A DNA stretch of 64,000 nt. It comes from Lepiota brunneoincarnata (lineage: Eukaryota; Basidiomycota; Agaricomycetes; Agaricales; Agaricaceae). Below are positions 1 to 64,000 of this stretch, piece after piece. A model generated the notes under the pieces. The model saw only the letters and a program-made list of their open reading frames with translations. It was not told where the DNA came from and made no database searches. Both the position numbers and the translations under genes were made by a program. Positions within the stretch are counted from its first letter, which is position 1; each line of letters opens with the position of its first letter. Location of the stretch: NCBI GenBank assembly GCA_023014365.1, contig JAEBUN010000025.1, forward strand, positions 1 to 64,000, given 5' to 3'.

Positions 1-1426
1 CCAGAGATCGTTAGGCTGTCGCACCTCTAGTGCCTAGTTCTCGTGCTTACTAGAGGGTATCATTCTTGAGGTCGCGAGGGAGCGTTATTCGAGTCCCGTA
101 CGAGTTCGGACTGACACCTTCAGCCAGCGAACCGAGGTAATCCTAACCGCGAGATCATCGTTATCCTGCTTGTCCTCGCTATCGGATGCAACTGAGACTT
201 ACGTCGTGGTGCGTATACAGCTTGATTGACAGAGGCCCAAGTTGATGTAGTCGCGGAAGCCGGCCATTATCAATCCATGTCACAGATTCTTCTCTTCCAG
301 GCACAAAAACTGTCGCGGCAACCGGTCGTGTTGGATATAGCGCAGAAAGAACTCCAGACAGGCTAGTCAGTCCGCCAAGGATCAAATAAAATTGCCAGTA
401 GAATTGCAGCATTAGACTTGTTGTTGTCAGGTAGGGGGGTAGACAATAGGAATCCGCCAGCGGTAGTAAGAATAGGAATGAGTGTACGAGGAGCGTCAGG
501 GCAGACAAGATTCACTTGTAATTTATCCGGCCATCACCGAAGCCATGATGGCTGGGAATTTTGAACTCCGCTGATGGCAACAGATACCCATCAGCGCAAG
601 CTCTCGCGCTGCGTGCCTGGGGCCCTACCCTGCAAAAAAAAAAAAGGTCTTATGTAGTCAAGCGAAAGTGGTACAAGTTAGGGGGCTCTCCGAATGCTAA
701 GTATTGAACAGCTAACGACTTATTGCTTTACTTGTGGATTTACAGGGGCCTGCTGTAGAAAAATCGGAAGTGACTAACAAACACAACGGGCCCCAGTGAA
801 AAAAGAGTCAGAGATAGGGAAAGAGTGCTATCATATCCAGTTGAGATTTTCTGTCCTTCAACGCGTTAAGACGGGGATCAAATAGATAATGTGGTTCTGC
901 GCAAACCTTTGAAAGGCCTGAGGGAGTAGTAGCAAGAGCCCATCACAGCGTCGTGATCCACGAACTGTCAACTGCAAGAAATGCAAACATGAGATAAGTG
1001 TCTGAGGAACTCAGAGGGAGACACGTCTCATACTGTTCCCTCAATCCACATGTGTATAATTTATTATCGGAAGTGTCTCTACAGTTAGACTCGCAGCTTG
1101 ATCTTTTCCTAATCTTCTGTGAAGGATGTGTGCGTGTTCCTGTTCCAGAGCACTCCCAATAATGCTCGGTGCAGTCGATTCCGGACTTTTTCCAACCCTC
1201 CTTTTTCTTCCAGCAGTGATGTTGGCTCCGACTTCCGGGCATTGAAGCAGAGGGTTCTTTGAAGTTTGTTGCGATGCTGGGCAAAATTAGACCGTCTTTA
1301 AACGTGTGAGCGGGGAGTTTCGCACAAACGTTACATTGGTCTCTCAAGACCCACGCCAAGAATAGCCGGTGTATGGCTGGGCCGTTTCGTCTACTCGTTA
1401 GCAGTCTGACAGCATATCCTCTGCAA
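1..1426. other. No confident gene; two weak minus-strand ORFs
   Basis: I recognise no gene here. A 109-codon minus-strand ORF (179-508) has a hydrophobic, signal-like N-terminus and a second hydrophobic stretch, so it could be an exon of a small membrane protein. A 138-codon minus-strand ORF (943-1359) is cysteine-rich but has no signal peptide or known motif. There is a 12-base A-run near 634. Either ORF may be chance. Confidence 0.25.
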
Positions 1427-2010
1427 CAGAAACCGAGATTACTACAGACATCCTATCTAGACGATGCACATTAGCATGGAGTACACAAGATTGATGGAAA
1501 AATCCCACTGGAGAGTAAAAGGGAAAACAAAATATCGGTGCAACAAATCCATCAAATACTGCGTTAGTTTGTCGTTATCTTCATCAAACACCCTCATCCT
1601 TATCCTTCCCCTCTTGTGTCAAGTTCGAAGAGCGAAGTGAGAGGGTGTCGCTTTCGGAAGCCTGAGTTCAATGGGATATCACGCGGAGTTAGGTGATGAA
1701 CCCAAGAAAGTAAGCCTAACCACGTACCATTTCTTCTTGATCCAAATCGCACGCATATGTAGCCATGCCTCCATGTCCCATGGGAAAGCACCTCGTCGAT
1801 CCTCCTTCCAGTATCCCAACCTGTGGTACCGGCCAAGGAAAATGTCTGTTTCGCCTACAGGGCGCGGATAATCCCCTGCGGCATGGAAAACAGCACGCAA
1901 CTCGACGCCCCCAAGGAATGCAGAGAATAGATCAGGATTCTTCTTATACATTTCAGAGCGAAAGAATGCTCGCAATTCCGCATCCTCAGGGTTATTATCA
2001 TCTTCAAAGT
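1427..2010. repeat. Segmental duplication, copy 1 (copy 2 at about 5592-6200)
   Basis: The 3' part of the APH gene and its downstream flank recur at 5592-6200 with scattered substitutions. Shared landmarks include ATCAAATACTGCGTTA, TTTGTCGTTATCTTCAT and the HLVDPPSSIPTCGTG-coding antisense string. The F-box pseudogenes on either side are repeated in the same order, so this is part of a tandem duplication of the whole block [APH - F-box A - F-box B], not an isolated repeat. Confidence 0.85.
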
Positions 2011-3146
2011 TTCCAGGGTCGTCAGAGCCAATTATGAATCGCTGGTCATCCTCCTCAAACCAACCAACCCCACAGACATCTGCCCACAGCGGGCGAAAGG
2101 CAGCAGATTCCCAGTCGATGATGCCAGTAATCGCACCTGATTGTGGGTCGATAAAAATATTACCGTCATGCAAATCACCATGCGAAAAGCGGAAGTTGGA
2201 TCCATCCGCCCATGGCCCTAACACAGTGGAATTCGGGTATAAATTGTAAATGCTTTGAAAGAGCTCGACACATTTTTCGCGGGTAGGAAGATCATAATAG
2301 GATCTGGCAGGAGGATTGCCATTGAAAGCAACGAGCTTGACATAGTCCTCTGACGTGAATATGGGTAGTGTTTGAGAAGGAGAAGGGACCGTCAGGTGAT
2401 AGTTAATGAGAGAGATATCGTGAAGGGGTCCGAGCTCGTACGCATCATGGATAGAGTGGTTGCAGTGGTCCCTTAACGCACGTAAAGATTCTGGAGACAA
2501 CGGGGTCCATCGCGGCGACCTGGGGTGCCTCATCTCGGATAAGCCAGAAACCGACTTGGCTAGGAGGTCGGAATCATCCACTGTGTTGACTTTATGATAA
2601 ATTCCTCCGCAGCCGTCCGCCTTGAGCTGGAATAATTGGTCGTAGAGGTCGATGAGATCGAGAGCCACCCTCTGCTTTTGAGGGAATTGGAGGTCATCCC
2701 AGATGCTGCCCAACTCCACGCCTGGCACATGTTCCATAATGAGCCATTCTGCGCCGACTGGATTATTTGCTTCCGAGCAATATGCGAAGACCTTCGGGAC
2801 AGGGAGTGAAGTGCGGGCTATGATCATCCATCATTAGAGTCCATGTCAAAAGGAAGAGTCGCTTACTTCGCACAAAGTCCATGGCAGCTACTTCACTCTC
2901 AGTTTTGAAAACTGGCTTCACAGGCGCTACTAGACGAGCGACGACAATGCGAAACGGAAGGTTGTAAGAGTAAAGACGAGCGTAGTTCGCTTGCTGTTGA
3001 AGACCAATTGCAACGGGAGGTCCACATTGTGTGGTAGGTACACGAAAAACCTGGCACACTATGCTCTGGAGAGCGTCTAAGTTCATGGTAACGCCAGCCC
3101 AAGGGCCATCCACCACATGCGGATGAATCGAGGGCTCGTCTGTCAT
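1679..3146 (-). CDS. Aminoglycoside phosphotransferase-fold (APH/choline kinase-like) protein
   Basis: This is a fungal APH-family small-molecule or protein kinase-like enzyme; the substrate is unknown. Exon 1 (3146-2867) starts MTDEPSIH and ends in a SEVAAMDFVR motif typical of the family's N-lobe. A 49-nt intron (2866-2818, GTAAGC..CATAG) joins it in phase to exon 2, giving DFVRTRTSLPVPKV. Exon 2 carries NPVGAEWLIMEHVPG (hinge), the catalytic loop FSHGDLHDGNIF (HGDxHxxN) and the metal-binding IIDWE motif. The length of about 475 aa is usual for these proteins. A last intron may remove the ORF's tail: GTACGT after KKKW to CAG near 1670, then a short exon. The splice-like sites are preserved in the truncated copy at 5.8-6.2 kb. 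Both key catalytic motifs are intact, so this is probably functional. Confidence 0.8.
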
Positions 3147-3439
3147 TTTGAAGTGGAGAATAAGAGGCTAAGCTGACGTTCTCATCGGTAAATTCGGGGG
3201 TGGCATCCCATCAATTACCATCAGCGGAGTTGGAAAGCTCGGCATCCTCGGCTTCGGTGATCGCCGGTAGATCATGTGTGAGGGATTTGGGAGTCGTGAT
3301 CATTGCTGGCGTGTGACTATAAAATATCTATCACCACTATGAGTATAATATGAATATACGATCATTACCTGGTCCTGAGCAATTGCATACTCATGATGTC
3401 TATGGTTGTTACATCCTTGTCTGATATCTTGGCTATAGT

Positions 3440-3971
3440 CACGGATATTGCACGTTCAGAAAGAGACAAGGTTGGGCGTCTCTCGCAAGATGCGGAGGAG
3501 GTTGCTGATACCACATGAATTTCTTTGTATGGAAAAGTCGGTATTTTGATGCCAGGGGCAGAGTTCACAAAGGCGAGGCGCCTCCATGAAGAGTCCGAGG
3601 GAAGGGAGCCCGACAGAGAGTCCACTATTACTACCACCGAACTTGAGTGAATGGAGCCGGGAGTATCGAATGTTGGGATCGAATATAGAGGGCAACAGTG
3701 TATCAATCGGAAACTCAGCATCCAGGCTCCTCCAGGGATTGGCGTGAACGAACAAATGCAATTACGAATGACCGAATGAACAGCAAATCCAGGTGCGAGT
3801 CTGACCCAGTGTGGTGAATGTAATATGTGTCCCGCCACAGCTTGCAAATGAGTGGCAAGGTCCAAGGGTATCCTGGATGGCCATCAATCGGACCCTCGCT
3901 CTCAATATTCCACTATGCTGCACAAAAAACAAGGGTTGATTGAGTCGTCCACCACTGGGAGTGTTGCGCAA
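3440..3971 (-). pseudogene. Degenerate F-box/LRR gene (A, unit 1)
   Basis: Fragments in all three minus frames resemble the F-box/LRR family that is intact at 8.5-13.2 kb. The N-terminal part shows the HITFTT-LG string equivalent to WRDITFTTPRLW. The middle shows MEAPRLCELCPWHQNTDFSIQ, equivalent to NAPLLCELG...W-QITDFTI. The distal part shows LLRILRETPNLVSF. Frame changes and lost segments mean no continuous product is possible. The paralogue at 6600-7548 is broken in a similar way, which suggests the parent was already decaying when duplicated. Confidence 0.7.
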
Positions 3972-4380
3972 GTAGAAGAAAGGCCCAACGCCGTTACGTT
4001 TAATGTTGCTTCCCGCGTCTTCGTGTCAGCAGGCAAGGGTATTGGTAATACGCCGAGAAAGTCTGAGGTCTATTATTTTTCCAAAATTATCTCTATAGGA
4101 GTCAAATTCGGGCATTTCTTTGCGAAAGGGCGATTAAAAGTATTTAGGACCTCCGTAATGTTTCGTTCGATGCTCCGTTACATGTACCGTTCAACGGGCT
4201 TGTTCGATTCCCTCGAATAGACGGTCCGACCCTTTATTCACTCCAATTTTGGGTGTACCCCGGCCTCACCAAGATACAAAAAACTATATTGTGCATGGAG
4301 CCAATATCTAACTATGTTCAACGGTCAGGCTATGTCATTTTGACTATTACATCCCTCCTGAATGGTACTCGTATACCGAG

Positions 4381-5603
4381 TTAACTTTTCCCCAGCAAGC
4401 GGTCGAATTGAGCTACGAGAGTCCCACTCCCTGGAATCCGCTGTTGTTTAACGTATGCAGGTTTAATGCCTAGCAACTCCAGCCGGCACCCACCCAATTC
4501 CCCACAGTGGACACGAAGACGCGATTCCCACCATCGTTGCAAACTCCTCCCACATGATCGTCGGGGCAGTGGACGTGTCAAGGGTGATTCCCTTGATCCT
4601 TGGACAGGGCCTCCGCTGAGACTCCAAGTCGTCAAATGTGAGGTACCGCAGGAGCGTTTTGTCCATCGTGGTCAGACTAATGTCGACGGTTTCAACGTCC
4701 GGAAGGATAGTGAGAAGCAGGGACGCAACGTGTCCGCTCACTCTGTTCAGTCTGATGGAAGTGGTGGTGCAGTTCGATTGGTGGAAGAATTCCTCGACAG
4801 GGTCAACCCAAATCGCTCCTCGTCTTGCTAGGGGAGGAGCACGAGCTGGGTTGAAGAAAACCCAGTAGTTGTGCGTGTGCGTCGACCAGGAGAGCTTACG
4901 CAAATGCGCAAGTTCCAACGGCCGACTGAATGATTCGATGGCCTGCCTATCGTTTCACAAGCGATTCAACTGGTGGAACCGCAGGGAGACGCTCGTAAGA
5001 TGCAAAGGAGTTTGTTAACCACGTCTTTCCCTGACTCTATGGTAAAGTGGGTGATCTGAAGCCAGGGAACCTTAGCTCAGTCATTCGATAAGGAACGTTG
5101 TCAAGGCCGAGGTCGCAAAGGAGAGGTGCATTTGCAAAGAGTTTCCCATGCGAGTTTGAGATCTTGCGCGTCCCGTCACCGATGAGACTGAATGAACGAA
5201 GCTGAAGATATTGAAGACTGGGGTCGGATAGGTCGGATAACAACTCGTTCGAAGCGTCGAAAGGAGCATCCGCCCAGCGAAGGGTGTATTGAAAACACTG
5301 GTTTATGAACAAGAGGGCGGCTAGTGACCCCTGCCGGAGTGTCTTCATGTGAAGGGTGAGGGGGCACTCCCGGGATCGATTTAAGTACATTTGGAATATC
5401 GCTAGCAGGGCGACGTAGTTGGTGGTGACCTCCCCGTACGCAGGTGGGTTAAGATAAATCGAAATGCTTTCCCATAGCCGTGGTGTGGTAAATGTAATGT
5501 CTCTCCATCGTCTGCAGACAAGGGAGAGGACCCAGGGGTATTTTCGATTCTCGGGGGTGGAAATCTTGTCTACGAGCATTATAATATCCTCTGCAGAAAC
5601 CAA
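4381..5603 (-). pseudogene. Truncated, frameshifted F-box/LRR gene (B, unit 1)
   Basis: This is close to the intact 446-aa F-box gene at 8537-9877. The post-F-box segment KYPWVLSLVCRRWRDITF and the first LRR half are readable (5603-5037). The frame then breaks after the equivalent of LRFPW, where bases are lost relative to the paralogue, and resumes at MELAHLRKLSWSTHTHNYW (4918-4463) before breaking again near the C-terminus. The N-terminal F-box itself (the LPAETLAEIFFFVQ region) is missing; the sequence runs straight into the truncated APH copy. The 3' flank (4240-4380) matches 8385-8530. It is a pseudogene in unit 1 of the tandem duplication. Confidence 0.8.
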
Positions 5604-5819
5604 GACTGACTCTCCGAAATGCAGATATCATATCTCGACGATATACATTAGCATAGAGTCCCCAATTTTGATGGAAATTTTCTCACTGAAGAACAAAACG
5701 GAAAACAAAATCTCGGTTTATAAAAGATCATCAAATACTGCGTTAATTTGTCGTTATCTTCATTGGCACGGCCTCCTCCCTATCCTTCCCCTCTTGCGTC
5801 AAGTTCGAAGAGCAAAGTG

Positions 5820-6195
5820 AGAGAGCGCTGCATTTGGAAGCCTGCGTTCAATGGTATATCAAGCGGAGTTAGGTGACGAACCAAGAAGGTAGGTCTAAGC
5901 ACATACCATTTCCTCTTGATCCAAATCTATACGCCTATATAGCCATGCCTCCATGTCCCATGGGAAAGCACCTCGTCGATCCTCCTTCCAGTATCCCAAC
6001 CTGTGGTACCGGTCAAGGAAAACGTTTGTTTTGCCTACAGGGCGCGGATAATCCCCTGCGGCATGGAGGACAGCACGCAACTCGATGCCCCCAAGGAATG
6101 CAGAGAATAGATCAGGATTCTTCTTATACATTTCAGAGCGAAAGAATGCTCGCAACTCCACATCCTCAGGGTTATTATCATCTTCAAAGTTTTAA
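5820..6195 (-). pseudogene. Truncated 3' end of APH-fold gene (unit 2)
   Basis: About 88 codons (from 6161 downward) match the C-terminal end of the APH gene at 1679-3146: FFRSEMYKKNPDLFSAFLGG, DYPRPVGKTNVFLDRYHRLGYW, FPWDMEAWL. The catalytic HGDLHDGN region is absent. The homology stops near 6200, where an unrelated sequence containing a short repeat (gtatacattt twice) begins. Downstream splice-like positions are conserved. It is a relic of the second duplication unit and cannot encode a kinase. Confidence 0.85.
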
Positions 6196-6599
6196 GGGGT
6201 ATACATTTGTATACATTTGTACCATCTCTCAGTATGCGGCAGCAAGCCATGCTGTTCCAATCCAAGGCTATGGTTCAATCCGTTGCTTTTTGGGAACGGG
6301 CGGTACATAACCAGAAGTTGGGCGAGACGTCTCGGACTCTTATTTATACCCGTGCAAAAAAAAACTGGAAAGTGGTAACTACGGGCATCTCAGTCCCACC
6401 CACCCTGAGATGTAATAAACCCAGCATTTTGAGGAAATCGTTCTCCCAATAGATCAAACGGGCCCATGACAGCTCTATACGGCGCCGGCACCCACGCAAG
6501 CCCTCTTCGTGAACACATAGGCGTTATTCAATCAATGGCTACGAATTCCTGCCGCGCAACATTAACATCATCAAGAAAACACTCTTGATTCTCGGACAG

Positions 6600-7548
6600 C
6601 GCCATTGAGGCTCGAGGTCGTCGAAAGAAAGGCTTCGCAGGAGCTCTTTATCGAGAGTGATTTCGCCCGAGGTCTACAGCGTCAACGTCGGGAAGGATAG
6701 AAAGAAGAGAAGACACAACGTGCGCGCTGACTCCCGCCAAGCTAACAGAAGTGATGGTGCATCTAGAGCCATGGAGAAATTGCTTAACAGAGCCAACGCA
6801 AATCCCATCTGAACCATCAATATCAATTTCAATCAACCGAGGAGCACAAACAGAATTGAAGAAAGCAGGATTGTTTTCCATGCGTGCGGACCAGGAGAGC
6901 TTGCGCACATATGTAAGCTTCAATGGCTGGGCAGCTTGAGGGTCCTCTGCTAGATCCCCGTTTGCAGAGAATCGCAGGGAGGCGAGGTTGGGTACCTCTC
7001 GCAAGACGCAGAGGAGGTTGCTAATCCCACCCAAATTTCTTTGTATCGAGAAGTCAGTAATTTGATGCCAGGGGCAGAGTTCACAAAGGAAAGGTGCCTC
7101 CATAAAAGGTTCAAGTGAAGGGAGCCTGACAGGGAGTCCATTATTATTATCACCGAATTGGAGTGAACGGAGCTGGGGGTATACCGAACATTGGGATCGA
7201 ATAGAGAGGGCAACAGTGTATCAATCCAGGCTCCTCCAGTGACTTACATGACGAACATATGCAACTACGAATAACTGAACGAGCGGCAAATCCAGGCGCG
7301 AGTCTGACCTGGCGTGGTGAACGTAATATCTCACCATAGCTTGCAGACGAGCGAGAGGGTTCTCGCTCCAGGGGCTCCTTCCTGAGTTGGTGGTCAATAT
7401 CCTTACTAAGCTGCACAAAAAGAAAGGCCCCCCCCGCGAGCGTCTCCGGCGGAAAACGGTCGACCAAGGGAGAGAGTCGTCCGCCATTGGGAGTGTTATA
7501 CAAGTGGAGGTAGGAGGAAAGGAACAAACTTAGCACCGTTATGTGCAA
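6600..7548 (-). pseudogene. Degenerate F-box/LRR gene (A', unit 2)
   Basis: This is the paralogue of the broken gene at 3440-3971 and is more complete. Recognisable blocks in different minus frames are the F-box-like ...GGRLSPLVDRFPPETLAGG and FLFVQLSKDI (7480-7380), the LRR part with MEAPFLCELCPWHQITDFSI (7103 downward), NLLCVLREVPNLASLRF, LTYVRKLSWSARMENNPAFF and VSSLLSILPDVDAVDL. Multiple frameshifts separate them, and the C-terminus is lost near 6600. The F-box domain normally recruits SCF ubiquitin ligase; here no intact product is possible. Confidence 0.75.
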
Positions 7549-7815
7549 CGTTGCTTCCCCGCGCCTTCATGGTCATGTCAGGAGGCGAGGATCTTGATAA
7601 CACGCCGAGAAAGTCTGAGGACTGTTAACGTTATTTCGAATTCAAAATAGGGGTTAAATTGGGGCATTTCTTGCGATAGGGCGATCAAAAGCATTTAGGA
7701 CCTCTGTAAGGTTTCGCTCGATGCTTTGTTACATGTTGAAGTGAGGGATAGTGGGGTTGGTAGGCGAGCACGACTGCGTCCGTCAGTCGCAAAGCTTTTG
7801 ACCCAGAAGGGGGGG

Positions 7816-7893
7816 GGGTGGAGAGAGAATGAGAGAACGAGAATGAAAGCGAGAGCGAGAACGAGAACGAGAAAACGAGAGGGAGAGGGGCTT
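7816..7893 (+). repeat. Purine-rich GAGAGA/GAACGA microsatellite
   Basis: This is a nearly pure A/G stretch on the plus strand with repeated GAGAGA, GAACGA and GAGCGA units, just after a run of nine Gs. It lies inside the 596-bp insertion. Its translation on the minus strand (FSFSLSLSFSFSHSLS) is an artefact of the repeat. Confidence 0.85.
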
Positions 7894-8184
7894 GAGTAGA
7901 TAGAAAGAGAGCTGGGGTGTATTTTTCCACTACCCCTAATACAATTTTCTGGCTAGTTTTTTATACTACGAGGTGGACTTTTTAAATGGGGAAGTGAAAA
8001 GTATGGAACGGAAGAGATAGGAGGAGAAATTCCGTAACGAAAGTTGAAGCATATGTTCTTTAACTACGGAAGGGGAGAGAGAAAGAATGGAAAAGGGAAA
8101 GGGGCATCGCCTATGCGATCCGTCGCTTGCATGACATGTCCATGCGTGTTGCTGGTCGCGTTTGGCGTGTTTTGGGTGGTGGAT

Positions 8185-8269
8185 GAGCCGGGAGCATGTG
8201 GTCACCATAGTTGTCTCCGTGGTGAACGAGCCGGGAGCGTGTGGTCGCCGTAGTTGTCTCCGCGGTCTT
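8185..8269 (+). repeat. Two tandem copies of a 43-bp unit
   Basis: GAGCCGGGAGCATGTGGTCA... at 8185-8227 is followed directly by GAGCCGGGAGCGTGTGGTCG... at 8228-8269. The copies differ mainly at CpG/TpG positions. Both lie within the 596-bp insertion. Confidence 0.85.
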
Positions 8270-8536
8270 GTCTGGGCTAGTGGAAGGGGGGATGACGGGT
8301 GCTACGTGAGCAGCCGTCGTTCGCTCTCCACAATGTACCTTTCAACGGACTTGACTCCTTCCCCCGCCAACCTCGAGGCCATTCATCACTCCAATTTTGG
8401 GTGTGTCCCAGCCCTACCAGGTTACAAAAAACTATATTGTGCATGGAGCCAACGTCAAGCTATGTTCAACGGTCAGCCAATGGCATCCTGGCTATTACAT
8501 CCCTCCTGAAACGGTATTGGGACCTCGTATACCGAG

Positions 8537-9877
8537 TTAACTCTCCCCCGGCAAGCGGTCGAATTGAGCTACGAGGGTCCCATACCCTGGAATCCACTGT
8601 TGTTTAACGTATGCAGGTTTAATGCCTAGCAACTCCAGTCGGCACCCACCCAATTCCTCACAGTGGACACGAAGACGCGATTCAACCATCGTTGCAAACT
8701 CCTCCCACATGATCGTCGGGGCAGTGGACGGGCAAAGGGTGATTCTTTTGATCCTCGGACAGGGCCTCCGCTGAGACTCCAAGTCGTCAAATGTGAGGTA
8801 CCGCAGGAGCGTTTTGTCCATCGTGGTCAGACTAATGTCGACGGTTTCAACGTCCGGAAGGATAGTGAGAAGCAGGGACGCAACGTGTCCGCTCACTCTA
8901 TTCAGTCTGATGGAAGTGATGGTGCAGTTCGATTGGTGGAAGAATTCCTCGACAGGGCCAACCCAAGTCGTTTCCTCATCTTGGTCACAATCGATCTCGA
9001 TTTCGGTTAGGCGAGGAGCACGGGTTGAGTTGAAGAAAACCAAGTAGTTGTGCGTGTGCGTCGACCAGGAGAGCTTACGCAAATGCGCAAGTTCCAACGG
9101 CCGATTGAATGATTCGATGGCCTGCCTATCGCTTCCCAAGCTATTCAACTGGTGGAACCGCAGGGAGACGAGCTTGGGCATAGCTCGTAAGACGCAAAGG
9201 AGTTTGTTAACCACATCTTTCCCTGACTCTATGGTAAAGTGGGTGATCTGAAGCCAAGGGAACCTTAGCTCAGTCATGCGACAGGGGACATTGTAAAGAC
9301 CGAGTTCGCAAAGGAGAGGTGCATTTGCAAGGAGTTTCCCATGCGAGTTTGAAACCTTATGCATTCCGTCACCGATGAGTCTGAATGAACGGAGCTGAGG
9401 ATATTGAAGACTGGGGTCGGATAGGTCGGATAACAACTCGTTCGAAGCGTCGAAAGCAACATCCCTCCAGCGAAGAGTGTATTGAAAACACTCGGTTATG
9501 AACAATAGGGCGGCTAGTGGCCCCCGCCAGAGCGTCTTCACGTGAAGGGTGAGAGGGTACTCCCGGGATCGATTTAAACCCATTTGGAATCTCGCTAGCA
9601 GGGCGACGTAGTTTGTGGTGACCTCCCCGTACCCAGGTGGGCCAAGATAAATTGAAATGCTTCCCCATAGTCGTGGTGTGGTAAATGTAATGTCTCGCCA
9701 CAGCCTGCAGACGAGCGAGAGGATCCAGGGGTACCCTGGGTTCCCATGGATTGTATCTTCCTCCAAGCGCTCCGGTTCCATATCGGTGATCAATACCCCG
9801 TCTGGCTGTACAAAGAAGAATATCTCTGCAAGGGTCTCCGCAGGAAAGCGGTTGATCAGGGAGGTGTCCTCCGACAT
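8537..9877 (-). CDS. F-box/leucine-rich-repeat protein (B, unit 2)
   Basis: This is an intact single-exon 446-aa protein. An F-box at residues about 8-60 (LINRFPAETLAEIFFFVQ, then YPWILSLVCRLWRDITFTTPRLW) is followed by irregular leucine-rich repeats to the C-terminus. The family architecture predicts a substrate-binding subunit of an SCF ubiquitin ligase that docks SKP1; the target is unknown. The start MSEDTSLINRF is chosen because the F-box begins a few residues later, as in the neighbouring paralogues. It is the best preserved member of the duplicated block; the unit 1 copy at 4381-5603 is a pseudogene. Such Agaricomycete F-box families are large and fast-evolving. Confidence 0.85.
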   Translation of the reverse strand: MSEDTSLINRFPAETLAEIFFFVQPDGVLITDMEPERLEEDTIHGNPGYPWILSLVCRLWRDITFTTPRLWGSISIYLGPPGYGEVTTNYVALLARFQMGLNRSREYPLTLHVKTLWRGPLAALLFITECFQYTLRWRDVAFDASNELLSDLSDPSLQYPQLRSFRLIGDGMHKVSNSHGKLLANAPLLCELGLYNVPCRMTELRFPWLQITHFTIESGKDVVNKLLCVLRAMPKLVSLRFHQLNSLGSDRQAIESFNRPLELAHLRKLSWSTHTHNYLVFFNSTRAPRLTEIEIDCDQDEETTWVGPVEEFFHQSNCTITSIRLNRVSGHVASLLLTILPDVETVDISLTTMDKTLLRYLTFDDLESQRRPCPRIKRITLCPSTAPTIMWEEFATMVESRLRVHCEELGGCRLELLGIKPAYVKQQWIPGYGTLVAQFDRLPGES

Positions 9878-10182
9878 TGAGAGTCTGTAAGTGGGGGAGG
9901 GAGTACGGGTCAGGCTTGCTTGTGGTGGCAGTTGAAGGCATATTTAACCCCCCAAAACCATATTTGACGTTGTTCGTGCTCGGGAGGAAGGCCAAGAAGC
10001 AAGTTTAATCCGTCACGTGACCATGACTAGGGCGTGATCGGTAGGTTGACGACCGGCGCCCGTGGCCTGATGTCCACCAAACTAGTCAGCTTCTTTTTGG
10101 TCGCAGCGATGTTCGGACCCAACAACAGTCGATGTGTGCGGCAACTTCATTAAGATATTGAAGTACTTTAAACATGTTTGAG

Positions 10183-11544
10183 TCAAAGGTCATGTATACC
10201 GTTATATCGGTCCCCAATTGTGATAGACTTCTTGTACTGAGGATATCGCTCTCCAAAATATTCAAATGGAGCCATGAATAATTGATCCCTCCAGGCCCAG
10301 CGCAAGCCGTATGTAGGTTTGAGAACGTACACAGACGCCAGTGCACAAGCCTGAGGGTTCTCACAAACACGGAGGCGTGATTCGAGCATGACCGCAAAAT
10401 CCGCCCACATGTCCTTCGGGACACTTGGCATATTGAGGATAATTCGTTTGATCCTTGGACAGGGCCATTGAGACTTGGAATCATCGAATGTAAGAGTTTG
10501 TAAGAGCCTTTTGTTGAAATTGGCTAGACTGAGATTGATCGTTTCAAGGTCCGGAAGGATAGTGAGAAGTGAAGACATAACATCCGCATAGATCGCCTCG
10601 AGTTTAGCGGAAGTTATGGTGCACCCCGATTCACGAAGGAATTGTTCGACAGTGCCAATCCAAGTATCCGTACTGGGATGACCCTTGATTTCAATCACAG
10701 TCAGGCGAGGAGCACGAACTGAGTTGAAAAGTGCTGAATAGGTGTCTATACCCATGGATCCTGCCCAGGAAAGCTTGCGCAAGTGTGACAGCTCCAATGG
10801 TGGAATAGCATGGGTACTCTCTTCCCACTGAGTCGGCTGGTGGAACTGTAGCGAGATGAGGTTGGGCATCTCCCGCAAAATGGAGAGAAGGCCGTTAACA
10901 TTGCCTATTTGCGTGTCTATCGCAAAGTCGGTGATTTGAGGCCAGGGGAACATTATGGTGGTTGGGCGATAAAAGTGATATTTGAGGTGAAGTTTGGAAA
11001 GGAGAGGTGCATCCGTGAATAGTTCAGTTGTAGACAGCGCCGGAGTCAACCCGATCCCAGGCTTGTGTTCAAGCAATCTGAGCGAACGAAGATGGGGACA
11101 TCGAAAGTCAGGATTGGTCAAGATGGGCAAGAGTCGATAGATTGGAAAATCAAGGGTGACGTTTCTCCAATGGCTGGCACGACGAAAGCATGGCAGTATG
11201 AACGCCTCGCGCCCATGCGACAGTACAGAAAGGTTGAGAGGGTGCTCCTTGGATCGCTCTAAACATAATTCGAATGTTGCCAGCATGGAGCTGTAAACGG
11301 CGAGCCACCTGGGGCCTGCACCGAGATGAACAGTGATGTTCCCCCATAGGTATGGTGCAGCGAATATAATGTCTCGCCATCGTCTGCAGACAAGGGAGAG
11401 CACCCAGGGGTATTTTCGATTCTCGGGGGTGAAATTCTTGTCCGTGGGCTCAGTAATGAACACGCCCTCCGGCTGTATAAAGGTGAAAATTTCCGAGAGG
11501 ATCTCTGTGGGAAGAGAGTTGATCGAGGGGTCATTGTCCGCCAT
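10183..11544 (-). CDS. F-box/leucine-rich-repeat protein (C)
   Basis: This is an intact single-exon protein. The F-box INSLPTEILSEIFTFIQPEG is followed by KYPWVLSLVCRRWRDIIFAAPYLW and LRR-type repeats (LPCFRRASHWRNVTLDFPIY, HLRSLRLLEHKPG, MPNLISLQFHQ, LTVIEIKGH). I start at the internal Met (11544, MADNDPSINSLPTEIL) rather than the first in-frame Met nine codons earlier, because all paralogues begin 6-9 residues before the F-box. It is likely an SCF adaptor with unknown substrate. The TPENRKYPWVLSLVCRRWRD segment is nearly identical in the broken gene at 4381-5603, which suggests exchange between paralogues. Confidence 0.85.
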   Translation of the reverse strand: MADNDPSINSLPTEILSEIFTFIQPEGVFITEPTDKNFTPENRKYPWVLSLVCRRWRDIIFAAPYLWGNITVHLGAGPRWLAVYSSMLATFELCLERSKEHPLNLSVLSHGREAFILPCFRRASHWRNVTLDFPIYRLLPILTNPDFRCPHLRSLRLLEHKPGIGLTPALSTTELFTDAPLLSKLHLKYHFYRPTTIMFPWPQITDFAIDTQIGNVNGLLSILREMPNLISLQFHQPTQWEESTHAIPPLELSHLRKLSWAGSMGIDTYSALFNSVRAPRLTVIEIKGHPSTDTWIGTVEQFLRESGCTITSAKLEAIYADVMSSLLTILPDLETINLSLANFNKRLLQTLTFDDSKSQWPCPRIKRIILNMPSVPKDMWADFAVMLESRLRVCENPQACALASVYVLKPTYGLRWAWRDQLFMAPFEYFGERYPQYKKSITIGDRYNGIHDL

Positions 11545-11836
11545 TGAGAGTAGAAGTGAGATCAGAGACAAAGACCAAGCTGTCGCGTGATCAGTTGCGT
11601 TTGTTGATCGCTTATGTCACCTAGAAGTTGACGTCAGCGCGCTTGATCGACGCGTTGCGGGGTTCTCATCGGCGCTTCATCCACCGTTCGGCCCGAGGCC
11701 TGTCTTCCCAGCATTGCCGTCCGCCCCTTGCTTGGGAAATAATCCCTTTAAAATGCACAAAACCATACTTCAAACACAAATTCCTAGGGCAAAGAAAATA
11801 GATTACTGGATTCCCCCCGTCTCCCAACAGTCACAA

Positions 11837-13177
11837 TCATTCAAATGGCGATTTTTCCTCGTACGTGATTGACATCGTACCTTGGGGCGAAAATCGTTGT
11901 TCCAAGGGCTGGAACACATTTGAGTAGAACGGATGTGGTTGGACCGGCACTTCGTAGTATTTATGTACGACAATGTGCAAGGATTCCAACCTCCGCCCTC
12001 GCGTACTCGGGTTACTGGGAATACAGAGGCGCGACTCGACCATGGAAGCAAGTTCTTCAATGCCCAAAGTCCGCATGTCTTCGAAAACAATTCTCTTGAT
12101 ATTCGGACCAACCCATCGAGGCTTGGAGTCCTCAAAGGTGAGGTCTCGTATGAGTTCTTTGGTGGACAAGAGATTCGAGAAAGTGGCTGTTTCAACCTCT
12201 GGAAGGAGAGCGAGAAGCGAGACCGCGAGCGCTGCGCTGATTTTCTCCAGCCTGATGGAATTGACCGTGCACCTCGACCTGCAAAGGAACTGCTGGAAAG
12301 AGTTATCCCAATTCCCATCCGTACACTGAAATACAAGCTCCTCAAGTCGAGGAGCATGTAGCGAGTTGAAGAATAGGGAATGGTTAACCATGTACGTCAA
12401 CCAGCTGAGTTTCCGCAGATGTATAAGCTCCAAGATTCGTGTAACCGGAACATTCTGTTCCTCGCTGTGATATTTATGGAATCGTAAGGAGATAAGGTTG
12501 GGCATGGCTCGTAATACGTCGAGAAGGTCGCTAATCTCGTCCGCATTCACGTCCGCAGAGAAGTCGGTTATTTGAGACCAAGGAAGCCCCAGCTTCACCA
12601 GGCGATACGGAAATTCCTGGAGAATGAGTTTCGAAAGTAAGGGTGCTTCTTGGAAGAGTACAGTTTTGGGAACACCCGAGTCCCCCTCGAAAGAGGCTGG
12701 TGTGCCGCGGAGGGTGAGAGAACGGAGATGAGGATATTGCAGGTTGGGATCAGATATGAAAGGTAAAATATCCTCAATCGGGGTATCGAAAACAACGGTC
12801 CCCCAATGACCGACATGATGAACACATTGTGACATGAATGATGGAATGAATGCCAGCGTCTGGGTTGTGTTTGCCTGTATGGAAAAGACGAGAGGGTATT
12901 CCCTCGACCGCTCTAGACACACATTCCACGCTGTCATCAAGGCCTTGTGGCGGGTGGTGGTTCTGGATGTTTGAACTGGGTCCAAATGAATCTGAATGGT
13001 TGCCCATAGCTGCGGTGCGTTAAACGTGATATCTCGCCAAAACCTGCAGACGAGCGAGAGCTTCCAGGGGTATGGCTCCTTGCGGACGAGTTCCACTCCT
13101 CTGGTCTGTACGAGGGAAAAGATTTCGATGAGAGTCTCTGGAGGAAGACGATTAATTGGGGGTGTGTTCCCTGACAT
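11837..13177 (-). CDS. F-box/leucine-rich-repeat protein (D)
   Basis: This is an intact single-exon protein starting MSGNTPPINRLPPETL. The F-box (LPPETLIEIFSLVQTRG) and KLSLVCRFWRDITFNAPQLW are followed by LRR-like segments (HLRSLTLRGT, LSKLILQEFPYRLVKLGLPW, MPNLISLRFHKY, LIHLRKLSWLTY, LEELVFQC) and a conserved MVESRLCIP near the end. It is more divergent from B' and C than they are from each other. It is presumed to be an SCF substrate adaptor. The start was chosen 14 codons inside the longest ORF for consistency with its paralogues. Confidence 0.85.
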   Translation of the reverse strand: MSGNTPPINRLPPETLIEIFSLVQTRGVELVRKEPYPWKLSLVCRFWRDITFNAPQLWATIQIHLDPVQTSRTTTRHKALMTAWNVCLERSREYPLVFSIQANTTQTLAFIPSFMSQCVHHVGHWGTVVFDTPIEDILPFISDPNLQYPHLRSLTLRGTPASFEGDSGVPKTVLFQEAPLLSKLILQEFPYRLVKLGLPWSQITDFSADVNADEISDLLDVLRAMPNLISLRFHKYHSEEQNVPVTRILELIHLRKLSWLTYMVNHSLFFNSLHAPRLEELVFQCTDGNWDNSFQQFLCRSRCTVNSIRLEKISAALAVSLLALLPEVETATFSNLLSTKELIRDLTFEDSKPRWVGPNIKRIVFEDMRTLGIEELASMVESRLCIPSNPSTRGRRLESLHIVVHKYYEVPVQPHPFYSNVFQPLEQRFSPQGTMSITYEEKSPFE

Positions 13178-13455
13178 TGGGGGTACAGAAGTGGGACGAT
13201 GATAGGTCAAGGGAAGCAACCCGGGATCCGAAACGCCCAGTTATCCCATGTTATCTCGTGACTGGTTGGAGAGTTAAGTATAGACCTGTGCCCACGGAAA
13301 TATGTAATACGACATATCGATTCCTTGCCGCCGATATCATGCGCTCTCTCTCGGTCCCTAGATATTATAATAAATTGGGCTATCACAATGATCTAATAAA
13401 ATCAGTGTATACCCGATAAGTTGAGGAAGTGTATTCCATATTCCCTTTAGAATGT

Positions 13456-16400
13456 TTATCGTTCAATGGTGAGTTTCAATTTCGTCAAACGTCCTTCTAT
13501 GTCTTCGATCTCCCCAACGAGTAAATCCAACTTCCTCTCCAACTTCTCGAAGTGATTTGTGCCCCACGACTCAGCCCCTGTAGCGGGCGCCCTCTGATTT
13601 CCTTCTTGGCCTTCTCTTCTCCTATGCGTTGGCCTAGATTCTGCCCTCTCATCCATTTCATCCAACCCCCACATTACTCGGGGTCCCTCTCCGGCTTTCG
13701 CCTTCTCACTCCATTCTCCAGAAAATCCTCTCATATTCCTTCTCCCTTGTTCAGCCAAGTTTCCATTTTCGGCGTAATCTTGCCTCTTCTCCTCCCCCCC
13801 ATGCACTCCCTTTTCCACCTGAGTGTTCTGCACAGGAAAACTTGCCGGCCGCGCCGTTAGCGGAACCAACAAGCTCGAGCTCGACGACTTCCTCGTCAAC
13901 ATCGTGCTCATCGTGGCCGTAGTCGGCGTCGTCGTACTCCTCATCGATAGAGAAGACCCAGTCATCATCGTCATTGTGATCGTCGGCGTCGCACTCCGCC
14001 TTGATATCGACAATGCCGAACCAGGGCGGGGACTTGGACTCGGTGGTCCCTCAGAGTCCGTTATATCTGCCTCGGACCCGGAATACCCGCAGGTATCAAT
14101 GGTGATCGGTGCGAGGCGTCCAGCTTTTTGTGCGTAGGTGAGCTTGGACTCTGCGGCTTGGCTCTCATGATTGTTCTGCTGGGCTTCAGACAAGTTGGCT
14201 GTAGAGAGGGAGGAATTGGAAAAAGAGCCGTAGTCTGGCATCGGGATGGGATCAGCCATGAACCTTAGTTCCTTCCTCAATGTCCCATATCCGTTTCGCA
14301 AGGATGCTGGATTGGTAAGGATTTTGGGTTTACGACCGCTCTCTAGGACCTTCTTTCTAGCGCTCATGCCCACACAATCTACCAGTTGCTTCATCGCCTC
14401 TCTATCCGATAAGTCGCGTCGCTGTGCTGTGCCCCGAACTGTACCTGTACGGGGAAGCGTATTTGTTCGGAACGGGGTAAAGGCGTATGGTCGATTGGGA
14501 GTGCTAAATGTATTAAAACGTTGTAATGGCGTTGTTGGTAGGTTGTTTCCAGGGCTTGGCTTCAGTGTGGAAAAATGTGAGGGTACCGCGAGGGATGGAG
14601 GCTGAGGTGTGCTGGGTGTATAATTGTGCGTCGGAGGTGAAAGGGTCGCTGGAGATGAAGGGAATGCATCGCTAGTTGGGCCCCAGGAAAATCCAATGAA
14701 AGCTGCAGAGGGGCTTTCTTGCATAGCAGACTTCGTGGGCGTGGGTCGCAACACAGAGGGGGTGGTGGAGGAACCCACAACGGGGGATGATTGAAAGAGT
14801 GCTGAAAACGCGAAGCCCTGAGACAATGATTCTTCATACTTGGTTTCAGGCTGGGGTTCCGTTTGTGCAGGAGGCATCTCGCTATAAGTGAACCGAGGAA
14901 GATGAAGACTGTCTGGTGCTTTCTCTGTAGATCTTAATCGATTAGTCGGAGACTCGAGCGGGGGATCCAATTGACACACGCTCATGAAGGTTCGTCCAGT
15001 TTACCGCTTCAAATAAAGGGTGATCCGCAATTTCCATGATGTTACGCCTCCCGATGCGAATCTCGGGGTATGTCAGTAGCCTGTTTGCTTCCATGAATTA
15101 GGATTTCGCGCAGAGATAAAGCATCCTTACTTGCTAATGAAGTCTTTGTAGACCGATGGAACTGGGATGGACTCGTCAAAGCGAAGGCTTCTCTGTATGA
15201 AGCAGTATATCAGTCATGAACAAACAGGAGAAAGCTAGACTTCACCTCGTGGTTCACGATCTTCTGATACGTATGCCGAATTTCACTTGCAAAAAATGGA
15301 GTAAACCCGTATGCCATCTCATACACCATGGCACCAAAACTCCACCAGTCGGTCTCAACACCGTATCCACACCCATCATCATCCCCTGGCGAGCGGTCAG
15401 TACTGAAACCTTCGTCATCGTCCATTTCCAACGCCACCAGGGCTTCTTCATGTGCTTTCAAAACTTCAGGAGAGATATAGTCACAGGTCCCGCAAGGCAC
15501 TAGACAATAGCGCTTTGGTATTAGTTGGGCTCCGTCGGGTCCCGGGGGTAGCAAAGGCGCAGCCGAGCCAAAATCGATGAGAAGAATGTGAGCATCCTGT
15601 GTGAGCACGAAGTTTTGAGGTTTAATATCGCTAGTCCACGTCAGAAGAAGTTCCTGCAGGGTGAGGCCGAATCGACTTACCGGTGGGCAAAGCCTTGCGT
15701 ATGGCACCAATGAATAGCGCTCACAATTTGTGGTATCCACCACTGAAGGTCAGACTCGAACATCCTGCCGTTGTGAGGGCTCGACTCCAACACATCCCAA
15801 AGTGACCCCCCTTCAGCATAATCCATTACGAGGTTCAGGTGTGTCGGTGACTGGAAGGCACAAAGGAGATGGGGCGCCCATTGTGAATCGGACTTCAGCG
15901 CTCTGAGTAGGATATCACGTTCGAAACACGGGAAGCATTGCTACTGCCAAAATCAGCGTTCCGTGACGGTTTGAGCGACATCTGATGACATACATCGCGT
16001 GTGCGAAACGCAAAACGCTTTTCTATCGATTTTCGAACATATACCCGACCGTCGAGGCGACAGGTGACCACATCGATCTTGTTCCACGACACATGACTAC
16101 GACGCATCCACGACGTTGGTAGCCACTCACCACGCCGTATTGTCCGAATTCCAAGGTCCCGACGAGAGCGAGGTCCTTATCCTGGAATCGCAACGTGTCG
16201 ATTTCGATGGTCTTGGCTAAGCCTATCATGAGCTTGTCTCGTCCTTGATCACCAGTCGAGAGACTTACATGTTTTCCCGATGACGTTCTGCCCATGAAGG
16301 AGGCGGTCGAGCGCAACTCCATCTGCGTCCTCGTCTCCTCGACTCTTGAGCAAAGCTTTGAGCTTTGCCTTGCGCTGCAGCCACGAGAGAGACATGCATC

Positions 16401-16503
16401 AGGTCGTCAAGAGAATGCACGTCCAAAATGTTGAACCTGAGCCACAAACTGATCAGGCCGCCGATCTCGACGTCTGGTTCCCACGAGTACTCCACTAGAC
16501 CTG
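13456..16503 (-). CDS. AGC-family (DMPK/ROCK/MRCK-like) Ser/Thr protein kinase
   Basis: This is a multi-exon kinase. Exons read in phase are 16222-16131, 16077-15994, 15940-15681, 15630-15246, 15192-15131, 15080-14980 and 14924-13456, with a 5' exon ending at 16269. Motifs: a glycine-loop equivalent [21 protein letters not shown] (ATP-binding Lys), catalytic AHRDIKPQNF, metal-binding [18 protein letters not shown], then [21 protein letters not shown]. These resemble the myotonin-kinase/ROCK group that controls actomyosin and polarity. The tail after the kinase ([12 protein letters not shown]) is about 490 aa, Ser/Pro-rich and disordered, and ends in a short coiled coil ([17 protein letters not shown]). 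In the first exon the reading frame shifts by one base near 16378, between LVAAA and [18 protein letters not shown], and the true start is not resolved. That may be an error, a missed intron or a real lesion. Confidence 0.75.
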
Positions 16504-16904
16504 AACGATATAAATCATTAAATGGGTTAGAATTCGATTTTTCGACTTCTTATATCAGGGCCCATTTGCAGACGATCCCACCGTGCATCGATGAGAGGGG
16601 ACTATAGGGAGTAGAAGCGCCAAGCGGCTGAAGTACCGGAGGAGCTTGCTCGCGATTAGGACGGGATAGCGTGGCATCATCCCAACCGCCATAGAAAGCA
16701 AAAGTGCCACATCTAGGAGCAGTCTAGTCCTTTTGGCGGTGAGACCTCTAATTCACCCCGCGCGACACTCTCGTTGAGGTAGACTAGATCCTATTTGTTC
16801 TGGATTATATTGCGCATATTCGAACAGTTCCATAAATTCTTCCACTCCCAAATTCCGGATAACCCGAACACAAAAGACAAGGGGGACTCATGGTCCATAT
16901 TATC

Positions 16905-19081
16905 TCACTTAGCACTGGCCTCTATAATCGCTTCCCGCACCCTCCTCAAACCTTCGTTCATCTCCTCCGCAGAACTTACACCAAACGAGGCACGCACATA
17001 AGCTGTCGTGGGACAATTAGGCAGGGACGATTTCCCTGGAAGAGCGAGGACGCCTTTGTCGAGCGCACAGGTACGCATGATGGACTCTGAGTCGATATCC
17101 TCCCCGTTTACAGCGTGTTTCAGCTTGAACCTGTAGTTTACGGACACCATTAGAGGGAAAACATATAATGACAATGTGGATAGGGGTAAGAAGATGTTAG
17201 CATAGGGCGTTGCTGGGCGTATAAATCAGAAAAATACTCGCCAGAAAAACAGGCCCGCTTCCGGGACAGTCCATTCCGCGTAACCACCCAAGTGTTTCAC
17301 CATTGCCGCTTGGAAAAGGTCGCGCCTCTCTCGATAGAATGTCGAGACCCGTTCGGCGTGAGCCTGGAATCCCTCGTAGCCCCAAGAGTTGAGCAGTTTA
17401 TAAACGATGGCTTGGGTGAGAGAAGAGGTTTGTATGTTCAAGGTTTCGGTCTAGAGGGGAAAGTGTATCAAGCCGCAGGAGTAAAATCATATTCGTATGT
17501 GCGGGGAACAAGTAAATATGAACGAGCAAGTTAGCCGGACGAAGTGAATGGCGATGGATTGACACGTACATGGCAATCGAGAGCCCGCAGGAGTATTTCA
17601 GGACCAGAAGCAAATCCAATCCTGATGCCTGAGGATATAACTTTGGAGAGACTGTCAAATCGAAGCACCCGGCCAACTTCTGGCTCGTCCTTCTCTGCAG
17701 AAAAGTACGACGGCGGACGAGGCGCTTCACCATAGTACAAATGGTAATAAGGATCATCTATGATGAAAAGATGTCCAGTTCGTAGCAGGCAATGTATTAT
17801 ATCGGTCGAGCAATGGAAATCGGTCCAGTCATGACAAGATACAGGTCTTAATTCAGAAAAAGCTGTCTCTCAGTTACAACGGTTCTACCCACCTTCGAGA
17901 ATCAGGAAGTTGAACTCTCGTGCCAGTTTGAGAATCTCTTTGCGGCGTTCCAAAGCGGTTGTCATTCCCGTCGGGTTGCATCCTGTCTATTTGTGTCCAG
18001 ATAAGCGTCCCGCCTGGGAGACGATCGGAGGAAACTGGGGTCGAGTAGACGTACAGGAACGGTGAAAAGCACCTTAGGTCTTCGCTTCCCAGTCGGCCAA
18101 TTTTCAAGTATAACTCTAAGCGAGGTCGCTGAGACACCTTGGCCATCGGTCTCGATTTCTGAAAATAAGATGTAAGCCGAGAGTGGAGGCCATAAAATCC
18201 GCCAACTGGCGACTTGGAAAACAGAAATCCAACTCGCCTATCAGCTCGCAGTGCAAACTTTGCAACATAGGAAGAACCCCCCTAAACGAGGCAAAAACAC
18301 AACTGGATGGATATGACTATTCTTGGAAGGGAGTTCTCACACGCACGCATAAGCTGGAGATTCGACAAGGACAGGATCCGTGTCGTCGACAAGAGCTTGA
18401 ATAGTCTGACAAGGTCATCAGTGCATTAGCTCTTGATTGATCCATGCCTCCCCTGGCTGACCTTGTAAAGTAATTCCTGGGAACCGGAGCCAACAAAGAC
18501 ATTCCAGCCTTCTCCCCGCTTCCTGCCATGGCTAAATTCCTGTAAACCAAAGAGCCAATCTCGCAGTCTCTTAATTCCGCTTGCCTCGCTATACTGCAAA
18601 GCTTGAGCAAGTTCCCCGGGATCGAGGGTATACGAAACGACTTCAGTGGTATCTACTGGCGAGTGTGCAGTGAAGCTCAGTGACGCGAAAGGGAACATGG
18701 CGGGATTTGGTTTCCCCAGGAGGAAGGAGATGAGACCGGGCTTCGCTTCTAGAGGAAATAGCAAGCGGACTAGACGGGTTGGGGGTGGTTGTGGAATATA
18801 AGTCGTGGAACTAATTAGAGATAGGTACGTACTTGGGCTAGGCACTCGCTCTTTTGCATTTTGTGAAAGGAATGAAGCATAGTAGCCATCAGAAAGTCGT
18901 TTTAAACCTAAAGGTGGTTAGTCTATGTAAATCCTTGCATGTTCCCAGCACCAGAAGCTTGAGGACTCGTCCAACCTGTGTCTGTCTGTCATCCTTGAGC
19001 TCAATGCCGTGGCAGACGCTGGGGTTTCCTCACCTTTATCACATCGTAGGCAGCCTGGGGCGACGCACCATTCGTTGTCAT
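16905..19081 (-). CDS. PLP-dependent aromatic/2-aminoadipate aminotransferase (ARO8/KAT II-like)
   Basis: This is a fold-type I aminotransferase split by several short introns. The start MTTNGASPQAAYDVIK is at 19081. Later exons give KERVPSPIRLLFPLEAKPG, LISFLLGKPNPAMFPF, LLYK-TIQALVDDTDPVLVESPAYA, VP-TGCNPTGMTTALERRKEIL, LYYGEAPRPPSYF, the PLP-lysine region FDSLSKVISSGIRIGFASGP, TSSLTQAIVYKLLNSWGYEGF, VPEAGLFFWR and a C-terminal FGVSSAEEMNEGLRR. Several junctions (for example 18832-18770) keep phase exactly; the junction after exon 1 does not and remains unresolved. The family transaminates aromatic amino acids, kynurenine or 2-aminoadipate (lysine and aromatic metabolism), mainly in the cytosol. 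The gene shares a 145-bp divergent promoter region with the chromodomain gene. Confidence 0.75.
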
Positions 19082-19226
19082 TGTGGTGAGAAGACCGATA
19101 TCAGGGGGTGGGATTCTCAGTCTATAATACTGGTGCAACTTTGTTTGATCGTGAGATCTTGAGAACGGAGATCATATTACGTAATGCGTGTTTGTTTGGA
19201 CCTTGTCATCCAGTCCGGTCGACCCA
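19082..19226. promoter_or_regulatory. Short divergent (bidirectional) promoter region
   Basis: Only 145 bp separate the predicted start codons of the aminotransferase (minus) and the chromodomain gene (plus). The region must hold both promoters and 5' UTRs unless an upstream non-coding exon exists. I see no clear TATA box. Co-regulation of the two genes is an inference from spacing only. Confidence 0.45.
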
Positions 19227-22200
19227 ATGGCAAGAGATAGCGACACCGAGGACAAAAGCCTCAATCTCGACGCATCTTCACAGGGACCAGGATTCGTGGA
19301 GCGCGAGGACGATGAATTGTGGGAAGTGGTTGAGATTCTGGATGAGAGGCCGGGTTACTACAAAGTGCGATGGGCAGGTTTCGATCCCAAGACAGGCAAA
19401 TCCTGGCCTCCAAGCTGGGTACCCAAGGCAGACTGTACAAACCCCCTCGTCAATGCCTGGAGGCGCAAAAAGGCCGAGAAGAAGGAAAAGTCTAAGCGAA
19501 AAGGTGAGTATTTGTTTTGTCGTTTAACCTTACTCATAGACACGACTCCCAGCGGGGATTCAAAGTCGCGTTTCAGCCGCGTCTACCAGCTCCAAGCCTT
19601 CCCCTGGCAATCCTACTCGCTCTACTATATCGAGATCAAATGAATCCAAGTCTGTTACCACAGGTATCAAGCGAAAGAATCGTGGTCATGCTCCGAGCAC
19701 CGGATCGACGACTTCACGAAACACACCTTTAGACGCTGTCTCTCCACGTCGTCCAAGAAAGAAGCGAAAAATATCCATCGAAACCTTGAAATCTGTCGTG
19801 CCATTGCGAGAGATGTCAGAGTGGGAGAAGGAGGAGGAAGAAGAAGAAGGAAAAGGAGAAGGAGCAGCATCTGCCTCACGAGTTCGACCAGCAAGACCCC
19901 GCAAGCGTTCACCCGAGGTTACAACTTTTACTCTTGGTTCTGAAGACGACAACGAACCACCGCCCCGTAAAAGTCTTCTCAAGAAGAAAATCGAGACCAC
20001 CCCTCCTTCTGCCAGACGGACGGTTAAGAAACAACCTGTCAAGCACGCTCATTTGAGTACCATCAGCTCGCGGAAAAAGCCCAGTTCAGCTTCTAAATCC
20101 ACAGCACCCTCTGGGTCGAGGTTACCCTCTCCTTCCATCTCGGCTGAACGGGATTCGGAAAACGACGAAGCTATAAGGACTGTATCCTACAATCATGTTA
20201 CTAGGAACGAGGAAAATGCAGAGGAATTGGAAACTCCAGATGGGTCTCCACGTCTCAAATCCCAACCCTCACGACAGGGACCGCACCGCCGACTCTCGTC
20301 TTCAGCAGAGCCGGGCCTTGCATCCATCCCCGACCGCTCGCGATCAGGCTCTAGGAATGCCTCGTCTCATCGTCTACTGAAGGTTGGGGTGATAGCCAAA
20401 CAGCCATCCGCGCCCTCGAGCGACTCCGAAACTCACCGGTCGGCGAAAGGACGAATAACGGAAAGAAACGGATCCACGAGTCATCAGGGGAACCCAAAGG
20501 ATGATGACACTGACGGAGGGTTGTCATATGCTGAGGTTGATCTTGCACCTCTACCTCCATCAACACCGATACAAGGACCCCTCCTCCTCGTCCTCCGTAA
20601 TAGTCCAACGCCGCCGCCACAAGTACCCGATCGTAAGACGACGCCCCGTGGGCCAGACGTCGTGCCAGAGACAGAGGCAGAAGAGTCTCAAGAGTCCCAA
20701 TTCCCCGCTCCGCGACATCTCATCAGGACACCCTCCAAGAACTCTGTCTTATCTAGAATGAAACCGCGCACCCCGGGTTCCAGGCGGAATATACTCGACT
20801 CGGATCTCATCACTGCCCCTCCCAACCCCGACGAAATTAATGACCAAGCTTCGCGGACGACAAAACAACTACGTCCTCTTCCTCACATCTCTCCCTCGAA
20901 ATTTACTCCCCACCTTCCGTCTTCTACTATTGAAAGTGCCCAGAACATTGACGAAGTCGAGAGCTCGATTGAACAATTTGATTCTCCCGTCAAGTCGAAA
21001 TCAAATGACCCTCGGTCCCAAGAGGCTCTCGAATCTGACCCGTTCGCCATCCCACCTTTGGTAGCAACTGACGCCGCTTCGAAGGGCATAGCTTTGGCAG
21101 AGGCGGCCAAGCGAGGGAAACAGCTAGAAAATGGTGGGGCCGGAGCGAAGTATACCCTTGCTTCTCTCTTGGACAAGCAAAAGGAGAAGACACGTGTTTC
21201 TGTAGTCCAGGAAGATCATGACCGGTCGAGAATTTCGCATCCTTCCCTCGAGGAATTCGCTGATTCATTTGTGGATTACGACGGTGGAATGGGTGATGCT
21301 GGAGAGGAGCTCAGTAGAACGGAAGGCACAAGCAAGAACCCGACTGCTTTGGAACAAAAGGTGTATTTGCGACAAGAAGAAGAGGAAAATACGCAAGACT
21401 TATTGAATGAAGCTGCTAAGCGCCGAACTGTGCCTGACGCTAATGAGGGTTGGATTCATCCTTCTGCCACGGAATCCCAGCACAAGAGTGATGGGGAAGA
21501 AGTCCAGGAAGCGATCGACTCCTTGGAAGTGGCACCAGAGGTAGGATAATGTCAATCTTGTATCGAAACGTTCTGATACTATTTCGCAGCCCTCGGCGCC
21601 TACGGCAGAGATCCCTCAATCTGAACAGGCAACTGCTTCTCAACTTTATCCGGATCAATATACAGATCGCCCATCATCCCCAGTAGAGATTCCCCCTACC
21701 ATTTCTCCGACACGTCCCGTATTTGAACTACCGGCCCACCAGACCCAGGCATGACCTTGATTCTTTATTCCAACACTTGTCGTGTTCACATTCATCATTG
21801 TATAGGATGGCCCCCATCACCTCGAATCTGCGATGAACCTGTTAAATAGGAAATCCGAAGAAATCTCCCGACTGGAAAACCTATTCACAACGGCACAAAC
21901 CACAGTCCAGGAGCTACAGGTCGAGAATGCAGACTTCAAGGCTGCCGCTATTTCCTGGAACGAGGAGAGGGTTACTCTCGCCACTTCCCTGGAGAGCGCG
22001 AAGAAGCGGCAGACGATGGCTGAGAAAGATATTGACTTTTTCAGGGCCCAGTACGCCCAGGCGTCTGCATTTGTCTCGGAAGTGCAAGAAGAAAATAGAG
22101 ATCTTCAACAGCGCGCTGAGGTGGCCGAGACGCAGGCCACAACTGGCCTGGAGGGGATTCGAACTATGTTTGAGATGCGGGTTCATGAGCTCGAGAATGA

Positions 22201-22717
22201 ATTGAAGCATCACAAGCGTGTGGCTATTTTTATGATAGAGCAGAGTCAGAAGACGGGAGATGATGAGATTCGACGTCGCGCGGCGGAGTACCCCGAGATG
22301 GAGAGGAAACATTCCGAAATGAATGATATGCTTACGGGCGCTATGGGGATGGTTAACACCCTTGAGAAGCAGTTGAGCGCGCGGGACCGGGATGTTGAGG
22401 CGTTGAAGAGGGAGAAGGATGAGATGCAGAGAGAGGTGGACGGGTTGAAGCGGACAATGGGGGTCCCTATGCTAGAGACGGATGACCTGAAGCGGTCGGA
22501 TGAGGAGAGGATGGATACGAACACGAGGGTGGAGAAGGTGGATGGCGAGACACAGGTGTACCGATGCCTCTGGAGGAAGGATGGCAAAGCTCAATGCGGC
22601 GCTATGTTCTTGGATAAAGAGGTACGATCATACTCCGCCATCCCCGATACCTGGAATTGATCTGCGTACCGGTAGGATTTACAACGTCACTTGGAAACGG
22701 GTGGTCATTTACAGTAA
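19227..22717 (+). CDS. Chromodomain-coiled-coil-C2H2 zinc-finger protein
   Basis: Five exons (19227-19503, 19553-21540, 21590-21748, 21806-22621, 22676-22717) join in phase to give about 1,093 aa. Residues about 30-85 are a chromodomain (LWEVVEILDERPGYYKVRWAGF...WPPSWVP), a methyl-lysine histone reader with its aromatic cage residues. About 700 residues of acidic, Ser/Pro-rich, RGS-poor disorder follow, with basic patches such as RRPRKKRKI. Then comes a long coiled coil (from MNLLNRKSEEISRLE). The last splice completes a C2H2 finger (CLWRKDGKAQCGAMF / DLQRHLETGGH). Intron 3 (21749-21805) has a GC donor (CAG|GCATGA). The domain order suggests a nuclear chromatin-bound protein that could link a histone mark to DNA; the partner is unknown. 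Confidence 0.8.
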
Positions 22718-22810
22718 TAGGCTATCTTGTATAGTTTGCATTATTTGCTATCTTCAGCATTTCGTATACCGTTTTGGTTATAGGAGTCAAACACGGATGT
22801 TTTCACCAGC

Positions 22811-22891
22811 GTCCCTGTCGATTAGTGGTTAAATCATCTCGTTGTGGCGTAGCTGCTCCGAGAAGCCGGAAGTTCGAATCCTCCCTGGGAC
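22811..22891 (+). tRNA. tRNA-His (GTG) with 10-nt intron
   Basis: The cloverleaf can be drawn: acceptor GTCCCTG/CTGGGAC (one mismatch), D stem GATT/AATC, anticodon stem TCTCG/CGAGA, loop TTGTGG..C with GTG anticodon at 22844-22846, and a T-loop TTCGAAT. A 10-nt intron (about 22848-22857) sits one base 3' of the anticodon, the canonical nuclear position. No CCA is encoded and a T-run follows (the ACTTTTTTG downstream), as for a Pol III terminator. Confidence 0.85.
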
Positions 22892-23289
22892 ACTACTTTT
22901 TTGTACTTCTACACCCCAAACACAAGTATGGGTAAATGGCGAAAGCTACACATGAAATGGGGGGGTCCTTCATTTTGAGGATATTCTCGGGGTTGGATAT
23001 ACGTACAGTACTTCAGTTCTGACCTTTTTTCATGAACTGAAAGTATTATGCTTCAACATGCATGCCACAAGCATAACCCCTGTAATATACTGTGGTCCGC
23101 ACTTGCAGTGGGAGATGTTTTTCGTAGGCAGGGAAACCTCCTTCCTCCCCCGATGGCAGAATAAGCATATTTTGCATTGCCAGAAGATACGGGACATTAC
23201 AGATCTGCAATTTGAACATATGGCGAGTACATATCAAAACTCGGTAAGAGTGAAGCATCCAATAGTAACGCTGTTGCTCTGCAGCGAGT

Positions 23290-23794
23290 GTTAAAGATAA
23301 ACGTACTATGGGCAATATGAAATCACATACGTATGCAGAATATTCACAACACAAGGGACTGCCATTACAACCGGGATATCCGATCCCAATCCCACTTATC
23401 TCCGTACAGCTCAATCCACATCCCGCGTCAGGCGGGTTGACAGTGATTCCAGCTCCGGGGAATACAATGCTGAACGGCGATTGGTTGGCCTTGAGGGTGG
23501 GGCATATTTTCAACATAATAATTCGAGGAAACCTGGACGGCGGTGGCAACGTACGGGAGCGGCAGAATTGCAGCAGTACATCCTCCAATGGAGCTCATCA
23601 CGGCAACGAAATACCGAGAGAGAGCTTGGTGGAGGTTTGGTGCACTACAGCAAGTCATCTGAATTCAGATGATAAGAAGTTAATCAGCAACGTACCTGTT
23701 GTACCGTTGGCTCGGCGAGGGGGACATTGTAGTTCTGGGAGTTGGCGAAATCCGCCCATCGCACAAGGGCAATAACAATGGCGAGGGCGTACAT
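23290..23794 (-). pseudogene. Hydrophobin-like locus (class I pattern), possibly degenerate
   Basis: A minus-strand start at 23794 (MYALAIVIALVRWADFANSQ) gives a short hydrophobic leader. An intron-like GTACGT..TTCAG then leads to TCCSAPNLHQ, and after another interruption to GAGITVNPPDAGCGLSCTEI, SGIGIGYPGCNGSPLCCE. The last part matches the class I hydrophobin signature (C-P-I...G...C....CCE), in which eight cysteines form four disulphides in secreted, self-assembling surface proteins. The middle exon boundary does not keep phase and the final cysteine region is unclear, so this may be a pseudogene or a mis-spliced reading on my part. Confidence 0.45.
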
Positions 23795-23799
23795 GTCTC

Positions 23800-24750
23800 A
23801 AGACTTCAAGTCGCTCGGGCCACACAGACTGAGGGCCTGGACTGAAACGTTTTATAATGCACGGGAACAGTCACGAGCGGGAAGGGGGTTCGTGGATTGA
23901 GCGTAGATATTCGGGGCATTCTCCCATGTCACTGATGCAGTGCCGCTGCCGCACCCTTATCCCTCGCAAGTCGCGGGTCTCTCCATTGCAGTATGGGGTT
24001 AGGGCGAGGCACTTTTGACGAGACATACGCGGGATATCGTAACATGTGGGTCACCTGTGTCTACAGAGACATCGGTTTCATAACAAAATGTAGTGATTTT
24101 CATTATAATCGGGCAGGAATTAAGGGGACGGTGACAGGACAGAGGGATTGATCTCTTGCTAGTGGGGATGTGTGTTCCGGGGCTATACCTGTGTTCTGCT
24201 GGCTCTGTATACCAAGTACTAAATAAGAGGTGTTTCATCTTGAAAGGTATTGTCATTCAACAGATTTTTTGACGAAGGGCAGAAGCGAATGAAGCCAATG
24301 GGAAGTGATAAAGTGACAAGTGGTGGCTTCACAAAGAGATGACAACACAAGATCTAGTCGGCAATATTGCATTCATTTAACACGCTTCCAAAACACCCAC
24401 CCCTGAGTCCCTCAGGAAGTGCATTCAATTTTTCGTCCACTGGCAGACTCGGGTGAATACTGCTTGTATTGTCTCTCTCTTCTGCCGCCACAGCATTCCT
24501 GCTGCCTCGTTGACACTACGGTGTCCAAAGAGGGACCATTCTACCAAGGCACGATCAACTTGCCCCATTTGACGAGCGCAGCACTCTGATGTCCCCAAGC
24601 TAGTTTGTATGATAGTAACGGATGACGTGCCGAGGGTTTTATCCTCCTACCTGGGGCTTTCCTCCCAATGGTGACTCGTATATCTTTACTTCCACCTGGA
24701 CTCGTTTCATCTCGAAGATTGGCTGGGCTACTCAAACAGATCAATTTTCG
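23800..24750. other. Intergenic; no feature recognised
   Basis: Only short ORFs without known motifs occur here on either strand. I see no tRNA, clear repeat or long ORF. Confidence 0.5.
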
Positions 24751-24759
24751 TGATTCGTA

Positions 24760-25205
24760 GATATTACACTATTCTTCTTGTCGGATGGGAAGAGGTTGTC
24801 TATCGGGGTGCGGCCTTGCCTGCTCTGTATGGCAGGTGTAGGGCTTCTGGGTCGCCTCGACTTCGACTTGAAGGCGAACATTCTGAAGGTGTTGAATTCC
24901 AGTTCAAGCCCAATACAGACAGTCCGAACCGGTGTGATCAAACTCATAGCGATCCATTCCCTTTGATATAAACAGGTCGATGACCCTGTCAATCGTGAAC
25001 GACTGCAAGGGAACAATTGAAAGTCCGATCTTGGCGCTTGCAGTAAACCCAGCCTCCTACTTTCTCGAAATCACTAAGGGCCCAAAGGGAGGGCTTGTTG
25101 GAATCATGCTCAAGAGGACGGACTGCCAGTGGAACATGTTTTCTCCTTCCGTTACGGTGACTTTGGGGACGATACGATCCTTTCTGCGGGGTTCGGAAAT
25201 TTGCT
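24760..25205 (+). pseudogene. Unknown coding relic, copy 1 of a family present three times
   Basis: The plus frame reads SDGKRLSIGVRPCLLCMAG...VRTGVIKLIAIHSL, and after a stop TLSIVNDCKGTIESP...ASYFLEITKGPKGGLVG. The first half aligns base for base with 35285-35500 (PDEKREPLLVQHCLLRMEG...PQIGVIILVVIRFVG), sharing GGTGTGATCA and GACTGCAAGG-AACAAT. The second half resembles 36060-36120 (GSLLELREILPGGMMRVG). I do not know the family. Stops between the blocks suggest decay. Confidence 0.4.
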
Positions 25206-26109
25206 GAGGACAGTGCAGTATTGGTCACCAGTCCGCGCAACTAGGAGAGTAGTACCAGAACATGCAGGGGAGGGGCGGCCCATAGCGTGAAATACACCTC
25301 CAAACAATATGCTGTAGCAGAGACCTCCCGTCATCTGGAATGGGAGAATACCAGTTAGGCAATACAATTAACTTGTTTGCGATGACTTGCCCTCGTTTCA
25401 GAGGACGTATGATGGGGGGGAGGTGCTATCGGCGGGCCTTGGTTCGGTCAGGGTTGCTTCACCATTAAATGCCCTCGGCCCCCAATAAATATACACAACA
25501 GTCTCGCTAGCAGTGTGACTCTCATCGCGCCGCTCCCTCGTATCCCTCCCTCGGCAGCCCACAACTATATTTTTCACCTTCAGGCTGTCCTCCCGAAATG
25601 ACACTGTTCTGTCCCTCTTGTGTTCACGCTGATGGATTCTCGTCTCTCCAGTTCTCATCCAACAAGGCTGACCTGGGTTTTTGTGCCTCAATCTCCGCTC
25701 ACCATCCTAATTTGGGTCTCAGCGTTGACTTAGCCCAAACCATGACTTTCGCTGCACTTAGCGATGTGACTAACCTAGTGTTTACGCTCACCCAATCGAA
25801 CAGAAAGCGAAAGTGAGCGAGGCAAGTGAAGATACACTACTTATACAATTCCTGTACCGCACAGCAATCTGTATGATTGACGTAATCATTGCAAAGACCG
25901 CTAATCGCAAGGCCTCCCGCCTGTGTTTAGAAGGTAATTCAAGACAGAAACCGAGAGTATACTCCCATATTTCCTTTTATCTCTTGCACTGATTGTGCAT
26001 ATAGCTGTCCAGCCGGTCCCAGTGATCACAACATTACTCCCCGACTCTTCGTCGAACCGATTGCGGGATTGCCTCGTCCAACTCGCCTTAGCGTCAAAAA
26101 TCATCGATC

Positions 26110-28185
26110 ATGGGGAAAAAGAGAAAGCTGTCCAATTCTTCCAGAGCGAAGAAGCTCAACATCCTAGGGCTTTCTTTCCAGAGTCGGTTCGAACGTACAG
26201 GGATGCTTAGGGACATCGATAAGGCGATCAAGAATCAGCAGCAAGCTGTATCGCTCATACCGGATGGACATGCCAGTAAGCCAGAGTGGCTCAATGCTCT
26301 TGGGACCTCCCTACAGACTCGGTTTGACCAATCAGAGTTGCTTAGCGATGTTGACGAGGCGATCAAGAATCTACGACAATCGGTGTCGCTCACTCCAAAT
26401 GGGCATCCTGATAAACCAAAGCGGCTCAACGACCTTGGGAGTTCCTTACAGAGCCGTTACGACCACACAAAATTGCTCAGTGACATTGAGGAGGCAGTCG
26501 AGAACCAACATCAGGCGGTATCGCTCACCCCAGATGGACACGCAGACAAAGCGGAGTGGCTCGATAACCTTGGGGTTTCCTTGCAGTTCCAGCTTGATCA
26601 TACAGGAGCGCTCGGCGACATTGAGGAGGCAATCAAGAAACACCAGCAGGCTCTTTCCCTCATCCCTGACGGGGATCCCGACAAGCCATTCTCGCTTAAC
26701 AACCCCGGGGCCTCCTTCCAGCTTCGTTTCGAGCGTATGAGGATGCTCAGTGACCTCGAGGAGGCAATCAAGTATAAACTGCAAGCTGTATTGCTCACTC
26801 CAGATGAAGACCCTGACAGAGCGGCACGGCTCAGCCGCCTCGGGAATTCCCTTGAGGCTCGATTTCAGGCTAAGGGAATTCCTGCTGACATTGAGGAGGC
26901 AATCAAGAGCCAACAACAGGCCGTGTTGCTCACCCCTGATGAGGATGGTGACAAACCGAATTGGCTCAACAACCTCGGGAATTCTTTCTCGAGTCGGTTT
27001 GAGAAAATGGGATCACTCAGTGATCTCGAGGAGGCAATCAAGTGCAGTCAGCAGGCCGTGTTACTCACCCCAGATGGACATCACGACAAACCAACGTGGC
27101 TCAGCAATCTTGGGATTTCCCTGCGGACCCGGGCTGAGCACACAGGAATGTTTATCGACATTGAGGAGGCAATCGACAATCAACGGCAGGCCGTATCGCT
27201 CACCCCAGATGGGCACGCTGATAAACCACTATTCCTCGACAACCTTGCAGTTTCCTTACAGCATCGATTTCTGCGTACAGGCATGCTCAGTGACATCGAG
27301 GAGGCGATCAAGGACCAACAGACTGCTTTGTTGCTCACTTCAAATGAGCACGCTGATAAGCCAAGGTGGCTCAATAATCATGGTATATCCTTCCAGCACC
27401 GTTTTGAGCATACAGGGATGCCCAGTGACCTTGAAGAGGCGATTAAAGCTAAAGAGGAGGCAGTTTTGCTCACGCTAGATGAAGATCCCGACAAGCCAGC
27501 GCGACTCAGCAAGCTTGGGAACTCACTTGAGAGTCGCTTCCAGTTCATGGGTATGCTTAGTGATATTGAGGCGGCAATCAAGAATCATGAGCGAGCCGGT
27601 TCGCTTACTCCAGATGGACATCCAGACAGGTCGAAGTGGTTGAACAACCTCAGGAATTCTTTTGCAAGTCGGTTTGGGCGTACGCGAGCACTCGATGATC
27701 TAGAGGAGGCGATCAAGAATAATCGGCAGGCCGTGTTGCTCACCCCAGATGGGCTTGTCTACAAGTCAACATGGCTCAAAAACCTCGGAATCTCCCTCGA
27801 GAGTCGATTTCAACGTACGGGAAAACCTAGCGACCTCGACGAGGCAATTTCTATCCAACAGCAGGCAGTACTGCTTACCCCAGATGGACATTTTGAAAGG
27901 CCGGATCGACTCCACGATCTCGGGGCTTCTTACGAGACTCGGTTTGACCATACCAAGTTGCAGAGTGACTTGGAAGAGGCAATTTCACATTTTCGGTCAG
28001 CTGGAACCTCTAAAACTGGGTTCCCCTCACTTCGATCCATGGCGCCCCAACGGTGGGCTCGCCTTGCAGCCAATCATGACCCACCTTCTGCCCTGGACGC
28101 ATATCGTCGGGCCATTGATCTCATTCAACAAATTGCTTGGATCGGAGATCCTATTGTGAAGCTGCTACCAGTTCTCGGGGGGTAA
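26110..28185 (+). CDS. TPR-repeat region of a TPR-CHAT protein
   Basis: This 691-aa open frame is built of about thirteen 45-residue helical repeats, each containing variants of DIEEAIKNQQQAVSLTPDG, DKPEWLNNLG and SLQSRFDHTG. This is the usual N-terminal TPR array of fungal TPR-CHAT proteins. It ends with MAPQRWARLAANHDPPSALDAYRRAIDLIQQ, the conserved cap that precedes the CHAT half in this family. The frame stops soon after (PVLGG), near a possible GT donor. The start at 26110 is the first Met; the family often has more upstream repeats, so 5' exons may be missing. The repeats are diverged from one another, unlike those of the NLR at 38.8 kb. The CHAT protease part lies 6 kb downstream. Confidence 0.7.
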   Translation: MGKKRKLSNSSRAKKLNILGLSFQSRFERTGMLRDIDKAIKNQQQAVSLIPDGHASKPEWLNALGTSLQTRFDQSELLSDVDEAIKNLRQSVSLTPNGHPDKPKRLNDLGSSLQSRYDHTKLLSDIEEAVENQHQAVSLTPDGHADKAEWLDNLGVSLQFQLDHTGALGDIEEAIKKHQQALSLIPDGDPDKPFSLNNPGASFQLRFERMRMLSDLEEAIKYKLQAVLLTPDEDPDRAARLSRLGNSLEARFQAKGIPADIEEAIKSQQQAVLLTPDEDGDKPNWLNNLGNSFSSRFEKMGSLSDLEEAIKCSQQAVLLTPDGHHDKPTWLSNLGISLRTRAEHTGMFIDIEEAIDNQRQAVSLTPDGHADKPLFLDNLAVSLQHRFLRTGMLSDIEEAIKDQQTALLLTSNEHADKPRWLNNHGISFQHRFEHTGMPSDLEEAIKAKEEAVLLTLDEDPDKPARLSKLGNSLESRFQFMGMLSDIEAAIKNHERAGSLTPDGHPDRSKWLNNLRNSFASRFGRTRALDDLEEAIKNNRQAVLLTPDGLVYKSTWLKNLGISLESRFQRTGKPSDLDEAISIQQQAVLLTPDGHFERPDRLHDLGASYETRFDHTKLQSDLEEAISHFRSAGTSKTGFPSLRSMAPQRWARLAANHDPPSALDAYRRAIDLIQQIAWIGDPIVKLLPVLGG

Positions 28186-28269
28186 AGGACGTCTATTTCG
28201 CATACCTACGAGGCACGTATTTTATAGAGTCTACGTGTCCGTGTTTCTACAAGAATTGGGAGTAAAAGG

Positions 28270-28956
28270 GTGATAGGGTATGTAAAAAGAGAGATAGAGA
28301 GAGTAATGAGCGAGTTTGGTGATCTTCCAAGGGAGGCTGTTGCATTCGCCCTCGACGCTGGCAATCCCGATCTTGCCCTAGAGTGGCTCGAACAAGGACG
28401 CTCAGTTGTCTGGAACCAACTACTCAACCTCCGCACTTCCATTGTTGAGCTCCAACAGGTACATCTAGATATCTGCGCAGAATTCACGCGGGTTTCAGAT
28501 GAACTTCGGAGTGCAGCCACGAGAGAGCAGCCGATGAAGCCGCCTACCAATATCAATATGTCTCTGGAAGAAGAAACTCAGCGCCATCATCGTCTTGCGG
28601 AGAGGTGGGATTCTCTTCTACAAAGTATCCGCTCGCTTCCAGACTTTGGGGGTTTCCTTCTTCCGAAAAAAATCTCTATTCTGAAGGCGGCCGCGGGCTC
28701 GGGTCCTATAGTTGTCATCAACGTCCATCAACGCCGCTGCGATGCCTTGGTACTTGAACCAGGGAAAGTCAGCCTGCGCCATATCCCTTTGGCCCAGCTT
28801 CGTTATGAAGATGTGGAGAAGATGCAGGAATCATCGAGACAACATCTCGCAAACCCTCGATTTGCTCGAAGGAGGACCGCCCGTAGCATGGGAGAGCTTC
28901 GGATGGTTGGACCAGATGTGCTACTGGACGGAGTGCTTTCAGCCCCCATCCCATGA
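28270..28956 (+). CDS. Linker region of the TPR-CHAT protein
   Basis: The frame continues the same protein: LPREAVAFALDAGNPDLALEWLEQGRSVVWNQLLNLRTS, then VSDELRSAA, a helical segment and PIVVINVHQRRCDALVLEPG...VSLRHIPLAQLRYEDVEKM. In TPR-CHAT proteins this block links the TPRs to the caspase-fold domain. After about 28,860 the resemblance fades. The expected next block (...VVKPVLDALGF, then RIWWCPTGPL) is not here but at 34.2 kb. It is therefore probably one exon of a gene interrupted by about 5.3 kb. Confidence 0.6.
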   Translation: MIGYVKREIERVMSEFGDLPREAVAFALDAGNPDLALEWLEQGRSVVWNQLLNLRTSIVELQQVHLDICAEFTRVSDELRSAATREQPMKPPTNINMSLEEETQRHHRLAERWDSLLQSIRSLPDFGGFLLPKKISILKAAAGSGPIVVINVHQRRCDALVLEPGKVSLRHIPLAQLRYEDVEKMQESSRQHLANPRFARRRTARSMGELRMVGPDVLLDGVLSAPIP

Positions 28957-31900
28957 AGCTTTACAACCCCGGCGATGTGGCACTCTTGATGACATCCTGC
29001 CGGGAGATAGATTCCAGGAATCGAGAACCTCCACGACGTTGAGTAAGGCGGAGGATCCCGACATCCACGGCAAGATAATCGAAAACCGGCTTGAGGCTCG
29101 AGGGTAAGAGACAGACCCGTGGAGGGTATTTGGCGGACTAGACAGCCGTTTGGGAAACTGGATTGACATGATGGGAATGGCTGGTGAGAAGAGGAGTCAT
29201 GGGGAGCTTAGGGATGTGCGGGGAAGGAGGACAAATCGTCTGAGGTCTTCCAGATTTATTGGGCATAGCTTGCTTTGCCCTCACGACCGATCCAAAGACA
29301 GAAAGCCCAACACGAGGCTGTCAAAACCGCGCGAGTCACAAACCCAAATTGAAAATGTAGTACTCAGGACAAGACCAGGACGGTAAGATCACTTGATTTC
29401 GGTCACAACTCCTCCGCCGAGCCGTCGTCACAGGGTCTGTGCCGTTCTCCGCATCCTGTATTCCTCGAATGCGAGCGCGCAAGGGAACCGCCTACTCCGA
29501 TGAAGTCGCAAGGTTGCGATTCATCACAGGAGCCACATTAGTAAATGCCAGTCCATCACGTTAGATGCTAAACAATATCAGTGTTTAGTTAGGACCATTG
29601 CAGCGGTCCACAGGGCGCTAACCATCAACACAAAATCCATCGGTCCAGCGGCACTTCTGACTCGAACTTTTCTGTTTCGGGCCGAGGAAAATTGATTACA
29701 CGATAACATCTTGAAGCTCAGTCACACTGTTCCACACGCTTTGTGAAACTATTATTTGCGCTTCTTTAATTTATTGCCGACCCTTGTTGCGTTGTGTCAT
29801 GTTACGAAGGGCTGTGGCATGCTGCTGGCGGAGTCCGGTCCAAGACGGCAACAGGCAAGTTGGAATTCGGTCTACACATTGAGTGGGTCAGTTGGAGGGC
29901 CTGCTTTGGAGAAGACGGTGCCCAGGATTGGATTTCATCTGCAGGGCAAGCTCCGTAGCTTGTGACTTGTACTGTATTTGAGTTGCACCTGTGTGGGCGG
30001 GACACAGTCGATGATCCCGAGGTTCGTAAGGACTACCCCAAAATAGTACTCACTTCATTCAATTTCGAACTCAGAGATCTGCCTGTTTCTTTCGTCTCAG
30101 AAGGCTCCTTTGAGGGCACTCAAGGCCATAATTCGCATGAATGGTAGACCGTCAAAGATTTCAGAGGTGAGCCAACAATGCCCGGACAGCGGGCCCAGTC
30201 CATTAGCGTTCTTTCAACCGTGTCCACTCTGACTTCCTCTGTTCAGGTCGCACTCTGCCAACGTCTGACGCGTGTACCCACGCCATACGTCCTGCGCGAT
30301 TCATGATGAAATCCTCGGAAAATGACAGCAGCGTGCTCGTCAGCAGACGCCCCCAGCGATGGCCCGAACTTCTCGTTGTCTATTTTCCTGGCCAGTCCAT
30401 GGATCGATGGAGTCCTTGGAGCCTTACCCCTGCCCTGCTCCCACCCTCGACGGTTCGCTCGATTTTTGGTCCTTTTCCAACCCAAACCAAACGAGCCGGT
30501 TGTCGGTGGGTTCTATGTGGTATGTACGAGTTATACGTCGAGTTAAATCACTCCGCTTCCAACTAATGAATCACAACCTTATAGTTCAACACCATCCTTG
30601 ATGATCAACTCGACTTCCATTCCCTCACCCTCCTCCCCCCACCCAAAACCCAACCGGCTAGCTACTGGTGCGCTATATGTGGTATGTAGTAGCTACACGC
30701 CGAGTCAGGGCCCTCTATTGTCAACTGACAACTCCATAACCTAGCCCGAAGTCAGCCGCAACTCGAGGGACACAGAGAACTTTTCCGAACTCTCCTCTTG
30801 CCGCAGGCGACCTTCAAGCAAAGAAAATTTCCCCTCCACCTTGTTGAGATGGAGACAGGTGAGCCCGTCGTTATATTGAGCTTAAGTCCATGCCCCGCGT
30901 GCCGCGACTGATTGGTTCACCATGACACAGGTCGTACCAGCTGTTGGCAAGACATAATGAGGGCGTACTCTCGCCGGCGATGAGCCATGTCGCCCATCAT
31001 CATGTTCGCGACTTGTCATCCTGACCACCTTGCTGACGATGCCACCCAGGTGAGGGTCAAAATTGGTTTTAGCCTCGCGATTGTTAGAGCTGTTCCATAC
31101 CGCTGGGAAGGGAGACGCAGAGGGATTTGTTATGGGCGGATAACAGACTCATACGGTGCGCTGGTTTTATCTGGTTTCTACGCACCAACCCCCAATGTGA
31201 TGGACACCTATGAAGGTTTCCCAACACACCAGAGCGACCCTCGAGGACCACAAACTCAACCAGTGCAGTTCTTGGGGATGACCTGGGAACCCAAGATCTA
31301 TCGACTCACAAGTGTTGTGCGATGTCAGCGAGCCCTAAATGCGAGTGTTTGGAAGGTCCAGAGACCCTCATTTCTACACGGCACCAATCGACAGCATCGA
31401 GCAAGACGCGCTTTGGCCTGGCCAGCCATCAGGAGGGCCTTTACCTTACGCTGGGAGGAAGTGGGTGTGAAGAACGATCGATGCTTTAATCGTGAGCGGC
31501 CAGCGACTTCATGAGCTGCGTTGATTGTATTTTGTTCCTAGTGGCCACAGGGGAGGTCGCGTAGCTCATCATACACATCGCTGCCTGGGACGCTCTCGAA
31601 TCGACTGATTGATATGTCAGGCATGGTGCGGTGGGATGGTTCATATCTATTTGCCTGTGACGGATCCAGTATACATGATTTATTGTTTATTTATGGATTA
31701 TTGAGTTATCCAGTCAGGTTATTATTTTTGAATTATCATTTCTTGACCATTGCTTTATCGTCAGTCAACCTGGTCGTAGTCGGAAAATGCAATAGAGGCA
31801 TTGTTCTGGCTGGTCAGGGCAAGGAAAATTGCGGAAAGTGTTGAATGAAAACCGTCCATCGATGGTGGAGCGGCAGACAGGAAGATTTACATCGGGGCAC

Positions 31901-34213
31901 GGGGTGCATTCCGCCGCCCCGCAAAATTCGGCCGGAACTTTCGATTGGCCAAACGGAATGTGGCGACCGGGTGCTATCGGTTTGCGGGTTAAATTCTAGA
32001 TTTCAACCAAATTCGGACACAAATTACACAGGAAGCTTAGTAAGAGGCGGGGGATGATCGATCGGAACGACACTCCTCTGGGACATCATCACAATTCGTG
32101 CAGGACGTCCTGGACGAGTAAACCTCACAGGCGAGGCGGGGAGTAAAGAGAGCCAAACGAGTGAGGTTTAAAGTACCCAGATGGTGTCTTCTACGGCCCT
32201 CACCGTCCACGGACACAGCTGCCCCGTCGGTTGGACAAGTCGTGGCCTAGACTTCCTCCCAGGGAGCTTCTATAACGGGCAGACCTCTGTTCACATGCAC
32301 AAAGCCAAGTCCCCATTGAGGTAAGAAAGCCATTCCTTATCGGAATGCGAAATCGGTTTTATGTATTCTCTGCTCAAATTGAACTGGCAAGGTTCTGTCT
32401 ATCGAATTGTGATATTCTGCACAGATGGTCTGAAAGGCATGTCATATATTCGGAAATCAATGCAGTCGAAAACAGATAAAGGATGTTGAACAATTCTGCA
32501 AGGCGTGCGAAAAGGGGGGCGATTGAGTTCAAGATGCTACGGCATATGCAATTTTCCCCATCCCTCCCTAGTGGTCGTAATAATACTACCAGCGGACTAA
32601 TGAGCTGTGTGTAATGAAAGATGCTGGGAGGGGCACTCACGCCTCGATGAGCAAAGGTCACAACGATGTCAATGCTGTATATCATTGACTAACATTTACA
32701 AATGTGGGTCCGACAAAGCGCCATAGCCGTAACCCCACCGGGACAATGGTTCATTCGATCAACCGAGATATAAGTCATCGTCCATGGAGGGGAGCACAAC
32801 GATACATGGTGGATGGCATAGGAGGGCAAGGGAGCTAGAGCAGATATTTGAACACCGAAGAGTGCTCGGCGGAAGTGGCAACCGAAAAAGGAGTTTCGTA
32901 AGCGCCGTTTCCCTGCCCTGAGTGTTACACATCGTGTTTTGATTTGTAATTCGGGTGGTTCCACCATCGTGCTGGCCTTTCCTTTCTTTGGACGGATTGC
33001 GAGGACAAACACAAGCTTCCTGGGGCATATAAAAACCCCCAAGAAATTTTGGTAACCTCCTGGACAGCTCGTCTTCCTTCTCCCCTCTCTCTCTACTTCG
33101 CCTTCCTCTGCTCTTGCCTCATGGCACCCGTTGGGGTGTCGGTAGTTGATCGAGTCGTCGCGACTCTCCTACCGGCACCCCCACCACCTCTATGGTTATC
33201 TCGACGCGACGACCATAAGTCCATGGGGTAGGCCCTCTGCCCTACACCTACATCATCAGTGAGGTCTATACTCAATTCTCTCTCCTTCTTACTTAATGAG
33301 CTTCAGATGCAGGAAGTCGACAACATCAACAACCACAACATTACTGTTGATGCTTTTGGACTCCACAACCGGACCACCTGGGTCATGCTAGATGCTAATC
33401 TCTCTGCTCTCCACTCGCGCTTTCTCCCTCGCTGCTATTGCATCGCTATATCTATGGTCCATCCCTCGAGTGGATCCTCAAGCGAACCCAAGGGGTCTCT
33501 TTCCTGTCCCAGATGCGGTTATCTTTTTACTTGACCCTGTTCTCGGTGGTACCAGTCTACTTCTGGAGCGGATGATGATTGGATTCATGTGCAACGTGCT
33601 ACTCGCAAAGCTTGGACTTTACGCCATCCTGGACTGTGAAATGTTCTTGTGGTTGTCTGTTACCTGTGACGCCTCCCTTGCTGCTGCTGCTGCCATGTTC
33701 TTTGCTTCTTGTACTGAACCAGTGTAGGTCAAATGTACAGTGAGTGTTTTGTTCCAAAGGCTCTATCCAACCCTTTCACAAGCAGGTAGGTGACAAAGGT
33801 AAGCATTTTCCTGTTGATCGAAGCAAGGAGCTCCTCCAACGGTTTGAAAAAAAAAAAGATGTAGGTTCAAACAACAAGGTACGTTTTCTTTTCCCAAGCA
33901 AGGGTCTGGTCCAACCCTCGTGCTCCCTTGCCGTGGGGCTTGGGCTTAAGACCTTTTCCGCAAGGAAGAGGTCAACCAAATGCACGTTAAATTTGGACCC
34001 TTCTACTTTTGTGTTCCATGTGATTTCGGTGAGCTCCTATTTCCTCATTTTCATGCCACCTTTTGCTAATTTCTTTTATTCATGACGACTCCACTGGAAT
34101 ACAGCCACATCATGTCTGCCATGCTACCATCGCTGCTTTTGGGTGTGGGATTCAAAGGTATATTCCTGACCTCTGAAATATGTCACATGAGCTAATTTGC
34201 TTCATGTTTTTAG
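28957..34213 (+). other. About 5.3 kb separating the two halves of the TPR-CHAT gene
   Basis: I find no long ORF, LTR or transposase. One four-exon candidate (30322-30983) is listed separately. A 175-codon ORF (30987-31514, ending in a basic stretch) has no known motif. The segment 33049-34210 holds short GT..AG-bounded pieces that look like small exons, the last acceptor (TTTTTAG, 34212-34213) leading straight into the CHAT exon. It could be inserted DNA, or another gene fused to the CHAT remnant. Confidence 0.4.
30322..30983 (+). CDS. Four-exon unknown protein (candidate)
   Basis: Exons ending 30519, and 30585-30681, 30745-30858 and 30931-30983, are bounded by GT..AG introns (65, 63 and 72 nt) and keep phase through all junctions, giving ...PKPNEPVVGGFYV-FNTILDDQLDFHSL...ASYWCAIC-ARSQPQLEGHRELFRTLLLP...KFPLHLVEMETG. 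Introns 1 and 2 begin with related sequences (GTGGTATGTA..AG..TACACG/TACGTCGAGT), as if the exon-intron unit was duplicated. I recognise no domain. The start is arbitrary. Confidence 0.35.
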
Positions 34214-35050
<837 letters not shown>

Positions 35051-35284
35051 TTTGTACTACGGCTGAACAACTGTCTTTTCTCTTGTGCGAAGAATCCTTG
35101 ATAGCTGCGGTGCCCATTACTGGTCCTATGACATGAGTTCGTTCCCACCGGCGCCTGGGAACCGAGCTCTTCGAGGTCGTTTCTTGTAAACTCGATTTGC
35201 ATTCCCTGCGAAATGATCTAGACACGAGCGAGAACCCACGATCATCAACCCGTCCACGAGAGCATTCATTAATAAAATTTGCCT

Positions 35285-36150
35285 TACCGGATGAGAAGAG
35301 GGAGCCCCTCCTGGTGCAGCATTGTCTGCTCCGTATGGAAGGCTTAGAGCACCCGGATACATTTGGGTTTCGACAAGGCATCATGAAGATGTTAGCTTCC
35401 AGCCCAGGTCCGATACCGACACCCCAAATCGGTGTGATCATACTTGTAGTGATCCGATTCGTTGGAGATAAACAGATCGTTGGCATTGCCAACCACGGCT
35501 GACTGCAAGGAAACAATCGCGAGTTAATGCGGCGGTCTACCCACGCGAGGTCGTCAAGGTCTCAATAGAAGGCTTATCAGGGTATTTACTAGAACTGGGG
35601 AAGATTTGCGCTCAGGGGAAAGAGTAGCATTGGAAAGAAAATATTTGAATGAGCCAGGCCGTGAGTGGAATGGGGAGGTTTGTCGAAATAAGGATGGCTC
35701 CCCTCGGCCATGGGCGCTCCGAGATCCTTGTCACATGTCAGTCGGGTTCGTCACAATTGCACGAGAGGTGACGTGTGCCAGGTGGCCGAGCCACTCGTCC
35801 GCCTCTACATAGGCTTACACTATCCCTATGCGAAGCTCCCGCTTCAGATGGAGGCAAGGTTAGCCATGTCGCGTACTGTCGATGTGAGGCCTAGAAGGTC
35901 CTTGACGAATATACATGGTTGGGGATAGTCTGGTTGGGAGCAAAGGTGCGATGTCTTTTTATCTTTCGCTTGGTATGGAGGTTACTGACACGTTCTATTA
36001 TTTGAGCACAGGGCTCTACAACCCAGATGATGGGCTCTACACTTTAGTAATTTCGTACAGCAGGAATAAAAGGTCGACTGGGTCTTTACTAGAACTGAGG
36101 GAGATCCTACCTGGTGGCATGATGCGAGTGGGTCGCAAAAGGACCCTTCA
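35285..36150 (+). pseudogene. Unknown coding relics, copies 2 and 3
   Basis: Copy 2 (35285-35620) reads PDEKREPLLVQHCLLRMEG...GIMKMLASSPGPIPTPQIG, VIILVVIRFVGDKQIVGIAN and, after a stop, GYLLELGKICAQG. Copy 3 (about 36000-36150) reads TGLYNPDDGLYTLVISYSRN and GSLLELREILPGGMMRVG. Both match blocks of the relic at 24760-25205 in order and orientation. All three flank the TPR-CHAT/NLR island. The function is unknown; stops indicate decay. Confidence 0.35.
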
Positions 36151-36786
36151 ACCCCAAACGTATCTCCATGGTATTCGAAAAGTGACTTCTTTGGTTGTAG
36201 GCTGTGGCAAATGACTATGCCTCCACGGAGTCCCTTTCAAGCAGGGATCTCTTAGCATCTTACTGGGTAGGGCAACGGGCAAATGAGATAAGATCCGAAA
36301 TCGATCGAGACATGAATTGTGATATAGGAATATCGAGGGCAACACATCGCTCCAGGGATGGTCAGGAGGGATGTGGGCAAGGAAAAGTGGAGGCAGTTAC
36401 ACGATGCATCCTGTACGTATACCTGCCTATAGGTGGACAACAGGGGAACGCTCATTCATAAATAGTCATCGCCGCTGGGCCAGTGTCGTTGTTAATGGTT
36501 GTATCCGGCTACAAGAGCGCGCATGGCGATTATGTATAAATATGTACGTCCGCAATAGTGAAGAAAAGAAATGCCAGAGCTCAGGTCACGATCTGATCCC
36601 GTTCCACACGAACTCAGTAGTTGGTCTCCTGCTACAGCAGATTACAAGGAGGAAGAGCAGGGGCGCTGCCCATAAGGATCGGATGAGTCTTTCTTGAGTG
36701 ACGTCGCCGAGATATTCCCGTGGTCTAGATCTCGTGAGAAGATTGCTGCTATGGAACGGCATTAATGGTGCCCAAGAACTCAAGCC

Positions 36787-39700
36787 ATGACCTCCACCCA
36801 GCGTGTTGTTGTGTGTGCCTCAGCAGCAGCCATGACCACTCACGGATTACCCGCGATGCCCGACCCCTTTGTACCCCTGGTCAATCCACCAGCATCGAAC
36901 TCCGAACCGACCATTCCCACCACCGTTAATCTAACCGATACCGTATCAAAGATTGCAAAGGAGGTCGGTGAACTGTTCAAGGATTTACCATATGTGAAAG
37001 CATTTGCGGGAATCTTGCTTCAAATTATCAAGATCAGAGAGGTGCACAAACTTACTGGAAATCGAAGGTTCATCTAACAACAGAACAGGAAATCCAAACC
37101 GAAAAAGATCGGTCTCAGGAACTCATCGAGAAGATACTGGGCAGGTCAAAGGTCATCCTCTATGGCCTGCGCCAAGTCGCCGCATCACCGAACAGGAATC
37201 AGCTGAAGGACACAGAGGAGGAATTAAGAGAGTACAACCGGTAATACCACACGAGCTCTCTTTTCCTCTTTGTGGATTGCTGATCCAACACTCAGTCTCC
37301 TTGAAGGATTCTACGACACACTCTCGACAGAGGCGCCAAAAGGCGTGCGGGGGAGGCTTGACAAGTGGATAAATCGGAATTCGAGGATCGAGAATCTGGC
37401 CAAGTATGACCGTCTCATCGATAGCGTCCACGCGAATCTCAACGTATGTTCGGAAACCATATTCATACCGCTTGCTCTCATTTGATCTCCACAGACCGGA
37501 CTCCTCCTCAAGCTCATCAATCCACCTCAATCTACTCAGGCATCTTCAAGTCCGGCCAGGTACGACAAACCCCATTCTATCCCTATCCGCCATCCTGATC
37601 CTTGCCTCCTCTATTCAGTACTCTCTACAAGCCCATCCCTCGTCCCGATCAGATGATTGGGAGAGACGAAGAGAAATCCACGGTCATTGGAACGTTGCTT
37701 AACGATCCATCGCCGCGGGTCGCAATCTTGGGAGCCGGCGGGATGGGTAAAACGACACTCGCTCTAACTGCCATACACGACCGTGAAGTGGTTCAGAGAT
37801 ACCCTTCGCGGTACTTTGTCTCCTGCGAGACAATCACGTCGTTATCTGGCCTGATTTGGGACATTGCTAATGCGCTGCGCATCCCACCTCCAGAACGCAG
37901 TGAAAGCTTGATTGACATTGTTCTATCTCGGTTTCATGGAAGTACCATCCTATGCTTGGACAATTTCGAGACCATTTGGGAGGACGAGGCGATCCGACGG
38001 GACATAGAGGACTTCTTATCCCACCTCGATTGTGTACCCGAACTCGCAATTATTATGACCTTGCGCGGTACACAGCGCCCTTCTGGAGCTGCCTGGTCCC
38101 AGCCTTTACTCCCACCCTTGAAGGAGCTGAACGACAGTGACGCAAAGCTGATATTTCAAAAGTCTCGAGTGCTGGTGGACGAATTCACCGAAAAATTGGT
38201 TCGAGTCGCCAATGGAATACCTCTGGCCATTAACCTCATCATTTCCCAATTGCAAGAAGGGAACGAGAGGCCCGAATTGCTGTGGGCGCGATGGGAGCGG
38301 ACGCAGACAAGGGCCATAGGGACGGGTACCAAGCATCGCTTATCCAATCTCGACGCGTCTATTCACCTGTCGGTGCACAGCCCACGTATGCAGGCAGACC
38401 CAAACGCTATCCTGACTTTTGCCATGCTATCGAGCCTTCCGGATGGGTTCCCGTGCCGACAGGAGGCCATTGATGAACTCCAAAGCCACTTACCAGCAAC
38501 GATCCGACTTCAGGAGATATTAGTGTCCCTACAACGGGTATCACTCATCTACGTCGATGGAACTGAGGGAAACCTCAGATATCGGATGCTTGTGCCGATC
38601 CGGGAGTTTGGCATGAAGATGGAGATGGATCGTCCGCTCGATAGCTGCTTAGGTGCCTTCTACGCCAAGATGATGAATCATTTTGCGGATTATGCAGATC
38701 CCTCTGGTGCATTTATATGGGAAATCCCACTTCGGAGATCATCGAACTGGCACTACAACAGAAGGTGGTTGGGTCATCAAGCTTACATGCACGATGTATT
38801 TCAGCCTTGTCGTGTGTATATTTGCGACAGAATAAGCTGGACGAGGCGGAGTTGGCTTTCAAAAAAGCAATGGAGCTTCACCAGAAGTCACATTCTGTGG
38901 TTGGTGAGGCCAACGATGTCCAGAGGTTGGGAGAAGTGTATTTTCGGCGGGATAAGCTAGACGAAGCTGAGTTGGCTCTCAAGAAAGCAATGGAGCTTCA
39001 CAAGCAGTCGTGGGATGTGCTTGGTGAGGCCAACGATGTCCACAGGCTCGGAGATGTGTATTTTCGACGGGATAGGCTAGATGAAGCCGAGGTGGCTTTC
39101 AAGAAAGCGATGGAGCTTCACCAACAGTCGCATTCTGTGCTTGGTGAGGCCAACGACGTCCACAAGCTGGGAGATGTGTATTTCCGACGGGATAGGCTAG
39201 ACGAAGCAGAGTTGGCTTTCAAGAAGGCGATGGAGCTTCACCAACAGTTGCATGACATGCTTGGTGAGGCCAACGATGTGCACAAGCTGGGCGATGTGTA
39301 TTTTCAACGGGATAGGCTAGATGAAGCCGAGGTGGCTTTCAGGAAAGCGATGGAGCTTCACCAACAGTCGCATGACGTGCTTGGTGAGGCCAACGATGTC
39401 CCCAAGCTGGGAGATGTGCATTTTCGACGGGATAAGCTAGATGAAGCCGAGTTGGCTTTCAAAAAAGCGATAGAGCTTCACCAACAGTCGCATGACGTGC
39501 TTGGTGAGGCCAACGATGTCCCCAAGCTGGGAGATGTGTATTTTCGACGGGATAGGCTAGATGAAGCTGAGTTGGCTTTCAAGAAAGCAATGGAGCTTCA
39601 CCAACAGTCGCATAATGTGCTTGGTGAGGCCAATGATGTCCACAGGCTGGGACAAGTGTATTTTCAATGGGATAGGCTAGATGAAGCCGAGTTGACTTTC

Positions 39701-40051
39701 AAGAAAGCGATGGAGCTTCACCAACAGTCGCATAATGTGCTTGGTGAGGCCAACGATGTCCACAGGCTGGGAGAAGTGTATTTGCGACGGGATAAGCTAG
39801 ATGAAGCTGAGTCGGCTTTCAAGAAAGCAATGAAGCTTCACCAACAGTCACATTCTGTGCTTGGTGAGGGAAATGATGTCCAGATGCTGGGACAAGTGTA
39901 TTTGCAATGGGATAAATTGGACAAAGCTGAGCAATATTTGGACCAAGCTCTCCTCCTTCACCATCAATGCCAATCATCACAGGGTGAAACTACAGACTTG
40001 AAGTTGCTTGAATGTGTTCAGAAGTGCAGGGAAATGCTATTCACAACATAA
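36787..40051 (+). CDS. NLR: HeLo-like N-domain, NB-ARC, TPR (apparent frameshift before the TPRs)
   Basis: Exons 36787-37041, 37089-37240, 37296-37443, 37495-37559 and 37619 onward join in phase. The N-terminal about 200 residues form a helical bundle (VGELFKDLPYVKAFAGILLQ, IREEIQTEKDRSQELIEKIL, KWINRNSRIENLAKYDRLI) like the HeLo/MLKL-type adaptor or cell-death domains of basidiomycete NLRs. NB-ARC follows: P-loop GAGGMGKTTLA, Walker B ILCLDNFETIW, RNBS-B-like IIMTLRGTQRP and GIPLAINLI. The NB-ARC frame (ending ...YADPSGAF) and the TPR frame (NPTSEIIELALQQ) differ by one base near 38,700-38,760, and about 60 residues usual between them are missing, so the gene may be inactive or carry an unseen intron. 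Fungal NLRs act in non-self recognition and programmed cell death. Confidence 0.75.
38817..40011 (+). repeat. Ten tandem 120-bp (40-aa) TPR-coding repeats
   Basis: The repeats are exactly in register every 120 nt, with units of the form YFRRDRLDEAELAFKKAM / ELHQQSHDVLGEANDV / HKLGDV. Units 2-8 are nearly identical at DNA level; variation concentrates at a few codons (RR/QR/QW, DR/DK, SHS/SHD/SHN, HK/HR/PK). The last unit is diverged. Such high internal identity in fungal NLRs is associated with copy-number change and concerted evolution, which can alter ligand specificity. Confidence 0.95.
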
Positions 40052-41840
40052 AACATTCTCAACACCTTATACATCACCTTGTGTTTCTTAGCTTCAATTA
40101 TCTCCAGTAGTTTGACTTCATTTTTGGTAGTTGGACATTGTGGGAAGGATTTCCACTTTCCTTTGTTTCATTGGAATGCCATAAATCTCTCCTCTACAAC
40201 ACATGTGCAATATCAGCAAAATAAACAATGTATTAACAAGCCAGTGGGAAATGGACAAGGAGTAAGAGAGATAGAGGATCGTGGTGGTGGAGTGTTAACT
40301 TAGTGTGTGAAAAAGTTGAATCTCAGGGTGGCACTTGGCCAACAGATGAGAAGCACAGATGGCTGACTTTTCCACAGCTTGAAGAGAGGCAGACTCTTTA
40401 GCATGTGAGAAGTACTGAAACAAAACTGAAACATAAATGAAACACAATGAAACAGTGCTAACACATCCAAACAAAGGGCAAGTGTAGTTGATGGAACAAC
40501 CACTAGGCTTTGAAAACCAAGAAAGACAAGTTGTTTTGGAGAGAGAGAAAGAGAGAGAGAGAATGAGATCAGGAAGGAGTTTATGGGTCATATATTGACT
40601 GTAGAGCAAGTCTCTGGAGCCTGCTACTTATATACAAACATTTGTACTAAGTTATAATCTTTTCCTATGCTTGAAAGCAATAAAAAATTAAGGGAAAATA
40701 GATCTAAGCTACTTGTGAGATGGAGAAGGTGAAGCAGGGGAGGAAATATGAAGTTTTCATAGCTATGTGAGGAGGGGATTAGGAAAGGTGTAAGGATTGG
40801 ACACATGCTGGCAGCAGAGCCACCAATGCATGACCTCTCCTCACCAGTCTGGACAGACAATCCTCAGATGTCTCCTCATTCTGACCTGATTTCCCAACTT
40901 CAAATTTTCAAATCCATTCCGACATTTCATTCCAACATCAAATTCATTCCCAAAGCCATGGATTGCCATGCCACCCATACACCTGTGCTCCAACTCTGCA
41001 TATTGGGTGGGTATCCCAGGTAGTCAACCTACAGTGTATCAAGTGAGTGGGGCACAGTGGGCCCACTGGGGGGGCCACCACACTATATAACTTTGCTCAT
41101 GCATTTGGTAAGCACATTGAAGGGGCCTGTGTGATCCCAGGATCATGGAGGCATAGAATCCTGAGCTCAGGGGTGGGTTGCAGCAATCACAGAGTGGCGG
41201 CATGGCATAGGACTAAATACAATTAATGTTGCCATGGATTGAATGCTTACCAACAATTATGTAATCATAGATATTGACATGATGGAAATGCTGAAAGGTA
41301 TGAGGGGTGTAGGTGGCATAGGTGGCATGAGCGGCAAGCTCATTGCAGCACCATAAAATGAATCAGCTTGATGGGATAAGGAAAGAGAGAGACTTGCAAT
41401 CAATATGGCAAAGGGAGGCAAAGGCCAGCATGGAGAAGATGCATTGTGGTGGCAATGGAGGTGGCAAATTGTAAGGGGACTTGTGGCAACGCTCCCCCTT
41501 ATGCAAGGTATGTCTAGAGGTCTGTGGTTTGGCATCCAGGCTTGGCCTCCCTAGCTGATGCCCAATGACCAAGCCCAGCCTTGGCCTTTGGCCACCCCCA
41601 TCCCTGAGCCCAACTTAGCAAACAATCGTATTTACTAACATTGTTGTTTATTGCTTGTGCGTATTATTTCTAGTAGTCTATGTAGTGTTGGACTACCTGG
41701 TCTGTGTGCATGCCTCTATGTACTTAAATAGCACAGGTGCTGACTACAATTGGCACCTGAATATCAACTTGGTTCTGGTGCACTATCCTCCCCTAACACA
41801 AATGCCTTGCTGCAGATGTGGGTAAGCACATAGTCAACCT

Positions 41841-42310
41841 TTTATAATTTGTTAATGGCACAAATAATCATTGTAAATGGTTATGAATGGTCAGAGGGCA
41901 TGTGGGCACCTGCCTCCTTGCCACAGCACCAGCAAATGGCACTGGCAATATTTTAATTGTGCTGCTTGCACTACAACAAGCCAAAGGGAAGATAGGCATT
42001 GATATATGGCTTATAATTTGTTAGCGGCACAGATAATTATTGTAAATATATGGGAATGGTCAGAGGGCATGTGGGCACCTGCCCCCTTGCCACAGCAGTG
42101 GCAAGTGGCACTGGCAATATTTTAATTGTGCTGCTTGCACTATAGCTAGCCAAAGGGAAGATAGGCATTGATATATGGCTTATAATTCATTAATGGCACA
42201 AATAATTATTGTATGTAAATGATTGGGAATGGTCAGAGGACATGTGAGCATCCTCTCCCTTGCCACAGCACTGGCAAGTGGCACTGGCAATATTTTAACT
42301 GTGCTGCTCC
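41841..42310 (+). repeat. Three tandem copies of a unit of about 170 bp
   Basis: Copies begin at about 41841, 42010 and 42180 with TATAATTTGTTAATGGCAC-like starts. They share GGGAATGGTCAGAGG, CTTGCCACAGCA, GGCACTGGCAATATTTTAA and GTGCTGCTTGCACTA. The third copy is cut off after GTGCTGCT. No coding capacity is evident. Confidence 0.9.
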
Positions 42311-42429
42311 CAGCTCAATAGTGTATGAAGGATTGCAAGTTTGAGAGGGGAGGAGAGTGTTGTTGAGTTGGACTAGGGTGTAAGGGGAACTCTGGGTCAT
42401 TGCTCACAACCTCAGATTTGGAATTCTGA

Positions 42430-42640
42430 TCCCCAGACTCCCTGCATTCGGAAATGTGATCCCCAGCCCCTCTGCATTTGGAAATCCAATTGCCAGCCTC
42501 CCTATGCTCGGAAATCCGACTTTCAGCCCTCCTGCATCTGGAATTCCAATTTACAGCCTCCCTGGGCCTGGAAATCTGTCCCCCAGCACCCTAGTACTTG
42601 GAATTCCCTCCTACACTCCTCCACTGCAGATGCGAACCCT
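42430..42640 (+). repeat. Minisatellite with a unit of about 33 bp
   Basis: Imperfect units carry alternating GGAAAT(C/G)(C/T) and CC(C/A)AGCC-C-CCTGCAT motifs. On the plus strand they encode an 11-residue pattern (NPIPSPSAFG-like) for 89 codons. The periodic protein is probably a by-product of the repeat, though a Pro-rich protein cannot be excluded. Confidence 0.75.
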
Positions 42641-44062
42641 CACTAGCATACACAATCCTATCCCAAGCCCATCTCTGACTATACTTGCTTTAGGCATCCC
42701 TGACACCTCACAGCCATTTATGTAGAGTAGATTACTCAACTTGGACATTATGGCAGGTAGTATAAGTAGTGTAGGTGAGCTCAGAGAAACCTTACTTGAT
42801 TCTCTAAGGTTTCTCCCTGCTCAGCCGACGCAACATGGCAACCAGGTCACCCTTACATTGTCCCGACTTCCAACACATCTCTTTACTATAGGGGTTCTTC
42901 TGAGCTGGTGCTGGCAGAGCAGCCCCTAGGTCTAGTGCTTCTCTGATCTGCTGTGGTATCTTTATCTGTTGCCTATGCCCCAGTGCAGCTCCCCCCTCCC
43001 CCCAAATGGCATCCCCACCAGTGGGCCCAGAGGTGGCCATACTCCCTCCGGTTGCAGTACTCAGGAAAAAAGTACTTTCCACCCAACCCTGGTAGGTGAA
43101 GATATGTTTTCTGCTTCACAAACCCAGTCCCACATTAAATTTAGTTCCCTACTTTGTGGAGAAAGCCAATGTGTGTCCCTCCTGTTGCTCCTGTACTACT
43201 GCAGTGTTGGCACTGTCTAGGTGTTCTTCTTCTATCGCCCCCAGCTATTTTGCATTCATATTTGGACAGTATATTCCCTGGTATTCCTATGTTTGTATCC
43301 TGTAAGAATTACATATCATATATTTAATCTTGTTTGGATTGACACCATAATGTTATGTGTACAGCACCACTGCTCTGCCCAAGGTTTCCATATTGCATTT
43401 GGTAGTGAGACTTCAATGTGAGTATGACTATTTTGCCTAAGCTGGATTTCTTCATATGTTGGATATCCATTTTCATCCCACTCATCATCTTGAATCTGGT
43501 AGTTGTGTGGCAATATCCCTGCATCTTTTACTGATTGGTATGTGTTTGCAAATACCAGCTCAGTAGCAGGGGGTTATCTTGGAATGGGTGACCAGATACT
43601 GGTGGAGTTATACCCTCATGCCAAATATTTTACTGTTGATCTTCAGAGACCTGATTGATGAGTATATCCCAGCTCTCCTCATCAACACTATGACCTGCCC
43701 TGTTATCAGAAATCCATATCAGAAGGATGGTTATATTTAGCTTAAATCCCCATGTCACTATGAAATGATCAGTAGTGTATGTATATCAGAAGGACTATTC
43801 TTAGTTTATGACTCATTGTCGAAACGCGATCATTCAGCTCGACGATTGTTTATTGTTTTCCTTATTTCATATTCCCTCTTACCATGGACACTGTATGTAC
43901 ATGAATGAACAATTTTATTATATTACTGGATCCTAGGTGAGTAGTATGTTGCATTGTGTCTCCATTTAATATTGATTAGTCTTCCTTACTGGATCCTAGT
44001 GATCCTATCTTATATATTCCGTGTCTGACGTATCTACTGCACGCTTCTATTCTCATTAGGTT

Positions 44063-45283
44063 ATGGGCCCCAAGAGCAATTCCTTGTCTGTGACACTCCA
44101 GTTCCCCAAATTAAATGGTAGCAACTACTATGTTTGGTCCAACAATATGAAGGCCACCCTCCAAGCTCGACTTCTCTGGCTTGTTGTAGAGGGCATGGAA
44201 GACTGCCCCCCTAAACCCTCTCCAAGGCCTCCTGTTGGTGCCAAAAACAAGCTGCTCCTTATGTCTGACCAGGGCTATAAGGATTGGACCCAATCAAAGC
44301 AGGATTACCTACGTTGGTTGAAATCTGATCACGTGGCTATGGGTTTGATGTGGGGAGCTATCGAGTTTGGCCAGCGGGAACATGTTGCCAATGTCAACAC
44401 ATCGAAGGAGATGTGGGATCGTCTTCGCAAGATCCACATCACCGAACACCAGAACATCAATGTTCACTATTACTATCAGGAACTCTATACCAAGAGATGG
44501 GACGAGCATACCACCATGTCAGATCTCATCGGATCCTTCCTGAACCTCCATCGCCATATCACAGAAGCAGGCCAGAAGTTGGATGACATTCATGTTGTCC
44601 ATGCTATCCTACTTTCCCTACCTCGCTCGACCATCTGGGATGTCGTCAAGCAGAACCTTTTGGATAAGGGAAAGTTTCTCACCTTGGATATGGTCACTGC
44701 TGAGCTTGTGTCCGTGCATGACCGTGCTGAACGTGATTGCCTTGTTGAGGAGTCTGAGAAGAAGGTTAAGGCTGAGCAGTTGGCCCTGCTTGCCAAGTCG
44801 GTGGGGAATGGGAACTCTGGGAAGAAGGGAAAGAAGGGGAAAGGCAAATCGGCAAAGAAATCCACTACTCCTGCTCGCCCTCCGGATTCTGAATGTCATA
44901 TCTGCCACCTAAAGGGACATTGGGCTCCTGAATGCCCTTCAAGGTCCAAAGGGAAGGACAATACCACTAAATTGGGTGGATCTGCAAATATTGCTGTTGA
45001 GCAATCGAAACCCTCTGGCAATCACAAGGTTGGAGTAATGTTGATGGCTTCAGCTGATGAAGCTGTCGCCTCTGGTATCTTGCTAGATTGCGCTGCCATG
45101 GCCCACATGTTCATGGATCGCGATTTCTTCATTTCCTACCAGAAGTCTGCTGATGGTGAATATATCACGGTCGGTGGCCGTAATAGGGTCCCCGTTGCTG
45201 GCTATGGATCAGCTATGTTCCGTTCCATTCTTCCGAAAGGTCACATCAATATAACCCTTCAGAATGTCCTTCATGTTCCTTAA
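44063..45283 (+). pseudogene. Copia gag and protease part
   Basis: The 406-codon frame starts MGPKSNSLSVTLQFPKLNGS, the usual N-terminus of fungal Copia Gag (FxKLxGxNYxxW). It continues through the UBN2-type capsid region, a basic GKKGKKGKGKSAKK linker and a CCHC zinc knuckle (CHICHLKGHWAPEC). The protease follows with ILLDCAAMAHMF in place of the usual D-S-G/A triad. The frame stops at VLHVP just before the conserved LGANLVSLG, which remains readable in the same frame after the stop, so this is a nonsense-split polyprotein. Confidence 0.85.
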
Positions 45284-45421
45284 CTGGGTGCCAACCTTGT
45301 CAGTTTAGGTGTTTTACAACAAGGGGGAGCGAGCTACCACAGTTGTGGATCGAAAGAGTTGACACTCTCGAAAGGTGGCAATGAATTATTCTGAGCAGTC
45401 CTTGCAGGGTCGGCTGGTACA

Positions 45422-47806
45422 TTGTATCATATCCAATGCACGAAAATCGGCAGTGATCTGGCTTACCTTGCTAAAGGGCAACTATCCATGCGTTTGTGGC
45501 ATCGTCGTATGGGTCATTTAAACCCTCAGATCATCAACTCGATGCACCATGATCACCTTGTGAAGGGTCTGGACATTTACACACCTTGCGAGTTTGACCA
45601 TCTGTGCAGTGGCTGCGCAAATAGGAAGTCTCACCGTCTGCCTATGCCTGATGTGAGCTCAAGCCGTTATTCCAAGATGGAACTGCTGGTACTTGACCTG
45701 ACTGGACCAATGTCTGTTCCAAGTTGGGATGGGTATTTATATGCACTCGTCGTTGTGGAGGTGAGCTGCTGTTATCCTGTGGGTTGTCTCTTGAAGGATA
45801 AGGAAGGGGCCGGCATCGCTGTTTGGGATATTGTGGCCATGTTGGAACGCCAATCTGGTCTGAAGACTCGCTGTCTCCGAAGCAACAATGGGTCTGAATT
45901 TGTCAACTCTGCAATGAATCAATTCTGTTGTCGCAATGGCATCATTCATGAAACAACCATCCCTTACCTCCCTGAGCAGAATGGCATCGCTGAGCATGCT
46001 ATCACCATTTTCTTTCAGATGATACGGTGCATGTTGCACACCGGTGGCACAAACCTGCATTATTGGGGCAAAGCTTTCATGTACACTGTCCACATCCGCA
46101 GTTTGACACTCACCTCTGGTTTAAAGGGAATCACCCCTTATGAGGCATGGACTGGACGCAAACCCGATGTTTCTCATCTTTGGGTCTTTGGATCTCTTGG
46201 TTGGGCTCATGTTCCCAGGCCAGTGTGCAAAGGCAAGTTGGAATCAAGGGCCGTGAAGGTGCGGATGCTCGGGTGGTGGACTGATGAGGCCAAAGGATAT
46301 TGCCTTGAAGATTTGGAGAATGGCAAGTTGATTGCCTCTCGTGACATCCAGTTTTACGAGGATGATGCCCCCAGCGAGTTAGCTGTTGTGGATGTTGATG
46401 AACCGGTGGTCTCACCTGAGTTGGTTGATCGTTTGGTTGATGATGCCGTTGCCACAGATGTTCCCAAGCCTGGTCCAACCACCACTCTTCCCACGGCCAT
46501 CCCTCCAGATCCTGTACCTGCCGTTGATGTTGAGTGTCTGGTTACTCCTACCCATGAGGTCTCCAGTGGGAGTCTCCCTCAACCACCACCTGCACCTAGG
46601 AAGTCTGCTCGTGTACGCAAACCTGTTGAGCGTCTTGGGTTCTTTGCCATCGACGATGCATTTTCCTTAAATGGAAGTGTGAACTTCACCTTTGTCGCTG
46701 TCGCTGATGAACCTTGTACTTACCAGGAGGCCCTTTGTTCTCCCTACTCGAAGCAGTGGGAGAGTGCTATTGAGTCCGAGTTTGCTCAATTAAAGAAGGC
46801 TGGCGTTTTCGAATGGGTGGACAACTTACCTGAGGGAAAGAAAGCGGTTGGAAGCTGCATTGTCTTCAAGGAGAAGCTAGATGGACATGGAAAACAAGTT
46901 AAGTTCAAAGCTCGGATTGTAGCTAAAGGCTTCTCACAGATACCTGGAGAGGACTTCACCAAAACCTTCTCATCCGTCGCCAAGTTCACCACTCTCCGCA
47001 TTTTCCTCACCCTCGCTGCCTATTTAGACTTTGATATTCATCAAGTTGATGTCGTCGCTGCCTACTTGCAAGGAGATCTCGATGAGGAAATATATATGGA
47101 GGTACCGGATGGTGTTGAGAAGTTGGGGACTGGAGGTCGCTATTGGAGGTTGCAAAAGGCCTTGTATGGTCTGAAGCAAGCTGGGAGGCAGTGGAAGAAG
47201 AGATTACATGAAGTTTTGACTAAGCTCAACTTCATCCATGCATTCGCTGATGACTGTTTATACATCAGGAGAGAAAATGGGAAGATTACTCTCCTTGTAC
47301 TTGTCTACGTCAATGACATGGCAGTTGCTGGCCCTGGCGGCACTCGCATTATCTCGTTCAAGACTGCCCTCAGCCAAGACTTCGAGATTACCGACCTAGG
47401 CAAGCTCAAATACATGTTGGGCATCCTCGTTACTTGGGATCGCCCCAACCGCCTCATTTACCTTAATCAGTCAGCATATATCCACCAAATTCTTGCCTGC
47501 TTTCGCATGCAGGATGCCGCTCCTGTCTCCACTCCACTTGCTGTGAAGCACAATCTCTCCACCTCCCATTCCCCCAAGACTGAAGCTGAGAAATGAGCTT
47601 ACAAAGAATATGCAGGTAATATTCATTACCTCTTGCTTGTCAGCTCTCTCCTCTTTGCTACTCAGACTCAACCAGACATCCAGTTTGCAGTCAGCTTAGT
47701 TGCCCAGTTCGGCGGAAATCCTGGCATAGCCCACTTAGAGGCCATGAAGTGCATTTTGCACTATCTCAAGGGTACTGCAAATTTCCACCTTGTCTTGGGT
47801 AGGCGC
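45422..47806 (+). pseudogene. Copia integrase, reverse transcriptase, start of RNase H
   Basis: This is in the same frame as gag, after stops. It has the HHCC zinc finger (LWHRRMGHL...CSGCANRKSH) and the integrase core (VLDLTGPMS...LRSNNGSEF...PEQNGIAEHA), where the second catalytic Asp is Asn. The RVT_2 reverse transcriptase is intact in length (FKARIVAKGFSQIPGEDF, HQVDVVAAYLQGDL, LQKALYGLKQAGRQWKK), but its active site reads YVNDM instead of YVDDM. A TGA after EAEK splits off AYKEYAGNIHYLLLVSS and the RNase H start, which ends at the Gypsy junction. Both Asp-to-Asn changes sit at former CpG sites. Confidence 0.85.
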
Positions 47807-48066
47807 TGAAAAGGTAGAAACTTTTGTAGGTTTTAATATAGATAGTGGGCTTGTTTTCACTAAGCTTAGCCGCAATTCGATAAGCTTAAGATAATACAAG
47901 TGGAATGAGATAGATAATGAACAGTTTCGTCTTTTAGGGTGTTCTGGGGGTGTGTTCTGACAGCGAAATTCAAGAGAGTAGTGTTTTTAGAGGTTAACAA
48001 ACAGCCGTTGAAGTTATCTTAGCCGTACGGTGCAACAATGAAAGGACAATCCCTGTCAATTCAAAG

Positions 48067-48184
48067 CACTGGGTCTCTGGTCTCTGGTCTCTGGTCTCTG
48101 AACTCTGGTCTCTGTCTCTGTCTCTGTCTCTAGCACTCTGGAACTCTAAACTCTGAACTCTGGTCTCTGTCTCTGTCTCTGGGT
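48067..48184. repeat. CTCTGG/GTCTCT minisatellite within the LTR
   Basis: Short tandem GGTCTCT and CTCTGT units lie inside the LTR. The inverse array (GAGACAGAGACCAGA type) is at about 54408-54517 in the plus LTR, with nearly the same unit order, so the array predates the divergence of the two elements. Confidence 0.85.
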
Positions 48185-48919
48185 TGGTCGACGACCGAAG
48201 GAATCACACTTAACAATGCACACTAAATAGCCCTCTGAAACTGTTCTTGATCACAGCTCACAGACTTGCATGTGGAAGCGGGGGTGAGACCTCTTGCTTC
48301 TCCACAAACAAGTGTGACCGTATTTATATTGTTTAGATACATACAAGAGATAGTAAATATGAAATAGAAAACAATAAGCTTAATTGTTACAGGCACTGTA
48401 GAACATTTTGGAAGGTTCGGCAGTATTTCTACCTCACCCTGGGTTATGGGTTTTTCTCTGATTAACAAATGGCAATCCAGCCAGACGTGTTCCATGCTTG
48501 TCTGCATTATTCTGCATCCATGCGAGCGCGTTAAGTTTCTGGATCAATTATGATCGGAATGTATAGCGGATGGACAATCCCTTGATCCATGGTAATTAAT
48601 CTCAGTTAAGCAGAATGCCGAAGTGCCGGGACCCACAAAGCACTCGTTAATTAGGAGTCTTTGATATTTCTAGGGTTTTGGACATTGGGTATTGCCTCCC
48701 GAATGTTGGACGTTCCGTTCCGTGGTCCGGTCATCATTATTGAACTTGCTATAGATGTAATACGCCTGCGACAGCCACTAGGTACATTCTTTTATGTTCA
48801 AACGCATTCGGGTTCATCAGAAAACTGCTTGTAAGGTCCCTTGATGCAACCGGGGTATACTCAATAGGCTATGTAGAGTCCTGAATCCCTCTGGAGAGCG
48901 CTCTGATAGCTTGGTTCAC

Positions 48920-49580
48920 TGTCATATCCATGCCAACTCAGAGTCTAATCATTTAAACTTCGGCTTCTCGACTCCACGTGTGTTCCACACAACAACCCTC
49001 TGCCCTCCAACTCGGCCCCGACCTGCTCCGACCGCAACCCCCTGCCCCGATCACGCGACCACCTCCACACGTGCTGTGGTCACCTGGCCCTCGGTGTCTC
49101 ATACCCCCGTCTCCATTTCCCGTCCGTAGTCAAGATATGTTATTAGTCTCCATACCTGTACCCGTTTCCATTCCATTCGTAATCCGTTCGTAATCCGTTT
49201 GTAACTAGATCGGTCTCCGCTCCGCTCCGCACGTAGTCAGTACGAGTCATAGTTCATAAGGCCAGTAGTATATATACCGTAGGTACTTGGCTTGTACTCC
49301 TCAGTCTGATAATCGAATCGAGCAGCGGACCAGCTCCCTGTTCTCTACCCTCTCCTCTCTTCTGCCTCGTTCCGCTTCGGCCCCGATTTCCTGAAATACG
49401 GACTAGGACAGTAGGAGGGCACAGCACATACGCTGAGGCCGCAAGTCCAACCCCCCGCCCGACGTACTCCGCCTCGGTCCCGAAGTCTACGTACTGACTT
49501 CGCCCTGTCCCCCGGTTACCTTATATCAAGGATACCACCCCGACCCTCCGCTTCGGTCCCGACCCGCACCGGCTCTAACA
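48920..49580. mobile_element. Solo LTR, 661 bp, 5-bp target duplication TTCAC
   Basis: It interrupts the Gypsy LTR between ...GCTTGGTTCAC and TTCACTAAGCTTAG; the uninterrupted sequence is GCTTGGTTCACTAAGC in the other LTR copy. The insert begins TGTCATATCC and ends GGCTCTAACA, with TTCAC at 48915-48919 and 49581-49585. A TATATATA box is near 49268. It has no coding capacity and lacks the TAAGCTTA motif abundant in the host element, so it belongs to another family. Confidence 0.9.
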
Positions 49581-50100
49581 TTCACTAAGCTTAGTGATAA
49601 TGAGCTGATTTGAACACTTCTGAGGCTCGAATATCCTCAGTTCAGTTGAACTGGCTACTACGGGATATAGTACCAATCCTCTATAGAGTTCTTTAATGAT
49701 ATAGCCAATGATTCTATGTAGAGAATTGTTCCGGAGTACGGAATTCATGTATAGGCGTGAAATCGGCATATCATCTCCCCCTAACCAAATTGCTGACTGT
49801 CCTCAGTCATTATCTCCTTCAAATTCGCAGTATCTGAGTCTCTCTGACGCACTCTACAGTCTAGAACATTCACCAGCTTTGAGGGTAGCACACTTTCGCT
49901 AAGCTTATTTCAGAATGATGTCATGTCACCGAGTTTAAATGTATAGATCAACTTCTTGTTGCTATAGCTTAAATTTTTATCTCATTATTGGGTCTTTTAA
50001 ATGTCCCAAGGTCTCGTTTCATCTCTTTCGTTCTCCCTCTCACTTCTTACTCGTCTATCCTGCTCGCATATTCACTTTTCAATGCCCACTTCTATCAACA

Positions 50101-51329
50101 ATGGACAGAAACACACGCAGCAGCAAATGTGCTTGCTACGAGGAGGACTTGGACTCTTCTTCCAGTAAGTAGAGTTCAAGTTACAGTTTTCTCTGTCCTC
50201 TTAACACTGTTTTCAGGCTACCCTGGGCCGAGCAACGCCTCAACGGCTTCCCAAGGCACGCCTTCATCATCAATCGCGCAACGTAAGTCACGTTTTCCCC
50301 TGTTCTCATTGTCTTTACTTATGTTTTCTCTACTTTTAGGTCTCACTATTCGCCTCCCGGCGCGTCGCAACCTCCTACCTCAATGGGAACCACCAGCACT
50401 GCATACTAGGAGAGCTAGAGGTGGGCAAGGAGCTTGAGGAGCTCGCGGAAATTGTCAGGTGGGTGTGGCAAGGACCCCTCCTCCACCGTACTCTCCGCCT
50501 CATGCACCAACTCCTCCGCTGGCCTCTCCCTTGTCCGCTCCAGTGCCAAGACACATGATTTCCATTGCGTCGTTGTGCAATCCAACCGACGAGCACTTTG
50601 CTGGATTTTCCGCAGAACCCTTGTCAGGTATCCCCATTGGTGGGCCCTCTGGTGGATTGTCCACAGAGGCCTTGTCAAGTTTAATGTCGCTGCCCCCTCT
50701 TGCCGTCTCTCTGCACTCCCTTGATGGTGAAGGCTTGCTGGTGCTCCCTCCCCTGGGTATTGCATCAGGTTCAGAGGTGCCAGGCCCTTCAACAAACCGC
50801 CCCTCCTCTCCCGTAGCCTCTTTGACTGTTTCAACGCGTAAGCTTAGTCTTTTACAAGGTATATTTGTCCTTTCTGCTAACTTCCACTTTAGCGCATATC
50901 CCAGCTGCCCTTAAAGGCAAACAGAAGGCAAAACCATCGATGCCGCCCCCTACGCCTCTATTCTTGGTGAATTCAAACTTGCCATCACGTTCTCCAGTCC
51001 CTGAGGTCTCTCAAGCCGACCTCTTTAAAATCTTTAGCTGGTCCTTGTCTCTGGATGGGCAACATGTGCTGGCTTTGCCTAGGTGCCCAACACCATCACC
51101 ACCTCACTTAGCTGGCACTCCAGTCAAGTCTCCCGCAAATGCTGTGGAGATTTCTCCTTCTCCAGATTTGGAGCTCCTACTGGAGCCTTCGCCTGCCCCT
51201 CAAGAACCGACTTTTGTTTTTCAAGACGCGTTCTTAGCTTCTCTGACCCCCGTCCTTTCTTGTTTGCCTAGCCCAGTGGTTCCAGAGATCCCTCAAGAGT
51301 CCCCTCATGCTGGGCTTCGTCCAGCTTAA
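50101..51329 (+). CDS. Intron-bearing Ser/Pro-rich gene antisense to the minus Gypsy element
   Basis: Plus-strand exon-like stretches occur here. The first starts MDRNTRSSKCACYEEDL and joins through GTAAGT..TTTTCAG (50166-50216) and GTAAGTC..TTTTAG to further short exons. A long Pro/Ser-rich exon (about 50459-50838) joins through an intron starting GTAAGCTTAG and ending CTTTAG to HIPAALKGKQKAKPS...PEIPQESPHAGLRPA. The last codon's TAA overlaps TAAGCTTA at 51327. The frame between exons 3 and 4 is not resolved. No known domain is seen. It occupies the place where RT-integrase should be and looks captured or rearranged; it is not similar to the antisense gene of the plus element. Confidence 0.45.
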
Positions 51330-51786
51330 GCTTATGCTCCTCCATATATCTGCCTGTCGGGACAAACTCTGGAGGATGCACGCTAAGCTCAGGCATTTCT
51401 GCCAGTGGGTCCCCTTTTATTTCTCGTTTTATCCTGAATCTCTCCGGTAGATCACCCAACACTGGCCTCACTTTTAAGGCTACTGGTTTATATTTCTTCC
51501 CAGCCAGGCATTGTACCGTATCTTCGTCATCTTCTTCTGTTTCGAAGACAGTTATTCCCTGGTCCTCTGTGCCCTGCACGTTGGCTATGTGTCCTAGGCA
51601 CAATAACGCTGTCGCTTTATCTTCTTGTGGACAGTCCTCATCGTGTATGACTCGGTCAATGAACATTAGCTGTAGCTCGGCCTCTGAGAAGCTTCCTTTT
51701 GCTAAGCTTAGTGTTTGTGCGATGACAGGGCCCTTCTCATCATCATAGTCTATTATACAAGCCACCTCTCCTTGTCCCTCAGTCAA
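51325..51786 (-). pseudogene. N-terminal fragment of Gypsy RT polyprotein
   Basis: This matches the first 150 or so codons of the plus-element pol frame (TEGQGEVACIIDYDDEKGP..., RPVLGDLPERFRIKREIKGD..., KLKLDEA). Similarity ends exactly after KLKLDEA, within a TAAGCTTA motif, so the deletion or rearrangement breakpoint lies at about 51325. The catalytic palm domain is absent. Confidence 0.85.
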
Positions 51787-52820
51787 CTCATTGAGGTTTC
51801 TTGAAAATTTTGACTGTTTTCCCTAAGCTTAGGAGGATTACACTCTCCTCGAGCATAAGTTGGTAACACAGCCCTTTCTCTGGTATTTGGGTCCATAATA
51901 ACCAAGGTTTGCTTGCCACTGGTGCTATTCCTGACTTTGCTAGCCATCATTACATCAAAGGGTTGTCCCAGGAGTACTCGATACGCGGGGCTACGAACGA
52001 TGTGAACTTGCAAATAGATTGTGACTCCCCCACAGGTAAAGCCTACGTTCTTTGCCAATCCACAAGTCTTTTCAACCTGCCCATTTGCACTCTGCAAATT
52101 TATCGTAGTATCTGGGTCCCAAGAAACTTGACATGCAATCGCTGCTTCCTGACTCATGGAGATGATCTGTGACCCGCTATCTAGCAAGGCCTCTTCCTGC
52201 CGAATCCCATTTATCAGAGTTGGCACTACTCTCAACGGCTCGCATTCTTTCGCAATAAACACTTGTCGTCCCCTGTCTCTTCGGGGTAGTGACTCCAAGT
52301 ACTGCATGATTGGATCCTGAGCTACCCAGGCTTGGGTTGCCGAGCCTTCTCGGAGCACCATATCATACTTCCAAGGACCGTCTGCTAGCTCCATTATCAT
52401 GACTTGTACTGGCCCACTATTAATCTCTATATCTTCTGTATCATTGTCCCCGGGCCCTACTCCTGCTATTAAGCTTTGACTCGTGGGTACCCATTTTCTC
52501 ATAATTCACTCTCTATAAGTGTTCCTGTATATCGGTGACAATGCCAAGAGTTCTCCATGCGATACTGAGGCTTCTCGCTTCAATACCCTGCTGAGTACTT
52601 CCTCAACATTGACATTCCTCTCTATAGGGGCCTGGTGCTTATATGCAGGCTCCTTCTTGGATGATTCCATCCTTCTGACAGGCAGCGGTGGTACCTCAAC
52701 AACCAGGCGCAGTGGTTTCACATTCTTATATGGTAATTCTCCTGCTGCGGCACGCATGGGTTTCTCCGTTGTCTGCCCTATTTCCTCATTTTCTGATTCT
52801 TCTGATCGCTCGGAATCCAA
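51783..52820 (-). pseudogene. Gypsy protease (retropepsin) region
   Basis: Two frames, 52820-52506 and 52502-51783, are collinear with 56808-57941. A TGA at YRNTYRE splits them where the plus copy has CGC. The retropepsin motif EEALLDSGSQIISMSQ and VLLGQPFDVM are present. This copy keeps CGA where the plus copy has its nonsense TGA (LPRRDRG). The frame ends at the second -1 overlap, with heptamer AAATTTT (complement 51804-51810) conserved. Confidence 0.8.
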
Positions 52821-52891
52821 TGCATCCTCAGGAGTCTGTCCTCTGGCAAAGGCGACCTTCTTCTTCAGAGCCAGCTCCTTCCTCGAACCCT

Positions 52892-53478
52892 TTAGAAACC
52901 CAACTCCGAGTTCCTAGTCTTCGTGCCACTTCTGGTGTCCAAATACTGGCTTGCCAAGGGCGTACCATCCGTCAAACTGCTAAGCTTAGCCTGTATCTGG
53001 GCCAATTGCTCGGCCAAAGACTGTATTTCAACATTATCCTCCTTCCTGGTCATAAGCTTAACCTTTGGGGCACTTCCGGCGTGGATGGCAGCTGTCTCCA
53101 ACATTTCCATGCGCTGCTTCAGACAGCGGACTTCTTCTTCTGCTGGTGACCTTTGGTTTTCTGACCTTGGGAATGCTCTCTGTGCAAACACCGCTGATGT
53201 TGGCACTTGCGGTAACTCAGGCTCAACCTCTGGCAGTTCTGGTATCTGAATGAAGAGTTGTCCCTTTGTTGCATAGTACTTTGCCACTTTCTCTTTAATA
53301 GGCCCTTCTCCTCGAGGGATACTCGAGCCATCTCCCATATATATTTTGTTCCCTTTGACTCTAATTTGGCCAGCTTGTTTATCCGCCTCCATGTCCGGGC
53401 AGAATAACCAACTATGCCCTAATAACCAGCAGTAGAAACACTTGTGGTCAGAAAGCGACCGTGCCGACCCATTTCCGG
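52892..53478 (-). pseudogene. 3' part of Gypsy gag, cut by the plus element
   Basis: The zinc knuckle CFYCWLLGHSWLFC and the following MEADKQAGQIRVKGNKIY...SELGF match 56240-56832. The gag frame ends at TAA directly after GGGTTTC (complement 52895-52901), as in the plus copy. Upstream gag is missing because the plus element's LTR begins at 53479. The five bases before it, TCCGG (53474-53478), are the presumed target duplication. Confidence 0.85.
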
Positions 53479-54780
53479 TGATACGCCGATTTCACGCCTA
53501 TACATGAATTCCGTACTCCGGAACGATTCTCTACATAGAATCATTGGCTATATCATTAAAGAACTCTATAGAGGATTGGTACTATATCCCGTAGTAGCCA
53601 GTTCGACCGAACTGAGGATATTCGAGCCTCGGAAGTGTTCAAACCAGCTCATTATCACTAAGCTTAGTGAACCAAGCTATCAGAACGCTCTCCGGAGGGA
53701 TTCAGGACTCTACATAGCCTATCGAGTATACCCCAGTCGCATCCAGGGACCTTACGAGCAGTTTTCTGATGAACCCGAATGCGTTTGAACATAAAAGAAT
53801 GTACCTAGCGGCTGTCGCAGGCGTATTACGTCTATAGCGAGTTCAATAATGATGACCGGACCACGGAACGGAACGTCCAACGTTCGGGAGGCAATACCCG
53901 ATGCCCAAAACCCTAGAAACATCAAAGACTCCTAATTAACGAGTGCTTTGTGGGTCCCGGCACTTCGGCATTCTGCTTAACTGAGATTAATTACAACGGA
54001 TCAAGGGATTGTCCATCCGCTATACATTCCGATCATAATTGATCCGGAAACTTAACGCGCTCGCATGGACGCAGAATAATGCAGCCGAGCACGGAGCACG
54101 TCTGGCTGGATTGCCATTCGTTAATCAGAGAAAAACCCATAACCCAGGGTGAGGTAGAAATGCTGCCGAACCTTCCAAAATGTTCTACAGTGCCTGTAAC
54201 AATTAAGCTTATTGTTTTCTATTTCATATTTACTATCTCTCGTATGTATCTAAACAATATAAATACGGTCGCACTTGTTCGTGGAGAAGAAAGAGGTCTC
54301 ACCCCCGCTTCCACACGCAAGTCTGCGAGCCGTGATCAAGAACGGTTTCAGAGGGCTATTTAGTGTGCGTCGTTAAGTGTGATTTCTTCGGTCGTCGACC
54401 AACCCAGGGACAGAGACAGAGACCAGAGTTCAGAGTTTAGAGTTCCAGAGTGCTAGAGACAGAGACAGAGACAGAGACCAGAGTTCAGAGACCAGAGACC
54501 AGAGACCAGAGACCCAGCGCTTTGAATTGACAGGGATTGTCCTTTCATTGTTGCACCGTACGGCTAAGATAACTTCAACGGCTGTTCGTTAACCTCTAAA
54601 AAACACTACTCTCTTGAATTTCGCTGTCAGAACGCACCCCCAGAACACCCTAAAAGACGAAACTGTTCATTATCTATCTCATTCCACTTGTATTAGCTTA
54701 AGCTTATCGAATAGCGGCTAAGCTTAGTGAAAACGAGCCCCTTATCTATATTAAAACCTAAGAAAGTTTCTACCTTTTCA
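53479..54780 (+). repeat. 5' LTR of the plus Gypsy element (1,302 bp)
   Basis: It begins TGATACGCCGATTTC and ends CTACCTTTTCA. The TATAAATA box is at 54259-54266. Four TAAGCTTA palindromes (53659, 54204, 54699, 54719) and a CAGAGAC-type minisatellite lie inside. It is collinear in reverse with 49773-47807. Two bases after the LTR, TGGAGCCCACCGCGAGG (54783-54799) is the likely tRNA primer-binding site, since it starts TGG, the complement of a tRNA CCA end. Confidence 0.9.
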
Positions 54781-55347
54781 TCTGGAGCCCACCGCGAGGG
54801 GGGTTTTCAGTTGAATTTCACGAGCCAAACACCAAAAAGACTTGGACACTGGCCCGCCTTTCACCTGCGAAGCAGAAAAAGGTTCAAGCAAAGACCGTAA
54901 AGTCACCCAAAACGTCCTTCGAGAACAGTCTCAGGAAGGTCGACCCCCCAAAACAGAGAACTACTCGGAATTCCAATCGTCCAGAAGGTTCTGAAGGCCT
55001 CATCGCCGCTAGTACCTCTCGAAAGCGAAAAGATCCCTGTTAACTCTCTAGCTGCGAACACAGCGAGTGGTTCAGCAGTTGCAGTATCGAGAGAAGTCGC
55101 ACCGCCGACCTCTACTGCTCCCAGAATTACACTAAGGCTTCCAGCCTCAGCTCGCAACATAGCGCATATTCTGCGCACTGAAAGCCAGGACGGCCAGACC
55201 GTTCCTACGCTAAGCTTAGCGGTTACAAACCAAAACTCGTTTCATACGAACCCTCCTGGTGCCTCTACAGTACCACAGATATCACAGTCAACTCCGACTG
55301 TACAGACAAACCAAACTACGCCGTCTACGACGACTACAGCTAGAAAA

Positions 55348-56832
55348 ATGGGACACGAGCGTATGCCAATTCCCTTTAGCAATAATGCTCCCAGATGGGA
55401 TGCATCAAAACCACAGACATTGAGAAATTATCTCTGGACGCTTGAATGGCTCTTCACGATAACGAAGACGACGGACAATGCAGAAAGGATAAATTGGGCA
55501 GTGTCATATGTGGACCAGGATATCCGTGAAGAGTGGATGAGTTTTGCGGAGTTCCCAGCAGGAAGCTGGACAGGCTTCGTAGAGAGATTGAAGAAAGAGT
55601 ATCCCGAGACTGTGGCAGCCGAGCAGGGCTCAGTGCGACGATTGAGGGAACTCTGCACAGAGAGTAGAGGCATTGCAATGAATGAGGAGCATAGAGTCTT
55701 AGACTTCAAAAGGCGATTCATCCTAGAAGCAGAGAAGTGCCTGAAGTCGCCGGCGGTAGTCTCGAACCGAGAGCTAGTCGAGTTATTTACGAGCGCACTG
55801 GACTCCGTGTTCCAGGACGTACTCAATGCGAGATTAGCGATCACCGGGGCGCGTAGAACCGCGAGCGATGGGTCGGCACTAACTGCGAAGGATTTACGCG
55901 AAGAGGACCCCTATGATTGGAGGATCGTCGTGGATAAAGCCAGTCGAAAATTTCGATTGGCAAAACACTTATGCGATCCCTTCATCAGGATTCAAGGCCG
56001 GTGAACTCGGCATCAATGAGCCATCCACCTGCGACGTCCAGGAACAGGGACTTATGACCCTGTAGTAAAGCGAGAGCTGCAAAGCTTAAAACAGAAGTTT
56101 CAGGATGAAGTCTCGCAGATGGCAGGCGGTCTCGCTGAGCTTAAGGACCTCATGAATATCCAGGGGCATACCTTAAAATCATACTTAGAGAGTTTGGCGA
56201 AAGAAGGACATAATCATGCCGGTTATAATCACGCTCAGAGGAATACCGGAAGTGGGTCGGCAGGGTCGCTTTCCGATCGCAAGTGTTTCTACTGCTGGTT
56301 ATTAGGGCATAGTTGGTTATTCTGCCCGGACATGGAGGCGGATAAACAAGCTGGCCGGATTAGAGTCGAAGGGAACAAAATATATATGGGAGATGGCTCG
56401 AGTATCCCTCGAGGAGAAGGGCCTATTAAAGAGAAAGTGGCAAAGTACTATGCGACAAAGGGACAACTCTTCGTTCAGATACCAGAACTGCCAGAGGTTG
56501 AGCCTGAGTTACCGCAAGTGCCAACGTCAGCGGTGTTTGCACAGAGAGCGTTCCCGAGGTCAGAAAACCAAAGGTCACCAGCGGAAGAAGAAGTCCGCCG
56601 TCTGAAGCAGCGCATGGAAATGTTAGAGACAGTTGCCATCCACGCCGGGAGTGCCCCAAAGGTTAAGCTTATGACCAGAAAGGATGATAATGTCGAGATA
56701 CAGTCTTTGGCCGAGCAATTGGCCCAGATACAGGCTAAGCTTAGTGGTTTGACGGATGGTACGCCCTCGGCAAGCCAGTATTTGGACACCAGGAGTGGCG
56801 CGAAGACTTGGAACTCGGAGTCGGGTTTCTAA
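55348..56832 (+). pseudogene. Gypsy Gag (capsid and zinc knuckle)
   Basis: The capsid part (55348-56004) reads RWDASKPQTLRNYLWTLEWL, VSYVDQDIREEWMSFAEFP and FVERLKKEYPETVAAEQGS, typical of Gypsy retrotransposon Gag. Two TGA codons (56002 and 56017) then interrupt the same frame, which continues through KRELQSLKQKFQDEV to a CCHC knuckle (CFYCWLLGHSWLFC) and a coiled coil (EEEVRRLKQRMEMLE). The TGAs fit CGA-to-TGA transitions. The frame closes with TAA at 56830. No start upstream of 55348 is obvious, although sequence from 54,800 encodes a basic Ser-rich region and may belong to Gag. Confidence 0.8.
56823..56829 (+). promoter_or_regulatory. Putative -1 frameshift heptamer GGGTTTC (gag/PR)
   Basis: G GGT TTC in the gag frame fits the X XXY YYZ slippery pattern and is followed immediately by the gag stop TAA. 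Slipping gives GFLKGSRKEP in the protease frame. Heptamer, stop and overlap are conserved in the minus copy (52892-52901). A downstream RNA structure was not assessed. Confidence 0.6.
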
Positions 56833-57913
56833 AGGGTTCGAGGAAGGAGCCGGCTCTGAAGAAGAAGGTCGCCTTCGCCAGAGGACAGACTCCTGAGGAC
56901 GCGTCGGATTCCGAGCGATCAGAAGAATCAGAAAATGAGGAAATAGGGCAGACAACGGAGAAACCAATGCGTGCCGCAGCAGGAGAATTACCATATAGAA
57001 ATGTGAAACCACTGCGCCCGGTCGTTGAGGTACCACCACTACCTGTCAGAAGGATGGAACCATCCAAGAAGGAGCCTGTGTATAAGCACCAGGCCCCTAT
57101 AGAGAGGAATGTCGATGTTGAGGAAGTACTCAGCAGGGTATTGAAGCGAGAAGCCTCAGTATCGCATGGAGAACTCTTGGCCTTGTCACCGATATACAGG
57201 AATGCTTATAGAGAGCGCATTATGAGAAAACGGGTACCCACGAGTCAAAGCTTAATAGCAGGAGTAGGGCCCGGGGACGATGATACAGAAGATATAGAGA
57301 TTAATAGTGGGCCAGTACAAGTCATGATAACGGAGTTGGCAGACAGCTCTCGGAAGTATGATACGGTGCTCCGAGAAGGCTCGGCAACCCAAGCCTGGGT
57401 AGCTCAGGATCCAATTATGCAGTACTTGGAGTCACTGCCCTGAAGAGACAGGGGACGGCAAGTGTTTATTGCGAAAGAATGTGAGCCGTTGAGAGTAGTG
57501 CCAACTCTGATAAATGGGATTCGGCAGGAAGAGGCCTTGCTAGATAGCGGGTCACAGATCGTCTCCATGAGTCAGGAAGCGGCGATTGCATGTCAAGTTT
57601 CTTGGGACCCAGATACTACGATAAATTTGCAGAGTGCGAATGGGCAGGTTGAAAAGACTTGTGGATTGGCAAAGAACGTAGGCTTTACCTGCGGGGGAGT
57701 CACAATCTATTTGCAAGTTCACATCGTTCGTAGCCCCGCGTATCGAGTACTCCTGGGACGACCCTTTGATGTAATGACGGCTAGCGAAGTCAGGAATAGC
57801 GCCAGTGGCGAGCAAACCTTGGTTATTACGGACCCAAATACCAGAGAAAGGGCTGTGTTACCAACTTATGCTCGAGGAGAGTGTAATCCTCCTAAGCTTA
57901 GGGAAAACAGTCA

Positions 57914-57920
57914 AAATTTT
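57914..57920 (+). promoter_or_regulatory. Putative -1 frameshift heptamer AAATTTT (PR/pol)
   Basis: A AAT TTT in the protease frame fits X XXY YYZ; the protease stop TGA is 18 nt further on. Slipping gives NFSRNLDELTEGQGEV in the pol frame without an intervening stop. It is conserved in the minus copy (51804-51810). It is one of two such sites in the same element. Confidence 0.6.
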
Positions 57921-57937
57921 CAAGAAACCTCGATGAG

Positions 57938-60900
57938 TTGACTGAGGGACAAGGAGAGGTGGCTTGTATAATAGACTATGATGATGAGAAGGGCCCTGTC
58001 GTCGCACAAACACTAAGCTTAGCAAAAGGAAGCTTCTCAGAGGCCGAGCTACAGCTAATGTTCATTGACCGAGTCATACGCGATGAGGACTGCCCACAGG
58101 AAGATAAAGCAACGGCGTTATTGTGCCTAGGACGCATAGCCAACGCGCAGGGCACAGAGGACCAGGGAATAACTGTCTTCGAAACAGAAGAAGATGACAA
58201 AGATATGGTACACTGCCTGGCTGGGAAGAAATATAAACCAGTAGCCTTAAAAGTGAGGCCAGTGTTGGGTGATCTACCGGAGAGATTCAGGATAAAACGA
58301 GAAATAAAAGGGGACCCACTGGCAGAAATGCCTGAGCTTAGCATGCATCCTCCAGAGTTTGTCCTGACAGGCAGATATACGGAGGAGCGTAAGCTTAAGC
58401 TGGACGAAGCCCATGCAGGGGATTTCTTGTGGCCAGAGGAAAGAAAGCTGATGCACCACATCATGATGCTTCAAGAAAAGGCATTCGCCTGGACAGATGA
58501 GGAAAAGGGATGTTTTAGGGAAGATTTCTTCCCGCCGATCGAGATACCGACGGTAGAACATACTCCGTGGGTTGAGAAACCCATTCCGATTCCACCAGCG
58601 ATCTATGATGAAGTTTGTGCCATTATAAAGAGAAAGATTAGTGCTGGTGTATACGAGCCGTCGAACTCATCCTATAGATCCAGATGGTTCTGTGTGGTGA
58701 AAAAAGATGGGAAAAGTTTGAGACTGGTACACAGCTTGGAACCGCTGAACAAAGTGATGATAGCGCATTCAGGACTGCCGCCAGCAACGGAAGATTTGGC
58801 AATGCACTTCGCAGGCAGAGCTTGCGGAGGCATTCTGGATCTATATGTTGGCTATGACGAACGACTGTTAGCTGAGTCGTCTCGGGACTTAACAACGTTC
58901 CAGACGCCTTTTGGAGCGCTACGCTTAGTGACGTTACCCATGGGATGGACCAATTCAGTGCCTATATTTCATGAGGATGTAACAGCGATCCTAACCAGTG
59001 AGATACCAGAATACACGATGCCGTACATAGATGATGTACCTATCAGAGGACCCAAAACTAGATATGAGTTGCCAGATGGCACGGAAGAGACGCTGAAAGA
59101 AAACCCAGGGATCCGACGATTTGTATGGGAACACATGCAGACGGTCAATAGGATTCTACAGAGGATGAAATACGTAGGAGGAACCTTCTCTGGGCCCAAG
59201 ACGACTATCTGCGCTGATGAAATCACCGTAGTGGGTTTTGAATGCTCTTATAAAGGACGGTTGCCTGCCACAGACACCATTGGGAAGATATTAAGATGGG
59301 GGGATTGCAAGAATGTCTCCGAGCTAAGGGGTTTTCTAGGAACAGCTACGCGCTGCAGGAATCATATCCCGAAGTTCATAGCCATTGCTGCACCTCTATA
59401 CGAAAAGCTTAAGAAAGGGCAAGAGTTTGAATGGGGAGAAAATGAATGGAAAGCACAGCAGGAGCTGAAAGATGCGATTCAACGCTGTTTCCCGACCAGG
59501 AACCCCGAATTCCCGAGTAAACAACCCATAGTAGTAGCCGTGGATACCTCATGGAGGGCGGTGGGATACTACATATATCAGCGAGATGGAGAAGACGCTA
59601 AGCTTATACATTATGCGAAGTTTGGGTCAATATTGTTGGACGAGAGACAGCAGAGGTATTCTCAGCCCAAGCGAGAGCTATGCGGCTTAAGAATGGTGCT
59701 GGAACAGGAGAAATATTTGTTGTGGGGATCGAGAAATCTAGTAGTGGAAACAGACGCGAAGTTTCTCTTTGGGATGTTAAACAACCCAGGAAAACTCCCG
59801 AACGCTACTGTAAACCGTTGGGTGGACTTCATTAGATCGTTCCACTTCACGCTAGTACACAAAGAAGGAAAGACATTTGGGCCGGATGGACTGTCCAGAC
59901 GACGTTACTATCCCGGTGATGAGACAGCCCGTCGTTTCGACGACGGATCCGAGGACGAGGGAGAGGAGTTCGAGTTGATCAAAGGAGATCCGGGGGCTGC
60001 AGATCCGTTACCCTTGGAAGCCTTCTGTGATGAGATCGACAGTCGCTCTGGCTTCTACCAGGGTCTGGCGCGTGATGTGTATGATTTTGAGTATGAGCTG
60101 GATCAAGCTCGGGAAGAGTACTTGGATGAACAACAGGCTAAGCTTAGGGTTATAGAAGACCCAGCGTGCCCAGAAAACCACCGACAAGTACTAAGCTTAA
60201 TGACGGATGTCAGGCTAGTGCCAGATTTCGAAGAGGAAAAGTTGACCGAGATAGAGGAAGCGTATGATGAATCGCGTAGGACAGATACAGCGCGAATACA
60301 AGACAGAAGAATACCCAAAGTCAGGGAATACCTGAAAACAGGGGGCAGTAGCGCAGCTGAAGGCTTGGATGAGCCGGATCTGCGTAAGCTTAAGCATATG
60401 GTGGAGCATTTCTTCTTGGACGAAGGGGGGAGACTGTATAGGATGAGCCCTAGCGGTCAGCATCAGCTAGTAGTGGATAAGGAGCAACGTATGTATATGT
60501 TGCGAGCCAGCCATGACTTCCTAGGACACAGGGGAATATACGCAACCACTAAGCTTATAACGCAGAGGTTCTGGTGGCCGGAAGTTGAAGGAGACGTAGC
60601 TTGGTATGTGCAATCGTGCCATCTATGCCAGCAACGACAAAAGGCGATCATCGAGACGCCGCCAATAGTAACGCCCACGCCGTCGATATTCCAAGTGCTA
60701 CATGTGGACACACTACATATGACGCCAAGTTCTAATGGGTGTAGTTATATTGTGCATGGAAGGTGTGGCACTGTCGTCCTGGATGGAGGCAAAAGCTTTG
60801 AGAAAAGAGAATGCTAGTTCGATTGCGCAGTGGTTATTTGAAGATATCATTTGCAGATGGGGCTGTATAGTGAAGATTGTCACGGACAACGGTTCTCCAT

Positions 60901-61688
60901 TTAAGAAAGCTGTTCGATGGCTGGAAGAAAAATATGGGATAAAAGGAGTAACGATATCTCCTTACAATTCCAAAGCGAACGGGATTATTGAAAGAGCCCA
61001 CTGGGATGTGCGGCAAATGTTGTACAAAGCTACAGATGGAGATGTCAAAAAGTGGTATTGGCACCTACCGCACGTTATGTGGGCAGATCGGATAACCATT
61101 AGAAAAGGAATGGGGTGTTCCCCGTACTTTCTGGTAACCGGAGCGCACCCGACGCTACCTCTGGATGTCAAAGAGGCCACTTGGCTAGTACAACTACCAA
61201 ATAAGTACTTAACCACGGCCGAGTTGATAGGATACCGAGCTCAGGCTTTGGCAAAACATGTTCGGCATGTTGAGGAGGTGCGTCAGCGTGTTTCAGACAC
61301 TAAGCTTAGCAAGGCTTGGGAGATGGAACGACAAGCAGCGCATAAGATAAAAGATTATCGCTTCGGCCCGGGAGATTTAGTATTAGTGAGAAACACAGCT
61401 ATAGAGAGCTCAGCAGACAGGAAGATGAAACCCAGGTATCTAGGACCCATGGTGGTCATATCTAGATCGAAGGGAGGATCATATATCCTGGCAGAGTTGG
61501 ATGGCTCTGTATGGCAGAATAAAGTGGCGGCGTTCAGAGTAATTCCCTACTTAGCCAGAAAACATATGCCGTTGCCGCTGGAGTTACAAGAGTTGTTAGA
61601 TCTGTCGCCAGAGGGACTGAAGACCCTGGAGGAGACTACTGAGGATGAGCCTAGTGACAGATGGGAGCCAGAAGAGTTGGAGGGATAG
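57938..61688 (+). pseudogene. Gypsy RT-RNase H-integrase
   Basis: RT motifs are intact: AGVYEPSNSSYRSRWFCVVK, GILDLYVGYDERLL, TFQTPFGALRLVTLPMGWTN and catalytic MPYIDDVPIRGP. RNase H has VAVDTSWRAVGYYIYQ, RELCGLRMVLE and VETDAKF. Integrase has an H2C2 finger (HDFLGHRG...CHLCQQRQ), [14 protein letters not shown], then a one-base insertion near 60766. The next frame continues [20 protein letters not shown] and [13 protein letters not shown], and a GPY/F-like C-terminus ([13 protein letters not shown]...[12 protein letters not shown]). No integrase chromodomain follows. KL codon pairs in this frame are often AAG-CTT within TAAGCTTA motifs. Confidence 0.85.
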
Positions 61689-61764
61689 AAAAAACCTGAT
61701 ATTGTGGACAGAACTATCTACTTATCGAAGGAAAACTATCCTGGGGACTGTAAAAGCGTTAAGC

Positions 61765-63111
61765 TTAAGCGGGGGAGGACTTGTCCAAGTCGGAAAGGTT
61801 GCGCAAAAGGCTTTTGAGACGGATGCGCTCTTGAATGAGGAATTGGAACCTTTTTAAGTTGGCTTCGAGCGAGGGAATAGCATCGATGAAGTCCCGGCTG
61901 AGCGAATTGAGGTCGCATTTGACTGACCGAGCGTCGTCACCGCGAGATTCGGATTCGTACTCGTCGCGAGAGTGAGACAGGAGGTTTTGGAGTTCCTGGA
62001 GCAAACGAGCTGCCCGGGAGAAGTGTCAGTACCGTTAAGCTTAGCGAAGAGAAGTGAGAAATTGCCCACCAGATAAGCCCGCAAAGGTGCGCTCATCGGA
62101 AGCAGACTCGGTACGGGCGCGCTTGGCAGTATTGGCGCTGGCTTTGGCTAGAACCTGTTCAGCCCGGACATAACAGCAGTGTTTAGTGTTCATATTGAGA
62201 ACTTGACAATAGGAAAGAAGACGGACGGTGCCTTTAGACGATGAGGACTTTTTGACGGTCTCCTAAAGAGGGAGGAAGTCAGAATCAGTGGTTGGGGGGA
62301 GTGGAGCTGGCGCACCACGTCGGAGGTAGACAAACGACGCTTGCGATAAGGCGAGACTACACGAACCTCTTCGACGATAGCTTGAGAGACCTCCTCATCG
62401 ACCATCATGTCCTGGAGGCGAGCAATTATCTCAGCCAATGTAATAGGTTGAGAAGCAGCTATATTACCGTGTCAGCACCAGTTGCTCGGGAGTTGGAAGC
62501 ACTGGGCATACTCTCAGCAAGCTCGGTATCGGTGTCTACCACAACAGCAGCAGAGACAGGGGCCTTGCGACCTTTGCGAGGCTAAGCTTATACATGAGGA
62601 GACGATTGGAGCCAAAAGAACGCTAAGCTTACGCGTTTGGGGACAGCAGAGCCTTCGGCAACGTTGGAGGAAGTAGAGCCAGTCGTGGACGATGGGTTCT
62701 GAGCCTCTTCGGTCCTGGATTTGTGGGATTCTTCGGAACGAACGCGATTAATGTGGCTACAGCATTCAGAGAGCGCCTTATAGATCGTGGGCATCTCATA
62801 AGATGAATGGTAGTTGTTTTGGTAAATTTCATAGAGCTTGCGGATACGGAAGACGTAGTCCTGGTTGACATGAAGCTTGATAGCCTCATTATCCTCCGAT
62901 AACGCTTCAATATAAGCAGACTAGAAATGATTTGGAAACGGTGAGAGAAGCATGGAAAGAGTAGACATACCCCAGGGGCGTCGAACGCAAGGAGAGCCTT
63001 CTCGACGAGGGGACGAGCGACTTGGCCGTTTTGCAGACGCTGAAGACGACCTTTGGCGTTGCTGATGAGATCGTCGAGCTCAACCTGGAGATGGGGGATA
63101 GAAGAAGCCAT
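61765..63111 (-). CDS. Six-exon antisense gene inside the Gypsy element, unknown function (364 aa)
   Basis: Exons 63111-62971, 62920-62633, 62581-62468, 62429-62316, 62262-62070 and 62009-61765 have GT..AG introns of 50, 51, 38, 53 and 60 nt and keep phase at all five junctions, for 1,095 nt or 364 aa. The protein is charged and mostly helical: MASSIPHLQVELDDLISNAK, DYVFRIRKLYEIYQNNYHSS, a Ser/Thr/Pro linker, EEVRVVSPYRKRRLSTSDVV (possible nuclear signal), ELQNLLSHSRDEYESESRGD and a C-terminal coiled coil (ANLKRFQFLIQERIRLKSLL). I recognise no domain. Lying antisense lets it keep introns through retrotransposition of the sense RNA. It carries TAAGCTTA at both ends of intron 2 and inside intron 5. 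No stops or frame breaks are seen, unlike gag and pol. Confidence 0.7.
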
Positions 63112-63386
63112 TTTCTTGCGAAGGGTGTCTGCTAGAATGAGACGTCGCTCCCTCGCTTTTATAAGAAAAGGCCGTAGGCAGTGATGACGAATCATAACGA
63201 GTGGATGAAGAGCACCCTCCACCCTAAGCTTATGACCTGAGGGGCCTAGGAAACCTGTAATCTTGAGTAGCCAGCCTTCGACAGACTTGCTGAACCACAG
63301 TTGCCTTATTAGGTAACATGTCGCCAGGGTCTCGCGGTTATCAGTGTGCACAGGGATTCTGATGGAACGGTGAGGGCACCGATTTC

Positions 63387-63404
63387 AATTTGGCTAGGGG
63401 GAGA
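63387..63404 (+). promoter_or_regulatory. Polypurine tract (plus-strand primer site)
   Basis: AATTTGGCTAGGGGGAGA matches, with one difference, the sequence next to the minus element's 3' LTR (complement of 49774-49791). It is followed by TG at 63405, where the 3' LTR should start, but the next bases are TGGGTCCCAAGG rather than the family's TGATACGCC or TGATATGCC. Confidence 0.75.
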
Positions 63405-64000
63405 TGGGTCCCAAGGGGCGCTTCAGTTTGACAGTTTGACGCGAGCTTTTTCGCGAGGAGCTTTTTCGAACAGCGTGGACAGGCTGGTTCGGGCTTGTAA
63501 GTAAACCGGAGCGGATGAGCCGGGTCACTACGCATTGCGGGTCACGGCGCGCTGAGATGTCAATAAACATCACTGATAGATCAGAGAGGCATATAATGAG
63601 TATATAAGTGACTGGCAACCTAAACTAGCTTAGGAGTCTCCCAGGAGGTCTTTAGCTTAGCTTTAGGAGATGACAAGAAAGTCAAAAACAGTTTAGCTTA
63701 ACTCAGTAGGAGACAAGGAACAACAAGATGACTATTGGGATGTATATACATGACAAGATTATATACTACATCCAAGAAGTAAACTAGGCGCAGAGATCAC
63801 TCAAGGTCTTCTAGAACAGACTCCGGATCCTGAGTCATCAGGAAAGCGAGGAAGAGAAGCGATTTGAGCTCCTCGAATTCCTCGTATGTCGGGACCCCCG
63901 GAAAGTTGTTGGCGAACTCAAAGAACGCCCGAACGTCTTCAAGGGAGTCGGCCATACCCATCTCTACAAAAGCCACATCGTTACCGTCCAAGGCAGTCCT
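63405..64000. other. Unassigned sequence after the polypurine tract, LTR-like start
   Basis: It starts TGGGTCCC and contains a TATATAA box (63600-63606), and TAGCTTA-type repeats at 63630-63700. At the right edge is a minus-strand reading frame (63797 to the window end) encoding an acidic segment with GNDVAFVEMGMADSLEDVRA and EEFEELKSLLFLAFL, open at its 5' end. It could be a different LTR (chimeric element) or another nested insertion. The acidic ORF is unrecognised. Confidence 0.4.

Follow-up and report, generated by a model that had tools for sequence, protein, structure and literature searches.

VANDAL elements are DNA transposons of the MULE type found in plants (Arabidopsis), and HBZ of HTLV is an antisense-encoded factor, a basic leucine zipper that works with host factors; we know of no dispersed cognate palindrome for HBZ and of no cognate motif for the fungal element Boty/BcGypsy1. 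The accessible text of two reports describes the motifs recognized in the VANC system (YAGTATTAY; AGTTGTCC and AGTTGTAC) as asymmetric, noncoding and accumulating as tandem repeats; binding to them has been shown, they are strongly enriched over one transposon family beside an element-encoded accessory gene, they differ between related families, and the effect spans the whole element (PMC5735166, PMC10398659). Among plant LTR retrotransposons, Grande, RIRE2 and Retand carry an antisense gene in a long region between pol and the 3' LTR, and the antisense product TRP28 of Retand is a predicted DNA binder; in the parts of these sources available to us the roles of such antisense ORFs (aORFs) are given as unknown, no cognate motif is reported for them and a Zn2Cys6-like cluster is not mentioned (PMC7264820, PMC11963269). 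An extra gene, brtn, antisense going by the title of the cited study, is also described for the fungal Ty3/Gypsy element Boty/BcGypsy1 of Botrytis cinerea (Zhao 2011, cited in PMC7264820, PMC8365987).

The window analysed here, 64,000 nt of Lepiota brunneoincarnata (GCA_023014365.1, contig JAEBUN010000025.1, positions 1-64,000, forward strand), contains a + strand Ty3/Gypsy element of about 14.3 kb (53480-67797) that extends past the window end, with LTRs of the form TG...CA and the domain order protease-RT-RNase H-integrase. The 5' LTR (53480..54777) is matched by a 3' LTR beyond the window (66499-67797), the alignment of 53479-54777 with 66499-67797 giving 98.6% identity. Between them, all on the + strand, are a gag region named by position (55348..56832), whose ORFs (55348-56004 and 56119-56832) gave no match in a Pfam search; an aspartic protease (57462..57941; PF13975, E 9.7e-9); a stretch comprising reverse transcriptase, RNase H and the integrase zinc-binding domain (57938..60817; PF17917, PF17919, PF17921), which matches Ty3 7q5b with E 3.4e-27; and an integrase core (60735..61688; PF00665, E 1.7e-4) that, at 22.3 bits, lies below the curated cut-off of 32.6. 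Unlike VANDAL, this is thus a fungal LTR element with RT, RNase H and integrase between its LTRs and not a carrier of a MULE transposase. It sits nested within an inverted, truncated and internally deleted copy of the same Gypsy family (47807..53479, - strand), and an LTR of this copy is itself interrupted by a nested insertion dissimilar to the element (48921..49580, from the alignment gap 48920/49581).

The perfect 8-bp palindrome TAAGCTTA has 32 exact occurrences in the window, all inside 47861-63232, against a mean of 0.61 and a maximum of 4 in 100 dinucleotide shuffles. A first-pass annotation had listed 32 sites, and its count and 31 of its coordinates hold, the site that it placed at 51713 being at 51703; equally borne out are its statements that many sites extend to CTAAGCTTAG (13 of 32) and that the motif does not occur in positions 1-47,800, the Copia element included, or in the nested insertion 48921-49580 (0 exact matches), the nearest site, 49586, lying just outside the latter. 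Since one element is present as two copies (21 sites in the + element, 11 in the inverted one), these are not 32 independent events. Six further sites beyond the window bring the full + element to 27, at 23 distinct positions with the LTR's four present twice, when about 0.2 would be expected for a random 8-mer in 14.3 kb; when the element was shuffled 20 times, no gapped palindrome occurred more than 5 times. The word did not prove equally common genome-wide, a possibility that the annotation had raised against itself: there are 5370 occurrences versus 842 of the reversed word, and the 24 one-mismatch neighbours sum to 13,532 versus 20,120 for those of the control word, so that enrichment is restricted to the exact word. 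In 14 random 3-kb genome stretches, all 12 sites present fall in the two stretches with a match to the element, the other 12 stretches being free of the motif. On such samples, rather than on every genomic site, TAAGCTTA is enriched in and confined to one Gypsy family, as are the VANC motifs in theirs. An outward flanking G is found at 25 of 46 half-sites (P 2e-5), but the flanking sequence differs among sites with no common longer flank, which argues that no longer unit was copied.

The sites are spread over the whole element. Four lie in the 5' LTR (53659..53666, 54204..54211, and the pair 54699..54706 and 54719..54726, which occurs 550 times genome-wide) and one in the leader between LTR and gag (55211..55218). 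Those in the gag region (56664..56671, codons VKLM; 56736..56743, AKLS), the protease frame (57893..57900, PKLR), pol (58014..58021, LSL; 58390..58397, RKLK; 59599..59606, AKLI; 60139..60146, AKLR; 60192..60199, LSL; 60385..60392, RKLK; 60550..60557, TKLI) and the integrase (61301..61308, TKLS) are followed by five associated with antisense genes. At 61760..61767 the TAA of the motif is the stop of antisense gene B; 62036..62043 lies in a probable intron of this gene, with a branch-point-like CTTAAC; 62624..62631 and 62583..62590 form, respectively, the 5' splice site (GTAAGC) and the 3' end of one gene B intron; and 63225..63232 is in the spacer between antisense genes B and A. The inverted copy has sites in its LTR (47861..47868, 47881..47888, 48375..48382 and 49586..49593), upstream of gene A (49900..49907), at the position homologous to the donor of gene A intron 3 (50839..50846) and at 51327..51334, 51703..51710, 51824..51831, 52981..52988 and 53053..53060. 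The annotation's view that coding alone is an insufficient explanation stands: the motif is read as K-L or L-S-L codons in the coding frames and is found in LTRs, in introns and in spacers as well. The VANC/VANDAL precedent that it invoked fits in the concentration of the motif in one family and in the antisense gene; it does not fit in motif form, since, set against the asymmetric, noncoding tandem repeats described in the VANC sources, TAAGCTTA is a palindrome dispersed singly, with unrelated flanks and 11 of 27 sites within gag-pol coding frames.

Conservation was assessed in an alignment of 30 of 48 listed copies, the window's own included (mean pairwise identity 95.7%). The annotation had asked whether related copies lack the motif at homologous positions; they largely keep it, ten of 14 site columns having it in 29 or 30 copies and two in 26 and 28. 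The remaining two, 57 bp apart (58390 and 58333), alternate, with 18 copies carrying one, 12 the other and 0 of 30 neither, while copy L036 carries both. Pairwise survival was 94.8% for the motif versus 75.0% for other 8-mers. Shared polymorphism was found in 0 of 80 motif columns versus 9.2 expected (P 5e-5), or 4.4 expected with CpG-free, phase-matched windows (P 0.015), and private (singleton) mutations were not depleted (5 versus 8.3 and 5.7 expected), as would be expected if active lineages were under selection and their copies then decayed neutrally. Sites are also kept in more diverged copies, namely in L053 (80% identity; 4/4), in L036 (87%; 10/13) and in L051 and L052 (10/10 in each). 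With the strict CpG-free control, conservation P-values for single copies, which are not independent, are modest (0.01 to 0.43), and the LTR motif pair, with 550 exact matches among 583 within one mismatch, is barely separated from the best-conserved control (530/583; P 0.03, a weak test). Overall, the motif sites look selected. Some of them also appear to have cost the encoded protein its usual residues: at 58390 this element has RKLK where most of 30 relatives have RK[D/E/A][Q/K] or RMEK, and at 58014 it has LSL where the relatives (30 compared) mostly have LP[K/V/G]. The site at 60550 is not derived, L and I being common to 70-80% of relatives and TKLI present in 3 of 30; none of 120 relatives reaches this element's number of KL[IMTNKSR]. 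Several coding sites thus carry residues absent from relatives, as if the protein accommodates the motif. In a sister family, whose polymerase is 61% identical, TAAGCTTA occurs once in 6.7 kb, and a search there for an enriched palindrome found none; the motif, as in VANDAL/VANC, differs between related families.

The antisense gene proposed by the annotation does exist. Gene A (- strand) enters the window with part of its last exon (63797..64000, of 64131-63797) and has its ATG at 66171, beyond the window end; its product is an orphan protein about 580 residues long. Its dN/dS relative to L053, 0.10 for exons 5-6 and 0.31 for exons 1-4, argues that it is under purifying selection, and its last two exons have 152 genomic matches, some copies giving two. 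A conserved gene on the opposite strand in the pol-3' LTR interval is what defines an antisense aORF, and in this the element resembles Grande, RIRE2 and Retand; it resembles Boty/BcGypsy1 as a fungal Ty3/Gypsy element with an extra gene, and HTLV in possibly encoding an antisense regulatory protein. The Zn2Cys6 spacing (PF00172) is defined as C-X2-C-X6-C-X5-12-C-X2-C-X6-8-C, and the gene A exon 64372-64186, with C-X2-C-X6-C-X8-C-X2-C-X6-C, conforms to it; unlike fungal Zn2Cys6 transcription factors, gene A is retrotransposon-encoded, and its cluster scores 13.6 bits against Pfam Zn_clus, below the cut-off of 21. The AlphaFold model of the cluster (pLDDT 57) is unusable. Gene B (61760..63111, - strand; several exons, ATG at 63111) was modelled from alignment with L051, L052 and L036, and Pfam searches gave no confident domain for it. 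The link between gene A and the motif is one of co-occurrence in one family: in L053, which may be a dead copy, one cluster cysteine is changed and the gene A frame is shifted; L036 has motifs, and gene A was not found within the stretch fetched; and the sister-family stretch ends 2.6 kb past pol, where a likewise-placed gene would show its last exon only, and is therefore no proper contrast.

The reading that we tentatively prefer, at somewhat under an even chance, is that TAAGCTTA is the predicted recognition site of a dimeric DNA-binding protein, likeliest that of gene A, acting for the element's benefit. The site would be read as double-stranded DNA, with an 8-bp core and a flank preference C-TAAGCTTA-G; its two-fold symmetry suggests that the protein binds as a dimer. 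The family would have gained it at about 23 separate positions and retained it under selection for its own benefit. That TAAGCTTA is near background outside the family (none in the 12 non-matching stretches or in 1-47,800) and lies over coding sequence, LTR and spacer alike, not at promoters alone, makes it unlikely, though still worth weighing, that a host protein (a transcription factor, insulator or recombination/replication factor) reads the motif, is exploited by the element and has nothing to do with gene A. For a host factor with targets of its own the background level would be odd, although a handful of sites in host DNA would be enough; neither the palindromic form nor the pattern of selection tells who encodes the binder, and the sub-threshold Pfam score of the gene A cluster favours the host. 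The usual targets of known Zn2Cys6 proteins are CGG triplets, and TAAGCTTA has none, which counts against the gene A cluster as reader.

A role in RNA, as a site bound by Gag or another protein or used for genome dimerisation through the self-complementary UAAGCUUA, is improbable. Short palindromic loops do serve in retroviral dimerisation, and all sites would fall in the genomic RNA (those of U3 and U5 once each); however, a word read as a single strand would be perfectly palindromic by coincidence in 1 case in 256, some 20 dimerisation sites are not needed, and the sites show no excess of unpaired bases over controls of equal composition (0.42 versus 0.48, P 0.20). It is very improbable that the motif tags self DNA for the integrase or for recombination, much as Haemophilus and Neisseria recognise their own DNA by its uptake sequences: a short exact word in coding and noncoding sequence, concentrated in one family with nested copies, would suit such a tag, but the nested + element, a single case, is flanked at both ends by CCGG and at neither by the motif. 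Slightly less credence still is due to a functionless motif in which a founder rich by chance in TAAGCTTA was spread by recent amplification, a reading already disfavoured. The closeness of the compared copies, the modest P-values under the strictest controls and the LTR test accord with it; the 27 sites in one element are beyond chance, and the unshared flanks, the persistence of sites at 80-87% identity and the missing shared polymorphism all speak against it. Least credible is an aid to splicing, by which the motif would give the antisense genes their splice donors (GTAAGC), acceptors (TTAG) and branch points (CTTAAC): it does form the donor, acceptor or branch region in three introns of the antisense models, but 19 of the 27 sites fall within LTRs or sense coding sequence, and G precedes TAAG in only 2 of 27, so that most sites are not donors.

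Returning to the gene A protein as the candidate binder, it would reach all copies in trans and coat the whole element, most likely to keep copies expressible by opening chromatin or by protecting it against silencing of the CpG-methylation type. CpG positions make up 9.7% of sites yet 148 of 476 singleton transitions, and the genome has three exon-level matches to a DNA-methylase domain. The gene A/motif pair would then work as VANC does on VANDAL elements, likewise over the whole element; as far as the VANC sources extend, binding there has been shown, whereas binding to TAAGCTTA is what we infer. In terms of self-recognition, the TAAGCTTA sites form part of gag/pol frames, of splice sites and of a stop codon, and lie in LTRs and introns too. 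The fuller claim, that a fungal LTR retrotransposon recognizes itself over its whole body through an antisense zinc-cluster dimer putatively binding TAAGCTTA and keeping copies active, as an independent and structurally different counterpart of VANC/VANDAL, is possible and a little more doubtful than the reading preferred above. If true, sequence-specific self-recognition by transposons would have arisen also in retrotransposons and in fungi, the motif would prevail over amino-acid choice in pol, and a candidate role would be at hand for a type of antisense gene that, in the accessible text of PMC7264820 and PMC11963269, is frequent in LTR retrotransposons.

The 8-bp palindrome TAAGCTTA (hereafter the motif) is found 32 times in the window, always inside 47861-63232 and never within positions 1-47,800, compared with a mean of 0.61 in 100 dinucleotide-preserving shuffles of the window, and it is the most frequent palindromic 8-mer of the region. 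The recount agreed with the 32 sites listed in the first-pass annotation in all cases but one, the site placed at 51713 being actually at 51703. Across the source genome (55.6 Mb in 95 contigs) there are 5370 copies of the motif versus 842 of the reversed word, and 2011 versus 39 for the extended form, CTAAGCTTAG. The 24 one-mismatch neighbours of the motif total 13,532 versus 20,120 for those of the control word, so that the enrichment is limited to the exact word; its single-base variants TGAGCTTA and CAAGCTTA are found in nature. In a sample of 14 random 3-kb genome stretches, 12 sites were counted in the two with a match to the element and none in the other 12. The paired arrangement of the long terminal repeats (LTRs), TAAGCTTA-N12-TAAGCTTA, occurs 550 times in the genome. 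Elsewhere in the window, tandemly repeated coding-like sequence is seen at 38717-40051 and 26142-27912 (a tetratricopeptide-repeat ORF and a second repeat array).

The plus-strand Ty3/Gypsy element is complete once a further 4 kb of contig sequence is added, with a 5′ LTR at 53480-54777 and, beyond the window, a 3′ LTR at 66499-67797, both on the + strand and 98.6% identical. It encodes a gag region, protease, RT-RNase H and integrase, with Ty3 as its best match among solved structures; the named relatives of the polymerase, among the matches listed, are from Agaricus bisporus (62-63% identical), which suggests an agaricomycete host. An inverted copy that has lost internal sequence occupies 47807-53479, to the left of the element, and carries an insertion (48921-49580) without match to it. 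The 27 motif sites of the plus-strand element are distributed over each LTR (four), the leader (one), the gag-pol frames (11), two antisense genes located between pol and the 3′ LTR, namely gene B (four) and gene A (one, at a splice donor), the interval between B and A (one) and that between gene A and the 3′ LTR (one), at 1.5 to 3.1 per kb throughout, gene A being the exception with 0.4 per kb. Their spacing is no more even than random (CV 0.92 versus 0.95), and ten of the 27 have the extended form CTAAGCTTAG. The flanks are unrelated apart from a preceding C and a following G, which are favoured (25 of 46 half-sites have an outward G, P = 2e-5), from which we infer that the sites probably arose separately rather than as fragments of some larger repeat. 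Another word, CTCTGGTCTC, is also over-represented, with five copies per LTR and the look of a local repeat (54419-54511 in the 5′ LTR, 48075-48167 in the inverted copy and, outside the window, 67439-67531 in the 3′ LTR).

Gene A, as a predicted gene model, runs opposite to gag-pol from the ATG at 66171 to the stop at 63797, its six exons being separated by GT-AG introns; in the copy studied here it is interrupted by a 344-bp insertion (64787-64444), which is absent from two other family copies, L053 and L054. The cysteines encoded by exon 5, C-X2-C-X6-C-X8-C-X2-C-X6-C, are spaced as in fungal Zn2Cys6 clusters; with 13.6 bits in Pfam, below the cut-off of 21, the cluster is nevertheless termed Zn2Cys6-like only, and the single-sequence structure model of it was too poor for fold comparison. 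With respect to L053, dS is 0.71 and 0.99, and dN/dS is 0.31 for exons 1-4 and 0.10 for exons 5-6; judging from these low ratios, the gene A protein is under selection. The last two exons give 152 matches in the genome, some copies yielding two, and a search of 5.8 billion proteins gave no relative at the sensitivity applied (410 candidates for the C-terminal part and 7989 scored for the N-terminal part). For pol, no relative was confirmed in viral contigs. Gene B, also antisense and predicted, extends from the ATG at 63111 to a TAA stop lying within the motif at 61760, has no confident Pfam domain, and contains an intron with a motif at either end. Such stop-codon and splice-site fits show the range of contexts into which the motif was worked.

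Within the coding frames, eight of the 11 sites, i.e. those of pol and integrase (gag and protease being left out), were compared at the residue level with 30 relatives and the sister Gypsy family L055. At 58390 most relatives have RK[D/E/A][Q/K] or RMEK and the element family has RKLK, a leucine being seen there in 3% of relatives; at 58014 relatives have mostly LPK, LPV or LPG and the family LSL; at 61301 relatives have EKxx or GKRE and the family TKLS; and at 60192 the S and the second L occur in none of the 30 relatives. Unlike these four, the L and I at 60550 are common to 70-80% of relatives. Furthermore, the pol and integrase ORFs contain nine KL[IMTNKSR], six of them at motif sites, whereas 120 relatives have 2.4 (sd 1.2) and at most 5.2 per 1250 residues, and the imprint is seen in none of them. 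Residues rare or missing in relatives, along with this excess, suggest that several sites were gained within this lineage. L055 (C1:684801-691500 of the same genome), with 61% identity across 956 residues, carries a single TAAGCTTA over its 6.7 kb. The motif is missing from all three homologous positions that could be aligned, and no palindrome of L055 is enriched above shuffles; its GTTACCTA repeat, with five copies, is near chance on a rough estimate. The L055 sequence extends 2.6 kb beyond pol, far enough for a gene in the position of gene A to show its last exon only; these 2.6 kb contain short sense ORFs with hydrophobic stretches and an env-like look.

The behaviour of the motif among copies was studied with 30 gag-pol copies (mean identity 95.7%, the window's own among them) of the 48 listed, i.e. 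those scored of 1778 candidates for pol relatives in the genome. Motif 8-mers survive in 94.8% of ordered pairs of copies versus 75.0% for other 8-mers, and all 30 copies are identical in eight of 14 motif columns, as they are in 29% of all windows. Polymorphism shared by at least two copies is absent from the 80 columns of ten sites versus 9.2 in phase-matched windows (P = 5e-5), private mutations in the same columns numbering five versus 8.3 (P = 0.27); this count omits the sites at 56664 and 56736, because some copies are unaligned there (26 and 28 of the 30 have the motif, respectively). Sites 58333 and 58390, 57 bp apart, alternate, the first being present in 12 copies and the second in 18, including the window's element, and every one of the 30 having at least one of the two; each loss is a single base change, and L036, a more distant copy, has both. 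With this pair included, shared polymorphism is found in two of 96 columns. Of the 476 singleton transitions, 148 fall on CpG positions, which make up 9.7% of sites; as the family thus shows strong CpG decay and the motif contains no CpG, the test was rerun on CpG-free windows only, giving shared polymorphism of zero versus 4.4 (P = 0.015) and private mutations of five versus 5.7. The pattern is, as read from these alignments, that of constraint during the active life of the copies and of none after landing.

In diverged copies, counting each site once, the motif is kept at four of four sites in L053 (80% identity), 10 of 13 in L036 (87%), five of five in L050, 10 of 10 in both L051 and L052 and six of seven in L045, CpG-free 8-mer survival in the same alignments being 0.33, 0.50, 0.71, 0.75, 0.72 and 0.74, respectively. 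Single P-values range from 0.01 to 0.43, and combine to 0.001 under an assumption of independent lineages, which they are not. For the LTR pair, 550 exact matches of 583 within one mismatch carry little weight because the best-conserved CpG-free LTR control pieces are nearly as conserved (530 of 583; P = 0.03 versus the motif pair). In decayed pol copies, among the matches listed, in-frame stops are mostly TGA, as expected for CGA to TGA changes at methylated CpG.

No paper was found for the word TAAGCTTA, and searches on dispersed palindromes and on retrotransposon genes of fungi that are antisense or of Zn2Cys6 type gave nothing relevant among the matches listed; in the literature covered, no LTR-element antisense gene is paired with a dispersed palindromic word. 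The brtn gene of Botrytis Boty elements is reportedly a fungal case of an antisense gene in an LTR element. The parallel proposed in the first-pass annotation was with the VANC anti-silencing proteins of Arabidopsis VANDAL transposons. VANC21 and VANC6 remove methylation, and their motifs, YAGTATTAY and AGTTGTCC/AGTTGTAC, sit in noncoding tandem repeats of the VANDAL transposons (PMC5735166; PMC10398659).

The perfect palindrome, the symmetric flanks and the presence in every sequence type of the element would fit a dimer bound to duplex DNA along the whole element. A reading of the motif as an RNA loop gained no support, there being no accessibility signal at the sites. As to which protein may bind, the cysteine cluster, the selection and the place in the same element make the gene A protein the best candidate, and the main rival, in which a host factor binds the motif instead, is considered less likely. 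That the element has its own whole-body self-recognition through an antisense zinc-cluster protein, as a counterpart of VANC/VANDAL, is a tentative proposal, held a little less firmly than the broader reading that follows. Silencing of element copies by methylation is likely in the light of CpG-transition decay and of the DNA-methylase domains of the genome (three exon-level matches), so that an anti-silencing role of a motif-binding protein, by analogy with VANC, would be sensible. Overall, the best explanation, itself falling short of even chances, is that TAAGCTTA is the site of a dimeric protein, with the gene A product as candidate binder, through which copies of the element may be kept expressible.
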